Shown here piece after piece: positions 1-53,126 of a stretch of 53,126 bases of DNA. The notes under the pieces are model-generated. The model was not told where the DNA came from and ran no database searches. It saw only the letters and a program-made list of their open reading frames with translations. This stretch comes from Magnetococcales bacterium. GTDB lineage: Bacteria > Pseudomonadota > Magnetococcia > Magnetococcales > UBA8363. The stretch spans positions 1 through 53,126 of the forward strand of contig JACSDG010000003.1 in assembly GCA_015660855.1 (NCBI GenBank), given 5' to 3'. Both the position numbers and the translations under genes were made by a program. Each line of letters starts with the position of its first letter. The stretch's first letter is position 1.

Positions 1-2
1 AC

Positions 3-644
3 CGGGTATCGTTGGTTGGTGGGGATACCTCGTCCACGGCGGGTCCGGTGGTGTTGACCATCAATATGTTTGGCGTGGTTGGTAATGATCGGTCTCTGAC
101 CCGTTTGGGGGCTGAGGTGGGTCATCGTGTTTTGATTTCGGGCACGGTGGGGGATGCGGCTTTGGGATTGCGCCGTCTTTTGGGGGTGGATCAGGGAGGG
201 TGGGGGGAGGATGCGGCTTTCCTGGTCAATCGGCATGTGTGTCCCAGTCCGCGTCATGTTTTGGGGATGGCCTTGGTGGATGCGGCGGTGGCGCGTGCGG
301 CGATTGATGTGTCCGATGGTTTGCTGGCGGATATGGGGCGATTGTGTGCGGCTTCGGGGGTGGGGGCGGATTTGGATTTAGAAAAAATTCCTCTGTCTCC
401 GGCTGCGAGGCGTTGGTTGGGGCAGGGAGGGGTGGATGCGTGGCGGGTGCTTTTGACGGGTGGTGAGGATTATGAGCTTTTGTTTACTGTCGTCCCCGGA
501 GCCATGGATCAGATCCCTGCCATGGCGGTCAATACGGATTTGGCGTTGACTGAAATTGGAGTCATCACCGAGCGCAAGGGGGTACGGATCCTTGACCGGG
601 GCAAGCCTTTGGATATCCCGATGACTGGTTTTAAGCATTTTTGA
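3..644 (+). CDS. thiL: Thiamine-monophosphate kinase ThiL, 3' part (5' end outside window)
   Basis: ThiL phosphorylates thiamine monophosphate to thiamine diphosphate with ATP, the last step of cofactor synthesis, in the cytoplasm. The reading frame is already open at the window edge, so the N-terminus lies upstream; the TTG at 12 is internal, not a start. Visible ThiL motifs are LVGGDT near the beginning, a SGTVGDAALGL segment, DVSDGLLADM in the middle and LTGGEDYELLF towards the end, in the order expected of the family. About 214 residues are present of the usual 310-330, so roughly the first third is missing. The gene ends convergently with the hybrid kinase at 777, with a GC-rich repeat between. 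The family call is secure; nothing can be said about its promoter. Confidence 0.93.
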   Translation, partial: RVSLVGGDTSSTAGPVVLTINMFGVVGNDRSLTRLGAEVGHRVLISGTVGDAALGLRRLLGVDQGGWGEDAAFLVNRHVCPSPRHVLGMALVDAAVARAAIDVSDGLLADMGRLCAASGVGADLDLEKIPLSPAARRWLGQGGVDAWRVLLTGGEDYELLFTVVPGAMDQIPAMAVNTDLALTEIGVITERKGVRILDRGKPLDIPMTGFKHF

Positions 645-660
645 AGGTATCGGAAAAACA

Positions 661-731
661 TTGTTGGGGTTAAGGGGGGGATCATTTCCCCCCAGTGGGG
701 TTTGGGGTAGCACTTTGAGGCTTTGTTTTTT
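661..731 (+). repeat. Partial copy of the dispersed GC-rich repeat
   Basis: This stretch between the convergent ends of thiL and the hybrid kinase carries a G-run, ATCATT, a C-run, then GTGGGGTTTGGGG and a T-rich end (CTTTGTTTTTTG). The same order occurs at 8953-9017 and in the paired units at 37669-38117. The GTAACC tip and first C/T run are missing, so it is a 3' part of the unit. The G-run and C-run can pair as a hairpin followed by T residues and could act as a transcription terminator for thiL. Confidence 0.6.
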
Positions 732-776
732 GCCCGAAAGACATGATGTTTGAAGAATCAAGACCGGCGGGCGCAT

Positions 777-3700
777 TCATGGGGTTTTCAATTCAATATT
801 TTCTTCCTGTGCCCATTCCCGAAATAGGGTCAGGGCGGAATCAAAATCGTATTTTTCCAATATTTTTCTAATGGGAACCATCTTTTCCCTGCGCTGTTTG
901 TCATTAACCAAAGAATCGAGTTCCTCTATGACTTGTTCTACCGCCGAATCATAGTCTGCGAGAAACTCTACGGCTTTGACGATCAGGGCAGCCAAAACTT
1001 CCGGTCCATCGGATATCTTGCTTTGAACCGGACGGGTTGGATGCAATGGCTCGACGGTCAGTGAACTTTCGATGGCGGCGACTACCCGCGCCAACTCTTG
1101 GTTCAATTTTTCGACCGGTTCAGTCAATGTATTAATATCTTTTGTGGTTTTGGCTTCTTGTTCAACGGCGGCAGCCCATTGGGTCAACACACTGGCCCCC
1201 AGGGTGGCACTGACTCCTTTGAGGGTGTGGGCGGCCTGCAACACCCCATGGATATTCTGGCTCGCAAGAAGAGCATCCATTTCAAAATATATCCCATCTT
1301 TATTTCTTGCAAACCTGGATAAAAGAATCTTTAGTAATTTTACATTACCGCCGACGTGTTTTAGTCCGACTTTCAAGTCAATGCCAGAGATGGGGGGAAT
1401 GGCCATGTGTTCTTTCGTATTTTCGGGAGGGGGAGAAACGACTGTGGGCAAGGCCGTTTTGGGGGTACAGCCAACCCAGTGTACCAAGGCGGCGTATAAA
1501 TCTTTGGGAACGACAGGTTTGACCACATGATCGTTCATCCCCGCATTTAAACATTTTTCCCGGTCGCCGGTCATGGCATTGGCCGTCATGGCGATAATGG
1601 GCAATTCATGGGCCGTTTTATTTTTGCGGATTTGCCGTGTGGCGGCGTAGCCATCCAAGACAGGCATTTGCACATCCATCAGGATGGCGGAATAGTGCTC
1701 CTTGTTTGCCGACGCTACCGCTTCGGCCCCATTGTGGACGATGGTGACTTCGATACCGACCCTTTCCAGCAATTCTTTGGCAACCTGTTGATTGATTTCG
1801 TTGTCTTCCGCCAATAATATTTTGACGCCGGAAAAATGGGGTGAAGACTCTCCTTGAGGATCAAGTGCATTGCCCCCCATTTTTTTCTCCAGGCCAAAAA
1901 CTGCCGCAACATGTTGAAGGAGAGATTTTCTTTGAACTGGTTTTGTAAGGAGATCATCCAGGAGGCGTACATGATCGTCATTCATGCTCAATTCGTCACG
2001 ATTATAGGCGGTAATCATGATTATTTTTGGGACTTTATCCGGGGTTCCTTGTGCCCGGACCTGCTTGGCGACATCAAGTCCATCAAGACCTGGCATTTTC
2101 CAATCCAACAACACCAGGTCGATGGGATGGCCGGCTTGGTGGGCTTCATGGAGAAGGATCAGGGCTTTTTCCCCGCTTTCAACGCTGACGGCGTGCCAGT
2201 GCAGGGCCTTGCAATGGTCTTCCATGATCCGACGGGCACTGGCGTTGTCATCGACGATAAGGACATGTAAGTTCTCAAGATGTATCAACGGCAGGGATGG
2301 ACTGTTCATGGGAATATTGGTTTTATTGAAGCGGGCAGTGAACGAAAAGCGACTGCCAACTCCCGGTTCGCTTTCTACATGGATGGAGCCGCCCATCAAT
2401 TCGACCAATCGCTGGCTGATGACCAACCCCAACCCCGTTCCGCCATATTTTCTGGTCGTTGAGGTGTCCCCCTGGGAGAAAGCCTTGAACAGATTGGCGA
2501 TCTGGGAAGGATTCATGCCGATGCCGGTATCGCGGACACTGAACAGCAGAAACAGGCTGTCTTCGGTTTCCTCCTGAATGGCTACATGGATGGAGACCTC
2601 GCCGGAGTTGGTGAATTTAACGGCGTTTCCGGCAAGATTGGTCAGTATTTGCCCCAGACGATGGGGATCGCCCAGCAGCTGGAACCTGATGTCGACGTTG
2701 GCGTCGATCAACAACTCCAAACCTTTTTCTTGAGTTTTGACCCCCAGAACGGCAATAACTCCTTCGAATATATCGTCCAGAGAGAAGGCCACGGTCTCCA
2801 TGGCCAGCTTTCCCGCTTCTATTTTGGAAAAGTCGAGAATATCGTTGATCAGGGTGAGTAGATTATTGGCACTCAGGTTGACCTTGTTTAAATAATCCCG
2901 TTGTTGTTGGGTAAGTACGGTTTGCAAACACAGGTAAGTCAAACCGGTGATGGCATTCAGGGGGGTACGAATTTCGTGGCTCATGTTGGCCAAGAATTCA
3001 CCTTTGGCATGGCTTGCCGACTCGGCGGCCAGGCGTTGGCTCATTTCTTTAGCATTGTGGATGGCCAGTGCGGAAATGGAAGCCAAGGCTTCAAGGGCGA
3101 TCAAATCGCGTTCGGTGAAGGTGCCGGATCCACGTTTGTTGAGCACCTCCATGGCCCCGATGGTTTTATCACGAACGATCAAGGGGGCGCACAGCAAGGA
3201 TTCGGTTACAAATCCTGAAGAAAGATCGATATGTTGCGCAAATCCCGCATCCTTTCTTGGATAATGGACGATTTCGGATTTTTTTTGGGCGATGGAGCGA
3301 CCAACAATGCCTTCCCCCAGTGCCAGACGGGTACCCAAAATATTGACTGGTCCCGTGCATGCCCGGCAGACGATGTTGGTCTGATCGTCTTCCAGAAGAA
3401 ACAGGGAGGCCGCCTCGGCCAGCATGTAATTTTTGATGTGGGATACGCTGGTTTGCAGCGTTGTTTCCAATTCCATCGATTGGGCAAAGGCACTGTTGGT
3501 GCGTGTAATGAGGCCGAGGGTCATATCATGGCTGATGAGCATGCCAAACTCAGAATGTTTGGCAACAAAGTTGACACCAACGCCCTGGTACGTCACCCGA
3601 ACGACCACACATGGAAAGTCGACGTTCATGTGGGTGATTCTCATGACCAGATTTCCTTCCACCCCCAGGGCTACGTTGTCTGGTGGGGCATCGGTCTGAA

Positions 3701-3836
3701 GAAAAACCCCCCCCAGGCTGACATCCAGGGTATGGCCGTACAAAACCCTGCCGTCATGCAACTGCAGGGTCATACTGGTTTGATATTCTTGCCGTTCCCA
3801 GTGTCTTTTGCCTTGCCAATCCAAAAAATTTTCCAT
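777..3836 (-). CDS. Cytoplasmic hybrid sensor histidine kinase, PilZ-GAF-HisKA-HATPase-REC-REC-HPt
   Basis: This 1019-residue phosphorelay kinase has no membrane segment. An N-terminal PilZ domain (about 10-105) keeps both c-di-GMP signatures, RHWER (11-15) and DVSLGG (38-43). A GAF domain follows (about 120-262). The HisKA box [12 protein letters not shown] has the phospho-acceptor His287. The ATPase domain shows [17 protein letters not shown] and GGTGLGL. Two receivers carry Asp578 ([11 protein letters not shown]) and Asp721 ([11 protein letters not shown]), and an HPt domain has His870 ([13 protein letters not shown]). The last 60 residues resemble the tail of the kinase at 32565. The gene is divergent from a REC-HD-GYP protein at 4140, so a c-di-GMP-binding kinase lies beside a probable c-di-GMP phosphodiesterase. 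No strong ribosome site precedes the ATG. Inference: it couples c-di-GMP and a GAF ligand to a phosphorelay; the output is unknown. Confidence 0.93.
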
Positions 3837-4052
3837 TTGGGCACACTCAGTTTACGTACAGGTTGCATCCATCACCTTGGGAACTGCCTTTCTGCGATAT
3901 CCAAGCTATCTTGTAAAAATTCATCCCGTGGCCCAGGGTGCTTGTCTGCACCAATTTTTGCCAAACTTTATTTTCCCGATAAGCCAAAGGAAAATCACCA
4001 CAACCCAAAGAGCATCCTATGGTGGCACCCTTTTTATGGTATCATAACGGGC

Positions 4053-4082
4053 TTGACATCTCTACTTTGTTGCCGACACAAT
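4053..4082 (+). promoter_or_regulatory. Candidate sigma-70 type promoter of the REC-HD-GYP gene
   Basis: TTGACA at 4053-4058 is a perfect -35 box. CACAAT at 4077-4082, after an 18-base spacer, matches four of six -10 positions. It points at the start codon at 4140, about 50 bases beyond the predicted transcript start. The rest of the 303-base divergent region 3837-4139 shows no other feature I can name. Confidence 0.5.
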
Positions 4083-4139
4083 CTCGGAAGATGCTTGGCA
4101 ATTTCGTCAATCTACGTAATGGAATTTAGTGGAACTCTT

Positions 4140-5249
4140 ATGAACACCCCCATAGAAGGTCAAGAATCGAAAAAGACTATACTTATAGTTGATGATGTCC
4201 CTGACAATCTCTACGTTTTGCAGCGTATGCTTTCATCTCATTATCGGGTTCAAATTGCCACCAACGGTCGGATTGCCATCAAGATTGCGTTGTCTCCAAC
4301 CCAGCCCGATCTTATTCTGTTGGATGTCATGATGCCGGAGTTGGATGGGTATGAAACCTGTCGTTTGCTCAAACAGCAGGAGCGCACCCGGGATATTCCC
4401 ATTTTGTTTGTGACTGCCAGATCGGAAGCGGAGGATGAGACCAGGGGATTTGAGCTTGGGGCAGCCGATTATCTGGTCAAGCCCGTCAGTCCTCCTGTGG
4501 TGTTGGCCAGGGTCAGGACGCATCTTTCCATGCGCGATCAAAGAAAACTTTTGGCCGACCAGGTTGCCTTGCGCACCGCCCAGCTCCAGGTCCGCAATAT
4601 GGAGTTGGAAGAGACCCGCATGGAAGTGATTCGCCAGTTGGGGCGGGCATCGGAATACCGGGACAATGAGACCGGTCTGCATGTGGTCCGTATGAGCCGT
4701 TATGTTCATCTTTTGGCTTTGAGGTCGGGATTGAGTGAACCGGAGGCGGATCAATTGATGCAGGCGGCTCCCATGCACGACCTGGGGAAAATTGGCATTC
4801 CCGATCATATCCTGCTCAAACCGGGGAAGCTTACTTCGGAGGAATTTGACATTATCAAGACCCATGCCGAAATCGGGTATGAAATTATTGGCCCACAAAA
4901 ATCGGATCTTTTGAATATGGGACGGGTGATTGCTTTGACGCACCATGAAAAATGGAATGGTACGGGCTATCCAAAGAGAATCGCAGGGGAAGTTATCCCT
5001 TTGGCTGGGCGTTTGGTGGCTATTGGTGATGTCTTTGACGCCTTGACGTCTTCCAGGCCCTATAAAAAGGCTTGGACGTTAGACGATGCCCTGGGTTTGC
5101 TTGCCAAGGAGTCCGGGGAACATTTTGATCCCAGGCTGGCTCAAATTTTTTCCGGATTGAGGGATGATCTTGCCAAAATCATGGAAAAATACCAGGACGG
5201 ACATGTTATCTATTCGGTTTCCACGGGATCTCCGTCGAATCCGGCATGA
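4140..5249 (+). CDS. Response regulator with HD-GYP c-di-GMP phosphodiesterase domain
   Basis: A 369-residue cytoplasmic regulator. The receiver domain (about 12-130) begins TILIVDDVPDN and has the phospho-acceptor Asp62 in LLDVMMPELDG. After a helical linker (130-165) comes an HD-GYP domain with the HD pair His213-Asp214 (MHDLGKIGIPD) and HHEKWNGTGYP at 268-278, so the metal-binding and GYP motifs are intact. The expected activity is hydrolysis of c-di-GMP, controlled by phosphorylation. The open frame runs far upstream, but that part is antisense to the kinase and has no protein character. I chose ATG 4140, preceded by AGTGGA at fair spacing; ATG 4119 is the alternative. It stops 7 bases from the convergent hydrolase gene. 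Likely partner: the divergent PilZ kinase. Confidence 0.93.
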   Translation: MNTPIEGQESKKTILIVDDVPDNLYVLQRMLSSHYRVQIATNGRIAIKIALSPTQPDLILLDVMMPELDGYETCRLLKQQERTRDIPILFVTARSEAEDETRGFELGAADYLVKPVSPPVVLARVRTHLSMRDQRKLLADQVALRTAQLQVRNMELEETRMEVIRQLGRASEYRDNETGLHVVRMSRYVHLLALRSGLSEPEADQLMQAAPMHDLGKIGIPDHILLKPGKLTSEEFDIIKTHAEIGYEIIGPQKSDLLNMGRVIALTHHEKWNGTGYPKRIAGEVIPLAGRLVAIGDVFDALTSSRPYKKAWTLDDALGLLAKESGEHFDPRLAQIFSGLRDDLAKIMEKYQDGHVIYSVSTGSPSNPA

Positions 5250-5256
5250 TGTCCCC

Positions 5257-6174
5257 TTACTTTTTTTGTCCGCTGGGCGTGGTGTTTTCCAACCATTTTA
5301 ATAGTTGTTTTTGTTTTTCTGGGGTGCGGAAGGCTTGGGTGTGTTCGACATTTTCCGGGAGCCACAGTTCACCCAAAGAACCTGCAAGAGTCAGCAATCG
5401 TTTGGAATGTTCACAAGGAATCGTGGTGTCGGCACAACCGTGAACCAACAGCAAGGGGATATCGGTGATCAGGGGAACCGATGTCTTGGCGGCGTAATGG
5501 TCGCTGAGGGTCAGGTTGGGTAACCATTGAAATGACCACGCAAACCACAAATCGGCCATTTTTTCCTGCGCGATCACACGATAACTTGAAAATGTTCCCT
5601 CCAATACCACGGCGTGAATCCGTTTTTTAATATCTGGTGGGGCGTGTGCTACCGTGTAGGCGGCGATGCTGCCTCCCAGACTTTGCCCAAAAACCCACAA
5701 AGATCCTTCGGGAGGGGCCAACGCCAACGCTTGGCGCAGGGCAGCGGCACCGTCCTGATGGACTCCCGCAAGATCGGGTGCACCCGAAGAGCGTCCGTAG
5801 CCGCGATAGTCAAAAATCATCACCGAATGGCCCTCTTTGGGGAGCCAGTGGACGTTTCCGATATGCGTACTCACATTTTCAGCATTGCCGTGAAAAAAAA
5901 GTACCATGTCTTTCGTGGGGGATGTCATGGCGGGCAAAAACCAACCGTGCAGCAGAGTCCGGTCATCCGACTCAAAGAATACATCCTCATAGGTCAGGTC
6001 GATCCGATCCGGTGTCATACGCAAAGGCCCCTCCTCCGGGAAGAAGAACAGGGCTTGGCAAGCCGTCAGAGGCAGCGTCAGAAAAAAACATCCCAGCCAT
6101 GCCAGCATTTTTATTACAACCGGACTGCGTCTTGAAAAGTAAAAATACGATATGCTCAAAAGTAACGTACCCAT
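5257..6174 (-). CDS. Alpha/beta hydrolase, probable membrane-anchored or lipoprotein (Bem46/ABHD13-like)
   Basis: A 305-residue serine hydrolase. Visible are FFHGNAENVS (oxyanion region), FDYRGYGRSSG, the nucleophile elbow FGQSLGGS (GxSxG), a late Asp in VHGCADTTIP and a C-terminal His in ENVEHTQAF, giving a complete Ser-Asp-His set. The N-terminus is a hydrophobic segment ending in LTACQ, which fits a lipoprotein signal with acylated Cys; a shorter start at ATG 6108 would give a compact lipoprotein signal. I kept 6174 because it overlaps the upstream DUF4105 gene by 19 bases, suggesting coupled expression. Substrate unknown; related proteins act on acyl esters or amides at membranes. Its neighbour suggests an envelope role, which is inference. 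Confidence 0.82.
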   Translation of the reverse strand: MGTLLLSISYFYFSRRSPVVIKMLAWLGCFFLTLPLTACQALFFFPEEGPLRMTPDRIDLTYEDVFFESDDRTLLHGWFLPAMTSPTKDMVLFFHGNAENVSTHIGNVHWLPKEGHSVMIFDYRGYGRSSGAPDLAGVHQDGAAALRQALALAPPEGSLWVFGQSLGGSIAAYTVAHAPPDIKKRIHAVVLEGTFSSYRVIAQEKMADLWFAWSFQWLPNLTLSDHYAAKTSVPLITDIPLLLVHGCADTTIPCEHSKRLLTLAGSLGELWLPENVEHTQAFRTPEKQKQLLKWLENTTPSGQKK

Positions 6175-8186
6175 GAAAGTTGTATAACGTCTGATTTGCG
6201 CTCGTACTCATGTCCCCGGTAGGTTAATACACGTAGTGCATCGTTGGCCGATAAACGGTGACTCAACTCCACCTGGACCCTGTCTTCATCATGACTTTCG
6301 CCCAGGAAAAAAAAACGTGCCTGAGCCGAAATCTGGGCAGACCATTGATCCTGGGAGTCACGAAAATACACCCCAGCGTGAGGACCTGCACCCAGGGCGT
6401 AATGATCCCGCAGTGCATCCGCTACCTGTGATTCAATTTCCCCCATGAAGTAGCCCCATACATGGTCAGTCAGAGCCAATGTGATACCTCCCCCCCCTTG
6501 AGATCGCCAGACCAACTGATCCTGATCACCGCGTTCCGCCTCTGGACGGTTACGGCGCTCAAAAGCCGTCTGTAAACGCCAGGATGGATAGGAAAACAAA
6601 CGATTCATGGGCGTTAGAGAGAGAATATCCAACACATTCAACGATTCTACAGTTCCCCGATGGAACTGAGGTTCATAACGCAATGTCATATCCAGAAAAT
6701 TGATCTGCGCTCCTGGGGTGAACCCCCCCTGGGGGTCCAGAATATCGTGCAGGGCGGGGCGGATACGCAAGGTTTGGAACGGACGCCCCTCTTTCCACCC
6801 AACCCCCAACGCCAGTCTGGCGGTGAGATGTCCCTGGTCCGGTGGCGAATCGGGTGAAGGTACATCCAGCAATAGTTGTTTGTGCTCAATGCGACTGCGC
6901 GCGGTCAGAATGCGGTGTGAACGTGGTTGAGCTTCTTTGGTTTCCAATTTGTTATCCAAAAAACGGAAACGAAGATATTGGTAGGAAAAATCCAAAATAC
7001 GTGCCCGTTCCGTGTCGGGCAAGGTGGTGAACTCCGCCTCTTCCAGACCCGTATCCGTGTTGGCGATGTGCAGTGCCATTTTCAGAGAACCGGGGGAAAG
7101 ATCACTGGCCCATTTGCGCAGTCGGCTTCCTGGCGATGGACGGTACCGCACCTTGCGCACCAACCCTGGAGTGGATGTCACCGCCCTTATGGTATCCACC
7201 GGAATGGCGTGGCTGAAAAACCCTTTCTGCAACCCTGTTCCTGGAATCGCCACCTCCAGCAGTCCCAACAGTTCGTAGGAGCAATTCCGGGTGAAAAAAT
7301 AGTAGGGCACTTCAATTCTTCGCATCTCCCACAAATGGCGCAACAACAGATCCATATTCGCAGGGGCGACATTCAGCGAATATTCCCATATGTCCCGGTT
7401 TTCCCAGTCGCTATACTCGGTGATCTTGTCATAGTAGGGCGACAGAGAGAAGGTACCCATGTAGCCTCCAGCCAACCCCTTCCATATGAATACCAACCCA
7501 CCGTCATCCCCGGTGTTGGCGGCGAAATTTTCCGCATAACCCAACATTCCGGTTCCCTCACCTTGTTCTGGACTGTCAAGACGCAGAAGGGTGTGTCCAA
7601 ACATGGAGGATGGATTGTTCATGTAGGCTTCGGAGAAAATCAGACTGATCCCGGAGGGGGCAAGGGTTTGTCGCCATTCTTCCATGGATGGGCAGGGGTG
7701 CGGCGGCAAACGTTGTGGATCGAAATCCAGTTTGTTTTTCAACCAACTGTAACGGGCGGCAAAACGGCATTGGGCATGTTGATCCTCAGGGGCGATCACC
7801 CTGGTGTCAGCAAAAAAATAGTTGAGAGTGGCGTCCAATTCCTGGTCGGGACGGGTTCTACCTTGCTCGGACAGAAAAAAGCGGGGGTCGCTCAATGTGC
7901 TTTCGCTTTCCGAACCCGGCCAGGTCTGAAAGTGTAACAAGACGAGCCAGGTGGGATCCTCGTGCAACGAAAGCTTGCGGGCACGATCTTTCAACTCAGT
8001 CAAATAATTGGAGTCGGACTGCGGAGGGGAGATCTTCCTTGCCAGAGTTAACAAGGACGAAGACTCTTCGCCGGAAGCGGCCAATGTCGTGGATCTGCAA
8101 AACACCACGGAACCAAGCAGGATCATTGTAAAAAAGAAAAAAATATTTATTTTCAATAAGCTGGGATGCAATCTATGATAAATCAT
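6156..8186 (-). CDS. Exported DUF4105 (Lnb N-terminal periplasmic domain) protein with barrel-like C-terminus
   Basis: A 676-residue secreted protein. A signal peptide occupies about residues 1-37 (hydrophobic INIFFFFTMILLGSVVF, then small residues). The middle (about 170-330) is the DUF4105/Lnb domain: MNNPSSMFGHTLLRLDS with His198, a Gly-rich GYMGTFSLSPYYDKI segment, and FFTRNCSYELL with Cys302. The related Gram-positive enzyme Lnb moves an acyl chain within lipoproteins, and a His/Cys pair is conserved in the family; activity of Gram-negative members is, to my knowledge, unproven. From about 440 the sequence becomes alternating and aromatic, ending SWVRYF with a terminal Phe, as in outer-membrane barrels. 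It is transcribed with the hydrolase at 5257 (19-base overlap). A strong terminator separates it from the DUF3015 gene upstream. Confidence 0.85.
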   Translation of the reverse strand: MIYHRLHPSLLKINIFFFFTMILLGSVVFCRSTTLAASGEESSSLLTLARKISPPQSDSNYLTELKDRARKLSLHEDPTWLVLLHFQTWPGSESESTLSDPRFFLSEQGRTRPDQELDATLNYFFADTRVIAPEDQHAQCRFAARYSWLKNKLDFDPQRLPPHPCPSMEEWRQTLAPSGISLIFSEAYMNNPSSMFGHTLLRLDSPEQGEGTGMLGYAENFAANTGDDGGLVFIWKGLAGGYMGTFSLSPYYDKITEYSDWENRDIWEYSLNVAPANMDLLLRHLWEMRRIEVPYYFFTRNCSYELLGLLEVAIPGTGLQKGFFSHAIPVDTIRAVTSTPGLVRKVRYRPSPGSRLRKWASDLSPGSLKMALHIANTDTGLEEAEFTTLPDTERARILDFSYQYLRFRFLDNKLETKEAQPRSHRILTARSRIEHKQLLLDVPSPDSPPDQGHLTARLALGVGWKEGRPFQTLRIRPALHDILDPQGGFTPGAQINFLDMTLRYEPQFHRGTVESLNVLDILSLTPMNRLFSYPSWRLQTAFERRNRPEAERGDQDQLVWRSQGGGGITLALTDHVWGYFMGEIESQVADALRDHYALGAGPHAGVYFRDSQDQWSAQISAQARFFFLGESHDEDRVQVELSHRLSANDALRVLTYRGHEYERKSDVIQLSWVRYF

Positions 8187-8224
8187 AATTTAAAATGACT
8201 AATAACATTATGCAACCCACAATT

Positions 8225-8259
8225 AAAAAAAACGTTGCCAGAGTGATTCTCTGGCAACG
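8225..8259 (-). terminator. Rho-independent terminator of the DUF3015 gene
   Basis: A perfect 11-base stem (CGTTGCCAGAG and its complement) around a 5-base loop is followed on the minus strand by eight T residues. It lies about 30 bases after the DUF3015 stop codon and before the DUF4105 gene, so most transcripts should end here. Confidence 0.93.
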
Positions 8260-8289
8260 CTTGAAATATCGTTTTGCAAAATGGCGTGA

Positions 8290-8778
8290 TTACGCGCCCT
8301 TGACGTAGACAGCGAGGCGTTGATCGGCGGCCATGAATTTGTTGATGTTGGTCAAAACCTGACCGGCGGTTACATCACTGGAGGGAAAAATTTGGCCGTA
8401 ATGGTTTTTGGTCAAATTGAAGAAAGCCCCCTGGTCCTGTTGTTCGATGCCCATGATAGCAGCCATGGAGGAGAGGGTTTCACCCTGACCCATGGCCATC
8501 TCGGCGGAAAGCTTGTCCAGGTTGGCCCCAGTGAACATATTCAGACGGTTGGAAGCGGTGATGACATCATTTTTGCCACAACCGGAGGTGCCGGAGGAGA
8601 CGGCAAACAGTTGGCTGGAAACGCCGTTGGTGGTCAATCCCAGAACTTTCCAAACGACGCCAGACTTTCCTTCCATGACTTGGGTGCCAAGTCCGCAACC
8701 GATATCGTTGTCAGCCCATGCAACCGAGGAAGAAGCGGCCATCAGGGATGCTGCGATGAGAATACGGTACAATTTCAT
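8290..8778 (-). CDS. DUF3015 family exported protein
   Basis: A 162-residue protein with a classical signal peptide (MKLYRILIAASLMAASSSVAWA, cut before DNDIGCG). The mature part matches the DUF3015 pattern: GCGLGTQVMEGKSG, a TTNGVSSQLFAVSSGTSGCG core with two conserved Cys-Gly pairs that could form a disulfide, then a helical C-terminal half. No catalytic motif is visible and the family's function is not known to me. The start is well supported by GGAG eight bases before ATG. It has its own promoter-like region and a strong terminator, so it is probably a single-gene transcript, perhaps an abundant periplasmic protein. DUF3015 and DUF4105 genes are neighbours here, which may be functional. 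Confidence 0.88.
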   Translation of the reverse strand: MKLYRILIAASLMAASSSVAWADNDIGCGLGTQVMEGKSGVVWKVLGLTTNGVSSQLFAVSSGTSGCGKNDVITASNRLNMFTGANLDKLSAEMAMGQGETLSSMAAIMGIEQQDQGAFFNLTKNHYGQIFPSSDVTAGQVLTNINKFMAADQRLAVYVKGA

Positions 8779-8828
8779 ATGTTTTGCTCCTTAATGTATA
8801 GAGGACAGGCCCGCGCCTTGAAGGTCAC

Positions 8829-8875
8829 GCGATGTAGCATCGCACTTTATACCGGAAGGGGATGTGACACAAGAA
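8829..8875 (-). promoter_or_regulatory. Candidate promoter and 5' hairpin of the DUF3015 gene
   Basis: On the minus strand TATAAA (8846-8851) is a good -10 box and TTCTTG (8870-8875), 18 bases upstream, a weak -35. The predicted transcript start falls at a perfect hairpin, GCGATG-TAG-CATCGC (8829-8843), which would cap the 5' end of the mRNA and could protect it from decay. The leader would be about 60 bases. Confidence 0.45.
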
Positions 8876-8903
8876 TTTCATTACATCAAGTCAGAATAAT
8901 TTT

Positions 8904-9017
8904 GTAACCATTCAGTCCCCCCCCCCTTTTTGTTTAAGGTTGAAATTATTGCGGGGGTCCGGGGGGGATCATCTTCTCCGGTGGGGTTTGGGGCAGTGCC
9001 CCAAGGTTTTGTTTTTG
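8904..9017 (+). repeat. Copy of the dispersed GC-rich repeat
   Basis: A near-complete 5' two thirds of the unit: GTAACCATTCAGT followed by a C-run and T-run, AGGTTGAAAT, TATTGCGGGGGTCCGGGG, a GATCATC loop, then TTGGGGC-AGT-GCCCCAA as a perfect hairpin and GGTTTTGTTTTTG. The second, GATTTT-containing part is missing. It fills most of the 334-base gap 8779-9112 between the DUF3015 promoter and the end of ccmH. The final hairpin followed by T-rich sequence could terminate plus-strand transcripts. Confidence 0.8.
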
Positions 9018-9112
9018 AATTCTATTGATAATCCAAAAATTTCGGACAATGGTGTAATCTCTAATTCATGGATTTCCGTTTTCGACCACTAGGATCCACC
9101 TCAGTTATTATG

Positions 9113-9595
9113 CTATACATCAACTTTTTCCAATTCATTTTTTAAACGATCCTGAAACGCATTTTTGTCCGACGGCAAGGATTCTGATGGCTGAGATTCG
9201 GGTTGGCGCCATTTTTTCAGGGCGGACAACAATGCTATGGCCCCAATCAACAAGGCTATGAACGGTCCGGCCCACAACAACCAGTTACCCCCGCGAACCG
9301 TCGGCTCAAGATAGACATAATCACCATAGCGTTGGAAAAAATAATCGCGAATGGCCGCTTCTTTTTCTCCTGCGGCAACTTTGGTCCGAATCACCGCCAA
9401 CATATCCTTGGCCAAGTCGGAGTTGGATTCGTAAACGGACTGGTTCTGACACACGGCGCAACGCAAAGCTTTGGCAATGTTGCGAACAGAATCTTCCGTG
9501 GGATCTTCGATTTGGTCCACCGCAATCCCAGGAACACTCCAAACACCAATAAAACACATAACCATCAATGTTAAATATATTTTTTTGATATTCAT
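9113..9595 (-). CDS. ccmH: Cytochrome c maturation protein CcmH
   Basis: CcmH is the thioredox-active partner that handles the apocytochrome CXXCH thiols during System I haem attachment at the outer face of the inner membrane. This 160-residue protein has a signal peptide (about 1-25), the family motif LRCAVCQ with Cys46 and Cys49, a helical stretch, then one membrane segment (WLLWAGPFIALLIGAIALL, about 105-125) and a short charged tail. This is the short CcmH form without the TPR part (CcmI). The start overlaps the ccmG stop as ATGA, showing translational coupling. It is the last gene of ccmE-F-G-H. Confidence 0.95.
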   Translation of the reverse strand: MNIKKIYLTLMVMCFIGVWSVPGIAVDQIEDPTEDSVRNIAKALRCAVCQNQSVYESNSDLAKDMLAVIRTKVAAGEKEAAIRDYFFQRYGDYVYLEPTVRGGNWLLWAGPFIALLIGAIALLSALKKWRQPESQPSESLPSDKNAFQDRLKNELEKVDV

Positions 9596-10128
9596 GGTTT
9601 CTTCCCCATGAGGGGCAGGGCGACCTGCTCAAACCAACCCGGATACAACGGCCCAACATGTTTGTGGCGAATGATACCCGCCGGATCCACCAGATAGGTT
9701 TCCGGAGCACCATAGACTCCCCAATCTATGGCAACTTTTTGTTCGGGATCAAACACTTGCCGATACCCCGGATCTCCCAGATTGGCCAGGAACTGCCGGG
9801 CACCCTCCCGGGTATCTTTAAAATCAACCCCGATCATAATAAAATCGTCGCGACCGGCAGTCATCCGGGCCAATTCCATCAAGTAGGCATGTTCACGAAC
9901 GCACGAACCACACCAGGATCCCCAAAAATTGACCAGAACCCACCGCCCCCGGAAAGATTCCAGAGTGATAGGAGGCCCTTCATCCAGGGCGGGGGCGGTA
10001 AAAGGTGAGGCGGGCCGACCCACCAAAGGCGAGGGAATGTTGCGGGGATCGTTTCCCAGACCCAGGGCAAAGAGGCCAAGAATGATCACCACCACCGAAA
10101 GAAGGACCACTTTCCACAAATTTTTCAT
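9592..10128 (-). CDS. ccmG: Thiol:disulfide interchange protein CcmG/DsbE
   Basis: A membrane-tethered periplasmic thioredoxin that reduces apocytochrome c or CcmH in haem attachment. The 178-residue protein has an N-terminal anchor (about 5-25), a thioredoxin fold with active site WCGSC (Cys73, Cys76), and YGAPETYLVD, the CcmG-type cis-Pro segment. The dipeptide between the cysteines is Gly-Ser; Pro-containing pairs are more usual in CcmG, which may shift redox potential. It lies 15 bases after ccmF and overlaps ccmH by four bases. GAGG precedes the ATG. Confidence 0.94.
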   Translation of the reverse strand: MKNLWKVVLLSVVVIILGLFALGLGNDPRNIPSPLVGRPASPFTAPALDEGPPITLESFRGRWVLVNFWGSWCGSCVREHAYLMELARMTAGRDDFIMIGVDFKDTREGARQFLANLGDPGYRQVFDPEQKVAIDWGVYGAPETYLVDPAGIIRHKHVGPLYPGWFEQVALPLMGKKP

Positions 10129-10143
10129 ACCCTCAACTCCCGC

Positions 10144-12099
10144 TCACACCGTTTTTTTACCCAGACGTCGCCCCTGCATCAAGGCAAAAAAGACCCCCAT
10201 GGCCATGACCATCGATCCACTCCAGATCCAGGACACCAGAGGGTTGCGGTAAATGCGAAAAGCCCAGGTGTTTTCGGTCACGGCATCGCCCAGGACGATA
10301 TACAGATCTTCGCGCAAACCTGAAAAGATGGCTGCCTCGGTTGTCGGCATCGCATGATTTTCGTAAACCCGTTTTTGGGGATGCATGGTCATTTTAACTC
10401 CAGGTCCATCCACCTGGATGATCCCCTCCTGGGCGTTCCAGTTGCTGCCTTTGACCTCAATGAGTTTTTCAAACGTGAGACGCCAGCGACCGATGACCAC
10501 GGAATCTCCCTGGGCCAGGATCAAATTTTTCTCCTCCTGGAACAACCCGGAGCCGACAAAGCCCGCCGCCATCATTAACACCCCGAAATGGACCATGAAA
10601 CCACCATAGCGGCGTTTGTTGCGGATCAGAAGCCCGAAGACGGCGGCAGGCAAGCTTTCCCCTGTATTGGTTCTCCTTCGCGCGACACCACCCCACACGT
10701 CGGTCAAATGGGAAAAAATAACGAACAAAAGAAGACCCACCGTAGCCACTCCGTAGGGATGGTTCACCCCAAGGAAGATACAGGCGACAAGGCCTGCCAA
10801 ACCGGCAGCCAAAGGTTTTTTCAGGCGTTCGAACAATCGCGCACCATCGGCACCGCGCCAGGCCAGCAAAGGCCCCACCCCCATGAGAAGCAGGGTTCCC
10901 AACATGATGGGGATGAAAACCTTGTTATAATAGGGTGCCCCAACCGTCACCTTGGAATTGCCCAGGGTTTCCACTGCCAGGGGGTAGAGCGTCCCCAAAA
11001 GAACAGTCACCCCGGCGATAACCAGAAAAAGATTGTTGAACAGGAACGCCGCCTCCATGGAAAAGGGGCTTTCCAAACGAACTTCGGTGCGCAGGCGATC
11101 CGAGCGAAACACCAGTAGTCCGAAAGAAAAAATCAGCACCACCGCCATGAACATCAGGATGTAAACTCCACGCCCCGGATCGGAGGCGAAGGCATGGACC
11201 GACGACAGCACCCCCGAGCGAACCAGAAAGGTACCCAACAGCGACAGGGCAAACGTGGTGATGATCAAAAACAGATTCCATATTTTAAACATGCGCCTGC
11301 GTTCCTGGACCATGACCGAATGCAGGAACGCCGTGCCGATAAGCCAGGGCATGAAAGAGGCGTTTTCCACTGGATCCCAAGCCCAATAACCACCCCAGCC
11401 CAACTCATAGTAGGCCCAATAGGCCCCGAAAATAATACCTGTGGAAAGCATGGCCCAGGAAAACAGGGTCCAACGGCGCGTGGCCAGGATCCATTCATCG
11501 GAGATGCGACCATTGATCAGCGCGGCCATGGCAAAGGCAAAGGGAATGGCAAACCCGACATACCCCATGTAGAGAAAAGGCGGATGAAACACCATGCCCG
11601 GATCCTGGAGCAAAGGATTCAGATCACGACCATCGAAAGGGGGCTGAAGGAGGCGTTCAAACGGACTGGAGAGAAACAGCACCAGAACCAGAAAACCCGA
11701 GTTTACTACACCAAGAATCGCAAGGATCCAGGGGATGGTGCGACCATGGGTTGACCAGTGCCACCAGACGGCGATGGCGGTGAAAAGGGCCAGAAGCCAA
11801 GCCCAGAACAGCAACGAACCTTCATGCCCGCCCCACAAGGCCGTGACCAAATAAAATATCGGCAAACTGCGCGAGGCGTGTTCAGCCACATATTTGACGG
11901 AAAAATCGTGGTGCAGAAAAGAAAGGGTCAATCCGACGGTGGCCAGCGTTAACAATGCGGCAATCACAAAGGCCGCCTGTCGTCCCACCCTGATCCATAC
12001 GGGCCGTTGCAAACCAACGCCAACCAGGGGAGCTGCCACCTGGAGCAAAGCCAAAAGCAAGGCGATAATCGTCGAAAAATGGGCAATTTCAATCCACAT
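10144..12099 (-). CDS. ccmF: Haem lyase subunit CcmF
   Basis: CcmF is the large integral-membrane component that joins haem from CcmE to apocytochrome c. The 651-residue length is typical. The protein has many hydrophobic segments, the tryptophan-rich haem-handling motif WGGYWAWD (235-242), the conserved His-containing WGGHEGSLLFW near residue 92 and a periplasmic C-terminal loop (about 530-620) before a final membrane helix. AGGATGAACC precedes the ATG. It is 87 bases downstream of ccmE and 15 upstream of ccmG, so the four genes form one operon. Confidence 0.96.
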   Translation of the reverse strand: MWIEIAHFSTIIALLLALLQVAAPLVGVGLQRPVWIRVGRQAAFVIAALLTLATVGLTLSFLHHDFSVKYVAEHASRSLPIFYLVTALWGGHEGSLLFWAWLLALFTAIAVWWHWSTHGRTIPWILAILGVVNSGFLVLVLFLSSPFERLLQPPFDGRDLNPLLQDPGMVFHPPFLYMGYVGFAIPFAFAMAALINGRISDEWILATRRWTLFSWAMLSTGIIFGAYWAYYELGWGGYWAWDPVENASFMPWLIGTAFLHSVMVQERRRMFKIWNLFLIITTFALSLLGTFLVRSGVLSSVHAFASDPGRGVYILMFMAVVLIFSFGLLVFRSDRLRTEVRLESPFSMEAAFLFNNLFLVIAGVTVLLGTLYPLAVETLGNSKVTVGAPYYNKVFIPIMLGTLLLMGVGPLLAWRGADGARLFERLKKPLAAGLAGLVACIFLGVNHPYGVATVGLLLFVIFSHLTDVWGGVARRRTNTGESLPAAVFGLLIRNKRRYGGFMVHFGVLMMAAGFVGSGLFQEEKNLILAQGDSVVIGRWRLTFEKLIEVKGSNWNAQEGIIQVDGPGVKMTMHPQKRVYENHAMPTTEAAIFSGLREDLYIVLGDAVTENTWAFRIYRNPLVSWIWSGSMVMAMGVFFALMQGRRLGKKTV

Positions 12100-12186
12100 G
12101 GTTCATCCTGTTAGCCATGGATTAAGGCGTTTTTATCCTGCGTCGGTTCAATTTTTTCCGGCACCGAAAAAAAACACAACACAGCG

Positions 12187-12639
12187 TTATTTCAGTGTGC
12201 GCAACATGGATTCCTTGGACCGGGCGATTCCCTCCTGGGTCATTTCGACCGGAATATAATCTTCGGAATGTTTGGCAAGAATGCTGGTGGCGACAAAGTC
12301 CTGGTTTGGCTGCCACGGTCCCTCGACAATGACCCCCTGTCCTTCCCGAAACAGGTCCGGAGTCATGCCGTCATAGCGCACCGGAAGCTGACTTTTTCCA
12401 TCGGTGACAATGAAGCGGATTTTTAACGTCCCTGGTTCCTTGACCAGGGAGCCTTCCTGGACCATGCCACCAATGCGAATTTTCTGTCCCGATTTGGTGG
12501 TCGCCGCCTGTTCCTGAATTTCGGTGGGGGTGCGGAAATAGACCAGCGATCCGGTAAACGAAGTCCAGACCAGGGTTCCCAAGGCTCCGCAGACCACCAC
12601 GAGAGTCAGGATGAGAAACGAACGTCTGTTTGTCGGCAT
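12187..12639 (-). CDS. ccmE: Haem chaperone CcmE
   Basis: CcmE carries haem covalently in the periplasm and passes it to CcmF. The 150-residue protein has an N-terminal membrane anchor (about 7-28) and an OB-fold domain with GGMVQEGSL and, near the C-terminus, LAKHSEDYIP: His124 is the covalent haem ligand and Tyr128 the axial tyrosine. The common form is HDENY, so HSEDY is a mild variant. The frame is open further upstream (to 12687), but ATG 12639 has AAGAGG in front and gives the standard CcmE N-terminus. It heads the ccmEFGH group; ccmA-D and ccmI are not in the window. Confidence 0.94.
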   Translation of the reverse strand: MPTNRRSFLILTLVVVCGALGTLVWTSFTGSLVYFRTPTEIQEQAATTKSGQKIRIGGMVQEGSLVKEPGTLKIRFIVTDGKSQLPVRYDGMTPDLFREGQGVIVEGPWQPNQDFVATSILAKHSEDYIPVEMTQEGIARSKESMLRTLK

Positions 12640-12999
12640 GGCGTTCAGGCCTCTTGCACTCTTTGAGGAAAACAAACCACAGAACAAAAAAAGGTCAGAA
12701 AAAACACTTAGAAAACCGGAAAAGCTGCTTTAAACCTTCAACAAGAGGTGATGTGGTACCATTCTAATTCAGCGCTGCCAGCACGGGAGACCAAAAGCAG
12801 CCGCCGCCTCACCCCAGCCATTGTCACGGATGGACAATCCCCCGGTCAACCGCAATTCGCACCGCGCCTGTTTTTTTTGTTGGCCTTCTGCTGTTCCGAT
12901 TTTTGTTCTTCCGAGTCTTTAGAACGGTCAACCCCCGGATACTCCGCAAGAAGGGAGTCCAGGGGTGACGGAAATTTTGAGACAACTATTTACAAAGGC
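12640..12999. other. Intergenic region upstream of ccmE
   Basis: This gap of 360 bases lies between the end of the helicase gene and ccmE. It should contain the ccm promoter and a helicase terminator, but I see no convincing -35/-10 pair, no clear hairpin with a T-run and no small gene. TTGACC occurs twice on the minus strand (within 12850-12935) without a good -10. Confidence 0.4.
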
Positions 13000-14271
13000 T
13001 CACAAAGGTGCTGTGCTTCGGATGCGTTGTGGACCGGACAAGGCTCGCTCCGGGGTGCGGCGACGGCGTTTGGGCGTTGGTGAAAACTTTCTGCGTGCGG
13101 CGGGGGAGGGTTTTTCCGCAGGTGGTGTGCAAGTCTCATCATGAAACGGATGATCCTTGTCCAGGGGAACCTTGCCGCGCAGAATGCGTTCGATGGCGGT
13201 CAGATATTTTCTTTCCGAGGCATCACAAAAAGAGATGGCGGTCCCCTTGCGCCCGGCCCGGGCGGTGCGTCCTACCCGGTGGATATAATTTTCCGGCTCG
13301 ATGGGCATATCGAAGTTGATGACATGGCTGATTTCGCGAATATCGATGCCGCGAGCGGCAATATCCGTGGCCACCAACACCCGGATTTGTCCGGTTTTAA
13401 ATTGGCGCAGGGCTTCGGTTCGGGCATTTTGTGATTTATTGCCGTGGATGGCAGCCACCATGACCGATTGTTTGATCAATCCTTTGGTTAGCCGGTCTGC
13501 ACCATGCTTGGTACGGGTAAACACCAAGGCTCGTTCAATATCTTTCTGTTCCAAACACAGTTTTAACAGTTGGGGTTTTTTGGCTTGATCCACCAGGAGG
13601 ACTTTTTGGTCAACACCCTCGACCAAAGTTGCCTGGGGGGCCACCTCAACGTGCAAAGGTTCGTGGAGCAGGCTGGCGGCCAGACCGGAGATTTCGGCAG
13701 GCATGGTGGCGGAGAACAACAGGGTTTGCCGTTTTTTCGGTAGCACAGCCGCGACTTTGCGGATGTCGTGGATAAACCCCATGTCCAACATGCGGTCTGC
13801 TTCGTCCAGGACAAAAACTTCCAGGTTTCCCAAACGCACATGTCCCTGGTGCATCAGGTCCAACAAACGTCCGGGGGTGGCTACGAGAATATCGACGCCG
13901 CGCTTGAGTGCCTTGACCTGGGGGCCTTGTCCAACACCGCCAAAAATCACGGTATGGACTAGGCGCAGATTTTTCCCCAAATCGTGAAAACTTTCGGCAA
14001 CTTGTGCAGCGAGTTCCCGGGTTGGAGTCAATACGAGACAGCGAATGGGTCGGTTACCGTCCGTTGGCCGCTTGAGTGCGAGCCGATCCAAAATGGGCAA
14101 GGCGAAGGCAGCGGTTTTACCGGTTCCGGTTTGGGCTATCCCCAAAAGATCCCGTCCCAGAAGCACTGGCGGGATGGCCTGGGTTTGGATCGGGGTCGGT
14201 TCCTGGTAGCCAAGTTTGGCAAGGGTGGATTGGATGGTAGGGGAAAGGTTCAGCAGAGCGAAAGGGGACAC
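13000..14271 (-). CDS. DEAD-box RNA helicase, RhlE-like
   Basis: An ATP-dependent RNA helicase acting in RNA decay or ribosome assembly. The motifs are complete and in order: Q motif [13 protein letters not shown], Walker A AQTGTGKT (46-53), PTRELA, TPGR, DEAD (156-159), [14 protein letters not shown] and [13 protein letters not shown]. The C-terminal 50 residues are basic and Pro-rich ([13 protein letters not shown]), an RNA-binding tail typical of RhlE relatives. I chose GTG 14271, which has AGGA six bases upstream and gives [11 protein letters not shown], the usual RhlE beginning; the ATG at 14328 would add 19 residues without homology character. 423 residues. The gene stands alone on the minus strand after the glycan island, with 224 bases upstream that show no clear element. 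Confidence 0.94.
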
Positions 14272-14495
14272 ATGATTCCTAACAGCAGCGGGTGGGTGCA
14301 AAGGATAATCTGGAACGCCCAACCCCACCTCGGAATAATCAGCCGCCCATCCGTAGCAGGCTAAAGCATTCAGGACAGATTGTCAACCGTCACCCTTTGA
14401 GATTGCCGCACTCAAACGCCAATGGTAAATAACCTTGCCCCTCCTGGTTATTGGGTAAAGAAGATCCTTGAACTTCAACCATAAGCAAGGAGACT

Positions 14496-16148
14496 CTACG
14501 GTGAAATGATTTTCTGTTGCGGGAGAGTCGAATTCTGCAATAGGGGCAGAACCGAGTGATCCAACCAGTGAGTCAACTCCGCTTCGCCGCTGACTACCTG
14601 GACCCCATGGACAAGGGGAGCGACCGAAGAAACGGTGCCAACGGCATCAAAGAAAACCGATGGCTTTCCAGCGGCTTTTCCAATCACGGCCGTGGAAGTA
14701 TACGGCATGGAAACCACCGCAAGGCAACGCTCGATGACTCGCTGAGCGGTTATTGCAGACGACAGAACGGTAATATCCGGATCATTCCGAAAGGATCTTA
14801 CAAGATTAATATAAGACTTTGAAAGATACATTTTGTCATTGTGAAGTTCCCTTTTAGCTTTATATACGACCTTTAAACCCCGATCTTTTATAGCTTTTAT
14901 TGCTAGACTAAGAAACTTGCATGTTGCATCACTCCCCACGCAAGGGTTGTTGGTCCCCAATTTGGCCATGAACAGGGGTCGCCAACCTGCAACATCAAAC
15001 AGGGCAACGAATTTGGACAAATCGACCGAATCCAATGATTCCCCACTGTCAGAAAACGCCACAAAAGGGTCAACTATGACTGGAATCGGTTGTCGGCGCA
15101 ACTTTTGAAGCCCACGTTTATGGTCCTCACTCATCGAGATATAACAAGGCCAACTACTTAATCCTTCCCCTCCTCCAACAACGGGTTGAGGAGCTTTATC
15201 AGGAAACACGGCCCACGAATTGACACTGTAGTGGAGCATGCTGATGCGCGCCCCTGCCGCTTCAGCCAAGTAACTCCAAAGAGGACGCACAAACGGCGAA
15301 GAACAGTGAAATATATACTCACGTCCCCAATGATTTTCAGGTATGTGAAGCCCGTAGACGGCATGGACGATGTCTTGCAGAATAATAGCGTAATGCCATC
15401 GCCCCAGCAGCATGGCCATCCCGGAAAAAACCACAACCCATATAACCTTAATGGACACCAATAACCGAAGAGATAATGAAGAAAGCAAGGGAAAGGGGTG
15501 TTCCCCTTGGACCACTGTGATTCCCTGCTGGTTGGTTTCACCTTTGAACTTATAGCAATGCGCCCAGATTTCTTCGACCCGAGGGTCTCGGTCTTTCCAC
15601 CCCTGGTACCATGTTATGAAATTACGCCGATAGGATGAATCTCTCACTTTTGGGCATTGATCCGGTGCCATCCGCATCAGAACACCATACGGCTTATTGA
15701 CTCGCGGTAACTGCGAAGACAACAAGGCCCTCAACATGAACAAACCAGATTTTACCCCCTGCAAATATTTATAAATGAGAAATCGAACAAAATAAAATCC
15801 AGACCTTACCCGTGAAATACGGCAACCTTTTTCTGCAAAGACTTTTAACCATGAGGAAGGCAATGCCAATACTAGATGTTTTTCGATGCCTGCGCCATAG
15901 TAAAGAGTGAACCGCACTATTCGATCATCAAAACGAGAAAACTCAAACAAAATTTGCCGCATACACAGTTCCGCACCGGCCTCAAGGGCCTTTGGTACGC
16001 AGAAGGTGAAAGTTTTTTTTTCTATGAGGTCTTGATTCCTTTCTGCAATTGCCATAATGTCTGTACTTAAGCAGGGGCCGAATCTTTTCAATTCTCGCCA
16101 ACGGCGCAACCATAGGCGATATTTCTTTATGACTAAATTTTTATACAT
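14496..16148 (-). CDS. Probable surface-glycan transferase (PFTS-motif-like polysaccharide biosynthesis protein)
   Basis: A 550-residue protein of uncertain family. The C-terminal half looks like the nucleotide-sugar-binding domain of a GT-B enzyme: a beta-alpha pattern (VVYKAKREL, DITVLSSAITAQRVIERC) followed by SMPYTSTAVIGKAAGKPSVFFDA. SMPYTSTA is close to the SMPFTST signature of the so-called PFTS-motif polysaccharide proteins. There is a hydrophobic segment in the middle (VSIKVIWVVVFSGMAMLLG), so it may touch the membrane. It is the last gene of the nonulosonic acid island, 61 bases after the methyltransferase, and is a good candidate for the transferase that uses the activated sugar (inference). 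GGGGA lies seven bases before ATG. Sequence here looks richer in A+T than the flanks, suggesting acquired DNA. Confidence 0.6.
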   Translation of the reverse strand: MYKNLVIKKYRLWLRRWRELKRFGPCLSTDIMAIAERNQDLIEKKTFTFCVPKALEAGAELCMRQILFEFSRFDDRIVRFTLYYGAGIEKHLVLALPSSWLKVFAEKGCRISRVRSGFYFVRFLIYKYLQGVKSGLFMLRALLSSQLPRVNKPYGVLMRMAPDQCPKVRDSSYRRNFITWYQGWKDRDPRVEEIWAHCYKFKGETNQQGITVVQGEHPFPLLSSLSLRLLVSIKVIWVVVFSGMAMLLGRWHYAIILQDIVHAVYGLHIPENHWGREYIFHCSSPFVRPLWSYLAEAAGARISMLHYSVNSWAVFPDKAPQPVVGGGEGLSSWPCYISMSEDHKRGLQKLRRQPIPVIVDPFVAFSDSGESLDSVDLSKFVALFDVAGWRPLFMAKLGTNNPCVGSDATCKFLSLAIKAIKDRGLKVVYKAKRELHNDKMYLSKSYINLVRSFRNDPDITVLSSAITAQRVIERCLAVVSMPYTSTAVIGKAAGKPSVFFDAVGTVSSVAPLVHGVQVVSGEAELTHWLDHSVLPLLQNSTLPQQKIISP

Positions 16149-16201
16149 TCAAAATCCCCAGACGTTGAATAACCGCCAGACGAAGCGCAACCGCTCTCGA
16201 G

Positions 16202-16230
16202 GTAACCATTTAGTCCCCCCCCTTTTTTTT
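16202..16230 (+). repeat. Tip of the dispersed GC-rich repeat
   Basis: GTAACCATTTAGT followed by a C8 run and a T8 run is the exact tip of the repeat seen at 8904 and 38117 (reverse). Only this end is present. It overlaps the last codons of the methyltransferase gene, whose C-terminal KKKGGD and stop codon are read from the repeat. Confidence 0.75.
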
Positions 16231-16893
16231 CTCAATGGCCATGTTGTCGGTAACGTAAGATTCCTGTCGGGCTTCAGATCTCAGTTGAAGAGTGAATTCC
16301 CACAACGGGTAATCGTGCAGCAACGTCACCCAGCGAGTCAACGATTTTGAAAAGGTAAACAACGACTCTGGAGAATAGTGAAAGTTCTTTTCGGCCTGGT
16401 AGTCTACATAACTAGTCAAGAAATTAACCGCCATGACCTCGCGACTCAAACTGAACATACGTCGCAGCATGGTCTGAGTGAAAGAAATATTATCCCCAAT
16501 CCGAAACGAAAGAGCCCCAGACATAAGCACGACATCAACAGGCGCCAAGTCGTCTAATTGCAGAATATCTCCCGCTAGAAAACGCCGACGTGGACCTCCA
16601 TGGATTCCCCTCGCCGTTTCCACAAGCTTTGGCGCAAGATCAATTCCAAGATATTCGTACTGCCCATCCGTTTGTTGGTCCAGAAAAGGCACCAGATCAC
16701 CGAGTCCGCAACCAATATCCATGACGCTCCGCCCCTGGAGTTTGACTCCACGAGTCAGTACATGAAAGCGTAGCATCTGATCTTTTTTGGAACCCCATCC
16801 GACAGTCTTCACGTCCGTACCTGAATCTTTCAGTCGGCTTTCATAGAGATCTCGAATCCGGTTCGCTTCATCGTCTGTCAGATATCGGTCCAT
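16210..16893 (-). CDS. Class I SAM-dependent methyltransferase
   Basis: A 227-residue methyltransferase. The SAM-binding motif VMDIGCGLGDLVPFL (around 77-91) is canonical, followed by the acidic ribose-binding GIDLAPKLVE and a DVVLMSGALSF strand (motif IV region). No substrate motif is recognisable; the position in the nonulosonic acid island suggests O- or N-methylation of a sugar or its acyl group. It overlaps the amidohydrolase gene by 16 bases. The last residues, EKKKGGD, come from a repeat tip, so the original C-terminus was probably different. Confidence 0.85.
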   Translation of the reverse strand: MDRYLTDDEANRIRDLYESRLKDSGTDVKTVGWGSKKDQMLRFHVLTRGVKLQGRSVMDIGCGLGDLVPFLDQQTDGQYEYLGIDLAPKLVETARGIHGGPRRRFLAGDILQLDDLAPVDVVLMSGALSFRIGDNISFTQTMLRRMFSLSREVMAVNFLTSYVDYQAEKNFHYSPESLFTFSKSLTRWVTLLHDYPLWEFTLQLRSEARQESYVTDNMAIEKKKGGD

Positions 16894-17681
16894 TGGAAAA
16901 ATTTCCGTGCGTTTTCATAAAACAGCTTACGCTGATCTGTCGGCAAAATGCCGCACTCTGTGAAAATCGCCCGACTGGCATCTAAAACATCTGCTACAGG
17001 ACGATCAGGATAATCGGAGCCAAAAAAAATACGTTCATATTTCATACTTCGAAAACAATATAACAGACTTTGAACAGTCGGAGAGTCATAATAATAAAGG
17101 AGAGAATATGAGAAATCAAGATAGAGGTTTGGAATTCGCTTGGCGATCATCATGAAATCGATACAATGGTGACCACCAAAGTGGGCAAGTATTATTCGTG
17201 TTTTCTGGCACTTCTGAGCCATCCGGGCAAAGACAAGCGGACTAAATCCCATAGCCAACCAGTCTCCGTCAGGAAACGCATCTACAATGACCGCAACTCC
17301 CATCTCTCCGGCTAGGCTTACCAGGTTACGAGACCTTTCTTCTTCAAGATCAAAATGTTGCAGTCTTGGGTGCAGCTTTAAACCAATGAAACCTAACGTC
17401 TCAATGGCGTGCCTGAGCCTTTTGGCGCAATCGGGGGCGTGTGGGTGAATATTGACAAACCCAACCAATCGGTCACAGCCCGCAATGGCATCGGCAACCT
17501 CTTCCACTTGCCATGGTTGAGACTCCAGATGGAGCACCACCGCCCGCGTAACGCCCGCACCAACCATAAAGTCGTTTAGTTTTCGAGCCGCCAACGCCGC
17601 CCCGCCCTGGATCCTTGAATCCAGATGCACATGCGCATCAATAATCGGAAACTCACACAAAGGCTCAATTGATTTCGACAT
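16878..17681 (-). CDS. Amidohydrolase family 2 (metal-dependent TIM-barrel hydrolase)
   Basis: A 267-residue member of the amidohydrolase-2 superfamily. Metal ligands are visible as IIDAHVHLD near the start, the later ILAHFGGHH, and FFGSDYPDR near the end, the usual His-x-His, His and Asp set. GFIGLKLHPRLQ in the middle fits the barrel. These enzymes hydrolyse amides or decarboxylate small acids; here the substrate may be an intermediate or an acyl substituent of the sugar. It overlaps the ATP-grasp gene by 17 bases and the methyltransferase by 16, so expression is coupled. GGAAG precedes the ATG. Confidence 0.82.
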   Translation of the reverse strand: MSKSIEPLCEFPIIDAHVHLDSRIQGGAALAARKLNDFMVGAGVTRAVVLHLESQPWQVEEVADAIAGCDRLVGFVNIHPHAPDCAKRLRHAIETLGFIGLKLHPRLQHFDLEEERSRNLVSLAGEMGVAVIVDAFPDGDWLAMGFSPLVFARMAQKCQKTRIILAHFGGHHCIDFMMIAKRIPNLYLDFSYSLLYYYDSPTVQSLLYCFRSMKYERIFFGSDYPDRPVADVLDASRAIFTECGILPTDQRKLFYENARKFFQWTDI

Positions 17682-18867
17682 GGATCATCGCTTCCGCCCG
17701 GTCGGCTAAGTCCCGAACGACCTTGAGCGTTTCAGCACCGGCCAAAATATATCCCAAACGATCCCCATCACTATCAGCCTTGCTAACCACCTTTCCGATT
17801 TCCATGAAAGGAGCCGCCTCAACTCCTGGCAACCGACTGGCGGCATCAAAACCATCCAATCGACGGACAACCCCTGGCACCGTTGGAAAAAACCGCAAGA
17901 CAACAGCTTGCCGTTTAAAATGGACCTGTGGTGGCTCTCGTCCAACCGCCTGTAACGCACAAGCGGTGGCAAGATCATAGCCACTGGCTAAAGGAACCAT
18001 CTTGTCAAACACCATAAACCCCCCACCGCGCCCCGCCGTCTCAACCAACCCAGGTCGGTTGCCCTCACAAAGAATAATTTCCGTGTGGCCAGGGCCTTCC
18101 TCGTACCCCAGAGCCAGTAATGCATCCACGGCAGTTTTGCCAATAGCATCGACAACCGCCGGATCCAAATCCGGGCTTGCCAACTCCATCGCCACCGTGC
18201 CACCGCTCCCGGGCACTTTAACCTTGCCGGTTACAGACAATATCCATGCTTGCGACTTGTGGAAAAAAGTGTCCACAGCATATTCTGTCCCCACCATCAA
18301 TGACTCCACTAATATTTTGCCGCTTGGAGAAAAGGATAATGCCTTCTCTACGGCATGCGGGATCATCGCCAAATCATCGACACGGGAAACCCCCCGGCTT
18401 CCCGCTGAATCAACTGGTTTGATGATCGCCGGTAAACCGATACTTTTCAAAGCATTTAAAACTTGATCAAGATTCTCAGCCATGATCCACTGTGGATTTG
18501 GCAGACCCGCAGCGTCCCAAATACTTCGCTGCTGGTATTTATTCAACAAACGCTCTGTCAATACCCTTTTTGGCCCAGGAAGATCCCAAATCTCACGCAA
18601 ATGACCCGCCGAAGCCATACCCGCTTCCGAAACAAAAGCAATGGCACCACCCGGTTGGATTCCAGAATCACGCAATGCCTTTTCAACGGCATCGGGAGAA
18701 CGAATATCCACAACGGCAAAGGCATCTGCAATGGCAAGCCCCGGCGCCGAAGCATCGCCATCCAAGGCCATCACGCGCAGTCCCGCCGCTTGCGCCGAAC
18801 GGATACCATGGGTCTGCCAACGCCCAGCCGTAACCGCTACCAGCCATGTGTCGTGGTCTCTTTTCAT
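17665..18867 (-). CDS. ATP-grasp ligase
   Basis: A 400-residue ATP-grasp enzyme of the carboxylate-amine ligase type. The N-terminal Rossmann-like part (about 1-105) is followed by the ATP-grasp core: LTERLLNKYQQRSIW, AIIKPVDSAGSRGVSRVDD (phosphate loop), ILVESLMVGTEYAVDTF, GHTEIILCE and the metal-binding end LVETAGRGGG. Such enzymes activate a carboxylate as acyl-phosphate and join it to an amine. In an island that makes amino sugars but shows no PseH acetyltransferase, it could attach an amino acid or other acid to a sugar amine; this is inference. It overlaps pseG as ATGA and the amidohydrolase by 17 bases. Confidence 0.85.
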   Translation of the reverse strand: MKRDHDTWLVAVTAGRWQTHGIRSAQAAGLRVMALDGDASAPGLAIADAFAVVDIRSPDAVEKALRDSGIQPGGAIAFVSEAGMASAGHLREIWDLPGPKRVLTERLLNKYQQRSIWDAAGLPNPQWIMAENLDQVLNALKSIGLPAIIKPVDSAGSRGVSRVDDLAMIPHAVEKALSFSPSGKILVESLMVGTEYAVDTFFHKSQAWILSVTGKVKVPGSGGTVAMELASPDLDPAVVDAIGKTAVDALLALGYEEGPGHTEIILCEGNRPGLVETAGRGGGFMVFDKMVPLASGYDLATACALQAVGREPPQVHFKRQAVVLRFFPTVPGVVRRLDGFDAASRLPGVEAAPFMEIGKVVSKADSDGDRLGYILAGAETLKVVRDLADRAEAMIHVEIN

Positions 18868-19799
18868 AACAACGCCATCCCTTCATCGGCTATCCGCTTC
18901 AAACCTGTACCATCCACCAGTCGGCTGGCACAAATAGCTGTTGCCGTGCATTGCTCCAACGTCGGAACAGTCAATCCTTCCAATCCCACCCCAAATATTC
19001 CCCCTTGCTTGGCAATCAAATTTGCCAATCCCGCTTCTGCATCCGTCTGTGGAACAACCCATGTTGGTTTACCCAGAAACATCATCTCCATCATGGTAGC
19101 ACCTCCATTGGTGACCGCCCAGGCGCAGTTTGCCATACGCTGCGGCAGGTCGATGGGCGTTCGAAGCCGAACGTAGCCTTTATCCTGGTATGAACTCCGG
19201 ACTGCATTCAGTGGACCTTCAACGAGAGTGACTTCTTGACCCATTTCCGCCAAGCGACTGGCGATGACAGGGCCGAGTCCTTTGATGTCCTGCCCACCCA
19301 CAATCACCAGAACCCCGGAGCCAGTTTTCTGTGCTGCAGGATAAACCTGAATAATTTCCTGGCGAATGATGGCAAACTCAAGACCAATCTTCTGGAGTGT
19401 TCCTGCGGACGCACTCCCTCGATCCCAGATACTGATATCCAGATCTGGACGTGTCGATGAACCAATAAAATCAAGAGTCAAAACCGGAACCGCCAATTCC
19501 CTGGCCATTGTGATCCAGGGATCGCCGTTGTATGGCAAATCGATAATGACCAGGGACAAGTCACCGTCATCGTGAGGCACACTCGGATGCTTACCTGCCA
19601 CATCGGGGGAAAGTGCCCGGAAGCGGACGCCCAAATTTCGCGATTTTAGTTCCCACGCTAAGGCTGCTGATCGACACAAATGCCCATACCCATAGTCCTG
19701 GCCTCCATCACAGATGATCTCTACCAGTGGCGGATGTCTTGGACTGCACGAGGCAACCAATCCGTGGTTCATTTTACAAGACTTTTTTTCTTTCAACAT
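18864..19799 (-). CDS. pseG: PseG-like UDP-sugar hydrolase
   Basis: PseG removes UDP from UDP-2,4-diacetamido-2,4,6-trideoxy-L-altropyranose to free the sugar for PseI. The 311-residue protein has the family start with the catalytic His in DYGYGHLCRSAALAWEL, the strand pattern of a MurG-like two-domain fold, VIVGGQDIKGLGP in the linker region, and the C-terminal donor-binding segment NGGATMMEMMFLGKPTWVVP. The start codon directly follows the pseI stop (TAGATG); the Met ten residues on is an alternative. The first strand is less typical than in Campylobacter PseG, so the sugar handled may differ. Confidence 0.85.
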   Translation of the reverse strand: MLKEKKSCKMNHGLVASCSPRHPPLVEIICDGGQDYGYGHLCRSAALAWELKSRNLGVRFRALSPDVAGKHPSVPHDDGDLSLVIIDLPYNGDPWITMARELAVPVLTLDFIGSSTRPDLDISIWDRGSASAGTLQKIGLEFAIIRQEIIQVYPAAQKTGSGVLVIVGGQDIKGLGPVIASRLAEMGQEVTLVEGPLNAVRSSYQDKGYVRLRTPIDLPQRMANCAWAVTNGGATMMEMMFLGKPTWVVPQTDAEAGLANLIAKQGGIFGVGLEGLTVPTLEQCTATAICASRLVDGTGLKRIADEGMALL

Positions 19800-20897
19800 C
19801 TATTCACCGATTAGAAAATCTTCCCACACCACCGGGTTTTCCATCTCCACCGATCGATGAATCTGCCGATGAAGCAAAAGTTCCAGAAAAACTGGTTCCA
19901 AACCGATACCAGGGCGTAAAACTTTGAAATCACCGAGTGTAACGATTTCTCCCGCCTTGATGGGTCGTGCGTAGAAAAGGGAGCGGCGCCCACGGCGGGC
20001 ATGCTCCTCTTCTTCTGGCTGACGCCGTTTGCGCGAACCACCAACAGCCAATTCAGCCGTGTGCATCTGCGTTACCATTTCTTTCAACTCGTCGGGTTCC
20101 AACGCAAAGGGATGATCTGGACCGTCCGAATTGCGGTCCAAGGTGAAATGTTTCTCCAGAACGTTGGCTCCCAAAGTGGCCGCTGCAATCGGCACCGCGA
20201 TACCCAGGGTATGATCCGAGAAACCTACCGGCGTTCCAAAGGCCCGACGCATCGTTTCCATGGATGCCAGATTGGCTCCAGCCGGTCCCATGGGATAGTT
20301 GGAACCACAGTGCAAAAGTATCACATTTTTAGCCCCGCCCTGAGCGGCCGCGTTCAAAGCCCGTTCAATATCCCCGAGGCCAGCCATGCCGGTTGAGAGA
20401 ATCAAAGGCAAGTTTGTGCTTGCCGCATGGCGAATCAAAGGCAGATGACCCAATTCAAAGCTGGCAATTTTCAATGCCGCAACACCTAGGGCAACCAAAC
20501 GATCAACGGCGACCTCACTAAAGGGAGAAGACAAGAACAAAATTCCCCTCTGTTTAGCGTGTTGCGCCAGGGCTTCGTGAAAATTATCGGGCAGGGAACA
20601 ATTTTTATAGAGTTCCTGCAAAGTATTGCCCCAAACCCGAAATTCTTCTGGCAGTCGGGTGGCAGGATTTTCAAAGTTTGCCGCCAGATCTTCTCCAGTG
20701 AACGTTTGAAATTTGACTGCGTCACATCCTGCATCGGCTGCCGCATCGACGAGAGCCAGGGCGGTATTCAAATTTCTACCATGGTTGGATCCGGCCTCGG
20801 CAATGACGAAACACGAATGACCTGGTCCAATAACGTGGTTCCCCAGAGGTACTGTCGAAGACCAATCGGACAAAACCGGACTGCTGATGAAAAACAT
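19800..20897 (-). CDS. pseI: Nonulosonic acid synthase (PseI, NeuB family)
   Basis: It condenses phosphoenolpyruvate with a six-carbon diamino sugar to give a nine-carbon acid. The 365-residue protein has the NeuB barrel (AEAGSNHGRNL, DAVKFQTFTGEDL, LILSTGMAG, HCGSNYP, EKHFTLDR) and a C-terminal antifreeze-like SAF domain (YARPIKAGEIVTLGDF to the end). KIASFE and GPDHPFALEPDEL are closer to PseI than to sialic acid synthase, which usually shows KIPSGE. The ATG at 20897 has GGAG nine bases upstream; the longer TTG start is unlikely. A block of Arg, Glu and His (RKRRQPEEEEHARRGRRS) precedes the SAF domain. Confidence 0.9.
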   Translation of the reverse strand: MFFISSPVLSDWSSTVPLGNHVIGPGHSCFVIAEAGSNHGRNLNTALALVDAAADAGCDAVKFQTFTGEDLAANFENPATRLPEEFRVWGNTLQELYKNCSLPDNFHEALAQHAKQRGILFLSSPFSEVAVDRLVALGVAALKIASFELGHLPLIRHAASTNLPLILSTGMAGLGDIERALNAAAQGGAKNVILLHCGSNYPMGPAGANLASMETMRRAFGTPVGFSDHTLGIAVPIAAATLGANVLEKHFTLDRNSDGPDHPFALEPDELKEMVTQMHTAELAVGGSRKRRQPEEEEHARRGRRSLFYARPIKAGEIVTLGDFKVLRPGIGLEPVFLELLLHRQIHRSVEMENPVVWEDFLIGE

Positions 20898-20921
20898 GGC
20901 AGATTTCTCCAATTTGAAGAA

Positions 20922-22250
20922 TCAACGTACTTTGAACAACGGCTGCAAAGGTTCACACCGCAGAAATCGTGCCATCTGTTTATTATCTACAGCATCTTTA
21001 ATGATCGGAAAAACCTCTCCATAAACGGAAATAAGCCTCTCCACATCCCCAACGCTGTGTGAGTAGCTCACGTTGTGGGAACCAAGACCAAGAATTCCAC
21101 GAGCCAAGATTTCCTGCATGAACAATGTCCGTATTTCAAAGGAGGAGTACCCCCCAGCGTCCCGCATCAGGAGAAAAGACCAGACCGGTTGGCCTGCTGC
21201 CTCGAAAATGTGCTCCATCCCGTGCAGGGCGATCATTTCTCGGACACCATCCAACAACTGTTTCCCACGAGTCCACATGGTTTCAAGCACCGGTTCTCGA
21301 CGCAACTTGTCAAGTGTAGCCCGGGCGGCAGCCAGTGACAGGGCTTCGCCACCAAAGGTAAAAGAGAAAAATATGTCCTCCATGAAACGCATGATTTCCT
21401 TGCGACCTCCAATCGCCGACAAGGGGTAACCGTTGGCCAACCCTTTACCGAAAGTCGCCAAATCGGGAATAACTCCAAAGTATTCCTGAGCACCACCTAT
21501 AGCATAGCGAAAACCGGTGATGGTTTCATCAAAGATCAGGATCGCGCCGTGCTGGTGTGTTAGATCTTTCACCTTTGTTAAAAAATCATCTTTTGGAAAG
21601 GCAACGTTCATCGGTTCCATGATCACTGCCGCCAACTGATCCGGATAACGGGCAAAAATTGTTTCCAATGAGGCCAGATCATTGTAAGCGAACGTATGGG
21701 TCAGTTCACGAACGACATCCGGAACTCCCAAATGACGGGCTGTGGAACCAATGTACCAATCTTGCCAACCGTGGTAACCACATACTGCGACATGGTTACG
21801 TTTGGTATAGGCCCGGGCCAGACGAATAGCTCCCGCAGTGGCATCGGATCCATTTTTTCCAAAGCGAACCATTTCCACGCAAGGAACCATCGCCACCAAC
21901 CTTTCCGCCACCTCCATCTCCAATTTGTGGGGTAGTGAAAATATGATTCCTTGTTCAAGTTGGGCGGCTACGGCACGGTTAATGTCCGGATCGTTGTATC
22001 CCAGGGAAATGGCTGCAAGGGAATTGATAAAATCGATGTATTCGTTGCCATCGACATCCCACACCCGGCACCCCTGACCTTTTTCGATGAAAAATGGGGC
22101 CGCTCCGTAGGGGAACTGTACTTTGCTCTTGCTGAAAGTCTGCGAACCCAGGGGAATAGTCTGCAAAGCCCTCTGCAACAACGCTTCCGATTGCTTGTAT
22201 CTATGTCCTTGCGGATGAGATGGTTCTTCTTTAACATGATCCATGGTCAT
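20922..22250 (-). CDS. Class III PLP aminotransferase (glutamate-1-semialdehyde aminomutase-like)
   Basis: A 442-residue fold-type I PLP enzyme. Key features are GKNGSDATAGAIRLARA (phosphate binding), IFDETITGFR with Asp241 pairing the PLP nitrogen, and TFGKGLANGYP with the PLP lysine Lys269. The relatives move amino groups on semialdehydes, and members in sugar islands are thought to act on nucleotide-activated or acyl substrates. The long N-terminal arm binds near DVDGNEYIDF. GGAAGG stands eight bases before the ATG. It lies 24 bases before pseI and 100 after the radical SAM gene. Its place in pathway chemistry is unknown. Confidence 0.88.
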   Translation of the reverse strand: MTMDHVKEEPSHPQGHRYKQSEALLQRALQTIPLGSQTFSKSKVQFPYGAAPFFIEKGQGCRVWDVDGNEYIDFINSLAAISLGYNDPDINRAVAAQLEQGIIFSLPHKLEMEVAERLVAMVPCVEMVRFGKNGSDATAGAIRLARAYTKRNHVAVCGYHGWQDWYIGSTARHLGVPDVVRELTHTFAYNDLASLETIFARYPDQLAAVIMEPMNVAFPKDDFLTKVKDLTHQHGAILIFDETITGFRYAIGGAQEYFGVIPDLATFGKGLANGYPLSAIGGRKEIMRFMEDIFFSFTFGGEALSLAAARATLDKLRREPVLETMWTRGKQLLDGVREMIALHGMEHIFEAAGQPVWSFLLMRDAGGYSSFEIRTLFMQEILARGILGLGSHNVSYSHSVGDVERLISVYGEVFPIIKDAVDNKQMARFLRCEPLQPLFKVR

Positions 22251-22350
22251 GGGATTACCTTCCAGATTCTTTCCAATGCGCAGTTAACCATTATTTTTCG
22301 GAAACTTTTTGTACAACCAACAACACTATGATAACGGACGGAAAAATAAA

Positions 22351-23433
22351 TCACAGATCATAGTCGAGACAATTGCGGCACAAATCAACCTCATTAAGGC
22401 TTCCTGTTTTATTGAGTTCAATCAACTTTTTCCTTAGATAAGAATTCCATATTTCCTCAATGGTTTTTTCTTTCGCATTACCCAATGAAAATTTACCGTT
22501 AAAATCGGTATCGCAAAAGGTTGTTTCCCCATTGGAAAAAATAAAAAGATCGCTGCGATTAATACGGTGACAGCTCTTTTTCTCCTTTCGTTGGCGGAGA
22601 ATGGCATCTTCCTGATTCGGTTCTACATTTTGAGAAAACGCTTCCAATATATTGATTGCAAGGATATCTGCATGTCCCGTGAATCGTTGGAGAAATGGGT
22701 CAATTTCATCTCTGGCGCATTGTTGATCGATAATTTGAACACGCGTGAACGGTGTACGTCGGCCTGAAGCTTTTTTTCGTTGGATCAGGTCGTTAAAATT
22801 GTCCATGTGTTGGTTGAAGTTTGATTTTGGTGAAATAATTTCGTAGGTCTCAGGACGGTCTGCGTTAACGGACATGTTCATGAACGTTATATTGGATTGG
22901 ACGATCATCTCGGCAAAGCGGGCGTTGAGATCCCGACCATTGGAAGAGAGCCAGATTGGCCCCAAGTTTTTCTTATCGGAAACATATTTCAGCAGTGATG
23001 GAAACTCGGGGTGAAGGATGGATTCTCCCAGGTTGAAAATCCATATACCATCAATGTGGATCGCATCCAGAGCATCCACACACTGTTTGAACAATGTGGG
23101 ATCCATATCGATACTTTCCCGCTCCAAACTTTGTCGTGGGCACATGTGACATTTCAGGTTGCATCGACTGGTCATTTCCAGCAATACCCGTGTTGGCAGG
23201 TGGAGACGATGCGGAAACTTGGGGTTGGAGCGGACAATGGGAACCAAAGGCATACCGCCTTGGATATAGTCAAAAAACAATTTAACATTATCGTCGTTAA
23301 GATCTAACTTTAGACGATTATCGACCTTGACCGGGGCAATTCCTTTCCATTCGGAGTAAGTTACATATCTGCCTTTTCCTGCTATGGGTAACGTCTCTAG
23401 AAATTCGATTTTTTCTGGTTGAACAAGCTCCAT
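22351..23433 (-). CDS. Radical SAM enzyme with SPASM-like C-terminus
   Basis: A 360-residue radical SAM enzyme. The cluster motif is SRCNLKCHMC with Cys91, Cys95 and Cys98; FNLGESILHPEF follows as the SAM-binding GE-type motif, and SSNGRDL continues the barrel. The C-terminus has further cysteines (SCHRINR, TTFCDTDFNG, DLCRNCLDYDL), as in SPASM or twitch proteins that hold an extra Fe-S cluster. The ATG has a strong GGAGGAAA site. Gaps of 136 bases to pseF and 100 to the aminotransferase are the widest in the island. Substrate unknown; radical epimerisation, dehydration or C-methylation of a sugar are possible. Confidence 0.88.
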   Translation of the reverse strand: MELVQPEKIEFLETLPIAGKGRYVTYSEWKGIAPVKVDNRLKLDLNDDNVKLFFDYIQGGMPLVPIVRSNPKFPHRLHLPTRVLLEMTSRCNLKCHMCPRQSLERESIDMDPTLFKQCVDALDAIHIDGIWIFNLGESILHPEFPSLLKYVSDKKNLGPIWLSSNGRDLNARFAEMIVQSNITFMNMSVNADRPETYEIISPKSNFNQHMDNFNDLIQRKKASGRRTPFTRVQIIDQQCARDEIDPFLQRFTGHADILAINILEAFSQNVEPNQEDAILRQRKEKKSCHRINRSDLFIFSNGETTFCDTDFNGKFSLGNAKEKTIEEIWNSYLRKKLIELNKTGSLNEVDLCRNCLDYDL

Positions 23434-23569
23434 TTATTTCCTCCACTATGTTGATTCAAGACTTGCTGAATTCCCTGATTGTCAAATCCAAAGCGAGTAT
23501 GGTCATCATAAAAGAACTGCAAGAGACATCCTCAACGGGTGTCCACCTTTAAAAGGAAAGCCTAAGATT

Positions 23570-24268
23570 TTACTGTCTTTTCTTTTGAAACAATCTCTCT
23601 GCCAATTCCCAATCTTCCGCATCATCGATATCCACCGATTTCCAACGTGGCAATATCAGACCAACAAAGTTTCCATCATCCCCAGAACCTCCACCAAGAA
23701 CCTGTTGCACCGGAAAAAAAGTGAAGCAACCGGTTTCATAGTATCTTTTTGGCAAATCCTGTGAACGAACTGCAAACATGCCCGGTTGCACAGGCTCCAA
23801 CAGGCCATCCTCTCGCCGCGAATAGGCCCATTCCACAGGCACCGGATACGATGTAATACTCATCACCGCCCGTTTCCCTGAAAAACGTTCAAACAACAAA
23901 GACCCCTCGCGTAAATCCGATGCTTCAATCAGTGGTGCACAGGCCATCAGTAAAACGACCTGATCAAATATTCTTCCCCGCTCTTTGAAGGTATCCACCA
24001 CATGCTTTAATACTGGCATGAGGGGGGTGTGATCATCGGCCAATTCGTTTGGCCGCATGAAATCAACCTTATATCCGAGTTGGTCAGCCACTTCCATGAT
24101 ATGGCCATCCTCGGTAGATACATGAATGCAATCAAACAGTTCCGACTCTCTTGCAGCATCCAATATATGCCCCATCATTGGCTTACCATGAAAGTTCTTT
24201 ATGTTCTTGTCCGGCAGACGTTTACTGCCACCTCGCGCAGGAACAACGGCGATACGTCGGGGTTTCAT
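23570..24268 (-). CDS. pseF: Pseudaminic acid cytidylyltransferase PseF
   Basis: It activates the nine-carbon acid with CTP to the CMP-sugar used by glycosyltransferases. The 232-residue protein starts RRIAVVPARGGSKRLPDKNI, the CTP-binding motif, followed by KNFHGKPMMGHILDAA and HVSTEDGHI, a pattern closer to PseF than to NeuA. LLMACAPLIEASDL and later YYETGCFTFF fit the family. Length is usual. The frame is open to 24304, but ATG 24268 overlaps the upstream stop as ATGA, so I chose it. Confidence 0.92.
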   Translation of the reverse strand: MKPRRIAVVPARGGSKRLPDKNIKNFHGKPMMGHILDAARESELFDCIHVSTEDGHIMEVADQLGYKVDFMRPNELADDHTPLMPVLKHVVDTFKERGRIFDQVVLLMACAPLIEASDLREGSLLFERFSGKRAVMSITSYPVPVEWAYSRREDGLLEPVQPGMFAVRSQDLPKRYYETGCFTFFPVQQVLGGGSGDDGNFVGLILPRWKSVDIDDAEDWELAERLFQKKRQ

Positions 24269-25113
24269 GGATTGGATTTCCTCATTTCCAGTATCATAAG
24301 GCACTCACTTTCAAAGAAAAACAAATCTTCCTGGCTTTTTTTTGGGGTTTCCAGGCTGACCATGGCATTGTCCGGAAGCAGATTCACAAGGGATGGAAGG
24401 TTATAATCTCCCTCTCCAAGGTGAAGGTGTTGATCACGAATACTTCCCATGAATCCATCGCACAAATGATAAATTTGCGGGTTTAACTCCAAAAAGTTTT
24501 CCAAAACCCGATGATGGTCCAGTTGTGCGTAGGCTGAATAACAAAGTGCATGACTGAAATCCAAGCAAAAACCTGAGCCAAGCAAAGATTTCGCTTCCAG
24601 GATGTCATCCGGCGTCACTCCAACACACCTAGACCCATCCGTAGACAAACACGGCTTATTTTCAATCCACAGGGGACACGGAGGCGTGGCGAAAGCCCCA
24701 AGCTGACGTACACTTTCAGACAAATTTCCACTGGTTCCCAAATGAACGATCAACCCCTCTGGATCGAAACGGTCAGCATAGCGCATCACCTCGTTCCACA
24801 TTCTCCTGTTGGAAGATTCCTTTTCTTTGAGCGACAGATTAAACCCAGCCCCAAAATGCGGGGCATGAAGAACTTTCGGGACACCATGAATCTGCCAGTC
24901 ATACCCGTACTCTTTTTCGGTTCCAGGAACGATATACAATTCAACATAACGAATGATCTCCGAGTCGTAAAGACGCCTGACTTCGGAAATCAAAGGCTTG
25001 TTGCTGGTCCATATCTTAAGGCCCAAACAAACCGAATTCCACAAAAACGGCTGCGCCTCGAAATTTAATCCACCTTTGGCTTGGCTCACCCTTGATTTTT
25101 CCCTAACACGCAT
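24265..25113 (-). CDS. Sugar phosphate isomerase/epimerase-like TIM barrel protein
   Basis: A 282-residue protein of the xylose-isomerase-like/AP-endonuclease-2 superfamily. Metal-ligand positions appear as HAPHFG, LIVHLGTSG, WIENKP, FCLDFSHAL, YHLCDGF, and LHLGEGDYNL, and the strand order fits a TIM barrel. Members isomerise or epimerise sugars or cleave damaged DNA; this context points to a sugar. GGAG lies only two bases before the ATG, so initiation may depend on coupling to the aldo/keto reductase gene 19 bases upstream. It overlaps pseF by four bases. Confidence 0.78.
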   Translation of the reverse strand: MRVREKSRVSQAKGGLNFEAQPFLWNSVCLGLKIWTSNKPLISEVRRLYDSEIIRYVELYIVPGTEKEYGYDWQIHGVPKVLHAPHFGAGFNLSLKEKESSNRRMWNEVMRYADRFDPEGLIVHLGTSGNLSESVRQLGAFATPPCPLWIENKPCLSTDGSRCVGVTPDDILEAKSLLGSGFCLDFSHALCYSAYAQLDHHRVLENFLELNPQIYHLCDGFMGSIRDQHLHLGEGDYNLPSLVNLLPDNAMVSLETPKKSQEDLFFFESECLMILEMRKSNP

Positions 25114-25132
25114 CGCTCCGGCAAATGTTCGT

Positions 25133-26038
25133 TCATTGGCCGACCTGCCAACACGCTGGATTCAAATAATGTGCACTCTCATCCGGTACTGCCGGAAATG
25201 TCTGCCTGTGGTAATCATTATCGCACCGTTGCACAATAGCCACTATTTCTTCCAGTTCATCGACCCCGGTAACCCCCGTTAACACAAAATCCAATTCCGG
25301 TTGCTCCATGGCAAAGCGCAGACACCCCTCCAACGGCGACCATCCCTTTGCATCAAAGGCAGAGTGGATGGCGGCAAAATGGTGGCGGACCGGCGAAAAA
25401 TAGTCGGGCAACTTTTCGGGAGGCATGAGGAGGAGTCCCTGGAGAAAAATGGATCGGGCATGAATTTCCACCCCTCTCTTTTTCAGTTTCTCCAAATGGC
25501 CGGAATGAATTAGGCGTTGATCGGCTACATTGATGGGCAATTGTATGACATCGGGGGTAAACAGATCGAGAATGCCATCAATTTCTGTCGCAGTGTAGAT
25601 GGAAACTCCGATCTTTTGCGTCATTCCGGCATCCCGGCAGGCCTCCATCGCCCGAATCAAACGATGCCCGTCAGGTTTAAGCAGGTCGGTTGCATGGTGG
25701 GCCAATAAACCATAAACCGCAGGCAGACCCAGGCGACTCAATGATCGAGTCAGGGCTGCCGCCACATTTTCACCATCCTTTTCGCTGACCTCGGGACCTG
25801 CTGCCACCGGCAGTTTGGTAACCACCCGGAAAAACCCCGGACGGGCCGCCATGATGCCGCCAAGAACCAACTCACTGTCACCGTAACCCGTGGCCGTGTC
25901 CAGCAGGGTCACGCCATTGTTTGCTGCCAGTGACAAAATATCCCAGGCCTCCCCCTCGGAGACGCGACCTCGCTGATTGGAAATGCCATAATCCAGGCCA
26001 AACTGAACAGTCCCCAATCCCAGCTTTTGTATTTTCAT
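25133..26038 (-). CDS. Aldo/keto reductase
   Basis: A 301-residue NADPH-type oxidoreductase. Seen are KLGLGTVQFGLDYGIS at the start, LLDTATGYGDSELVLGG with the catalytic Asp-Tyr pair, KLPVA with the lysine, and LLAHHATDLL with the His. The C-terminal VLTGVTGVDELEEIVA binds cofactor phosphate. Similar genes sit in nonulosonic acid clusters of other bacteria, where their role is not settled. ATG 26038 overlaps the upstream fusion gene as ATGA; a start at 26071 is less likely. Confidence 0.9.
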   Translation of the reverse strand: MKIQKLGLGTVQFGLDYGISNQRGRVSEGEAWDILSLAANNGVTLLDTATGYGDSELVLGGIMAARPGFFRVVTKLPVAAGPEVSEKDGENVAAALTRSLSRLGLPAVYGLLAHHATDLLKPDGHRLIRAMEACRDAGMTQKIGVSIYTATEIDGILDLFTPDVIQLPINVADQRLIHSGHLEKLKKRGVEIHARSIFLQGLLLMPPEKLPDYFSPVRHHFAAIHSAFDAKGWSPLEGCLRFAMEQPELDFVLTGVTGVDELEEIVAIVQRCDNDYHRQTFPAVPDESAHYLNPACWQVGQ

Positions 26039-28149
26039 CGGTTTGGTTTCTTTGTCTTGGCCAACGCACAAACCTCCCGGATCACCGTTTCCACTTCGGC
26101 GTCACTCATCCCAGGAAACAACGGTAGGGAAAGACAGGTTTCGTAATAGTTCCATGTATGGGGAAACGCCGTTTCATCCACTGGAAACCGTTCTCGATAA
26201 TAGGGATGGGAAAAAACGGGAATATAATGTACCTGGGTCAAAATCCCCCGATCCTTGAGGGCACCCATCAACTCAATCCGACTCATTTCCAAATGAACAA
26301 AATCGCACCGAAGAACGTACAAATGAAAATTGGCCTCACTCTGCGGTGCTTCGTAGGGGGGGATTCCCCATGACAGCCCAGAAAAAGCTTCGTTGTAGCG
26401 TTGCACAATCTTTCTACGGCGATCCCGAAACCAGTTTAATTTTTTTAACTGGGAGATGCCCAGGGCGCATTGAAGATCGGTCATCCGATAATTAAATCCC
26501 AGGGCTACCTGTTCATAATACCAAGGTCCATGGTTGGTCGCGTCAAAATTTTTGGAAATGCCGTGGGAGCGCAATATTTTTAATTTTTTCTCCAAAGCCA
26601 TATCATTGGTAACCACCATGCCGCCTTCACCTGTGGTGATATGCTTGACCGGGTGAAAGCTGAATATGGTCATATCCGAAAAACGACCATCGCCAACGGG
26701 GGTTCCAAGATAACAAGACCCCAAGGCATGACACGCATCCTCAATCAGGGTGATTTTCCGGCCAAACTCAATTTCCTTCTTACGGACAATGTCATGAATC
26801 CGTTTCATGTCACAGCTTTGCCCGGCAAAGTGCACCGGAATGACCGCCCTGGTTCTGGCAGTGATTTTTTGCTCCAGGGCGTCGGGATCCATGTTGTAGG
26901 TTTGTGGGTCGATATCCACGAACAGCGGTACCGCCCCACAATAGACAGCGCAATTAGCCGAGGCCGCAAACGTGATGGGAGAAGTGATCACTTCGTCCCC
27001 CGGTCCCACACCGCAGGCCAGACAGGCGATATGCAAAGCCGCAGTACCGGAATTTACCGCGACGGCATAGCGAGCGTGGACGGTTTGGGCCACGTCTTTT
27101 TCAAAGTGATCAATCGTCGGTCCCTGAGTCAAACTCCACGAGTGCAATACTTTCGTCACTGCTTCCATGTCATCGGCGTCAATCAACTGACATCCATAGG
27201 GAATCACATCCCTTTGCGGCAGAATGCAAACAGGGGCGGCCACCTTTGCACACTCCTTGAGCCGATTTGGAAAACCATCACGCCAATCCCGGAAGAAAGC
27301 GGCCAAACCTTCCCGAACCGTCGGTACCTGCCCCCCCCCGATTTCATTCAGAAGGGTGGGTTGTCCGTCTGTAGGCAGGCAGGCTGCGTTCGCGGGCAGC
27401 GGCAAACGCACAATTCTTGGTTGAATGAACGCAGGATCCAGCCCAAAAATCCTGGCCAGCTCCTGTCCGAATGAATAATTCGACAGGTCATCGTTGCCAA
27501 TCACTCGAAAAAAACCGGTCACTCCCTGACGGAGACACCGACCCAGCAATTCGGCAAAATCAAGGACATAAATGGCGGAGAAAACCCGCTCGGTAAAACA
27601 GAAAACCGTCTCCTTATTGAAAAGATTGCGCAACAACCATTCGGGAAAACACTCCACATCACCCACATTCCAGCCAAACAACCTGGTACGCAAAACCAAA
27701 GACTCCGGGTGGTCCATGACCATCCGTTCCGCCTCCGTCCTGTCAGACACATACCAATTTTCGGGATCACCAACGATTGGCACTTCTTCGTTGAAAGGGG
27801 AATCTTCAGCCTCAATGGAGATAAGAACCACACGGGCGTGAAGATCCCTTGCAGCGTCGAGAATCACCCGCGTCGACAGGACGTTGGACCTCCAACTGCG
27901 CTCCTGGTCGGCAGGGTCGTGGCCGTAATGGACAGCAGAAATAGTGTGAATTATGACCTCTGGTTTGAACTGCGTCAGACACTGGCGGACCCGGTTGTAG
28001 TTCTGCACGTTCAGCGCGGGCGTTTCTACGTCAGGGATGGCGACGGGATGCGTGCGAGAAATACCCAAAACCCGCGCCACCCTGTCTTTGAAATACCAAG
28101 CCAGATTGCCCCCAGTCAGACCATCGACTCCGGTTATGAACACCCTCAT
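26035..28149 (-). CDS. pseC: Fusion: RmlD-like SDR domain + PseC-type aminotransferase
   Basis: A 704-residue two-domain protein. Residues 1-290 are an extended short-chain dehydrogenase: MRVFITGVDGLTGGNLA binds NAD(P), then HTISAVHYGHDP and a sugar-epimerase-like tail. Its active-site segment reads YVSDR (133-137), so the usual Tyr-x-x-x-Lys has Arg in place of Lys, and STD is replaced by SIE; activity is doubtful. Residues about 312-704 are a complete PseC: SWSLTQGPTIDHFE, NSGTAALH, TSPITFAASAN, EDACHALGS and SFHPVKHITTGEGG with the PLP lysine Lys502. PseC converts the PseB 4-keto product to the 4-amino sugar. The gene follows pseB by 53 bases and overlaps the reductase by four. I do not recall this fusion from described pathways. 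Confidence 0.9.
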   Translation of the reverse strand: MRVFITGVDGLTGGNLAWYFKDRVARVLGISRTHPVAIPDVETPALNVQNYNRVRQCLTQFKPEVIIHTISAVHYGHDPADQERSWRSNVLSTRVILDAARDLHARVVLISIEAEDSPFNEEVPIVGDPENWYVSDRTEAERMVMDHPESLVLRTRLFGWNVGDVECFPEWLLRNLFNKETVFCFTERVFSAIYVLDFAELLGRCLRQGVTGFFRVIGNDDLSNYSFGQELARIFGLDPAFIQPRIVRLPLPANAACLPTDGQPTLLNEIGGGQVPTVREGLAAFFRDWRDGFPNRLKECAKVAAPVCILPQRDVIPYGCQLIDADDMEAVTKVLHSWSLTQGPTIDHFEKDVAQTVHARYAVAVNSGTAALHIACLACGVGPGDEVITSPITFAASANCAVYCGAVPLFVDIDPQTYNMDPDALEQKITARTRAVIPVHFAGQSCDMKRIHDIVRKKEIEFGRKITLIEDACHALGSCYLGTPVGDGRFSDMTIFSFHPVKHITTGEGGMVVTNDMALEKKLKILRSHGISKNFDATNHGPWYYEQVALGFNYRMTDLQCALGISQLKKLNWFRDRRRKIVQRYNEAFSGLSWGIPPYEAPQSEANFHLYVLRCDFVHLEMSRIELMGALKDRGILTQVHYIPVFSHPYYRERFPVDETAFPHTWNYYETCLSLPLFPGMSDAEVETVIREVCALAKTKKPNR

Positions 28150-28202
28150 AGTCTCACCGTTGGGATAAAATCACCGACCCGTCCCCAATCCTGTCCAGAC
28201 GG

Positions 28203-29249
28203 TCACTTGGGATTGACGACAGGAGACCAGCGGCTCTCTTCAATCCGATAATCGTCGGAAATCTGAACCAACAGCTTTTCCAGGTCAGCAACGCGCATAA
28301 AATCGGGATTGGTGTCGGAGACATAACGAAAATGTTCCTCGCACGGTTTTCCAACGCCATCCGGGTTTTTCGGGTCCAACAGTCTGGCCCGCAGGGTGGG
28401 TTCGGACTGGACCACATAATGCTTGTCAAATTCGACGGCATTCCGGGCTTCATCCTCGCTGATCAAAACTTCATGCAGTTTTTCACCAGGACGGATGCCG
28501 ACGGTTCGCTGCTCGCAGTGTGGTCCAATGGCGGTAGCCAGATCGGTGACTTTCATCGAGGGAATTTTGGGAACGTAGAGTTCACCTCCCTGGCAATGGG
28601 CCAGTGCATACAAGACGAAGTGGACCCCCTGAGATAATGTGATCCAAAAACGGGTCATGCGCGGGTCGGTGATGGGCAGAACTCCCGTTTTCACCCGCTC
28701 CTGAAAGAAGGGAATCACCGATCCCCGGCTGCCAACGACGTTGCCGTAGCGAACAACGGAAAAAATGGTTCTGAGTGATCCCCTGTAAACCTTGGCGGCG
28801 GAGAAAAGCCGGTCGGAGCAAAGCTTGGTGGCACCGTACAGGTTGATGGGGTTGCAAGCCTTGTCGGTGGATAGGGCCACTACCTTTGTAACATTGCTGT
28901 ACAGGGCTGCGTCGATGACGTTCATGGCCCCAAGCACATTGGTCTTGATGCACTCTCCAGGATTGTACTCGGCTGCCGGAACCTGTTTGAGTGCTGCCGC
29001 GTGGACGACATAATCCACATCGTGGAAGGCGCGCTTCAGCCGATCACCATCACGAACACACCCCAGCATGTAACGCAGGCAGGGATGTTCTTCGACAGTG
29101 AACCTTTGGGCCATCTCAAACTGCTTAAGCTCATCGCGACTAAAGACAATCAATTTTTTTGGCTTATATTTTTGCAATACGATCTGCACAAATTTTTTGC
29201 CAAATGACCCGGTTCCCCCCGTGATCAAGACTGTTTTACCGTTTAGCAT
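28203..29249 (-). CDS. pseB: UDP-GlcNAc 4,6-dehydratase (inverting) PseB
   Basis: First enzyme of pseudaminic acid synthesis: UDP-GlcNAc to UDP-4-keto-6-deoxy-L-IdoNAc. The 348-residue SDR starts NGKTVLITGGTGSFGKKFV, has FSRDELKQFEM, HAAALKQVPAAEYNP, ALSTDKACNPINLYGATK with the Tyr-x-x-x-Lys pair, and RYGNVVGSRGSVIPFF, all typical of PseB. ATG 29249 has GGAG ten bases upstream; the frame extends to 29330 without family sequence. It is the first gene of the island and is preceded by a promoter-like site at 29401-29430. Confidence 0.95.
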   Translation of the reverse strand: MLNGKTVLITGGTGSFGKKFVQIVLQKYKPKKLIVFSRDELKQFEMAQRFTVEEHPCLRYMLGCVRDGDRLKRAFHDVDYVVHAAALKQVPAAEYNPGECIKTNVLGAMNVIDAALYSNVTKVVALSTDKACNPINLYGATKLCSDRLFSAAKVYRGSLRTIFSVVRYGNVVGSRGSVIPFFQERVKTGVLPITDPRMTRFWITLSQGVHFVLYALAHCQGGELYVPKIPSMKVTDLATAIGPHCEQRTVGIRPGEKLHEVLISEDEARNAVEFDKHYVVQSEPTLRARLLDPKNPDGVGKPCEEHFRYVSDTNPDFMRVADLEKLLVQISDDYRIEESRWSPVVNPK

Positions 29250-29400
29250 GCTTGGAAAACTCCATGGCTTCGACAACCTGAATAAACTTCGGAATCCAAA
29301 GTTTCGATCCCGTTTTTGCAAGGCTGGCAACCTTGTTTAACCGGGGAGCGGAAAATACGATGCCCTTCGGGCAGGAAACAGATTTCCCTCCAAACCGGGC

Positions 29401-29430
29401 AGTCTAGGTGATCCATTCAATCTGCGTCAA
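29401..29430 (-). promoter_or_regulatory. Candidate promoter of the nonulosonic acid operon
   Basis: On the minus strand TTGACG (29425-29430) and TAGACT (29401-29406) are separated by 18 bases and match five and four positions of the sigma-70 boxes. The leader to the pseB start would be about 145 bases and contains short inverted repeats (GCCCGAAGGGC). Apart from this and the repeat tip at 29509, the 633-base divergent region 29250-29882 shows nothing I can name. Confidence 0.45.
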
Positions 29431-29508
29431 GGGCATAGGCATTCATCCGATGGAAAAATTCAAGTTTGGCGGAGAAAAAAACGAGTTTCCCTGCGCCATG
29501 CCCGACGC

Positions 29509-29540
29509 GTACCCGTTCAGTCCCCCCCTCTTTGTCCCAA
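29509..29540 (+). repeat. Tip of the dispersed GC-rich repeat (degenerate)
   Basis: GTACCCGTTCAGT followed by a C-run and CTCTTTG matches the repeat tip at 8904 and 16202 with few changes. The GC-rich hairpin part is absent. It lies in the divergent region between pseB and the radical SAM gene. Confidence 0.55.
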
Positions 29541-29882
29541 GACGAGACACCCGACCTGTGCGATCTGGACAGCCCTGGTATCTTAAAAAACACGGTACCA
29601 TTGCATTTTTTTTTAAACTCAATTAGCATTTCTCCCCTTGATTTTCCGGCTTGGTGTCGTTGCGTGAACAATATGGCTTGGCGTGTGCATGCTGGCATCG
29701 GGCGGTCTTGTGGTGTTGGTCCAGGTCCGTTGTGTGGGCATTCCAACGTCTGTGACTCCCTCCTTAAGGCAGGCTTTCTGCGGCTTTCTGGCGACCGTTG
29801 ACTGAAAGCAAATGAACTGTGTGCCCCGGATGAAAAAATGTACATCCATGTTGTTATCACCTGATCCATTGGAGCGTTGGTT

Positions 29883-31001
29883 ATGGTAAGAACCAGTTAC
29901 GGTGCCTACAGTTCATTCAAAATTATCCACCATCAGGACCGTCTGGAGGATTTCAGGCAGGGACGCCAGCCTGTCCCCTTGCAGGTTGAGTTTGTCATTT
30001 CCGATATCTGCAACCAAAACTGCTCTTTTTGCGCCTACAGAATGGACGGTTACACCTCCAATATTCTGTTCGGCAAGCCTGATCTTATCACGGGCATCAG
30101 CAATAATAATCCCAACCGCAAGATTCCATTTGAAAAATGTTCGGAAATATTGAGTGACTTGCAGGAGATGGGGGTGAAAGCTGTGCAGTTTACCGGCGGC
30201 GGTGAGCCGACATCCCATCCGCAACATATCGAAATATTTAGAAAAACGTTGGATCTTGGACTGGATTTTGCCTTGATTTCCAACGGCACCATCGTGAAAG
30301 ACGCGCTCCCCGAACTTCTTTCTCATGGCAAATGGGTTCGTTTCTCCATCGATGCCGGAAACACGACGACCTATTCCAGAATTCGTGAAGTCCCCTCAGG
30401 GACTTTTGACAAAGTCCTGGCAAACGTCAGAAAGGTTGTCGATGCCCGGATGAAAAATCGGGATTCGGGATTGATCATTGGTACTGGTTTTATCGTCACC
30501 AAGGATAACTACAAGGAAATCTATGAGGCGACGAAAATTTACAAGGATCTCGGGGTTGACAACATTCGCATTGGGGCTGCTTTCACTTCGGACAATTATG
30601 CCTACCATCAGGATCACTACGAAGAGGCCCGAGAGTTGGCATCCAGGGCCAAAGAAGATTTTCACTCCAATGATTTCTCTGTGTTCAACCAGTTCGGTGA
30701 TCGTATCCAGGATTTGCTGGATCGAAGGATTGAAGATGATTTTTGCGGTTACATGTATCTCAATGCTTATATCGGGGCCGATTTGAATATCTACACCTGC
30801 TGTAACAACGCTTACAGTCCCGATGGAAAAATGGGAAGCATTGATGGCCGGAGGCTGAAGGATTTTTGGTTCAGTCCCGAGAAACAACAAATTTACGCCA
30901 ATTTTAAAGCCACTCGTTGCGCTCGGTGTATGTTTATCGAGAAAAACCGTTTGATCGCCTACGCCCTCAATAAAAATCCCATTCACGTCAACTATATCTA
31001 A
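29883..31001 (+). CDS. Radical SAM enzyme with C-terminal cysteine domain
   Basis: A 372-residue radical SAM enzyme. SDICNQNCSFCAYR provides Cys43, Cys47 and Cys50; FTGGGEPTSHPQ is the SAM-binding GGE motif; SIDAGNTTTY is strand 4-like. The C-terminal part has CGYMYLN, IYTCCNNAY and CARCMF, suited to an auxiliary Fe-S cluster (SPASM/twitch). I chose ATG 29883, with GGAG eight bases upstream, over the TTG at 29877. It is divergent from the island and its last 14 bases overlap the convergent MFS gene. It is only loosely similar to the radical SAM protein at 22351. Substrate unknown; the position suggests the same glycan or a related peptide. Confidence 0.88.
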   Translation: MVRTSYGAYSSFKIIHHQDRLEDFRQGRQPVPLQVEFVISDICNQNCSFCAYRMDGYTSNILFGKPDLITGISNNNPNRKIPFEKCSEILSDLQEMGVKAVQFTGGGEPTSHPQHIEIFRKTLDLGLDFALISNGTIVKDALPELLSHGKWVRFSIDAGNTTTYSRIREVPSGTFDKVLANVRKVVDARMKNRDSGLIIGTGFIVTKDNYKEIYEATKIYKDLGVDNIRIGAAFTSDNYAYHQDHYEEARELASRAKEDFHSNDFSVFNQFGDRIQDLLDRRIEDDFCGYMYLNAYIGADLNIYTCCNNAYSPDGKMGSIDGRRLKDFWFSPEKQQIYANFKATRCARCMFIEKNRLIAYALNKNPIHVNYI

Positions 31002-32196
31002 GAATGCTGATTTTTCCGACAAACCAGATGGCCAATACATTTGCGGCAACCGCAATGTAACCGACTTCGGGGTATCCAACGATTTGTCCATGCTCGCCAT
31101 GGGCGATGATGAATCCCGCCAATAGGGTTGCCAATCCCATGGACAGCGACTGGGTGGTTGAATTCAGTGACATGAATGTGCCACGCAGGTTGGGCTGTGC
31201 TGCCGAGGTGATGATGGTCATGGCAGGAATCATGCGACCGGAGATCAGTACAAAAAAGGATGTGGTGCAGATCAGCCAGACCGGCAAAGGAACCGCGCCG
31301 ATATGCGTCACCAGCAGGAGTGGTATAATCGCTCCAGATGCCAGCCTGCGATACACCTCGACTTTGCCTTTTCGGTCGGCCCACATTCCGATCCGCCGAG
31401 CGGTAAAAAATGTCGCAGCCCCTCCAACAAGATAAATGATCGGTATCTCCTGTTGGTGAATGCCGACATTATTGACGGCGTAGATGGTGATATAGGGAAT
31501 GATGGTGAATCCAGAAAAAATGATCAGTGCCGAGTAGAGCAGTGCCCGCAGATGGTTGGGGTCGCGCAATACCGCAAACATGGCTGAGAAAGGATGGACG
31601 TGCCCCTTGTGGTCTAAATGTTGTCGCAGCTCCGGCAATATTTTCAAGCCAAGGAGGAAGAACAACAAGGCCAGTACCACGATGAAAATGAATGGCGCAC
31701 GCCATTGAATGTTGCTGGCAAGCCACAACGACAGCGGAATTCCTGCCACGGTGGCGATGGAAAAGGCGGTGGATACCATCCCGCCGGCCTTGGCGCGACG
31801 GGCGTAGGGAATGGCATCTCCGATCATGGTTTGCACCAATGCGCCGATGATGCCACCGAAGGCTCCGGCGAAGCCTCGGGCAACCAGCAACGTGTAATAG
31901 CCCGACGCCAGACCGCAGGACAGCGTGGCCAGGGTAAACAGTGAAAATATGGCCAGAATGAGTCGTTTTCTTTCAAAGCGGTCGATGAACGTGGTGGCCA
32001 ATATGCCCGAAATGGCGGCACTGAAGCTGTAGGAAGCCACCAATAATCCAAATTCATGCGCGTCGATTTTCAGTGCCTCCATCAAAATGGGTCCGAGAGG
32101 CATCATGATCATGAAATCGAGCACATGACAGAATTGAATACCAGAAATGACAAAAATCAAATTCTTTTCATTCTGTTGTGATTTATGTTTTTGCAA
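30988..32196 (-). CDS. Major facilitator superfamily transporter
   Basis: A 402-residue inner-membrane transporter with about twelve hydrophobic segments. The MFS loop 2-3 signature appears as FIDRFERKRLIL, with RARGFAGAFGG-like and SLWLASNIQWRAPF later, as in drug or sugar efflux proteins. The central loop carries LPELRQHLDHKGHVHPF. Translation begins at TTG 32196 with AGGG in front; no ATG nearby has a better site. The gene overlaps the 3' end of the radical SAM gene by 14 bases tail to tail. Direct repeats of TCCTTGAGGTTA lie upstream (32206, 32262). Substrate cannot be inferred. Confidence 0.85.
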   Translation of the reverse strand: MQKHKSQQNEKNLIFVISGIQFCHVLDFMIMMPLGPILMEALKIDAHEFGLLVASYSFSAAISGILATTFIDRFERKRLILAIFSLFTLATLSCGLASGYYTLLVARGFAGAFGGIIGALVQTMIGDAIPYARRAKAGGMVSTAFSIATVAGIPLSLWLASNIQWRAPFIFIVVLALLFFLLGLKILPELRQHLDHKGHVHPFSAMFAVLRDPNHLRALLYSALIIFSGFTIIPYITIYAVNNVGIHQQEIPIIYLVGGAATFFTARRIGMWADRKGKVEVYRRLASGAIIPLLLVTHIGAVPLPVWLICTTSFFVLISGRMIPAMTIITSAAQPNLRGTFMSLNSTTQSLSMGLATLLAGFIIAHGEHGQIVGYPEVGYIAVAANVLAIWFVGKISILRYS

Positions 32197-32290
32197 GTCA
32201 CCCTATCCTTGAGGTTAAAAAGGGATCGCCCTGGTCGTCGTTACGGTCGGAGTGCCGCTTCTCCTTGAGGTTAGCACATGATGCCCTTTA

Positions 32291-32380
32291 GGAAAGAAAC
32301 AAAACCTTGGGGGGGATAGGATCCCCACCTTACCCCCGCAACGATTAAAATCCTTTGATGAAAAGGGGGAGTGGATAAAC
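32291..32380 (-). repeat. Degenerate copy of the dispersed GC-rich repeat
   Basis: Read on the minus strand: a C-run and TTTT after a changed tip, then TTGCGGGGGTAAGGTGGGGA, a short loop, a C-run and AAGGTTTTGTTTC. The order and the ends match the copies at 661 and 8904 with several substitutions. It lies between the divergent MFS and hybrid kinase genes. Confidence 0.5.
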
Positions 32381-32568
32381 CCATAACAGATCTTGGTTTG
32401 TGGGGTATGATGGGGTATTTAGAGGGGGGTAGCCATCGAGTGTCGCGGATGGCAACGGTTAGAACGACAGTGGGAACCGACTGCAAAAACCGTAACCTGA
32501 CATCAAGGAGAAAACTGGACACCATGCACACACCATTGATGCCCGCATGTTTCAGGGTCCGGCCATGA
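32371..32568 (+). CDS. Possible upstream small ORF coupled to the hybrid kinase
   Basis: A 65-codon frame starting at GTG 32371, or at internal starts such as ATG 32524, ends with TGA overlapping the kinase ATG at 32565 (ATGA). No protein family is visible. AAGGAGA lies 13 bases before the ATG at 32524, too far for a good site. It may be chance, or a leader that couples translation of the kinase. Low confidence. Confidence 0.2.
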   Translation: MDKPITDLGLWGMMGYLEGGSHRVSRMATVRTTVGTDCKNRNLTSRRKLDTMHTPLMPACFRVRP

Positions 32569-35500
32569 TCCGGTTTTTCAGCCGCCATCCTGTAAAAATC
32601 CTGGGGCTTTCTCTTATTGCCGGATTTTTCTGCACTTTTTTGCCGTTGTATATCGCCTGGGATCATTCTTTAGGCCAAAATCGCAAATTGCTGTCCAGAG
32701 AAAACGAGTTGTTGGTGCAAAATCTTTCCGGGAGTCTGGCGTCCGGGATTCAGCATGTCCAGGATTTGGCACTGCTGACGCAGATTACAGGGCAGGTGAC
32801 GCGGGATGATTTTAAAATTTTTTCCAAAGCGTTGCTCGCACGCCGTTCCATTTTGCGGGTCACCCTCTACATGCCCCTGCTGTTCAGCAAGGATTTGCCC
32901 GCTTTCAACCAGAAAATGACGGAACTGGGGTTTGCACAGGCCCAGGAAAAGGATATGCAAGGTCCATGGATGGCCAAGCACTCCGAGGAAAAGGTTCATC
33001 TACCCATCGAGTATATTGAACCATTCACCACAAAAAACAGTGAACTCTTGGGGCTGGATTTTTTTTCTCATCCCGACATTGAAGCCACAATCGAGCGTTC
33101 ATTGGTCAGTGGTTTTCCTATTTTTTTACCTAATTTCAATCTTTTCCCCGAAGCAAAAAACATGCTGCTTGTACAGGCTGTCTACTCTGGGCGTAAAGAA
33201 CCTACAACCTATGAGGAACGAAAATTACAGTTCTCCGGCGTCATGGCACTGCTGCTGTCAACAGAAGATCTGATAACGGCAAACATCTCCCCGGAATTGG
33301 ATATCAGCCTGTCTCTGGAAACCGTCCCTATCCCCCCGGAACGGACCATTGGACACCAGAAAATTTTTCATCGATTGGACTCTTCGGACAGCCATGGCAA
33401 AATTGTTTTTTCCAGACTGGATACACGCCAACAATTTTTTTCAACCCCATGGCAATCATTCCATTTGAATATTACCAAAAATATTCACTGGGAAGAGATG
33501 GATGTTTTATTTCTACTGACCGCACTGATTATGGGTCTTGCCTTTGGCGTATTGGGGTTGCTTTTTATTGGGGGAATGATTGTCAGAACAAATCTGTTAA
33601 CGCATCGTAACGAAGAGGTTGAACAGGAGTCCCGACGACAGGCTACCATGTTGAAACTGGTATTGGATACCATTCCGGTACGCGTCTTCTGGAAAGATAT
33701 ACATGGGTGTTATTTGGGATGCAACCAACGGTTTGCCCTCGATTCGGGTTTCCAATCCACAGGAGAAATCCTTGGAAAAACCGATGCTGACATGCCCTGG
33801 CGCGAACACGCCGGGAACTATCGCCTGGATGATTATAACGTCCTTTCCTCGGGCAAGGCCAAGTTAAATATTGAAACCATGCGAACGACCCAGTCTGGAA
33901 GGGAATTGTGGCTGCGGACCAGTAAAATTCCTCTACCGGGGTTGGACGGAGAACTTCTTGGAATTCTGGGTGTTTACGAGGACATTACCCAGCGCAAGGA
34001 AATCGAAGGATGTTTGCGGGAACAGGAAGGGCGGATGCGCCTGGTACTCGACAACGCCGGCGAGGGTATCATCACCATCAACTATTCCGGGATCATTGAA
34101 TCCTTCAATCTGGCGGCCTCAAGATTGTTTGGTTATGCCGCTGACGAAGTCATTGGATTGAACGTCAAGCTATTGATGCCCGAACCTTATCGCAGCAAAC
34201 ATGACGATTATATCCGCCAATATATCAAAACAGGCACCGGAAAACTTATTGACAACGGGCGTGAGGTGGAAGGGGTGCGCAAGGATGGAACCGTTTTTCC
34301 CATTTTTTTGACGGTCAGCCAGTTGAAGGTCAATGAGGAACTTTTATTTACCGGCATCATTCGTGATCTGACACGGGAGAAAGAAAAAGAAACGGAACTC
34401 CTCAAACTTTCGAGCGTTGTCGAAAACAATCCTAACGCCATCATTATCACAGATCTTAATGGCAATATTGAATATGTCAATCCCCAGTTCATGGAAATAA
34501 CGGGATATGGTGCCAGGGAAGTTCTTGGGAAAAACCCAAGGATACTTAAATCGGGTCTTGACCCGGAAAAATATAAAAATCTATGGAGCACCATCCAATC
34601 GGGACAGGTATGGCGCGGCGAATTTCACAATAGAAGGAAGGATGGCACCCTTTATTGGTCCGGGGCCACTATTTCTTCCATTGTTGATAAAGAGGGGAAA
34701 ATTATCCGTTTTGTGGGGGTGTCCCGTGACATCACCAAACAAAAAGAGAATGAAAGAAGGGCAAGAGAGGCCGAAAATCGTAGAGAAAAAAGTGACATGC
34801 TGTTGATGATGTCCCTGGAATCGATTCGGGATGGGTTTGCCATTTTTGACGGCAATAATCGCTTGGAAATATGGAACAATGCCTTTCACGAACTGCACGA
34901 CAAGGTGGCCGACCTGATCATTGCTGGTACCACCTACGATGAAATTCTCCGGGCGGCGGTGGAACGGGGACAAATCACCAAATCGACCGAATATCGGGAT
35001 CCCCTGCTCAACGACCGGGTCAAACATACCGATCGGTTGATTCAAACCTTTGAAGAGGAATTCAGCGGCAATCGTTGGATACGAATATCGGAAAGTCAGA
35101 TGATGGATGGCAGCAGCGTGGTGGTGTATTCGGACATCACTTCGCTGAAAATTGCCACTGCCGAAGCGGAAGCGGCGGCACGGGCCAAAAGTGAATTTTT
35201 GGCCAACATGAGCCACGAAATACGTACCCCCATGAATGCCGTCATCGGTTTGTCCCATTTGTGCCTGCAAACCCCTTTGGCTCCCAGACAAAAAGATTAC
35301 ATCCAGAAGGTTTACAATTCGGCCACATCGTTGCTGCGGATCATCAACGACATCCTTGATTTTTCCAAGATTGAAGCGGGCCGCCTGGATATGGAGGCCA
35401 TCGATTTCACCCTGGAAGAGGTGTTGGGAAACATGGCTGCGGTAATGTCTCTGAAAGCGCAGGAGAAAAACCTTGAATTCATTCTCGATACTGCGGCCGA

Positions 35501-37430
35501 CATTCCCCCCAGTCTGGTGGGGGATCCGTTGCGATTGGGGCAGGTATTGATCAATCTGGTCAACAATGCCATCAAGTTTACCGAGGCGGGAAAGGTTGTC
35601 GTTCATACGGAAGTGATCGAAAAAAGGGAACACCAGGTTCGACTGCGGTTTGTGGTGAGCGACACCGGCGTTGGGATGACCTTGCAACAGCAGGAGCGAT
35701 TGTTTCGTCCTTTCCACCAGGCCGATTCATCGACGACGCGAAAATATGGAGGTACGGGGCTTGGGTTGGCCATCAGTCGCCGCCTGATCGAATTGATGGA
35801 TGGAAACATTCGGGTGGAAAGTGAGCTTAATGTGGGATCCCGCTTTTTGTGTGATGTCCGTCTGGGAATTTCCGCCCAGGCGAAGGAGAGTCGGTTACAA
35901 GCGGGCAGCGAAATCAGGGGAATGAACGTATTGGTGGCCGATGACAACGAAAGTGCCCGCAATATTCTTTCCGAGTATCTCAGGTCGTTTTCTTTTCGGG
36001 TCACCGAAGTTGAAAGTGGATTGGCGGCTTTGGAACGTATCCAGAAGGCCGACAAGGGACCAGACCCGTTTGCCCTGGTGGTCATGGATTACATGATGCC
36101 GGACCTGGATGGTATCAACGCCGCGAAGAAAATACGTGCGGACCTGGGTTTGCTTCATCCTCCGGTGTTGCTCATGGCCACGGCCTATGGCAGTGATGAT
36201 GTCGTCAAGCGTGCCCTGGCGAATGCGTGTGTGGACGGCATTCTGGTCAAGCCCATTCAACAGAATGTTCTCTTTGACACTGTCATGGAAGTTTTTGGCA
36301 AGTCCAAGCCGGGAGGTGGAACCCACACCTCGACCTATGGCAGTTATCGGGATTTTGGGGCCATTTTGTCTGGTGCTCGGATCTTGTTGGTGGAAGACAA
36401 TGAAATCAACCGGCAGGTTGCCAAGGAGTTGCTGGAGCAGGCCAACATTACGGTTTTGATCGCGGAAAACGGTCGGGTGGCGTTGGATATGGTTGCCAGG
36501 GAGGCTCTTGATGGGGTGTTGATGGATGTGCAGATGCCAGTGATGGACGGAATCACCGCAACCCGAGAGATTCGCAAAGATGCTCGGTTTAGATCCCTCC
36601 CAGTGTTGGCCATGACGGCCAATGCCATGTCTGGTGACCGGGAGGAGTGCCTGGAAGCGGGAATGCAGGAGCATATTTCCAAGCCGGTGGATCCGGGTGA
36701 ATTGTTTTCCAAGCTGATTCGCTGGATCAAGCCTGCGGTACCGCAACCCATGCCGATAAAAATGGATTTTTTTCCAAAGGGGGATCGCGGTCAGGAATCC
36801 AGGCTTCCGGAAATCGCGGGCATGGACATGCAGAGCGGGTTGCGCCGCATGGGCGGAAATGTGGGTAGCTACCTGGGATTGCTGGCCAAATTTTGCGACA
36901 ACCAACAGGGCATTTGCGACGCCATCCAAAACGCATTGATTCAGGGCGACCAGGGGACGGCACGACGACTGGTTCACACATTGAAGGGAGTTTCAGCGAC
37001 CATCGGAGCGGTTGAACTCAGCGAGGGTGCCAAGGAATTGGAAGAGGCCCTGCAAACAGAGAGTTATTCAGCCCACGCGCGTCATTTGTTGGACCTGATC
37101 TCTGACAAGGTTCGTGTCACCATCGAGGCTATCCGTGAAGCCTTGGCCAAAAGCCATAAGGAGATGGCTATTGCCCACATCATGAAAGAGACACCCGAAG
37201 TTGCCGCTCGGCGTCGGGAATTATTGATGCAAGCGGCCAGACAGTTGGCCTTTTACGATGCCGCAGTGGAACAGACCCTTGCATCTTTGCGAAATGGCCT
37301 GGTTTCGGAGGCGATGGGAGAGTGGATGGACAAGATGGAGCGTCAAGTAGCCCAATATGACTTCGATGGGGCACTCGATACCCTCAGTCGATGCGCCGAG
37401 AGTTTGGGAATTGCCCTGGGGGATGCTTGA
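32565..37430 (+). CDS. Membrane hybrid sensor kinase with four PAS domains, two receivers and HPt
   Basis: A 1621-residue sensor. A first membrane helix (about 10-32) and a second (about 310-335) enclose an extracytoplasmic domain of some 275 residues. Then come PAS domains starting near 366, 491, 616 and 750. The second resembles FixL: PEPYRSKHDDYIRQY has His546 where FixL binds haem, and GREVEG keeps the Arg of its distal pocket. HisKA (SHEIRTP, His884), ATPase (INLVNNAIKF, DTGVGM, GGTGLGL), receivers with Asp1175 and Asp1321 and an HPt with His1471 ([12 protein letters not shown]) follow. The catalytic half is paralogous to the kinase at 777. I chose ATG 32565 (AGGG eight bases upstream) over ATG 32547. 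Likely an oxygen- or redox-linked phosphorelay, by inference. Confidence 0.93.
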   Translation: MIRFFSRHPVKILGLSLIAGFFCTFLPLYIAWDHSLGQNRKLLSRENELLVQNLSGSLASGIQHVQDLALLTQITGQVTRDDFKIFSKALLARRSILRVTLYMPLLFSKDLPAFNQKMTELGFAQAQEKDMQGPWMAKHSEEKVHLPIEYIEPFTTKNSELLGLDFFSHPDIEATIERSLVSGFPIFLPNFNLFPEAKNMLLVQAVYSGRKEPTTYEERKLQFSGVMALLLSTEDLITANISPELDISLSLETVPIPPERTIGHQKIFHRLDSSDSHGKIVFSRLDTRQQFFSTPWQSFHLNITKNIHWEEMDVLFLLTALIMGLAFGVLGLLFIGGMIVRTNLLTHRNEEVEQESRRQATMLKLVLDTIPVRVFWKDIHGCYLGCNQRFALDSGFQSTGEILGKTDADMPWREHAGNYRLDDYNVLSSGKAKLNIETMRTTQSGRELWLRTSKIPLPGLDGELLGILGVYEDITQRKEIEGCLREQEGRMRLVLDNAGEGIITINYSGIIESFNLAASRLFGYAADEVIGLNVKLLMPEPYRSKHDDYIRQYIKTGTGKLIDNGREVEGVRKDGTVFPIFLTVSQLKVNEELLFTGIIRDLTREKEKETELLKLSSVVENNPNAIIITDLNGNIEYVNPQFMEITGYGAREVLGKNPRILKSGLDPEKYKNLWSTIQSGQVWRGEFHNRRKDGTLYWSGATISSIVDKEGKIIRFVGVSRDITKQKENERRAREAENRREKSDMLLMMSLESIRDGFAIFDGNNRLEIWNNAFHELHDKVADLIIAGTTYDEILRAAVERGQITKSTEYRDPLLNDRVKHTDRLIQTFEEEFSGNRWIRISESQMMDGSSVVVYSDITSLKIATAEAEAAARAKSEFLANMSHEIRTPMNAVIGLSHLCLQTPLAPRQKDYIQKVYNSATSLLRIINDILDFSKIEAGRLDMEAIDFTLEEVLGNMAAVMSLKAQEKNLEFILDTAADIPPSLVGDPLRLGQVLINLVNNAIKFTEAGKVVVHTEVIEKREHQVRLRFVVSDTGVGMTLQQQERLFRPFHQADSSTTRKYGGTGLGLAISRRLIELMDGNIRVESELNVGSRFLCDVRLGISAQAKESRLQAGSEIRGMNVLVADDNESARNILSEYLRSFSFRVTEVESGLAALERIQKADKGPDPFALVVMDYMMPDLDGINAAKKIRADLGLLHPPVLLMATAYGSDDVVKRALANACVDGILVKPIQQNVLFDTVMEVFGKSKPGGGTHTSTYGSYRDFGAILSGARILLVEDNEINRQVAKELLEQANITVLIAENGRVALDMVAREALDGVLMDVQMPVMDGITATREIRKDARFRSLPVLAMTANAMSGDREECLEAGMQEHISKPVDPGELFSKLIRWIKPAVPQPMPIKMDFFPKGDRGQESRLPEIAGMDMQSGLRRMGGNVGSYLGLLAKFCDNQQGICDAIQNALIQGDQGTARRLVHTLKGVSATIGAVELSEGAKELEEALQTESYSAHARHLLDLISDKVRVTIEAIREALAKSHKEMAIAHIMKETPEVAARRRELLMQAARQLAFYDAAVEQTLASLRNGLVSEAMGEWMDKMERQVAQYDFDGALDTLSRCAESLGIALGDA

Positions 37431-37668
37431 CAAGAACCCGTCAGGCACGACGCAGTGCGAAGCGCAAAGCCCAGTCCGTCGATTCCAGAGCACGTTTGTT
37501 CAAGGAAGTCTGAAAGAAGTTTGCTGGAAAGTAACCGAACCACGCAACCGCCCGCACTGCCTCTCTATCAGAGGTACTCCGTTTATTCTGTTTTATCAAG
37601 CCATAATTATTTTCCATGGTGTTTTTTCCCCGGAAAATTTTCTCGCCTCAATTTTGACGTCCTCGGAC

Positions 37669-37857
37669 GTAACCGTTCTGTCCCTCCGTCTTTATTCTTC
37701 TTTAAAAGTATTGCGGGGGTCCGGGGGGAGGTTCTCCCCCCGGCGGAGGTTTGGAGGCGGCAGCCCACCAAGGTTTTTCTTTTGACTTTGATTTTGATTT
37801 TGATTTTCCTGCCCCCCAAGGGGGGTCAGGGGCGCAGCCCCAAGATTTTGTTTTTCT
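37669..37857 (+). repeat. Full unit of the dispersed repeat, left arm of an inverted pair
   Basis: The unit has a GTAACCGTTCTGT tip, a T-rich stretch, TATTGCGGGGGTCCGGGG, a G/C hairpin, GGCGGAGGTTTGGAGGC, CAAGGTTTTTCTTTTGACTT, a GATTTT hexamer track, then CCCCCCAAGGGGGG and GGGGCGCAGCCCC hairpins with a T-rich end. It is nearly identical over most of its length to the reverse complement of 37921-38117. Both lie in the 683-base gap between the convergent kinase and TPR genes. No protein is encoded. Confidence 0.9.
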
Positions 37858-37920
37858 TACACCTGATTTTTTATTTTGTCACAGCATCTTGATAATAAGG
37901 ACATTATACCCGTCAGGCAA

Positions 37921-38117
37921 AAGAATCAAAACCAAAACCCTGGGGCTGCGCCCCTAGACCCCCCTTGGGGGGGAAGTAAAATCAAAGTCAAAATCAAAGT
38001 CAAAAGAAAAACCTTGTGGGCTGCTGCCTCCAAACCTCCGCCGGGGGGGATGATCCCCCCCGGACCCCCGCAATAGTTTCAACCTAAAAAAAAAGGAGGG
38101 GGGAACTGAATGGTTAC
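37921..38117 (-). repeat. Full unit of the dispersed repeat, right arm of an inverted pair
   Basis: The same unit as at 37669, on the opposite strand, starting at 38117 with GTAACCATTCAGT and ending near 37921. It includes a perfect GGGGGGG-ATCAT-CCCCCCC hairpin and alternating GACTTT/GATTTT hexamers. The 63 bases between the arms (37858-37920) are AT-rich and unremarkable. The tip supplies the TAA stop codon of the TPR gene. Transcription from either side would give a very stable long hairpin and probably terminates here. Confidence 0.9.
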
Positions 38118-40615
38118 CCTCGGACAGGCCACAAAATGGAAGATTTTCCCGCAACCACTTGCTCCAACCGGTGGGTTACTTGTGCCACCACACCCATCCA
38201 ATCACCATGCGCGGGTTGGCGAAACAGACGCAGACCGGGATACCAAGGGCTGTCTTCACGGCCAAGGAGCCAACGCCAATCCGGACTGAAAGGTAAAAGC
38301 ACCCAGGCAGGACACCCCAAACTTCCAGCCAAATGAATCACCGACGTGTCCACCGCCAATACCAGATCCAAATGAGCCATCAACGCAGCCGTCTCGGCAA
38401 AATCAGTCAACTTGTCCGAATGGTCAATTAACCTCCCCGAACCGGCAAGCAAATCCAGTTCACTCCGGTCCGCCCCTTTTTGCAGATTGAAAAAACAACA
38501 ACCGGGAACATTTAATATGCGGGCAAATAATTTCGGATCCATGGAACGATTGTGATCGTTTTTATGTTGACTGTTGCCACGCCAAGCCACGCCAACCTTC
38601 AATCCGTCAACCCCCTCTAGATACCGCTGCCAGGTTGCAACCGCCACGGAATCCGCTGCCAGATAGGAGGGACGACTGGGAATGGTTTCCACTGTGACTC
38701 CCAATACCAACGGTAAACTTTGTAACGGAATCTGCAAATCCACAGGCCCCAATTTTTCGGTTTGAATTACCAAACGATCCATGCCCTGAGCACTGGTAAA
38801 CAATCTTCCCAAGGAGCGTGGACACACCACCGTCACCACCCCCCCGGCCGCTTTGACCATGGGGGCAAAGCGAATGTACTGGATACTGTCGCCAAACCCC
38901 TGTTCGCAATGTAACACGATGGACTGCCCCTCCAGAGGAGAACCATCCCATTGGGACTGGTCATACCCATGCCCGCCAAAATGCGGCATACGCCAACGCC
39001 ACTCATAACCAGGCCACCCCCCCTTGAAATCACCCGTCAATAACCGCACCAAACTTTCATTAAACCAGGCCTCGGCAAAGTCGGGTTGGTAGTGCTGCGC
39101 TGCTCGACAGGCCGCAATCGCCTCGGCAAACCGCCCCAGCTCCATGTAAGCGACCCCCAGATTGGAATAGGCCTCAAAATGTTCCGGTTTGAGGGTCAAC
39201 GCCTTCTGATAACAGGCAATGGCTTGGTCAAGCTTGCCCTGAAAGCGCAGGGCATTGCCTAGGTTGGACCAGGCTTCTGGAAAATTGGGCTTGATGTCGA
39301 GTGCTTGCCGATAAAGAGCCACGGCCTCATCCAGCCGTTTCAAATCCTGGCAGGCATTGCCCAGGTTGGACAGGGTTTCGGGATGATTGGGCCTGAGTTG
39401 TAATGCCCGTTGAAAATGGGCAATGGCCGCTTGAATATCTCCCTGTTTATGCAGCACCGCTGCCAGATTGACCAGGGCTTCCGGGTAATCCCTGCGTATT
39501 TCGAGGGCAAGGTTAAGGTTGGCGACAGCTTCATCCCGGCGTCCAAGTTTATGGCAGGCCAGTCCCAGGTTGGCCAGGGCTTCATGGAAACGTGGCTGGA
39601 TGGCCAAAGACTGGCGGTAATAACCGATGGCCTCCTCCAAGCGTCCCATTTCTTGGCAGGCATTGCCCAGGTTGGCCAGGGCTTCAAAGAAGTCGGGTTT
39701 CAACGTCAAGGCCAGACGAAACCTGGCCATGGCTTCTTCTGGTTGTCCCTGTTCCAAAAGGACAACCCCCCACATGGAAATCGCCTGGGGCATGTCGGGT
39801 CGGATGTGCAACGCCTTTTTAAATTCCTCGATGGCCTCCGGCAGTCGCCCCTGTTTACGCAAGGCATTACCCATATTGCATAAAGCCTCCGGGTGGTCCG
39901 GTTGCATGGCCAAAACTTGGCGAAACTTATCCTTGGCGGCTTCCATATCGCCTTTTTCCAAAAGCAATACCCCCAGGTTGCACAGGGCACTGCTGGCATC
40001 AGGCTTTTGTTTGAGCACCTGTCGATAGCACGCCATGGCTTCGTCCAACTGTCCCATGCCCTGATAAATGGCCCCCAGATTAGCCAAGGAACCGGGATCA
40101 TCCGGTTTGCGTGCCAGAACCTGGAGATACCGCTCCCGTCCCTGTTCCATTTCACCCAGATGTTGATGGGCCAATCCCAGATTGAACATGGTTGCCGTAT
40201 CATCGGGAAAACGTGCCAGGAGAGACATGAACGCCTGCTTGGCTTCACCAAATCGCCCCTGGGACAACAACAGCCCCCCCAAACCGGCCAACGCCCCAGG
40301 AAAGTCCGGGGTCTCTTTGATAACCTGCCGAAAACAATTTTCCGCATCATCCGCCCGCCCCAAAGATTGAAGTATAAACCCCAAATTATTGCGTGCATGG
40401 ACAAAATCAGGTTTGACCGTCAATGCCAACCGAATGGTTTCGACGGCTTCTGCATTGCGTCCCCCCTGGTGCAGGAGAATCCCCAATAGGTGCAAGGTTT
40501 CGGGCTGATGGGGATCTACGCCCAGAATTTGTCGACAGATGGCCTCGGCCTGGGCTGTTTGACCACTATCGATGGCCTGGTGTGCAAGTTCCAAAGCCTG
40601 TTGCAGATTCAACAT
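38114..40615 (-). CDS. TPR-repeat protein with GT9-like C-terminal domain
   Basis: An 833-residue protein. Residues 1 to about 530 are some fifteen 34-residue TPR units (pattern A-x-x-NLG-x-x-x-x-x-x-G-x-x-x-EA). The C-terminal 290 residues resemble the heptosyltransferase-like (GT9) fold joined to TPRs in many bacteria: LHCEQGFGDSIQYIRFAPMV, a second-domain start VGVAWRGNSQHKNDHNRS, then VDTSVIHLAGSLGCPAWVLL and PWYPGLRLFRQ. It may transfer sugars to proteins or glycans; catalysis is not proven for this type. No signal peptide. GGAG lies eight bases before ATG. The stop codon is inside a repeat tip. A link to glycosylation with the nonulosonic sugar is possible but only by proximity. Confidence 0.87.
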   Translation of the reverse strand: MLNLQQALELAHQAIDSGQTAQAEAICRQILGVDPHQPETLHLLGILLHQGGRNAEAVETIRLALTVKPDFVHARNNLGFILQSLGRADDAENCFRQVIKETPDFPGALAGLGGLLLSQGRFGEAKQAFMSLLARFPDDTATMFNLGLAHQHLGEMEQGRERYLQVLARKPDDPGSLANLGAIYQGMGQLDEAMACYRQVLKQKPDASSALCNLGVLLLEKGDMEAAKDKFRQVLAMQPDHPEALCNMGNALRKQGRLPEAIEEFKKALHIRPDMPQAISMWGVVLLEQGQPEEAMARFRLALTLKPDFFEALANLGNACQEMGRLEEAIGYYRQSLAIQPRFHEALANLGLACHKLGRRDEAVANLNLALEIRRDYPEALVNLAAVLHKQGDIQAAIAHFQRALQLRPNHPETLSNLGNACQDLKRLDEAVALYRQALDIKPNFPEAWSNLGNALRFQGKLDQAIACYQKALTLKPEHFEAYSNLGVAYMELGRFAEAIAACRAAQHYQPDFAEAWFNESLVRLLTGDFKGGWPGYEWRWRMPHFGGHGYDQSQWDGSPLEGQSIVLHCEQGFGDSIQYIRFAPMVKAAGGVVTVVCPRSLGRLFTSAQGMDRLVIQTEKLGPVDLQIPLQSLPLVLGVTVETIPSRPSYLAADSVAVATWQRYLEGVDGLKVGVAWRGNSQHKNDHNRSMDPKLFARILNVPGCCFFNLQKGADRSELDLLAGSGRLIDHSDKLTDFAETAALMAHLDLVLAVDTSVIHLAGSLGCPAWVLLPFSPDWRWLLGREDSPWYPGLRLFRQPAHGDWMGVVAQVTHRLEQVVAGKSSILWPVRG

Positions 40616-40747
40616 GGTTGGTCTCCATCAAACGGGCCACGCGGGATTGCCAGATTATGCCATGATCCCTGGCTCTTTTTTTCACGGAAATGGATAATGC
40701 CCGGCAACGATACGAGGGCAAGGTATACTTTTTCCAGGGGCCGATCG

Positions 40748-42529
40748 ATGGATGCTTCCGCTTTGCTTACCACAGTAATTCTCACCGATTCCACCACGAT
40801 CAATTTTATCATTAAAAGTGCCCTGGATTTGGATAAATTTGACGTTCACATTTTAAAATCGGCGGATCCTGATTTTTTCGCCGAGATTCTCCGACTCAAG
40901 CCCAGACTGGTCTTCATACGCACCGAACTCAGCCATGCCAAGGGAATCGATGTTTGCGACCTCGTTAAGAATTCGCCCCTATTAAAAGAAACCAGTGTTA
41001 TTTTTCTATCCTCCAATCATGATATTCGCGAGATAGCCATTGAACATCGGGCGGACCGATTCCTCAAAGTGCCATTTCAGCCACAGGACGTCAGAGACGT
41101 TACCGCCCATTTTACCGCTAGGTTGGCAACCATCCTTTACGTTGACGACAGCGACATGTTTCACAAGGTGGTCGTTCCGGCCTTGAAGGATGAAGGCTAC
41201 CGGGTTTTGGAAGCCTGGGATGGGCGTGAAGCGTTGGACATCATTGATCGCCGGGAAGAACCCATTCATCTGATCCTTTCGGATGTGGAGATGCCCGAGG
41301 TCGATGGTTTGGCCTTGTGTCAAAACGTGCGTAACAGCCTGACCGAAGACATTCCCTTTGTGTTGTTGACCTCTCTGGGGACTGAGGAGGCCATCAGCAG
41401 AGGGTTTGCGGCTGGAGCGGACGATTACATCATCAAGCCTGTCGTGATCCCGGAACTGTTGACGCGTGTAAAAAGATTGTTGACGCCTAACGCCACCAGC
41501 GAGATGGCGCGACCGGAGCGAATTTTGGTCGTTGACGATTCCGAGGTCATTCGCAACATGATTGGCAAGGCTCTCAGAACCCATGGGTTTGAAGTCGAAG
41601 AAGCCGAACATGGTTTGGCAGCTCTGAACAAAATCAGCCAGCGCAAGTATCATCTCATGGTAACCGATTATGAAATGCCCCAAATGGATGGGGTGGAACT
41701 TTGCCTGAACCTGAGAAAAATAGAAAATACATTCAACAGAATGCCCATTATTTTTGCGACATCACGGACCGGTCGGACCGATCTGGTCAAAATGCGCTCC
41801 ATTGGGATTCAGGCTTTTGTGGCCAAGCCGTTCAACTCCGACCGCATCGTTGCCGAGGTGGAGCGGGTATTGGCCGAAGCTCGATTGGAAACCAAACGCA
41901 CGGTTTTGAGTCATTATTTTGAGCATGGAAAGATTCCTCGGCTGGCAGATGCCCACAGTGGGGAAGAAACCATTGCGGATGATCAGTTTCGGATGATCCT
42001 GTATGCGGGGATCGCCAATTTTGCGCAGTTGGCCCGGAGTATGAACTCCTTGGAATTGGTGGCATTGATCAACCATTATTTCGACTGTATGGCGCAGGTC
42101 ATGGCCCGGCATGATGCCAGTCCGGAAAAATTTGTGGAGGATCGTTTTTTTACCTCCTTTGGTTGTCATGATGATGGCGGACTCAGAGCGGTATCTACGG
42201 CGGTGGACATGCTTGAAGCGGTGCAGGGACTCAACGGGAAAACGGGACACGAAATTAAAATTCGTATGGGATTACACGCCGGGCACGTCATTGTAGGCAA
42301 TATCGGTCCGCAACCCCATGATCGCAGTCTGACCTTGTTGGGCGAAAATTTACGCATCGCCCGATCATTGAAAAACGCAGCCAAGGAGAACGAAATCCTC
42401 CTCTCCGATACCGCTTTAAAGATAGTCAAGGAGGTCGTTACCACCGGGGCGGAGCAGGAAGTCCGGATTATGGGAGGGGGAACAATCCTGGTCCACCGGC
42501 TGGAATCGGTTCGTAAGGAAGCAAAGTAA
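40748..42529 (+). CDS. Triple-receiver response regulator with degenerate class III cyclase domain
   Basis: A 593-residue cytoplasmic regulator. The N-terminal receiver-like domain (about 5-125) lacks a clear acidic pocket. Two standard receivers follow: TILYVDDSD with LSDVEMPEVDG, and RILVVDDSE with VTDYEMPQMDG, each with a KP motif. Residues about 410-585 have the fold pattern of class III cyclases, but the first metal Asp is Gly421 (LYAGIANF instead of FTDxxDF), and GENLRIARSL has lost the Asn and Arg of the usual VNxAxR. It is therefore probably a non-catalytic nucleotide or protein-binding domain. ATG 40748 has AGGGG seven bases upstream; the longer open frame overlaps the divergent TPR gene and was rejected. 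Confidence 0.87.
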   Translation: MDASALLTTVILTDSTTINFIIKSALDLDKFDVHILKSADPDFFAEILRLKPRLVFIRTELSHAKGIDVCDLVKNSPLLKETSVIFLSSNHDIREIAIEHRADRFLKVPFQPQDVRDVTAHFTARLATILYVDDSDMFHKVVVPALKDEGYRVLEAWDGREALDIIDRREEPIHLILSDVEMPEVDGLALCQNVRNSLTEDIPFVLLTSLGTEEAISRGFAAGADDYIIKPVVIPELLTRVKRLLTPNATSEMARPERILVVDDSEVIRNMIGKALRTHGFEVEEAEHGLAALNKISQRKYHLMVTDYEMPQMDGVELCLNLRKIENTFNRMPIIFATSRTGRTDLVKMRSIGIQAFVAKPFNSDRIVAEVERVLAEARLETKRTVLSHYFEHGKIPRLADAHSGEETIADDQFRMILYAGIANFAQLARSMNSLELVALINHYFDCMAQVMARHDASPEKFVEDRFFTSFGCHDDGGLRAVSTAVDMLEAVQGLNGKTGHEIKIRMGLHAGHVIVGNIGPQPHDRSLTLLGENLRIARSLKNAAKENEILLSDTALKIVKEVVTTGAEQEVRIMGGGTILVHRLESVRKEAK

Positions 42530-42563
42530 ACGGGGGGGGCATCGATTTTCCGGATCGAACCCT

Positions 42564-42660
42564 CACGGGGGTCCAGGGGAGATTATCCCATATGCGCTGA
42601 CATGGACCTTTGAATAGGGCCAGCTGTGGTGGATATGTTTTCCAAAGTTTTATTTTCCAG
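42564..42660 (+). repeat. Degenerate copy of the dispersed repeat
   Basis: CACGGGGGTCCAGGGGAGAT, then ATCCC, and further on CCAAAGTTTTATTTTCC echo the core hairpin and the T-rich end of the repeat, with a changed middle. It fills much of the 230-base gap between the triple-receiver gene and the TolC-like gene. The assignment is tentative. Confidence 0.35.
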
Positions 42661-42759
42661 ACGAGAAAAATATAGAAAAATCGTTTTTCTATAGTAGCAT
42701 GGAAGTTGCATATGCTTGGGCCAGTTGGGTCGATTCCTTTCCTATAGCCTGTGCGGTGC

Positions 42760-44808
42760 ATGAAAAACTTCCCATCCATGAAGAAACTTTTATTTTGTCC
42801 CCGGCGATTTCTCGGGATGCGGCTGGCGTTGCTCTTGCCTCTGGTTGCGGGGTGCGCCATCAGGACGACCCCTTTGGATCGGGCACAACTGGATCGTCGG
42901 GTCGCTTGGGACATTCGGGCCATATTTGACGACATGGTTTTTCCCAAGGAATCTCTGACCTTGGAACAAGCCATGTCCCGGGCTGTCAACCACAATCTGC
43001 AACAGCGGGTGGTGGCGTTGGAGGGGGCGTTGGCGTTGGGACTGTCTGACCTTGCGGTCCATTCCCTGTTACCCCAGGTTCAGGCTAGCGGCGATTATGT
43101 CCAACGGGACCGGACGACCTCTTTGACCCAGGATTTTTTTCAAACCTCCGCATCCCTTGAGGCGACATGGAGTGTGTTGGATTTTGGCGTCAGTTATATC
43201 AATGCGCGACAAAAATCCGACGGGGTGCTTATTTCTGGGCAACAACGGCGAAAGGCGGCTTTGGATTTAATCTTTGAGGTGGAGACGGCCTTTGGGCAGG
43301 CTTTGGTGGCCCAACGTTTGGAGGCATCCCTGGGGTCGTTGTTGCTTCGGGTTGAAAAAGCCTTGGAAAATGCCCGCGAAGTGGAACGTCAGGGGATCCA
43401 ACCAGCCCGAGAATCTTTGGATTTTCAAAAAAAACTCCTTAAAATTCTTGATCAGTTGCAAAAGTTGCAACGCCAGGTTTCTGGGGCCAGATTCAGATTG
43501 GCGGAACTGCTGAACCTGAGTTCTGGTGCGTTGCCCCCGTTGCAGGATCCTGGGTTTGTACTGCCGTTGGATATTCGGGCCTTGCCGGGCACCGCCGAAC
43601 TGGAAGAGTATGCGTTGATAAACCGGCCAGAATTGTTGGAGCGGCACTACCAGAGACGCGTCCAAGCCGATGAAAGCCGCAAGGCGTTGCTGCGTTTGTT
43701 GCCTGGGGTGGAACTGTCCAGCGGTCATCGGTATGACAGTGGTGGTATCTACGTCAACCATCATTGGGCGGAAAATGGTGTCAATCTGGCCTGGAATCTG
43801 CTCAAAGTGGTGACAGGTCCGGATATCCTCGACCAGGCGCGGGTGGAGGAGGCCCTTGAGGAGCGCAAGCGGTTGGCTTTGACCATGACGGTGATGACCC
43901 AGGTTCGGGTGGCGCATCTGGGATTGATGGAATCCAGGATAGGCTATGAAACAGCACTTGAGTTGAGCAAGGTGGATCGGCGATTGTTCGACCACGCCCA
44001 GGCGGGGCGGGATGTGGCGACGATGAGCGAGGCGCAATTGATTGAGGCTGAGGCCGACTTGCTGCTTCAGGATGCCCGGAGAGATTTGGCCAGTGCCGAG
44101 TTGTCATCCGCAGCGGCGCGTTTGTTGGTCTCGGTGGGGTTTGACCGGCTGCCGTTCGGGTTTGACACCATGGATACCCAACAATTGACCTGGGCGTTGG
44201 AGGAAATCGCCCGGCGTCCGGCTTGGGCTACCTACACTCCTCTCCGTCCCCAGGGCGAACAGGCCGGTGGCGGGGTGAAAGAATCCAAATTTCAGGGGGA
44301 GGATTCGGGGAAATCTTCCCAACGCAAAGATGCGCGAATGGCCGATCCGGTATGGACCCTGGAAAAGCCCGGTCCCACGGACCCCACCGGGGTTTTGCCG
44401 AAAAAATCCCCAGCGGATCCGGGGCTCAAATCCCGTGAGAATTCTCGGAATGGCTTTGATGGTGGGGCCGGAATGGAGGGTGGCGTGGTGTTGCGGGTTG
44501 GGGCTTTTTCGGCACTGGAAAATGCCAGAAATCTTTATTCCAGGCTTGCGGAGAAAAAATATCCGGTCACTTTGCAGCCCTTTGCGGATTCGGGGGGGCG
44601 TGTTCTCTATCATGTCAGCGTTGGACCGGTGCAGGGGGTGCGGCGGGGCCGCAAGCTTTTGGCTGACTTGAGTGATCGAGAAGGAATCAAGGCCCAGCCT
44701 GTGTTTCTGGCACCGTTTGTGGCAGAATCCCATGGTCGGGGCAGGGTGTCCATGGCCGCGCTCCATGGCGTTGACCAAGTTTTGGTTGCCAAAATGAAGG
44801 GACCATGA
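42760..44808 (+). CDS. TolC-family outer membrane lipoprotein with C-terminal SPOR domain
   Basis: About 682 residues. The N-terminus has a lipoprotein signal ending LLPLVAGCAI. The body (about 50-470) shows two TolC-like halves with long amphipathic helices (SLTLEQAMSRAVNHN, LRLLPGVELSSGHRYDSGG, DVATMSEAQLIEAEADLL). After a Pro/Gly/Ser-rich linker (about 490-570) comes a SPOR domain (VVLRVGAFSALENARNLYSRL to QPVFLAPF), which in other proteins binds peptidoglycan at denuded glycan strands. A TolC channel with its own SPOR domain is unusual. No periplasmic adaptor or pump gene is nearby. The start is uncertain: GTG 42751, ATG 42760 or ATG 42778 all lack a good site. The stop overlaps the cyclase start as ATGA. 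Confidence 0.85.
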   Translation: MKNFPSMKKLLFCPRRFLGMRLALLLPLVAGCAIRTTPLDRAQLDRRVAWDIRAIFDDMVFPKESLTLEQAMSRAVNHNLQQRVVALEGALALGLSDLAVHSLLPQVQASGDYVQRDRTTSLTQDFFQTSASLEATWSVLDFGVSYINARQKSDGVLISGQQRRKAALDLIFEVETAFGQALVAQRLEASLGSLLLRVEKALENAREVERQGIQPARESLDFQKKLLKILDQLQKLQRQVSGARFRLAELLNLSSGALPPLQDPGFVLPLDIRALPGTAELEEYALINRPELLERHYQRRVQADESRKALLRLLPGVELSSGHRYDSGGIYVNHHWAENGVNLAWNLLKVVTGPDILDQARVEEALEERKRLALTMTVMTQVRVAHLGLMESRIGYETALELSKVDRRLFDHAQAGRDVATMSEAQLIEAEADLLLQDARRDLASAELSSAAARLLVSVGFDRLPFGFDTMDTQQLTWALEEIARRPAWATYTPLRPQGEQAGGGVKESKFQGEDSGKSSQRKDARMADPVWTLEKPGPTDPTGVLPKKSPADPGLKSRENSRNGFDGGAGMEGGVVLRVGAFSALENARNLYSRLAEKKYPVTLQPFADSGGRVLYHVSVGPVQGVRRGRKLLADLSDREGIKAQPVFLAPFVAESHGRGRVSMAALHGVDQVLVAKMKGP

Positions 44809-46763
44809 ACAGGCGGTTGCTGATTTTTGTTGTCATCATGCTGGTGTCGGCACTTTTCTCCTGGTTTGGCGTTCGCTATATCGTGGTATTGGGGATGGTG
44901 GAACATTGGTTGGAGGATATTCGCATTGCCACCCTGCAACCCCCCGAGCCGCAACACCCTGATATCGTCATTTTGACCATTACCGAAGAAACCCTGGCCC
45001 GTTTTCCCTATCGGTCCCCGGTGGATCGGGCCTTCCTGGCCGACACTCTGGAGCGATTGGAAAAAGCGGGGGTTCGGGGGATTCTCGTGGATTTGTTGCT
45101 GGACCAGCCTACCGAACCCCTGAAGGATGCCCGCCTCAAGACCACATTGGTACGATTATCGGTCCCGCTGATGGTGAGTTATGGCCATGCCGAGGCGGGG
45201 TTGACCGAGGCGCAGATGGTTTTTCAGGATGAAAACATTCCTAAGGGTAGCCGGGGGTTGGCCAACCTGATGAAGGATTCCTACGATCAAATGGTCCGTT
45301 GGATTTACCCTGGCCAAAAAATGCCCGATGGGACGTTCATCCCGGCGGTTGTGCCAGGGTTGGCGGTCAAGTTGGGGGCCACCCCTGCGGTGGGGATCAT
45401 TCCTATGGCCTGGCGTGGTGCGCCGGATGCGCAGACAGGGCCTTTTCGTTTCTTTCCCTCCCATATGTTGCCCTTGCTGCCGGATGTCTGGTTCAAGGAT
45501 AAAATTGTCCTGATCGGTGCCGATCTGCCCATGACCGATCGGCATCGCAGTCCGTTCTCCCTCAAGGCGCATGAAATGGATGGTCCCGATCGGTTTGGCA
45601 CGGCAGGGGTGGTCATCCATGCCCATGCGTTGGCGCAACTCTTGGATCATCGTCCATCGCCGTTCATCGCCCAGAGTTGGCAATGGGGGTTGATCGTTGT
45701 CGCCACCTTGGGCGGGGGGGGCATGGTGGCGTTGAACCTGTGGACTGTGGTACGTTTGCTGATCATTGCCATCGCAGTGGTACTCTATTGGGTGGGTGGT
45801 TTTGTCCTGTTCAAACATGGCGGTGTGTCGTTACCGCTCCTGACACCCACCTTGGCCTTTTTGTTGGCGTTTGCCATCTGTGAAATTTATGAACGGCAGC
45901 GCGATAGGCAGCAGAAAAAATTTCTCAAGGAAGCCTTTTCCAAATATCTGTCGGCCAAGTTTGTCGATCATCTGGTCAACAATCGGGATTTTCTGGCACG
46001 CCGCGCCCAGCGTCGGGAATTGACATTGTTGTTCACCGATGTCGAAGATTTTACCACCATGTCGGAAAAGGCCGATCCTGAAACCATGGCGGTCCAGATG
46101 AACCAATATCTGGATGGGGTGTGCAATCTGTGTCTCAAGCATGGTGGCATGGTGGTGGACCTGATGGGGGATGCCGTTTTTTCCATGTTCAATGCCCCGG
46201 TCGATATTCCCGACCATGCCGCCTGCGCCGTGAACGCGGCCCTGGAAATTCGCACCTTTGCCGCCGGTTTTCAACAAACCCCGGAGGCACAAGCCTTGGG
46301 GTTTGGCCGTACCCGTATTGGTATCCATACCGGTGTCGTCCAGGTGGGCAATTTTGGTTCCACGCAGCAGTGGAAATATACTCCCCTGGGCGATGCTGTG
46401 AACGTCGCCTCCCGTATTGAAGGGGTCAATAAATTATTTGGAACCGACATCTGTATTTCCGAAATCTCGGTCCGCGCCGGTGGCGTGACCCAAAGTCGTC
46501 CCTTGGGCCATTTTGTATTGAAAGGCAAGGGAGAGGCGTTGACCATCCACGAAATCCCCCCAGAAAAACTTTATAGTCCCGATTATCTCCATAGGTATCG
46601 GTTGGCATTTTCCATTATGATCGAAGGCCAGCGTCAGGCCGAGGCACTGGAGGCGTTCTCCTCCCTGGCCCGGGAAAATCCTTTGGATTCATGCGTGGCC
46701 TGGTATTTAAGTCGGCTGCGGCAGGGGTTGGATTGTTCCCGTGTGGTGATGATGAGCAAGTAG
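44805..46763 (+). CDS. CHASE2-domain class III adenylate/guanylate cyclase
   Basis: A 652-residue membrane cyclase. A first helix (about 4-30) leads into an extracytoplasmic CHASE2 sensor (about 35-290, with ILTITEETLARFP and KAGVRGILVDLLLD). Three closely spaced membrane segments follow (about 290-360), then a cyclase domain with both metal aspartates, Asp412 in FTDVEDF and Asp456 in MGDAVF, and GDAVNVASRIE with the transition-state Asn and Arg. The lysine that usually recognises adenine (KxxGD) is Asp here (DLMGD), so the substrate is uncertain. It overlaps the TolC-SPOR gene by four bases, so one senses the same envelope as the other. Product likely cAMP or cGMP. Confidence 0.9.
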   Translation: MNRRLLIFVVIMLVSALFSWFGVRYIVVLGMVEHWLEDIRIATLQPPEPQHPDIVILTITEETLARFPYRSPVDRAFLADTLERLEKAGVRGILVDLLLDQPTEPLKDARLKTTLVRLSVPLMVSYGHAEAGLTEAQMVFQDENIPKGSRGLANLMKDSYDQMVRWIYPGQKMPDGTFIPAVVPGLAVKLGATPAVGIIPMAWRGAPDAQTGPFRFFPSHMLPLLPDVWFKDKIVLIGADLPMTDRHRSPFSLKAHEMDGPDRFGTAGVVIHAHALAQLLDHRPSPFIAQSWQWGLIVVATLGGGGMVALNLWTVVRLLIIAIAVVLYWVGGFVLFKHGGVSLPLLTPTLAFLLAFAICEIYERQRDRQQKKFLKEAFSKYLSAKFVDHLVNNRDFLARRAQRRELTLLFTDVEDFTTMSEKADPETMAVQMNQYLDGVCNLCLKHGGMVVDLMGDAVFSMFNAPVDIPDHAACAVNAALEIRTFAAGFQQTPEAQALGFGRTRIGIHTGVVQVGNFGSTQQWKYTPLGDAVNVASRIEGVNKLFGTDICISEISVRAGGVTQSRPLGHFVLKGKGEALTIHEIPPEKLYSPDYLHRYRLAFSIMIEGQRQAEALEAFSSLARENPLDSCVAWYLSRLRQGLDCSRVVMMSK

Positions 46764-46905
46764 CCTGCTGGCAGGGGGATGTTTTGGATCTTTGTGTGTG
46801 TAAAAAATAGGGTGTATTTGATTGCGTTATGCTTTGCTATCAGGATAAATGCTTGTTAATATATAGATGTAGGTGCCATGCCGAATTGACTAGGGGAAGG
46901 TTTCC

Positions 46906-48450
46906 ATGAGCCGTCGCAAGGATGTGCAACCGTTTTCCATCTCTTCTGGCCAGGCAGCCCCGGAAGATTTTGCGGGGCTGCATACTTTCCAAAAACTGAC
47001 CAAGGTATTGATTCGTCTTTCATCGCAGGATAGTGGTTCGGGGCCGGTGATGCCGATGTCCGGGAACGGTCTGCCGTTGTCGGAGGTGGTTGAAAATGGG
47101 GTGGAGGATCCCATCAAGGAACCATTGACGGCGAAGGTTATGGAAGGGATGCAACCGCCTCTCCCGGCCCTGCTCCCGGGGGTGGTCGCCGCAGGGTTTG
47201 CGGCACCGCCTGCCGAGCGTGCGTCGGGTGTCGGGCCGGTGCATGGTTCGGAAAAGGTCAATCCATGGGGCCGGACCTTGCTGTCGGATCAGGTTGCGAC
47301 TTCGGAGTTGCATCCGGCTCCGACGGTGAACCGGATGGCACGGCCTGGTATCGATATGACGCCCCCCCTGGAGGTTTCCGGGGGCGGTGTTCGTCAACGT
47401 CGGGGGGGGACTCTGCCGGAGCGTATTGTGGCGGTGGCGTCGGAGCTGAATCGACACGATACGGGAACGCGTGGGGAGGGTGCGGTCGTATCCACTCCGT
47501 TAAGGAAGGAAATCGGGCAGCGATGGGAAGGGGCGGAGTTGATCCGGGTTGTCGCGGGTGCGGTTGTACCTGCCCCTTTAAGGGGTGAGATCAGGGACAG
47601 TGGGCGGGTGGTGGATGGGCGAGGGGAGCCATCGGCTACGGTCCGGCATCGTCGCCCAGGGAAGTTGCCTGATACCTTGTCCGTTCATACCCCCCCTCCG
47701 GTGAAGGCCGTTGATTCGCGTTTGGAAGCGTCACCGGTCGCGCCGTCGCCGTCACCTGCCGGCAACGTGCGGATTGTCGCCAAGGTGGCCAGGAAAATGG
47801 CCCCCCCCGATGCCATGGGGCAGGAATCGAAGCCCGGGATGGTCATCGAACCGGTGCAAGCGGTTGGCGTGAAGCTTCAGGCCAAATCGCCTTTGCCGAA
47901 GGGATTGAGCGATGCCGATCGTCGCTGGCTGGTTGAGATTATTCGCGGGGTGGTGCGGGAGGAAGGGGAACGCTTTCTGGGGCAGCATGAATCTTTGATC
48001 AAAGGTTTGCTTGACGAGGTCATGGGCAGGTACACGGAGGTTTTGCGCGGTGTGGCAGAAGAATCGTTGTCTGAATACCGTTCCAGCCCCCAGGGTTCCC
48101 TGCCTGCATGGCAGGATGTCACATCGTGGATGGTCCAGGGGCAGGTTGAACGGATGCAGAGCCTTTTTGAGCAGTATCTGACCAAACCGTTTGACCATAC
48201 TTCACAAGTTACCGTTGCCGTGGGTGGTGATGGTGTGGTGTCTGATGTGGTGCGGCGGGAAGATTGGAACAGGATGGGGGAGGGAAGTGGAGGCGATGGT
48301 TTGCCGACCATGGTGCCGGCGTCCCGGCATGAGGGGGATGGTGTGGTGGTGGAGGGGCTGTTGAACGGTGTTGGGCATTTGGTGGTGGATGTGGCCTTCG
48401 GTGTCAAGCGTGGTTTGGATCAGGTGGGGCGAAAAATTGTCGGATTCTGA
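46906..48450 (+). CDS. Unknown 514-residue protein with disordered middle
   Basis: I recognise no family. The N-terminal 45 residues look folded; residues about 60-330 are rich in Pro, Val, Gly and Arg, with several loosely repeated EVVxxG/PLRxEI-like pieces (PLRKEIGQRWEG, PLRGEIRDSG), and are probably disordered. From about 335 the sequence becomes helical and charged (SDADRRWLVEIIRGVVREEG, LIKGLLDEVMGRYTEVL, MVQGQVERMQSLFEQYL), suggesting a coiled-coil or oligomerisation region. No signal peptide or membrane helix. GGAAGG lies six bases before ATG. The stop codon overlaps the next ATG (TGATG), so it is made with the 1492-residue PilZ membrane protein and is probably its partner. Confidence 0.8.
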   Translation: MSRRKDVQPFSISSGQAAPEDFAGLHTFQKLTKVLIRLSSQDSGSGPVMPMSGNGLPLSEVVENGVEDPIKEPLTAKVMEGMQPPLPALLPGVVAAGFAAPPAERASGVGPVHGSEKVNPWGRTLLSDQVATSELHPAPTVNRMARPGIDMTPPLEVSGGGVRQRRGGTLPERIVAVASELNRHDTGTRGEGAVVSTPLRKEIGQRWEGAELIRVVAGAVVPAPLRGEIRDSGRVVDGRGEPSATVRHRRPGKLPDTLSVHTPPPVKAVDSRLEASPVAPSPSPAGNVRIVAKVARKMAPPDAMGQESKPGMVIEPVQAVGVKLQAKSPLPKGLSDADRRWLVEIIRGVVREEGERFLGQHESLIKGLLDEVMGRYTEVLRGVAEESLSEYRSSPQGSLPAWQDVTSWMVQGQVERMQSLFEQYLTKPFDHTSQVTVAVGGDGVVSDVVRREDWNRMGEGSGGDGLPTMVPASRHEGDGVVVEGLLNGVGHLVVDVAFGVKRGLDQVGRKIVGF

Positions 48451-51400
48451 TGGGTCCGGCTGAAAATCCGGGTTCTGCGTTTTTTTTTATGGCTATGGGG
48501 ACGGATGGCAAGATGGAATACAGTGCAGAAATATCTTCGGATAATCCGCTGTTCCGGCACTACGGACGGTTGGCCGAGGCGTGTTTTTCCGATGATCAGG
48601 CACCGGGGGCACCTGTTTCGGTGTTTCCCAAGGGGATATCGGGTATTCATACCGGTTTGGATTCGGGGGGGTATCGCACGGGTCATCTGGAGGTCTACGC
48701 CGATAAGGAACAACTGGCCTTTGTGCAAAAGGCGGTGGATCGTCTGCGTCAGGGGTTGATGGCGGAAGCGGCGTCTTTCGGGGCGCGGTCAGGCCCGTCC
48801 GTGTCCCTTCAATTCAAAGCTTTCAGGGAAGCCCTGGTTTCTGGCCGTGAGGCCATGTTGAACGAAAATCCTTTCTATGAACTGACGGGATTGATTTTTC
48901 GCCTGAACCAGACGGCACTGAAAAATGCTTTGGCTGCCGATCTGGAAGGTGCCGACAGTGCATTGCCAGGGACCATCAAGGTATCCCGTTCATTGCGGCA
49001 TCTTTGGGGCCGGGATGGGGGTATGATCCGTCGCAGGGAAAAAGTCAGGGAAACTTTGGGAAAGTTGCTGTCGGTGGGCAAAATTGGCGTCGGATTGATT
49101 TTGTTCGTCGGATCATCCCTGACGACCGCCAAAGCGGTGTCGGACATGGCACAATCGGACTGGTTCATGGCTCATATCAGTGCGGCCTTGAGTGGTTCGG
49201 CCCATGAAAATTTTCGCAACGGCGTTGCTGTTTTGATCGGGGTCTTGTTCTCATCCGTTATTTTGGATTTTAAAAGCCGGTTGTTTCAGGGCGTTGCCGA
49301 GTCGGGACGTGTGTTTGCCGGAATGTGGGAGGCCTTCCAAAGGTTTCCCCGATGGATGTTTTTGTCTCTTTTCCTGACCGCTTTTTCCATCTGGACCAAC
49401 TATGATGGTATCGTCCTGCTGTTTTCCAAAACCCAGGATCTGGCTTATCAATGGGGAAAGATTGAAGGGCAGGTGTCGATTGCCCTGGGTGATCCGAAAA
49501 ATCCCAATGTGGCGAATCCAAACTCCCTGGCTGATCTGAATGTGGCGATGGAAAGGACGGTCGCCGATGCCATTGTCCGCTTCAACCAAGTTGTGCTGGA
49601 TGAAATGTCGGGGGCCGCCTCCAGTGGCAAGGCCGATAAAGGTCCCCGGTACTGGGCTAAATATTTTATTGTCCAGGGGGGGTACGTTCCCGGAACGACC
49701 GATGTGACGCGCTCTTACAAAAATTCCACCGCTGCCGTCGGCATCGATAAACTCCTGGTGGAATCAAGATTGGACTTTAAAACACCACTTGAGGAAAAAT
49801 TAAGAAAAATTGTAAAAAAATACGCAGATGAATATGAAAAAACACGGGAAAATGTATCAAGGGACATGTCTGTCCTGGGTCAGCAAATGGTTATGAAAAA
49901 TTATTCCCTGGCCGAACTGAATGCCCTGTTTGCCCTTGAGGCTTATCATGTCAACGAGAGTGTAAAAAAGGTGGTGGCGCAACTGGAGGCCAACACTAAG
50001 GCCTTTGCCGAGGTAACTCAGGAACTCAAGCAGGTGGTTTCTGAGTATGTGGCCTTGTTGCGCAGGATAGATCAATACGGTATACCCACCAACACCCAGT
50101 ATACCATCGACATACCTGTGGTTGTTCCCCATGTGGAAGCCATCGACCGGTTGAAACAGGGAGGTATTTCCGAGGCCAAACGGCGCAGTCTGGAGGAGCT
50201 GCGGCAGTTCCTTTTTGAAGTTTACGGCACCATTCTTGGGGCGGGAATCCTGGGTTTGATTTTGTTTTTGGCCGTGTTCATGGACCTATCCGACCCCATT
50301 CTCTACAGCACGATGGTGGCACGCTGGGGGCGGAGGGACCGGCATTTTCTGGAAGATAATCAACAGCATTTACAACTTTGGGAAGATGTTTTCGTGCGTC
50401 GGTTGCGCAGTTTTTTTGTTCGTCCCGAAATACGTCCCGTGATGCCTTCGCTGTCTTGCCCTGGGCATTTGGTTTTTCACTATGTTTTTCATCACCACCT
50501 TGAGGAAATTTATCCCCACACCAAGGATCCCAGTGTTCGGACTACCGTGGAAAGTCTTCGTTTTTGGTTTGCCGAACTGTTTTCCAACACCCGGATGATT
50601 GGGGTATTGGGTTACAACAACCGGCAAATGGCCATTCGTCGGTTCATCAGGAACAGGGAAGTTTACGCGCCGCAGTTGATTAACCGTCTTTTCCCAGGTT
50701 TTCTGAGTCCTTTTACTCCGGGGGCCAACCACTTTGATCTGTTGCGCCTGGAAATAGCCAGCGGAATGGCAGGTATGGAAAAACGGTTTCATGCGGAGTT
50801 GGAAGAGATACAGAAAAGGGTGGGGGCCGGAGGATCGGATTCGGGGGGGGATGGTCAAGCGAAGAAGGGAGTGGCTTTTTGGATCGGGCGATTGTTGACC
50901 GGATCCTTCAGGGGTCTCCCGGATCCCTGCCCCATGACGCGCAACAGTTGGCTTGAGCGTGTGGCCAAAATGCGCAGTGGAACCGAATCCAGCCAACATT
51001 ATCTGGCCTCGTTTGTCCCCATCCTCAAGGATTGGCTGGCTGTCAGCAAGTTTCCCCATCTTCAGGAGGCAACCATCCAACCTTTGGAAAGGTTGCTTCA
51101 GGGGATTCCCAATCGCCGGATGTTGGAAGAAGCGTTGGACTTGCAGGTCGCCTACGAACAACTGGAGCAGCTTAAGCGGGCACTCACGGATATCGTAGGG
51201 CTTTCCATGTTTTATGGGGAGGTGCTGGATGCGGCGGGTATGCAGGCCATTTTGTCCTCGACCGATTTCCCGGAAATCGCGGAAATTTTTCTGTTCCGGC
51301 GGCAGGATATTTCTGTTCTGGAAAAACGATTGGAGGGCATCAAAGTCAAACTGGACTCGGTACATTATGTCCTCAGGGCGTTGGTGGAGAATCAGGAAGC

Positions 51401-52928
51401 CGTTGTGGAAGTGTTGACCCGGATTCGCACGCATCATCTGAGTCCCATGAAAGTCATTCTGGAGCGTATGGAGAGTCGGTCTTTCTTTGAAAAATCTTTG
51501 CGGTTGGATGTGCTTTTTCGTGACCTGATCGGTATGGAGCGTTTCATGATGCGTTTGTGGGATGCTTTGGATGAGGAAGATGTTTCGTTGCGGGAGCAGG
51601 ATGTTGTGGATTCGGGGGGAAAAGGCGCCCATGCCAATCCTTTGTTACGCTATCTGGTTTGCAGCCAGGGAGCGTCGCAGTTGACGTTGCTGGATCAAAT
51701 GGGACAACTGGAGGAGCATGCCGACGAAACCCATAAAAAACTCAATGCCATCGTCTTTGTGTTGACTTTTGTGGACAAACTGGCAATCAAGGTCAGGGGG
51801 CAGTTGGAGGAAATTCTTGACATGCAGCATTCGGTGATAGAAATCGATCATCGTAACAGGGCTATGGTGTTGGGTGGTGCGGCGGCGGTTGAACGCAGGT
51901 TTTTGGAGTTCATGGAGAACAATCGTTTGTTTTTCCTCTCCCTCCCTGGGAGGGTCGGTACCCTGTTTGAAAAAGTTGACTCGTTGCTTCAGGATCCTGG
52001 GGTGGCTGAGGCGCATAATGTGGAATTGTTTCGTGGGGTGGAAAGCCGGACGTTCAAGCTGCATCAATTTATGAAACATTCCCTGGAGTTCTTTGATGGC
52101 CGGCGTGATCGGTTGGAATTGCCGCCATCATTCGCGTTTTCCGGCACGGTGGAGGGGGATGTTTCCGGAAACAGGGTGTTGGAAGGTACGTCATTGGGTG
52201 CGGATAGCGACAGTCCTGAGGTTATTGGTCAAACGGTCAAGCGTATTCGTACTTGTTTGCGGGAGATCAGTCTGGCGGAGTGGGATCTCCTGAAATTGCC
52301 GATTCCGCCGCAGTCCGTCATGGAAATATTTGAAGCCAACAGAAATTCTATTGAACGCTCCTGGGTGGAGACCGAAAGGATACAATCCGCGCTGGAGCGG
52401 GGTTCGACGGAGGGGGAGCCGGTCCATTTTGCGTTATTGGGTGAAGATGCCCGTGCCCTGCTGAACACTCTGGATTCCATTCAAAAACAGGTGGTTGTTT
52501 TGCCGATTGTGGATCGTCGTTTGTCCAGTGCTCACGCTGTGGATCCAACAACGGGACGGCGTTTGGTCGATAAGGTGGATGATTTCTGCAAAACCCAGGT
52601 CAGTTCTCGACGATCCATGGAACGGGTGGTGGCGCATCATCCGGTGGAGCTGCGTTTTCCCGGTGTGGGGACTTTCAAAGGGGTTATCCACGATGTCAGC
52701 AAAACCGGGGTTTGCGTCGAGACCGATCAACCGCCGTCAAACGGCCTCAAACAGGAAATGGACGGATCCATCCGTCTGATTTCCGACAAACAAGGTAACA
52801 AGATCAACTGTCGGGTGAAGCGTTTGACTGGACACATGCTGGGTTTGGCGATTGATGAGGCCAGTCAGGCTGGATTTTCCCAGGTGGTGCGCAGGGAAAT
52901 TACCGGGGGTAAGGCGAACGTCGGTTAG
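48450..52928 (+). CDS. Unknown large membrane protein with C-terminal PilZ domain
   Basis: A 1492-residue protein I cannot place in a named family. Four membrane helices are visible near 210-230, 255-272, 302-325 and 593-613. Between the third and fourth lies about 265 residues, probably periplasmic and partly coiled coil (SVKKVVAQLEANTKAFAEV). After the fourth helix some 770 residues of mostly helical cytoplasmic sequence follow. The end is a PilZ domain (about 1385-1480) with RSMER and DVSKTG, both c-di-GMP-binding motifs intact. It starts on the stop codon of the 514-residue gene; an internal ATG 48489 is an alternative start. Inference: a c-di-GMP-controlled envelope machine, perhaps linked to motility, adhesion or export. 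Confidence 0.85.
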   Translation: MGPAENPGSAFFFMAMGTDGKMEYSAEISSDNPLFRHYGRLAEACFSDDQAPGAPVSVFPKGISGIHTGLDSGGYRTGHLEVYADKEQLAFVQKAVDRLRQGLMAEAASFGARSGPSVSLQFKAFREALVSGREAMLNENPFYELTGLIFRLNQTALKNALAADLEGADSALPGTIKVSRSLRHLWGRDGGMIRRREKVRETLGKLLSVGKIGVGLILFVGSSLTTAKAVSDMAQSDWFMAHISAALSGSAHENFRNGVAVLIGVLFSSVILDFKSRLFQGVAESGRVFAGMWEAFQRFPRWMFLSLFLTAFSIWTNYDGIVLLFSKTQDLAYQWGKIEGQVSIALGDPKNPNVANPNSLADLNVAMERTVADAIVRFNQVVLDEMSGAASSGKADKGPRYWAKYFIVQGGYVPGTTDVTRSYKNSTAAVGIDKLLVESRLDFKTPLEEKLRKIVKKYADEYEKTRENVSRDMSVLGQQMVMKNYSLAELNALFALEAYHVNESVKKVVAQLEANTKAFAEVTQELKQVVSEYVALLRRIDQYGIPTNTQYTIDIPVVVPHVEAIDRLKQGGISEAKRRSLEELRQFLFEVYGTILGAGILGLILFLAVFMDLSDPILYSTMVARWGRRDRHFLEDNQQHLQLWEDVFVRRLRSFFVRPEIRPVMPSLSCPGHLVFHYVFHHHLEEIYPHTKDPSVRTTVESLRFWFAELFSNTRMIGVLGYNNRQMAIRRFIRNREVYAPQLINRLFPGFLSPFTPGANHFDLLRLEIASGMAGMEKRFHAELEEIQKRVGAGGSDSGGDGQAKKGVAFWIGRLLTGSFRGLPDPCPMTRNSWLERVAKMRSGTESSQHYLASFVPILKDWLAVSKFPHLQEATIQPLERLLQGIPNRRMLEEALDLQVAYEQLEQLKRALTDIVGLSMFYGEVLDAAGMQAILSSTDFPEIAEIFLFRRQDISVLEKRLEGIKVKLDSVHYVLRALVENQEAVVEVLTRIRTHHLSPMKVILERMESRSFFEKSLRLDVLFRDLIGMERFMMRLWDALDEEDVSLREQDVVDSGGKGAHANPLLRYLVCSQGASQLTLLDQMGQLEEHADETHKKLNAIVFVLTFVDKLAIKVRGQLEEILDMQHSVIEIDHRNRAMVLGGAAAVERRFLEFMENNRLFFLSLPGRVGTLFEKVDSLLQDPGVAEAHNVELFRGVESRTFKLHQFMKHSLEFFDGRRDRLELPPSFAFSGTVEGDVSGNRVLEGTSLGADSDSPEVIGQTVKRIRTCLREISLAEWDLLKLPIPPQSVMEIFEANRNSIERSWVETERIQSALERGSTEGEPVHFALLGEDARALLNTLDSIQKQVVVLPIVDRRLSSAHAVDPTTGRRLVDKVDDFCKTQVSSRRSMERVVAHHPVELRFPGVGTFKGVIHDVSKTGVCVETDQPPSNGLKQEMDGSIRLISDKQGNKINCRVKRLTGHMLGLAIDEASQAGFSQVVRREITGGKANVG

Positions 52929-53126
52929 ATTATTGCGGGGGAACGCGCTTGTCGGTGTACTCCGGGAATACGTCGATTTCCATGTAGCGACCGCCCGGCA
53001 GTTTCGCCTTGATCTGGTGGCTGACCTTGCGGAACCTGTCAATGAAAATGATACACTGGGGTGTAAAAAATTAGTGTAGATCCCCAGCGACTGACCTACC
53101 TCGGACTGCGTTTTTTTAGGCATGGT
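52929..53126 (-). other. Window-edge region with a possible small or broken minus-strand gene
   Basis: On the minus strand a 46-codon open stretch (53070 to the stop at 52930) reads as a plausible protein end (FRKVSHQIKAKLPGG, then RYMEIDVFPEYTDKRVPPQ) but has no start codon. Another frame begins with ATG 53123 (MPKKTQSEVGQSLGIYTN). A frameshift would join the two, so it may be a broken gene or two overlapping fragments. TACACT and AGTGTA form an inverted repeat near 53051-53078. No family recognised. Confidence 0.3.

Follow-up and report, generated by a model that had tools for sequence, protein, structure and literature searches.

The window, a stretch of 53,126 nucleotides of Magnetococcales DNA, carries a single gene in which an RmlD-type SDR domain is joined to the aminotransferase PseC. 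The same architecture is spread over three groups of bacteria, the fused PseC halves form one clade, and in the genus of the window the SDR half has lost catalytic and pocket residues and has diverged faster than the PseC half, whose signature is intact. The explanation that we favour, with rather better than even confidence, is that the SDR half is a decayed 4-keto-sugar reductase, probably a dead pseudo-reductase, which still folds and is kept on a working PseC for stabilising or docking.

The Fusion Gene and Its Surroundings

The fusion frame starts with ATG and encodes 704 amino acids with zero internal stops (Table 1); its placement on the minus strand was absent from the original prediction. 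Translation, Pfam and NCBIfam confirmed that one uninterrupted frame holds an RmlD-like domain and a full PseC, as had been proposed, and the SIE, YVSDR and Lys502 of that proposal were all read in the translation. The Pfam match to RmlD_sub_bind (PF04321) covered residues 1–245 with 45.6 bits (cut-off 27), and that to DegT_DnrJ_EryC1 covered residues 323–693 with 409 bits. By NCBIfam the second half is PseC, above the curated cut-off, and the SDR half scored 53.7 bits against TIGR01214 (RmlD proper), far below the cut-off of 224.05. Lys502 of the PseC half sits in SFHPVKHITTGEGG and is invariant across the four fusions compared.

Table 1. Positions in the window of the fusion gene, its motifs and the pathway genes around it.
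Feature	Residues	Position	Strand	Basis or remark
SDR-PseC fusion gene	1–704	26035..28149	-	704 codons; open frame, Pfam and NCBIfam matches, same fusion in 16 other genomes
SDR half, RmlD type, decayed active site	1–313	27211..28149	-	PF04321 and AF2 model
PseC half, intact	314–704	26035..27210	-	TIGR03588, 490.9 bits, cut-off 423.5
TGVDGLTG, glycine-rich cofactor motif, glycines retained	6–13	28111..28134	-	Alignment
SIE replacing STD, triad Thr gone	111–113	27811..27819	-	Alignment
YVSDR, Tyr retained, catalytic Lys to Arg	133–137	27739..27753	-	Lys in 35/35 background rows
Ala, likely in the substrate pocket (inferred)	255	27385..27387	-	Alignment; Arg in 35/35 background rows
Lys502, PLP lysine by homology	502	26644..26646	-	Aligns with the lysine of ArnB 1mdo
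AAGGA, Shine-Dalgarno-like, candidate		27254..27258	-	10 nt before GTG; shared with G042
GTG codon, possible internal start for PseC alone	303	27241..27243	-	Shared with G042
PseB, UDP-GlcNAc 4,6-dehydratase (inverting)		28203..29330	-	Directly upstream of fusion; TIGR03589, 498.9 bits, cut-off 407.75
Aldo/keto reductase		25133..26071	-	Downstream of fusion; longest frame overlaps fusion by 37 nt
PseF-like cytidylyltransferase		23570..24304	-	TIGR03584, 192.9 bits, slightly below cut-off 205.7
PseI/NeuB-type synthase		19800..20912	-	TIGR03586, 327.0 bits, slightly below cut-off 340.25

An AF2 model of residues 1–302, obtained from eight sequences, had a pLDDT of 83.5 and a pTM of 0.85, with low confidence at residues 73–77, 116–129 and 250–262, which hold or flank the altered sites. 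The best VIA-align match of this model was RmlD 3sc6 (Z 25.9, rmsd 2.6 over 261), and the RmlD-type 1vl0 gave Z 25.1. Foldseek and VIA-align grouped the model with RmlD, MAT2B and related sugar SDRs; MAT2B was both the best PDB profile match of the SDR half (1.3e-38) and the first Foldseek match. By model and alignment, the extended SDR fold with GxxGxxG is present in the window SDR half. The full-length 704-residue model (four sequences, pLDDT 66) was too poor for domain contacts or an interface.

After the fusion follow, in this order, the aldo/keto reductase, a TIM-barrel protein, the PseF-like protein, a radical SAM protein, a GSAT-like aminotransferase, and the PseI-like and PseG-like proteins. 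Since the PseG-, PseI- and PseF-like proteins score below their cut-offs, the end product of the pathway may be other than plain pseudaminic acid. PseH (TIGR03585) was sought in seven genomes; it gave no match at 1e-10 in that of the window (G000), G042, G398 and G824, and passed the cut-off in G400 only. Next to SDR-PseC in Omnitrophota and in G824, either the GSAT-like aminotransferase (20922–22250) or the aldo/keto reductase is met again, and these neighbours belong to a conserved gene set. One radical SAM/SPASM protein is encoded among the pathway genes (22351–23433, minus) and a second next to them on the other strand (29877–31001, plus), and the translations of two very long open frames, 777–3836 (minus) and 32547–37430 (plus), resemble hybrid sensor kinases by eye.

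Distribution and Origin of the Fusion

A search of 48 Magnetococcia genomes (E 1e-10) found the SDR half in four: that of the window, G042 (50%), G043 (39%) and G040 (34%). It is fused in the first two and in G040, and stands alone in G043. Both G042 (Magnetococcales bacterium DCbin2, with the fusion on contig PEAO01000037.1) and G043 (DCbin4) belong to the genus of the window. Scanning named genomes with a profile turned up two Omnitrophota fusions, along with an unfused SDR from a MAG that bears the label Deltaproteobacteria. PseC above the cut-off was present in 83 of the 384 Omnitrophota genomes; its frame is 711–790 amino acids long in 13 of these 83, and it is these 13 genomes that carry a fused SDR. 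The phylum of the Deltaproteobacteria-labelled MAG contained the fusion in 1 of 46 genomes (G824). The domain order of the original prediction thus has relatives in other genomes, with 17 fusions in all (3 in Magnetococcia, 13 in Omnitrophota and 1 in the third group).

Among 398 genomes sampled from the phylum of the window, Magnetococcia included, PseC passed the cut-off in 77 genomes, with five frames longer than 690 amino acids; G350 and G019 were rejected as fusions, both being plain PseC with a long open frame in front and without the SDR. The window SDR alone gave zero matches in scans of the genome-contig and viral-contig sets, and seven weak matches (21–27% identity) to plasmids.

In the PseC tree all 17 fused halves were placed on one branch against 40 unfused rows (support 99/96), and the single fused clade was recovered again in a second tree with 20 other rows. 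Unfused PseC from other Magnetococcia (for example G014, G038 and G039) fell outside it. The simplest reading would be that the halves were joined once and that the fusion was later transferred between groups. The genome G827, in which separate PseB, SDR, PseC and AKR genes stand in a row, was considered as the pre-fusion state and rejected; its PseC does not branch as the sister of the fused clade, so that G827 shows the same gene order only.

Many of the genomes involved are draft assemblies or MAGs, in which an assembly error or a frameshift could have joined two separate genes. The 17 fusions nevertheless come from independent assemblies in three groups, with PseC halves of one clade. DCbin2, a MAG assembled independently within the window's genus, also carries the fusion without interruption, with a 14-residue linker identical to that of the window protein (PVCILPQRDVIPYG) and Arg at the Lys place, which argues against an assembly error. 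The artefact was rejected on these grounds as extremely improbable.

No description of an SDR-PseC fusion was found in the titles and abstract openings of the open-licence literature on PseC fusions and on pseudaminic acid in Magnetococcia or Omnitrophota, nor in passages of PMC3438082, PMC13317340 and PMC7371886. As far as searched, the family, otherwise intact in the set examined, is undescribed.

Loss of Catalytic and Pocket Residues in the SDR Half

Forty SDR domains were aligned: the 30 best Omnitrophota loci (the best of 189 among 384 genomes with a match at 1e-30, the weaker ones being left out), three from the phylum of the Deltaproteobacteria-labelled MAG, and seven from Magnetococcia, three of them distant. 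The Thr/Ser-Tyr-Lys triad was intact in 38 of the 40, among them all 15 other fusions, and the two exceptions were the window and G042. At the triad places the window has Ile112, Tyr133 and Arg137, and G042 has Thr, no Tyr, and Arg. The replacement of the catalytic Lys by Arg, on which the original prediction was centred, is therefore real and, within this set, lineage-specific; its extent had been understated, as Thr is also changed to Ile and conserved pocket residues are lost. The possibility that the family routinely uses Arg at this place was refuted within the set, Lys being present in 38/38 SDR domains other than those of the window and G042.

Thirty-nine positions that were kept in 90% or more of 35 background rows were taken as conserved. 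The window retains 25 of them and G042 retains 24; the share is 92–100% in six intact controls, each compared with a background from which it had been removed. The 14 subfamily positions lost in the window include K224 and R255; Thr112, Asp113, Lys224, Arg255, Ala70 and Glu79 are gone from its SDR half, in which the cofactor glycines persist, as do Trp160 and other fold residues. PF04321 scores followed the same direction (45.6 bits for the window and 28.7 for G042 vs 126–188 in five intact relatives). Ten positions were lost in both broken genes, compared with 5.4 expected if the losses were independent (14 × 15 / 39), and at four of the lost positions (4, 9, 70 and 137, the last being Arg137) both carry the same new residue. 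These shared losses indicate that the decay began in the common ancestor of the two genes, after which it would have gone on separately in each.

It had been suggested that the SDR half might catalyse a different reduction next to the aminotransferase. In such an enzyme Arg137 would act for Lys, and the PseB product or a different sugar would still be reduced; Arg is the mildest swap for Lys, and Tyr133 and the glycine motif are both retained. The six residues named above are lost too, however, the congener has lost Tyr as well, and Arg is used by no other relative examined. With two of the three triad residues and several pocket residues lost together, and with the faster divergence of the SDR half described below, an altered but working reductase is very unlikely.

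Divergence and Constraint

The SDR/PseC distance ratio was 2.75 for the window-G042 pair; over 105 intact fusion pairs its mean was 1.63 (range 1.00–2.24), and when the window or G042 was paired with an intact fusion it lay between 1.93 and 3.13. The SDR half thus diverges faster in the window-G042 pair than in all 105 intact pairs, an excess that counts as one event, since a single pair of broken genes is known. Between the SDR halves pN was 0.35 and pS 0.74, near saturation, giving a pN/pS of 0.47, and the PseC halves gave 0.24; with dS saturated, dN/dS is only a rough guide. A pN well under pS indicates that the SDR halves were under protein constraint for at least part of the time. The constraint appears weaker, not gone, and pN/pS does not distinguish present-day function from decay that set in recently. 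It counts against a dead reductase that Tyr133 is kept, that Arg might replace Lys, and that the ratios of the intact fusions also vary, from 1.00 to 2.24.

The Junction and a Possible Internal Start

The GTG codon at the junction, preceded by AAGGA (Table 1), could allow PseC to be made wholly or partly on its own, leaving the SDR half as a passenger without any role and still decaying. A site of this type is present at the junction of both broken fusions and in only 1 of the 15 intact ones, the residues after GTG codon 303 run directly into PseC (VAAPVCILPQRDVIPYG), and the rapid divergence of the SDR half and its broken pocket agree with such a state. Synthesis of PseC without the SDR half would also count against a stabilising role. 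On the other side, chance alone would place a site of this kind in a 31-codon stretch at 0.21 of positions for the window and at 0.32 for G042, and the two genes are kin, which makes the evidence for an internal start weak; the frame is open in both, the glycines, Trp160 and other fold residues remain, and the SDR pN/pS is below 1. A passenger of this kind is possible, and we hold it to be the less probable outcome.

A dead but folded pseudo-reductase is preferred. It would trace back to a single ancient fusion between two genes of the pathway, those of an RmlD-type nucleotide-sugar reductase and of PseC, both halves being placed to use the 4-keto sugar from PseB. Both halves look active in the majority of carriers. 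Within the window's genus, the change of Lys to Arg and the loss of several pocket residues would have taken place in the common ancestor; afterwards the window gene would have lost Thr and that of its congener Tyr, PseC staying intact. The window protein most likely carries out the PseC reaction only, in which the PseB product would receive an amino group at C4. The SDR half, presumably inactive at present, would still fold and be kept for stabilising PseC or docking it to partners. This role is plausible because the fold and the cofactor glycines remain; it is the least certain step, about even with that of a mere passenger. The binding or regulatory module of the original prediction is possible on the same grounds, and so is a passive passenger.

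Proposed Ancestral Reaction and the Lone SDR Relatives

Intact SDR homologues repeatedly adjoin PseB. From this position and from membership of the RmlD family we infer that the ancestral SDR used NAD(P)H to reduce the 4-keto group introduced by PseB. G718 has PseB, SDR and PseI in succession, without an intervening aminotransferase, and this genome is not among the Omnitrophota with PseC above the cut-off. G022 and G023 have distant SDRs within operons that contain PseB, NeuB and PseF, neither genome having PseC above the cut-off, and in G617, G682, G770, G637 and G399 an SDR was found near PseB with no PseC above the cut-off in the genome. Counter to this pattern, G682 has a PseC-like aminotransferase (34% identity) after the SDR, and the row of G827 includes a PseC (50%). 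As most of the lone-SDR genomes are probably MAGs or drafts, their lack of PseC carries little weight. At three loci (L071, L036 and L037) PseB, SDR and a NeuB-type synthase share one operon in a genome with no PseC above the cut-off, an arrangement that could correspond to a reductive route to a 7-hydroxy nonulosonic acid.

The reverse case was encountered in DCbin4. Its PseB operon (L045:6864-8184) has kept PseB (82%), PseC is cut to about the last 155 residues, and the aldo/keto reductase is broken, with matches in two frames; no PseC was found in the genome at 1e-90. The lone SDR of DCbin4 lies outside this operon, has intact STDS and YGHTK, and in the SDR tree nests within the fused Magnetococcia group (support 96/81). 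It would be a fission product of the fusion, a paralogue being also possible, and in the window's genus the two halves appear to have parted in opposite ways.

A more tentative idea, which we consider doubtful, is that the fused protein is a branch-point enzyme. The PseB product would be turned either into a 4-amino sugar by PseC or into a 4-hydroxy sugar by the SDR, leading to two nonulosonic acids with an amino group or a hydroxyl at C7. The genus would then have split the choice, the window and DCbin2 keeping the amino branch with a dead reductase and DCbin4 the reductase only. If this were true, a lone SDR near PseB and a NeuB-type synthase, without PseC (G718, G022, G023), would mark a 7-hydroxy nonulosonic acid pathway.

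The fusion is a two-domain surface-sugar enzyme spread over distant bacteria, and it offers a natural series, one half dying while its partner survives, with apparently the reverse in a close relative. The series supplies matched proteins for testing the role of the SDR half, and these bear on whether the 4-keto product of PseB feeds a second, reductive nonulosonic acid branch.

Comparison with Known Systems

The second half of the window protein resembles PseC (UDP-4-amino-4,6-dideoxy-N-acetyl-beta-L-altrosamine transaminase; PDB 2fn6) in passing TIGR03588, in its PLP lysine and in having PseB directly upstream, and it most likely transaminates the PseB product. It differs in carrying a 313-residue SDR half and in belonging to a clade apart from the other Magnetococcia PseC in the tree. 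With RmlD-type reductases (dTDP-4-dehydrorhamnose reductase; 3sc6, 1vl0) the first half shares the fold, a PF04321 match above the cut-off and GxxGxxG; unlike them, it is without the triad Thr and Lys, falls below the TIGR01214 cut-off and is fused to PseC.

CapF is likewise a two-domain protein with an SDR, which acts after CapE, a PseB-like 4,6-dehydratase; its SDR is joined to a cupin and not to an aminotransferase. WbmF, a Bordetella O-antigen SDR, is similar as a sugar-nucleotide SDR with an incomplete triad, having Ala at the Ser/Thr place; it has no PseC fusion, and the Ser/Thr place is the only one named as missing in passages of its description (PMC2279256).

In MAT2B, the regulatory beta subunit of methionine adenosyltransferase II, an RmlD fold serves as the partner of another enzyme. 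It differs from the window SDR half in being a separate subunit with a partner of another enzyme class, in retaining YGKTK and in binding NADP+ (PMC3506619, PMC8638259 for the binding). MAT2A is stabilised by MAT2B (PMC8638259), and the Y159F/K163A change of MAT2B lowered NADP+ binding more than 50-fold while assembly with the catalytic subunit was kept (passages of PMC3506619). With its YGKTK retained, MAT2B can serve as a precedent for the role proposed here for the SDR half, but not for the decay of that half.

What the first reader, a model, noticed from the sequence alone, without database searches (positions are those of the whole stretch)
46906..52928. Undescribed two-gene c-di-GMP membrane system (514 + 1492 residues)
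Two translationally coupled genes encode a largely disordered protein with a helical end and a four-helix membrane protein with a large cytoplasmic part ending in a complete PilZ domain (RSMER, DVSKTG). Neither matches a family I know. The arrangement suggests a membrane complex switched by c-di-GMP, close to a cyclase and a TolC-like channel.
Basis: partly seen in the sequence, partly recalled or inferred. Interest (0 to 1): 0.65.

Follow-up and report, generated by a model that had tools for sequence, protein, structure and literature searches.

The report
c-di-GMP membrane protein of motor islands
A large membrane protein with a c-di-GMP sensor domain, found only in magnetotactic cocci and their relatives, is repeatedly encoded beside an unusual, sometimes giant-tailed relative of the bacterial rotary motors MotAB and ZorAB, so it is probably the signal-controlled part of an undescribed cell-envelope machine.

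Summary
The two genes are real (46906-48450, 514 aa; 48450-52928, 1492 aa). ORF2 has four membrane helices, a periplasmic helical domain, a long cytoplasmic helical part and a complete C-terminal PilZ domain. Its N-terminal 966 residues fold confidently but match no solved structure, and no family library knows them. "Translational coupling" is doubtful. The neighbouring cyclase is a class III (cAMP/cGMP) enzyme, not a diguanylate cyclase.

ORF2 belongs to a family confined to Magnetococcales: 27 of 47 genomes of the order, none outside it, often several copies. Nineteen of 65 distinct members lie within 10 kb of a divergent ZorA-like and/or ZorB-like (MotAB-type) gene, 18 of 19 on the same strand. 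These ZorA-like proteins carry tails up to 4,577 aa (one in this genome) and a Lys where Zorya ZorA has Ala; their ZorB-like partners carry Glu instead of the ion-carrying Asp. SPOR-domain proteins recur beside them. In M. marinus MC-1 the operon directly follows mamT of the magnetosome cluster.

Best reading: ORF2 is the c-di-GMP-sensing regulator of a new, PG-anchored ZorAB-like motor system. For the window's own copy this rests on orthologues, since its contig ends just downstream. Function is untested.

The parts
42751..44808 (+). TolC-type outer membrane efflux protein (685 aa) with C-terminal SPOR domain; overlaps the next gene by 4 nt
   Evidence: Pfam OEP E=8.5e-23, SPOR E=7.4e-8; same order OEP-cyclase-ORF1-ORF2 in two other genomes (L050/L051)
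44805..46763 (+). CHASE2 + class III adenylate/guanylate cyclase (652 aa), not a diguanylate cyclase
   Evidence: Pfam CHASE2 E=3.8e-27, Guanylate_cyc E=5.2e-19
46906..48450 (+). ORF1, 514 aa, Pro/Gly-rich, predicted mainly disordered, probably helical C-terminal third; found only with the closest ORF2 orthologues
47398..47418 (+). first copy of a short motif RRxGxLP in ORF1 (residues 165-171)
   Evidence: conserved in all four ORF1 orthologues, nearly absent elsewhere in the loci
47650..47670 (+). second copy of the RRxGxLP motif in ORF1 (residues 249-255)
48450..52928 (+). ORF2, 1492 aa from the first ATG (the true start may be 48489, 48495 or 48513): 4-TM protein with C-terminal PilZ
49065..49127 (+). 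TM1 (about residues 206-226)
   Evidence: hydropathy and AlphaFold helix 195-234
49221..49277 (+). TM2 (residues 258-276)
49368..49424 (+). TM3 (residues 307-325) with the near-invariant polar motif S..TNYDGIV (313-322)
49428..50225 (+). inferred periplasmic helical domain (residues 327-592) with conserved ASSG....GPRYW.KY....GGY...G..D
   Evidence: conservation; side of membrane inferred from positive-inside pattern and the PilZ domain
50232..50288 (+). TM4 (residues 595-613)
50295..52590 (+). long cytoplasmic helical region (about residues 616-1380), variable in length across the family
   Evidence: models; conservation
52608..52877 (+). PilZ domain (residues 1387-1476) with RRSMER (52608-52625) and DVSKTG (52692-52709)
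   Evidence: Pfam; structure and fold match; motifs

Best explanation
ORF2 is the c-di-GMP-sensing inner-membrane regulator or adaptor of a divergent ZorAB-like (MotA/TolQ/ExbB-superfamily) motor of the cell envelope. In the family's standard set, a ZorA-like protein with a very long cytoplasmic tail and a one-helix ZorB-like protein with an OmpA or SPOR peptidoglycan-binding domain form the PG-anchored, ion-coupled core. A periplasmic SPOR protein (TPR-SPOR, or OEP-SPOR as in the window) links it to the wall. ORF2 sits beside the core through its four helices, and its PilZ domain gates or brakes it when c-di-GMP rises, as YcgR-type PilZ proteins do with the flagellar stator. ORF1 would be a disordered linker to ORF2 in this genus. 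Shown by computation: the family, its domains and fold confidence, restriction to the order, and linkage to ZorA/ZorB-like and SPOR genes. Inferred: physical complex, ion flow, gating, and which ZorA-like protein the window's ORF2 serves (probably the 4,577-aa one on contig C164).
For: 19 of 65 distinct family genes lie within 10 kb of a ZorA/ZorB-like gene, 18 of 19 on the same strand, chance about 1% each. Linked members are spread over several clades of the family tree, including the window's sister branches L052, L053, L082 (support 0.997). Strong ZorA-like hits occur in 22 of 27 genomes with the family and 1 of 21 without (Fisher 5.7e-8; 12/17 vs 1/21, 2.4e-5, after removing genomes that supplied the profile). 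The profiles match solved ZorA (8qyk, E=3.4e-20) and a solved MotB-related ZorB (8vvn_B, E=8.8e-13). In MC-1, G025 and G029 the genes form one same-strand set ZorA-ZorB-200aa-ORF2 family-350-147-TPR, the last with SPOR. SPOR proteins recur, including TM(Glu)+SPOR proteins beside the giant ZorA genes. Intact PilZ motifs in about 20 members; 33 GGDEF matches in the genome.
Against: The window's ORF2 has no ZorA/ZorB gene beside it: its contig ends 198 nt after the stop, and G001 and G006, which share its OEP-cyclase-ORF1-ORF2 order, lack a detected orthologue of the giant ZorA. About 70% of family genes show no strong ZorA/ZorB neighbour, although many contigs are short. Members of about 1107-1280 aa lack PilZ. 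Lys/Glu at the ion site may mean that the core does not conduct. No contact or complex was predicted.
Confidence: 0.5

Rival explanations
1. A c-di-GMP-switched secretion or export machine: ORF1-ORF2 with the adjacent TolC-like channel form a trans-envelope exporter.
For: OEP-SPOR and CHASE2 cyclase lie upstream on the same strand in the window and in G001 and G006; cellulose synthase is a known PilZ-gated exporter and heads the fold matches of the PilZ part.
Against: No ATPase, synthase or HlyD-type adaptor in the set; the OEP gene is absent beside the G005 orthologue and was not clustered beside other family members.
Confidence: 0.15
2. A Zorya-like anti-phage defence variant in which the ORF2 family replaces ZorC/D/E as the effector or sensor.
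For: ZorA/ZorB homology of the linked genes; genuine ZorA-ZorB-ZorC genes exist in other Magnetococcales genomes.
Against: No ZorC, ZorD or ZorE found among the linked genes tested. ZorB-like carries Glu, not Asp, and ZorA-like Lys in TM3, unlike the genuine Zorya copies in the same order. Multi-copy and widely conserved in the order, with an operon conserved in MC-1 relatives.
Confidence: 0.12
3. The ZorAB-like core is not a motor but a non-conducting, PG-anchored scaffold; ORF2 and the long tails position structures inside the cell.
For: Lys in the ring helix and Glu on the axle could form a permanent salt bridge; tails of 1,000-4,500 aa; SPOR/OmpA anchors.
Against: Glu can carry protons; the polar TM2 Thr/Ser of ZorA is kept in most copies.
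Confidence: 0.13
4. ORF2 acts alone as a membrane c-di-GMP receptor; the neighbourhood reflects hitch-hiking in shared islands.
For: Most family genes, including the window's, have no ZorA/ZorB neighbour; magnetosome regions are exchanged between these genomes (PMC6783814).
Against: Linkage far above chance, same strand, in separate clades and families, plus genome-level co-occurrence.
Confidence: 0.1

Closest known systems
ZorA/ZorB of Zorya anti-phage systems (linked genes, not ORF2)
   Same: ZorA-like TM core plus long cytoplasmic tail (PDB 8qyk, E=3.4e-20) and ZorB-like TM plus OmpA domain (8vvn_B, E=8.8e-13); paired genes
   Different: Tails up to 4,577 aa against about 700; Lys for Ala in TM3; Glu for Asp in ZorB; SPOR can replace OmpA; no ZorC/D/E found; ORF2 family and TPR-SPOR instead
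PilZ flagellar-brake proteins (YcgR, MotI) acting on MotAB stators
   Same: PilZ c-di-GMP receptor linked to a MotAB-superfamily motor
   Different: Those are small soluble proteins; here PilZ is the end of a 4-TM protein of about 1,490 aa, and the motor is not flagellar
Bacterial cellulose synthase BcsA and other membrane proteins with C-terminal PilZ
   Same: PilZ at the cytoplasmic end of a multi-TM protein; top fold matches of the PilZ part
   Different: No glycosyltransferase domain; the N-terminal 966 residues have no significant PDB match (best E=0.44)
Tol-Pal and other PG-linked 5:2 motors
   Same: 3-TM ring protein, 1-TM partner with PG-binding domain, periplasmic TPR protein in the gene set
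   Different: No TolA/TonB-type arm seen; very long cytoplasmic tail; ORF2 family; SPOR domains

Membership tests
PilZ domain (PF07238), c-di-GMP-binding type | profile match above curated cut-off | tested here: met
   27.6 bits against cut-off 22.5
PilZ domain (PF07238), c-di-GMP-binding type | RxxxR and D/NxSxxG motifs | tested here: met
   RRSMER 1387, DVSKTG 1415
PilZ domain (PF07238), c-di-GMP-binding type | PilZ beta-barrel fold | tested here: met
   model and Foldseek matches 4i86, 8u0i
PilZ domain (PF07238), c-di-GMP-binding type | binds c-di-GMP | not testable with these tools
   needs ITC or MST
Any described family for the ORF2 N-terminal core | match in Pfam, NCBIfam, PADLOC, PHROGs or PDB | tested here: not met
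Zorya system (linked genes) | ZorA homologue | tested here: met
   PADLOC ZorA1 down to E=9.4e-28; NCBIfam hit below its curated cut-off; PDB 3.4e-20
Zorya system (linked genes) | ZorB homologue with ion-carrying Asp | tested here: not met
   homologue present, but Glu (Gln in one copy) at the site
Zorya system (linked genes) | ZorC/ZorD, ZorE or ZorF/G | tested here: not met
   none among the linked genes tested by PADLOC or NCBIfam; ZorC found beside genuine copies in G013 and G010
Zorya system (linked genes) | anti-phage activity | not testable with these tools
   needs plating assays
Diguanylate cyclase (44805-46763) | GGDEF domain | tested here: not met
   CHASE2 + class III cyclase
Magnetosome gene cluster | window genes lie beside mam genes | tested here: not met
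   no mam gene recognised among the window genes examined, and MamK homologues lie on other contigs (C146, C160); a paralogue on C146 and the MC-1 copy do lie near mam or MamK genes

The most novel reading that the evidence does not exclude
Magnetococcales build a second-messenger-gated, peptidoglycan-anchored rotary (or torque-bearing) machine with a Lys/Glu instead of Ala/Asp ion site and a cytoplasmic tail that could reach several hundred nanometres. ORF2 is its c-di-GMP switch. In M. marinus MC-1 and relatives it is part of the magnetosome locus, where the tail holds or drives the MamK/magnetosome chain against the cell wall.
Probability: 0.13. Interest if true: 0.93.

Novelty: new variant of a known kind. 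Interest (0 to 1): 0.7.

Why it matters
It would add to the 5:2 ion-motor superfamily a branch with an altered ion-site pair, the longest cytoplasmic tails I know of in it and a dedicated membrane PilZ regulator, i.e. motor control by c-di-GMP outside the flagellum. The linkage to mamAB in cultivated M. marinus MC-1 makes a testable proposal for how magnetosome chains are fixed to the envelope in cocci, which to my knowledge is not settled. It also gives a functional lead for hypothetical proteins that recur in magnetosome regions.

Tried and rejected
Single-sequence scan of genome contigs with ORF2 found nothing; the alignment was needed. PHROGs, PADLOC, NCBIfam and PDB sequence searches with the ORF2 core gave only chance-level hits. 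Fold search of the N-terminal model: nothing significant. Idea that ORF2 is itself MotA-like: rejected, because TM3 and TM4 are separated by about 270 residues and nothing matched. Idea that the window's cyclase feeds the PilZ domain: rejected, wrong cyclase class. Idea that a ZorA-like gene lies just beyond the contig end: not supported; G001 has a CheW/CZB-domain gene there (G006 has a gene of the same cluster), and this genome's giant ZorA lies inside contig C164, away from its ends. Idea that all ZorAB genes near mam loci belong to the ORF2 system: rejected; G013 and G010 carry genuine Zorya-type ZorA/B/C. Promoter/terminator scan gave no more sites than shuffles.
Full report
WHAT IS THERE. 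The window is one whole contig (C201, 53,126 nt) of a 4.5-Mb, 238-contig genome whose relatives are Magnetococcales MAGs and, by its exact length of 4,719,581 bp (identification from memory), Magnetococcus marinus MC-1 (G018). The order on the + strand is: triple-REC + class III cyclase (40490-42529), OEP + SPOR (42751-44808), CHASE2 + class III cyclase (44805-46763), ORF1, ORF2. The first ATG of ORF2 overlaps the ORF1 stop by one base, but homology starts near residue 27 and orthologues leave 60-209 nt between the genes, so coupling is not established.

ORF2 ANATOMY. Above its curated cut-off Pfam finds only PilZ (1387-1476). AlphaFold with 40 family members gives residues 20-985 at mean pLDDT 82.7, essentially all helical; with 24 members, residues 815-1492 at 80.5 with a clear PilZ barrel. 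The N-terminal model has no significant match in the PDB (best E=0.44); the PilZ part matches known PilZ domains. Signatures: TM3 S..TNYDGIV and a periplasmic ASSG....GPRYW motif. Topology (N and C termini inside) is inferred from charge pattern and the PilZ domain.

FAMILY. 27 of 398 genomes sampled evenly across the phylum carry the family; all are in the window's order (47 sampled) and about 350 outside have none. An independent scan of GTDB representatives returned only Magnetococcales. Copies per genome run from one to several. About 20 distinct members keep both PilZ motifs; others have decayed motifs or stop before the domain. ORF1 is found only beside the four closest ORF2 genes; it carries a short RRxGxLP motif, twice in three of them.

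Clustering the genes around 44 family members showed two recurrent neighbours: long proteins matching ZorA models (PADLOC down to E=9.4e-28) and ZorB-like proteins (5.8e-27). Profiles of these match solved ZorA (8qyk, 3.4e-20) and a solved MotB-related ZorB (8vvn_B, 8.8e-13). Of 65 distinct family genes, 19 have one within 10 kb, 18 of 19 on the same strand, against about 1% by chance (the binomial value treats genes as independent, which they are not fully). Linked members sit in several clades of the family tree, including the window's own branch. Genome-level co-occurrence is 22/27 against 1/21.

DEPARTURES FROM ZORYA. In the ORF2-linked ZorA-like proteins TM3 reads S.KF/S.KL or close variants (one has Asn for Lys), where two genuine Zorya copies in the same order read STAF; the linked ZorB-like proteins carry Glu at the start of the helix (one Gln), where genuine copies read SD.MSAL. 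No ZorC/D/E was found among the linked genes tested, whereas ZorC (EH signature) sits beside the genuine copies in G013 and G010. Tails are long: whole proteins of 1,065 to 4,577 aa in unbroken frames, the longest in this very genome on contig C164. Tail composition (2.7% Pro, 8.5% Gly) does not suggest one continuous coiled coil, so a length of about 650 nm (0.15 nm per residue) is only an upper bound. Beside that giant gene lie a probable cNMP-binding protein and a TM(Glu)+SPOR protein; the TM+SPOR arrangement recurs in G005 and beside L053/L082. TPR-SPOR proteins take that place in MC-1 and others, and OEP-SPOR in the window. The shared parts are a ZorAB-like core, a SPOR or OmpA wall anchor and the ORF2 family.

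MAGNETOSOME CONNECTION (not the window's own copy). In MC-1 the mam genes mamH to mamT run on one strand and are followed directly by ZorA-like, ZorB-like, a 200-aa gene, the ORF2 homologue, two small genes and a TPR-SPOR gene. ZorA- or ZorB-like genes lie within 25 kb of a MamK homologue in 30 of 46 genomes, and ORF2-family genes in 12 of 26. Some of these ZorAB genes are genuine Zorya, and magnetosome regions move horizontally (PMC6783814), so proximity alone does not show shared function. That paper already notes a MotB-like, an EH-signature and an apolipoprotein-like gene near the cluster of strain UR-1; I read these as ZorB, ZorC and ZorA. I found no description of the ORF2-linked set, in a library that lacks most subscription journals.

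MECHANISM. Most likely ORF2 senses c-di-GMP and gates or couples a PG-anchored ZorAB-like core (about 0.5). For the window's copy the partner is inferred: orthologues L052, L053 and L082 have a giant ZorA-like gene downstream, and this genome's giant ZorA N-terminus closely resembles that of G005, but lies on another contig. Complex formation, ion flow, c-di-GMP binding and phenotype are untested.

NOVELTY. The ORF2 core is a new protein family without a known fold match; the linked motor is a new variant of a known kind. Hence 'new variant of a known kind', with a larger claim kept as the novel case.

Noticed in passing
G018:C1 (MC-1), about 2859300-2903400; loci L063, L157, L158, L159: The ZorA-like/ZorB-like/ORF2-family operon starts about 12-15 nt after the 167-aa magnetochrome (mamT-like) gene, same strand as mamH-mamT: apparently contiguous with the mamAB operon.
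   Followed up: yes
G000:C164, locus L126 1682-15415 (-): Single open frame of 4,577 aa, ZorA-like at its N-terminus, flanked by a probable cNMP-binding protein, a TM+SPOR protein and a sigma-54 activator resembling RtcR/PspF.
   Followed up: partly
G000:C160, locus L132 9017-9979 (-); L148, L150, L151, L152, L153: A protein with a ZorB-like helix (Glu) and a C-terminal SPOR domain lies next to mamH/mamE/mamK in six genomes of the window's genus.
   Followed up: partly
L162 225-8276, L166 17234-19464, L167 1-3503: Zorya type I-like ZorA/ZorB/ZorC genes close to mamH in genomes G013 and G010; the 'EH signature/MotB/apolipoprotein' trio reported near the cluster of UR-1 (PMC6783814) is probably the same.
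   Followed up: partly
L132 9017-9979, last about 35 codons; about 45 places in G000: A short dispersed DNA repeat of about 100 nt, many copies in this genome, runs into the end of the SPOR protein's frame.
   Followed up: no
window 32547-37430: 1,627-aa hybrid histidine kinase with PAS domains, BarA/TorS-like.
   Followed up: no
L053, L054, L060, L061, L062, L067 next to ORF2-family genes: Small cNMP-binding-domain proteins, some fused to hemerythrin, recur beside ORF2-family genes, hinting at cAMP/cGMP input besides c-di-GMP.
   Followed up: partly
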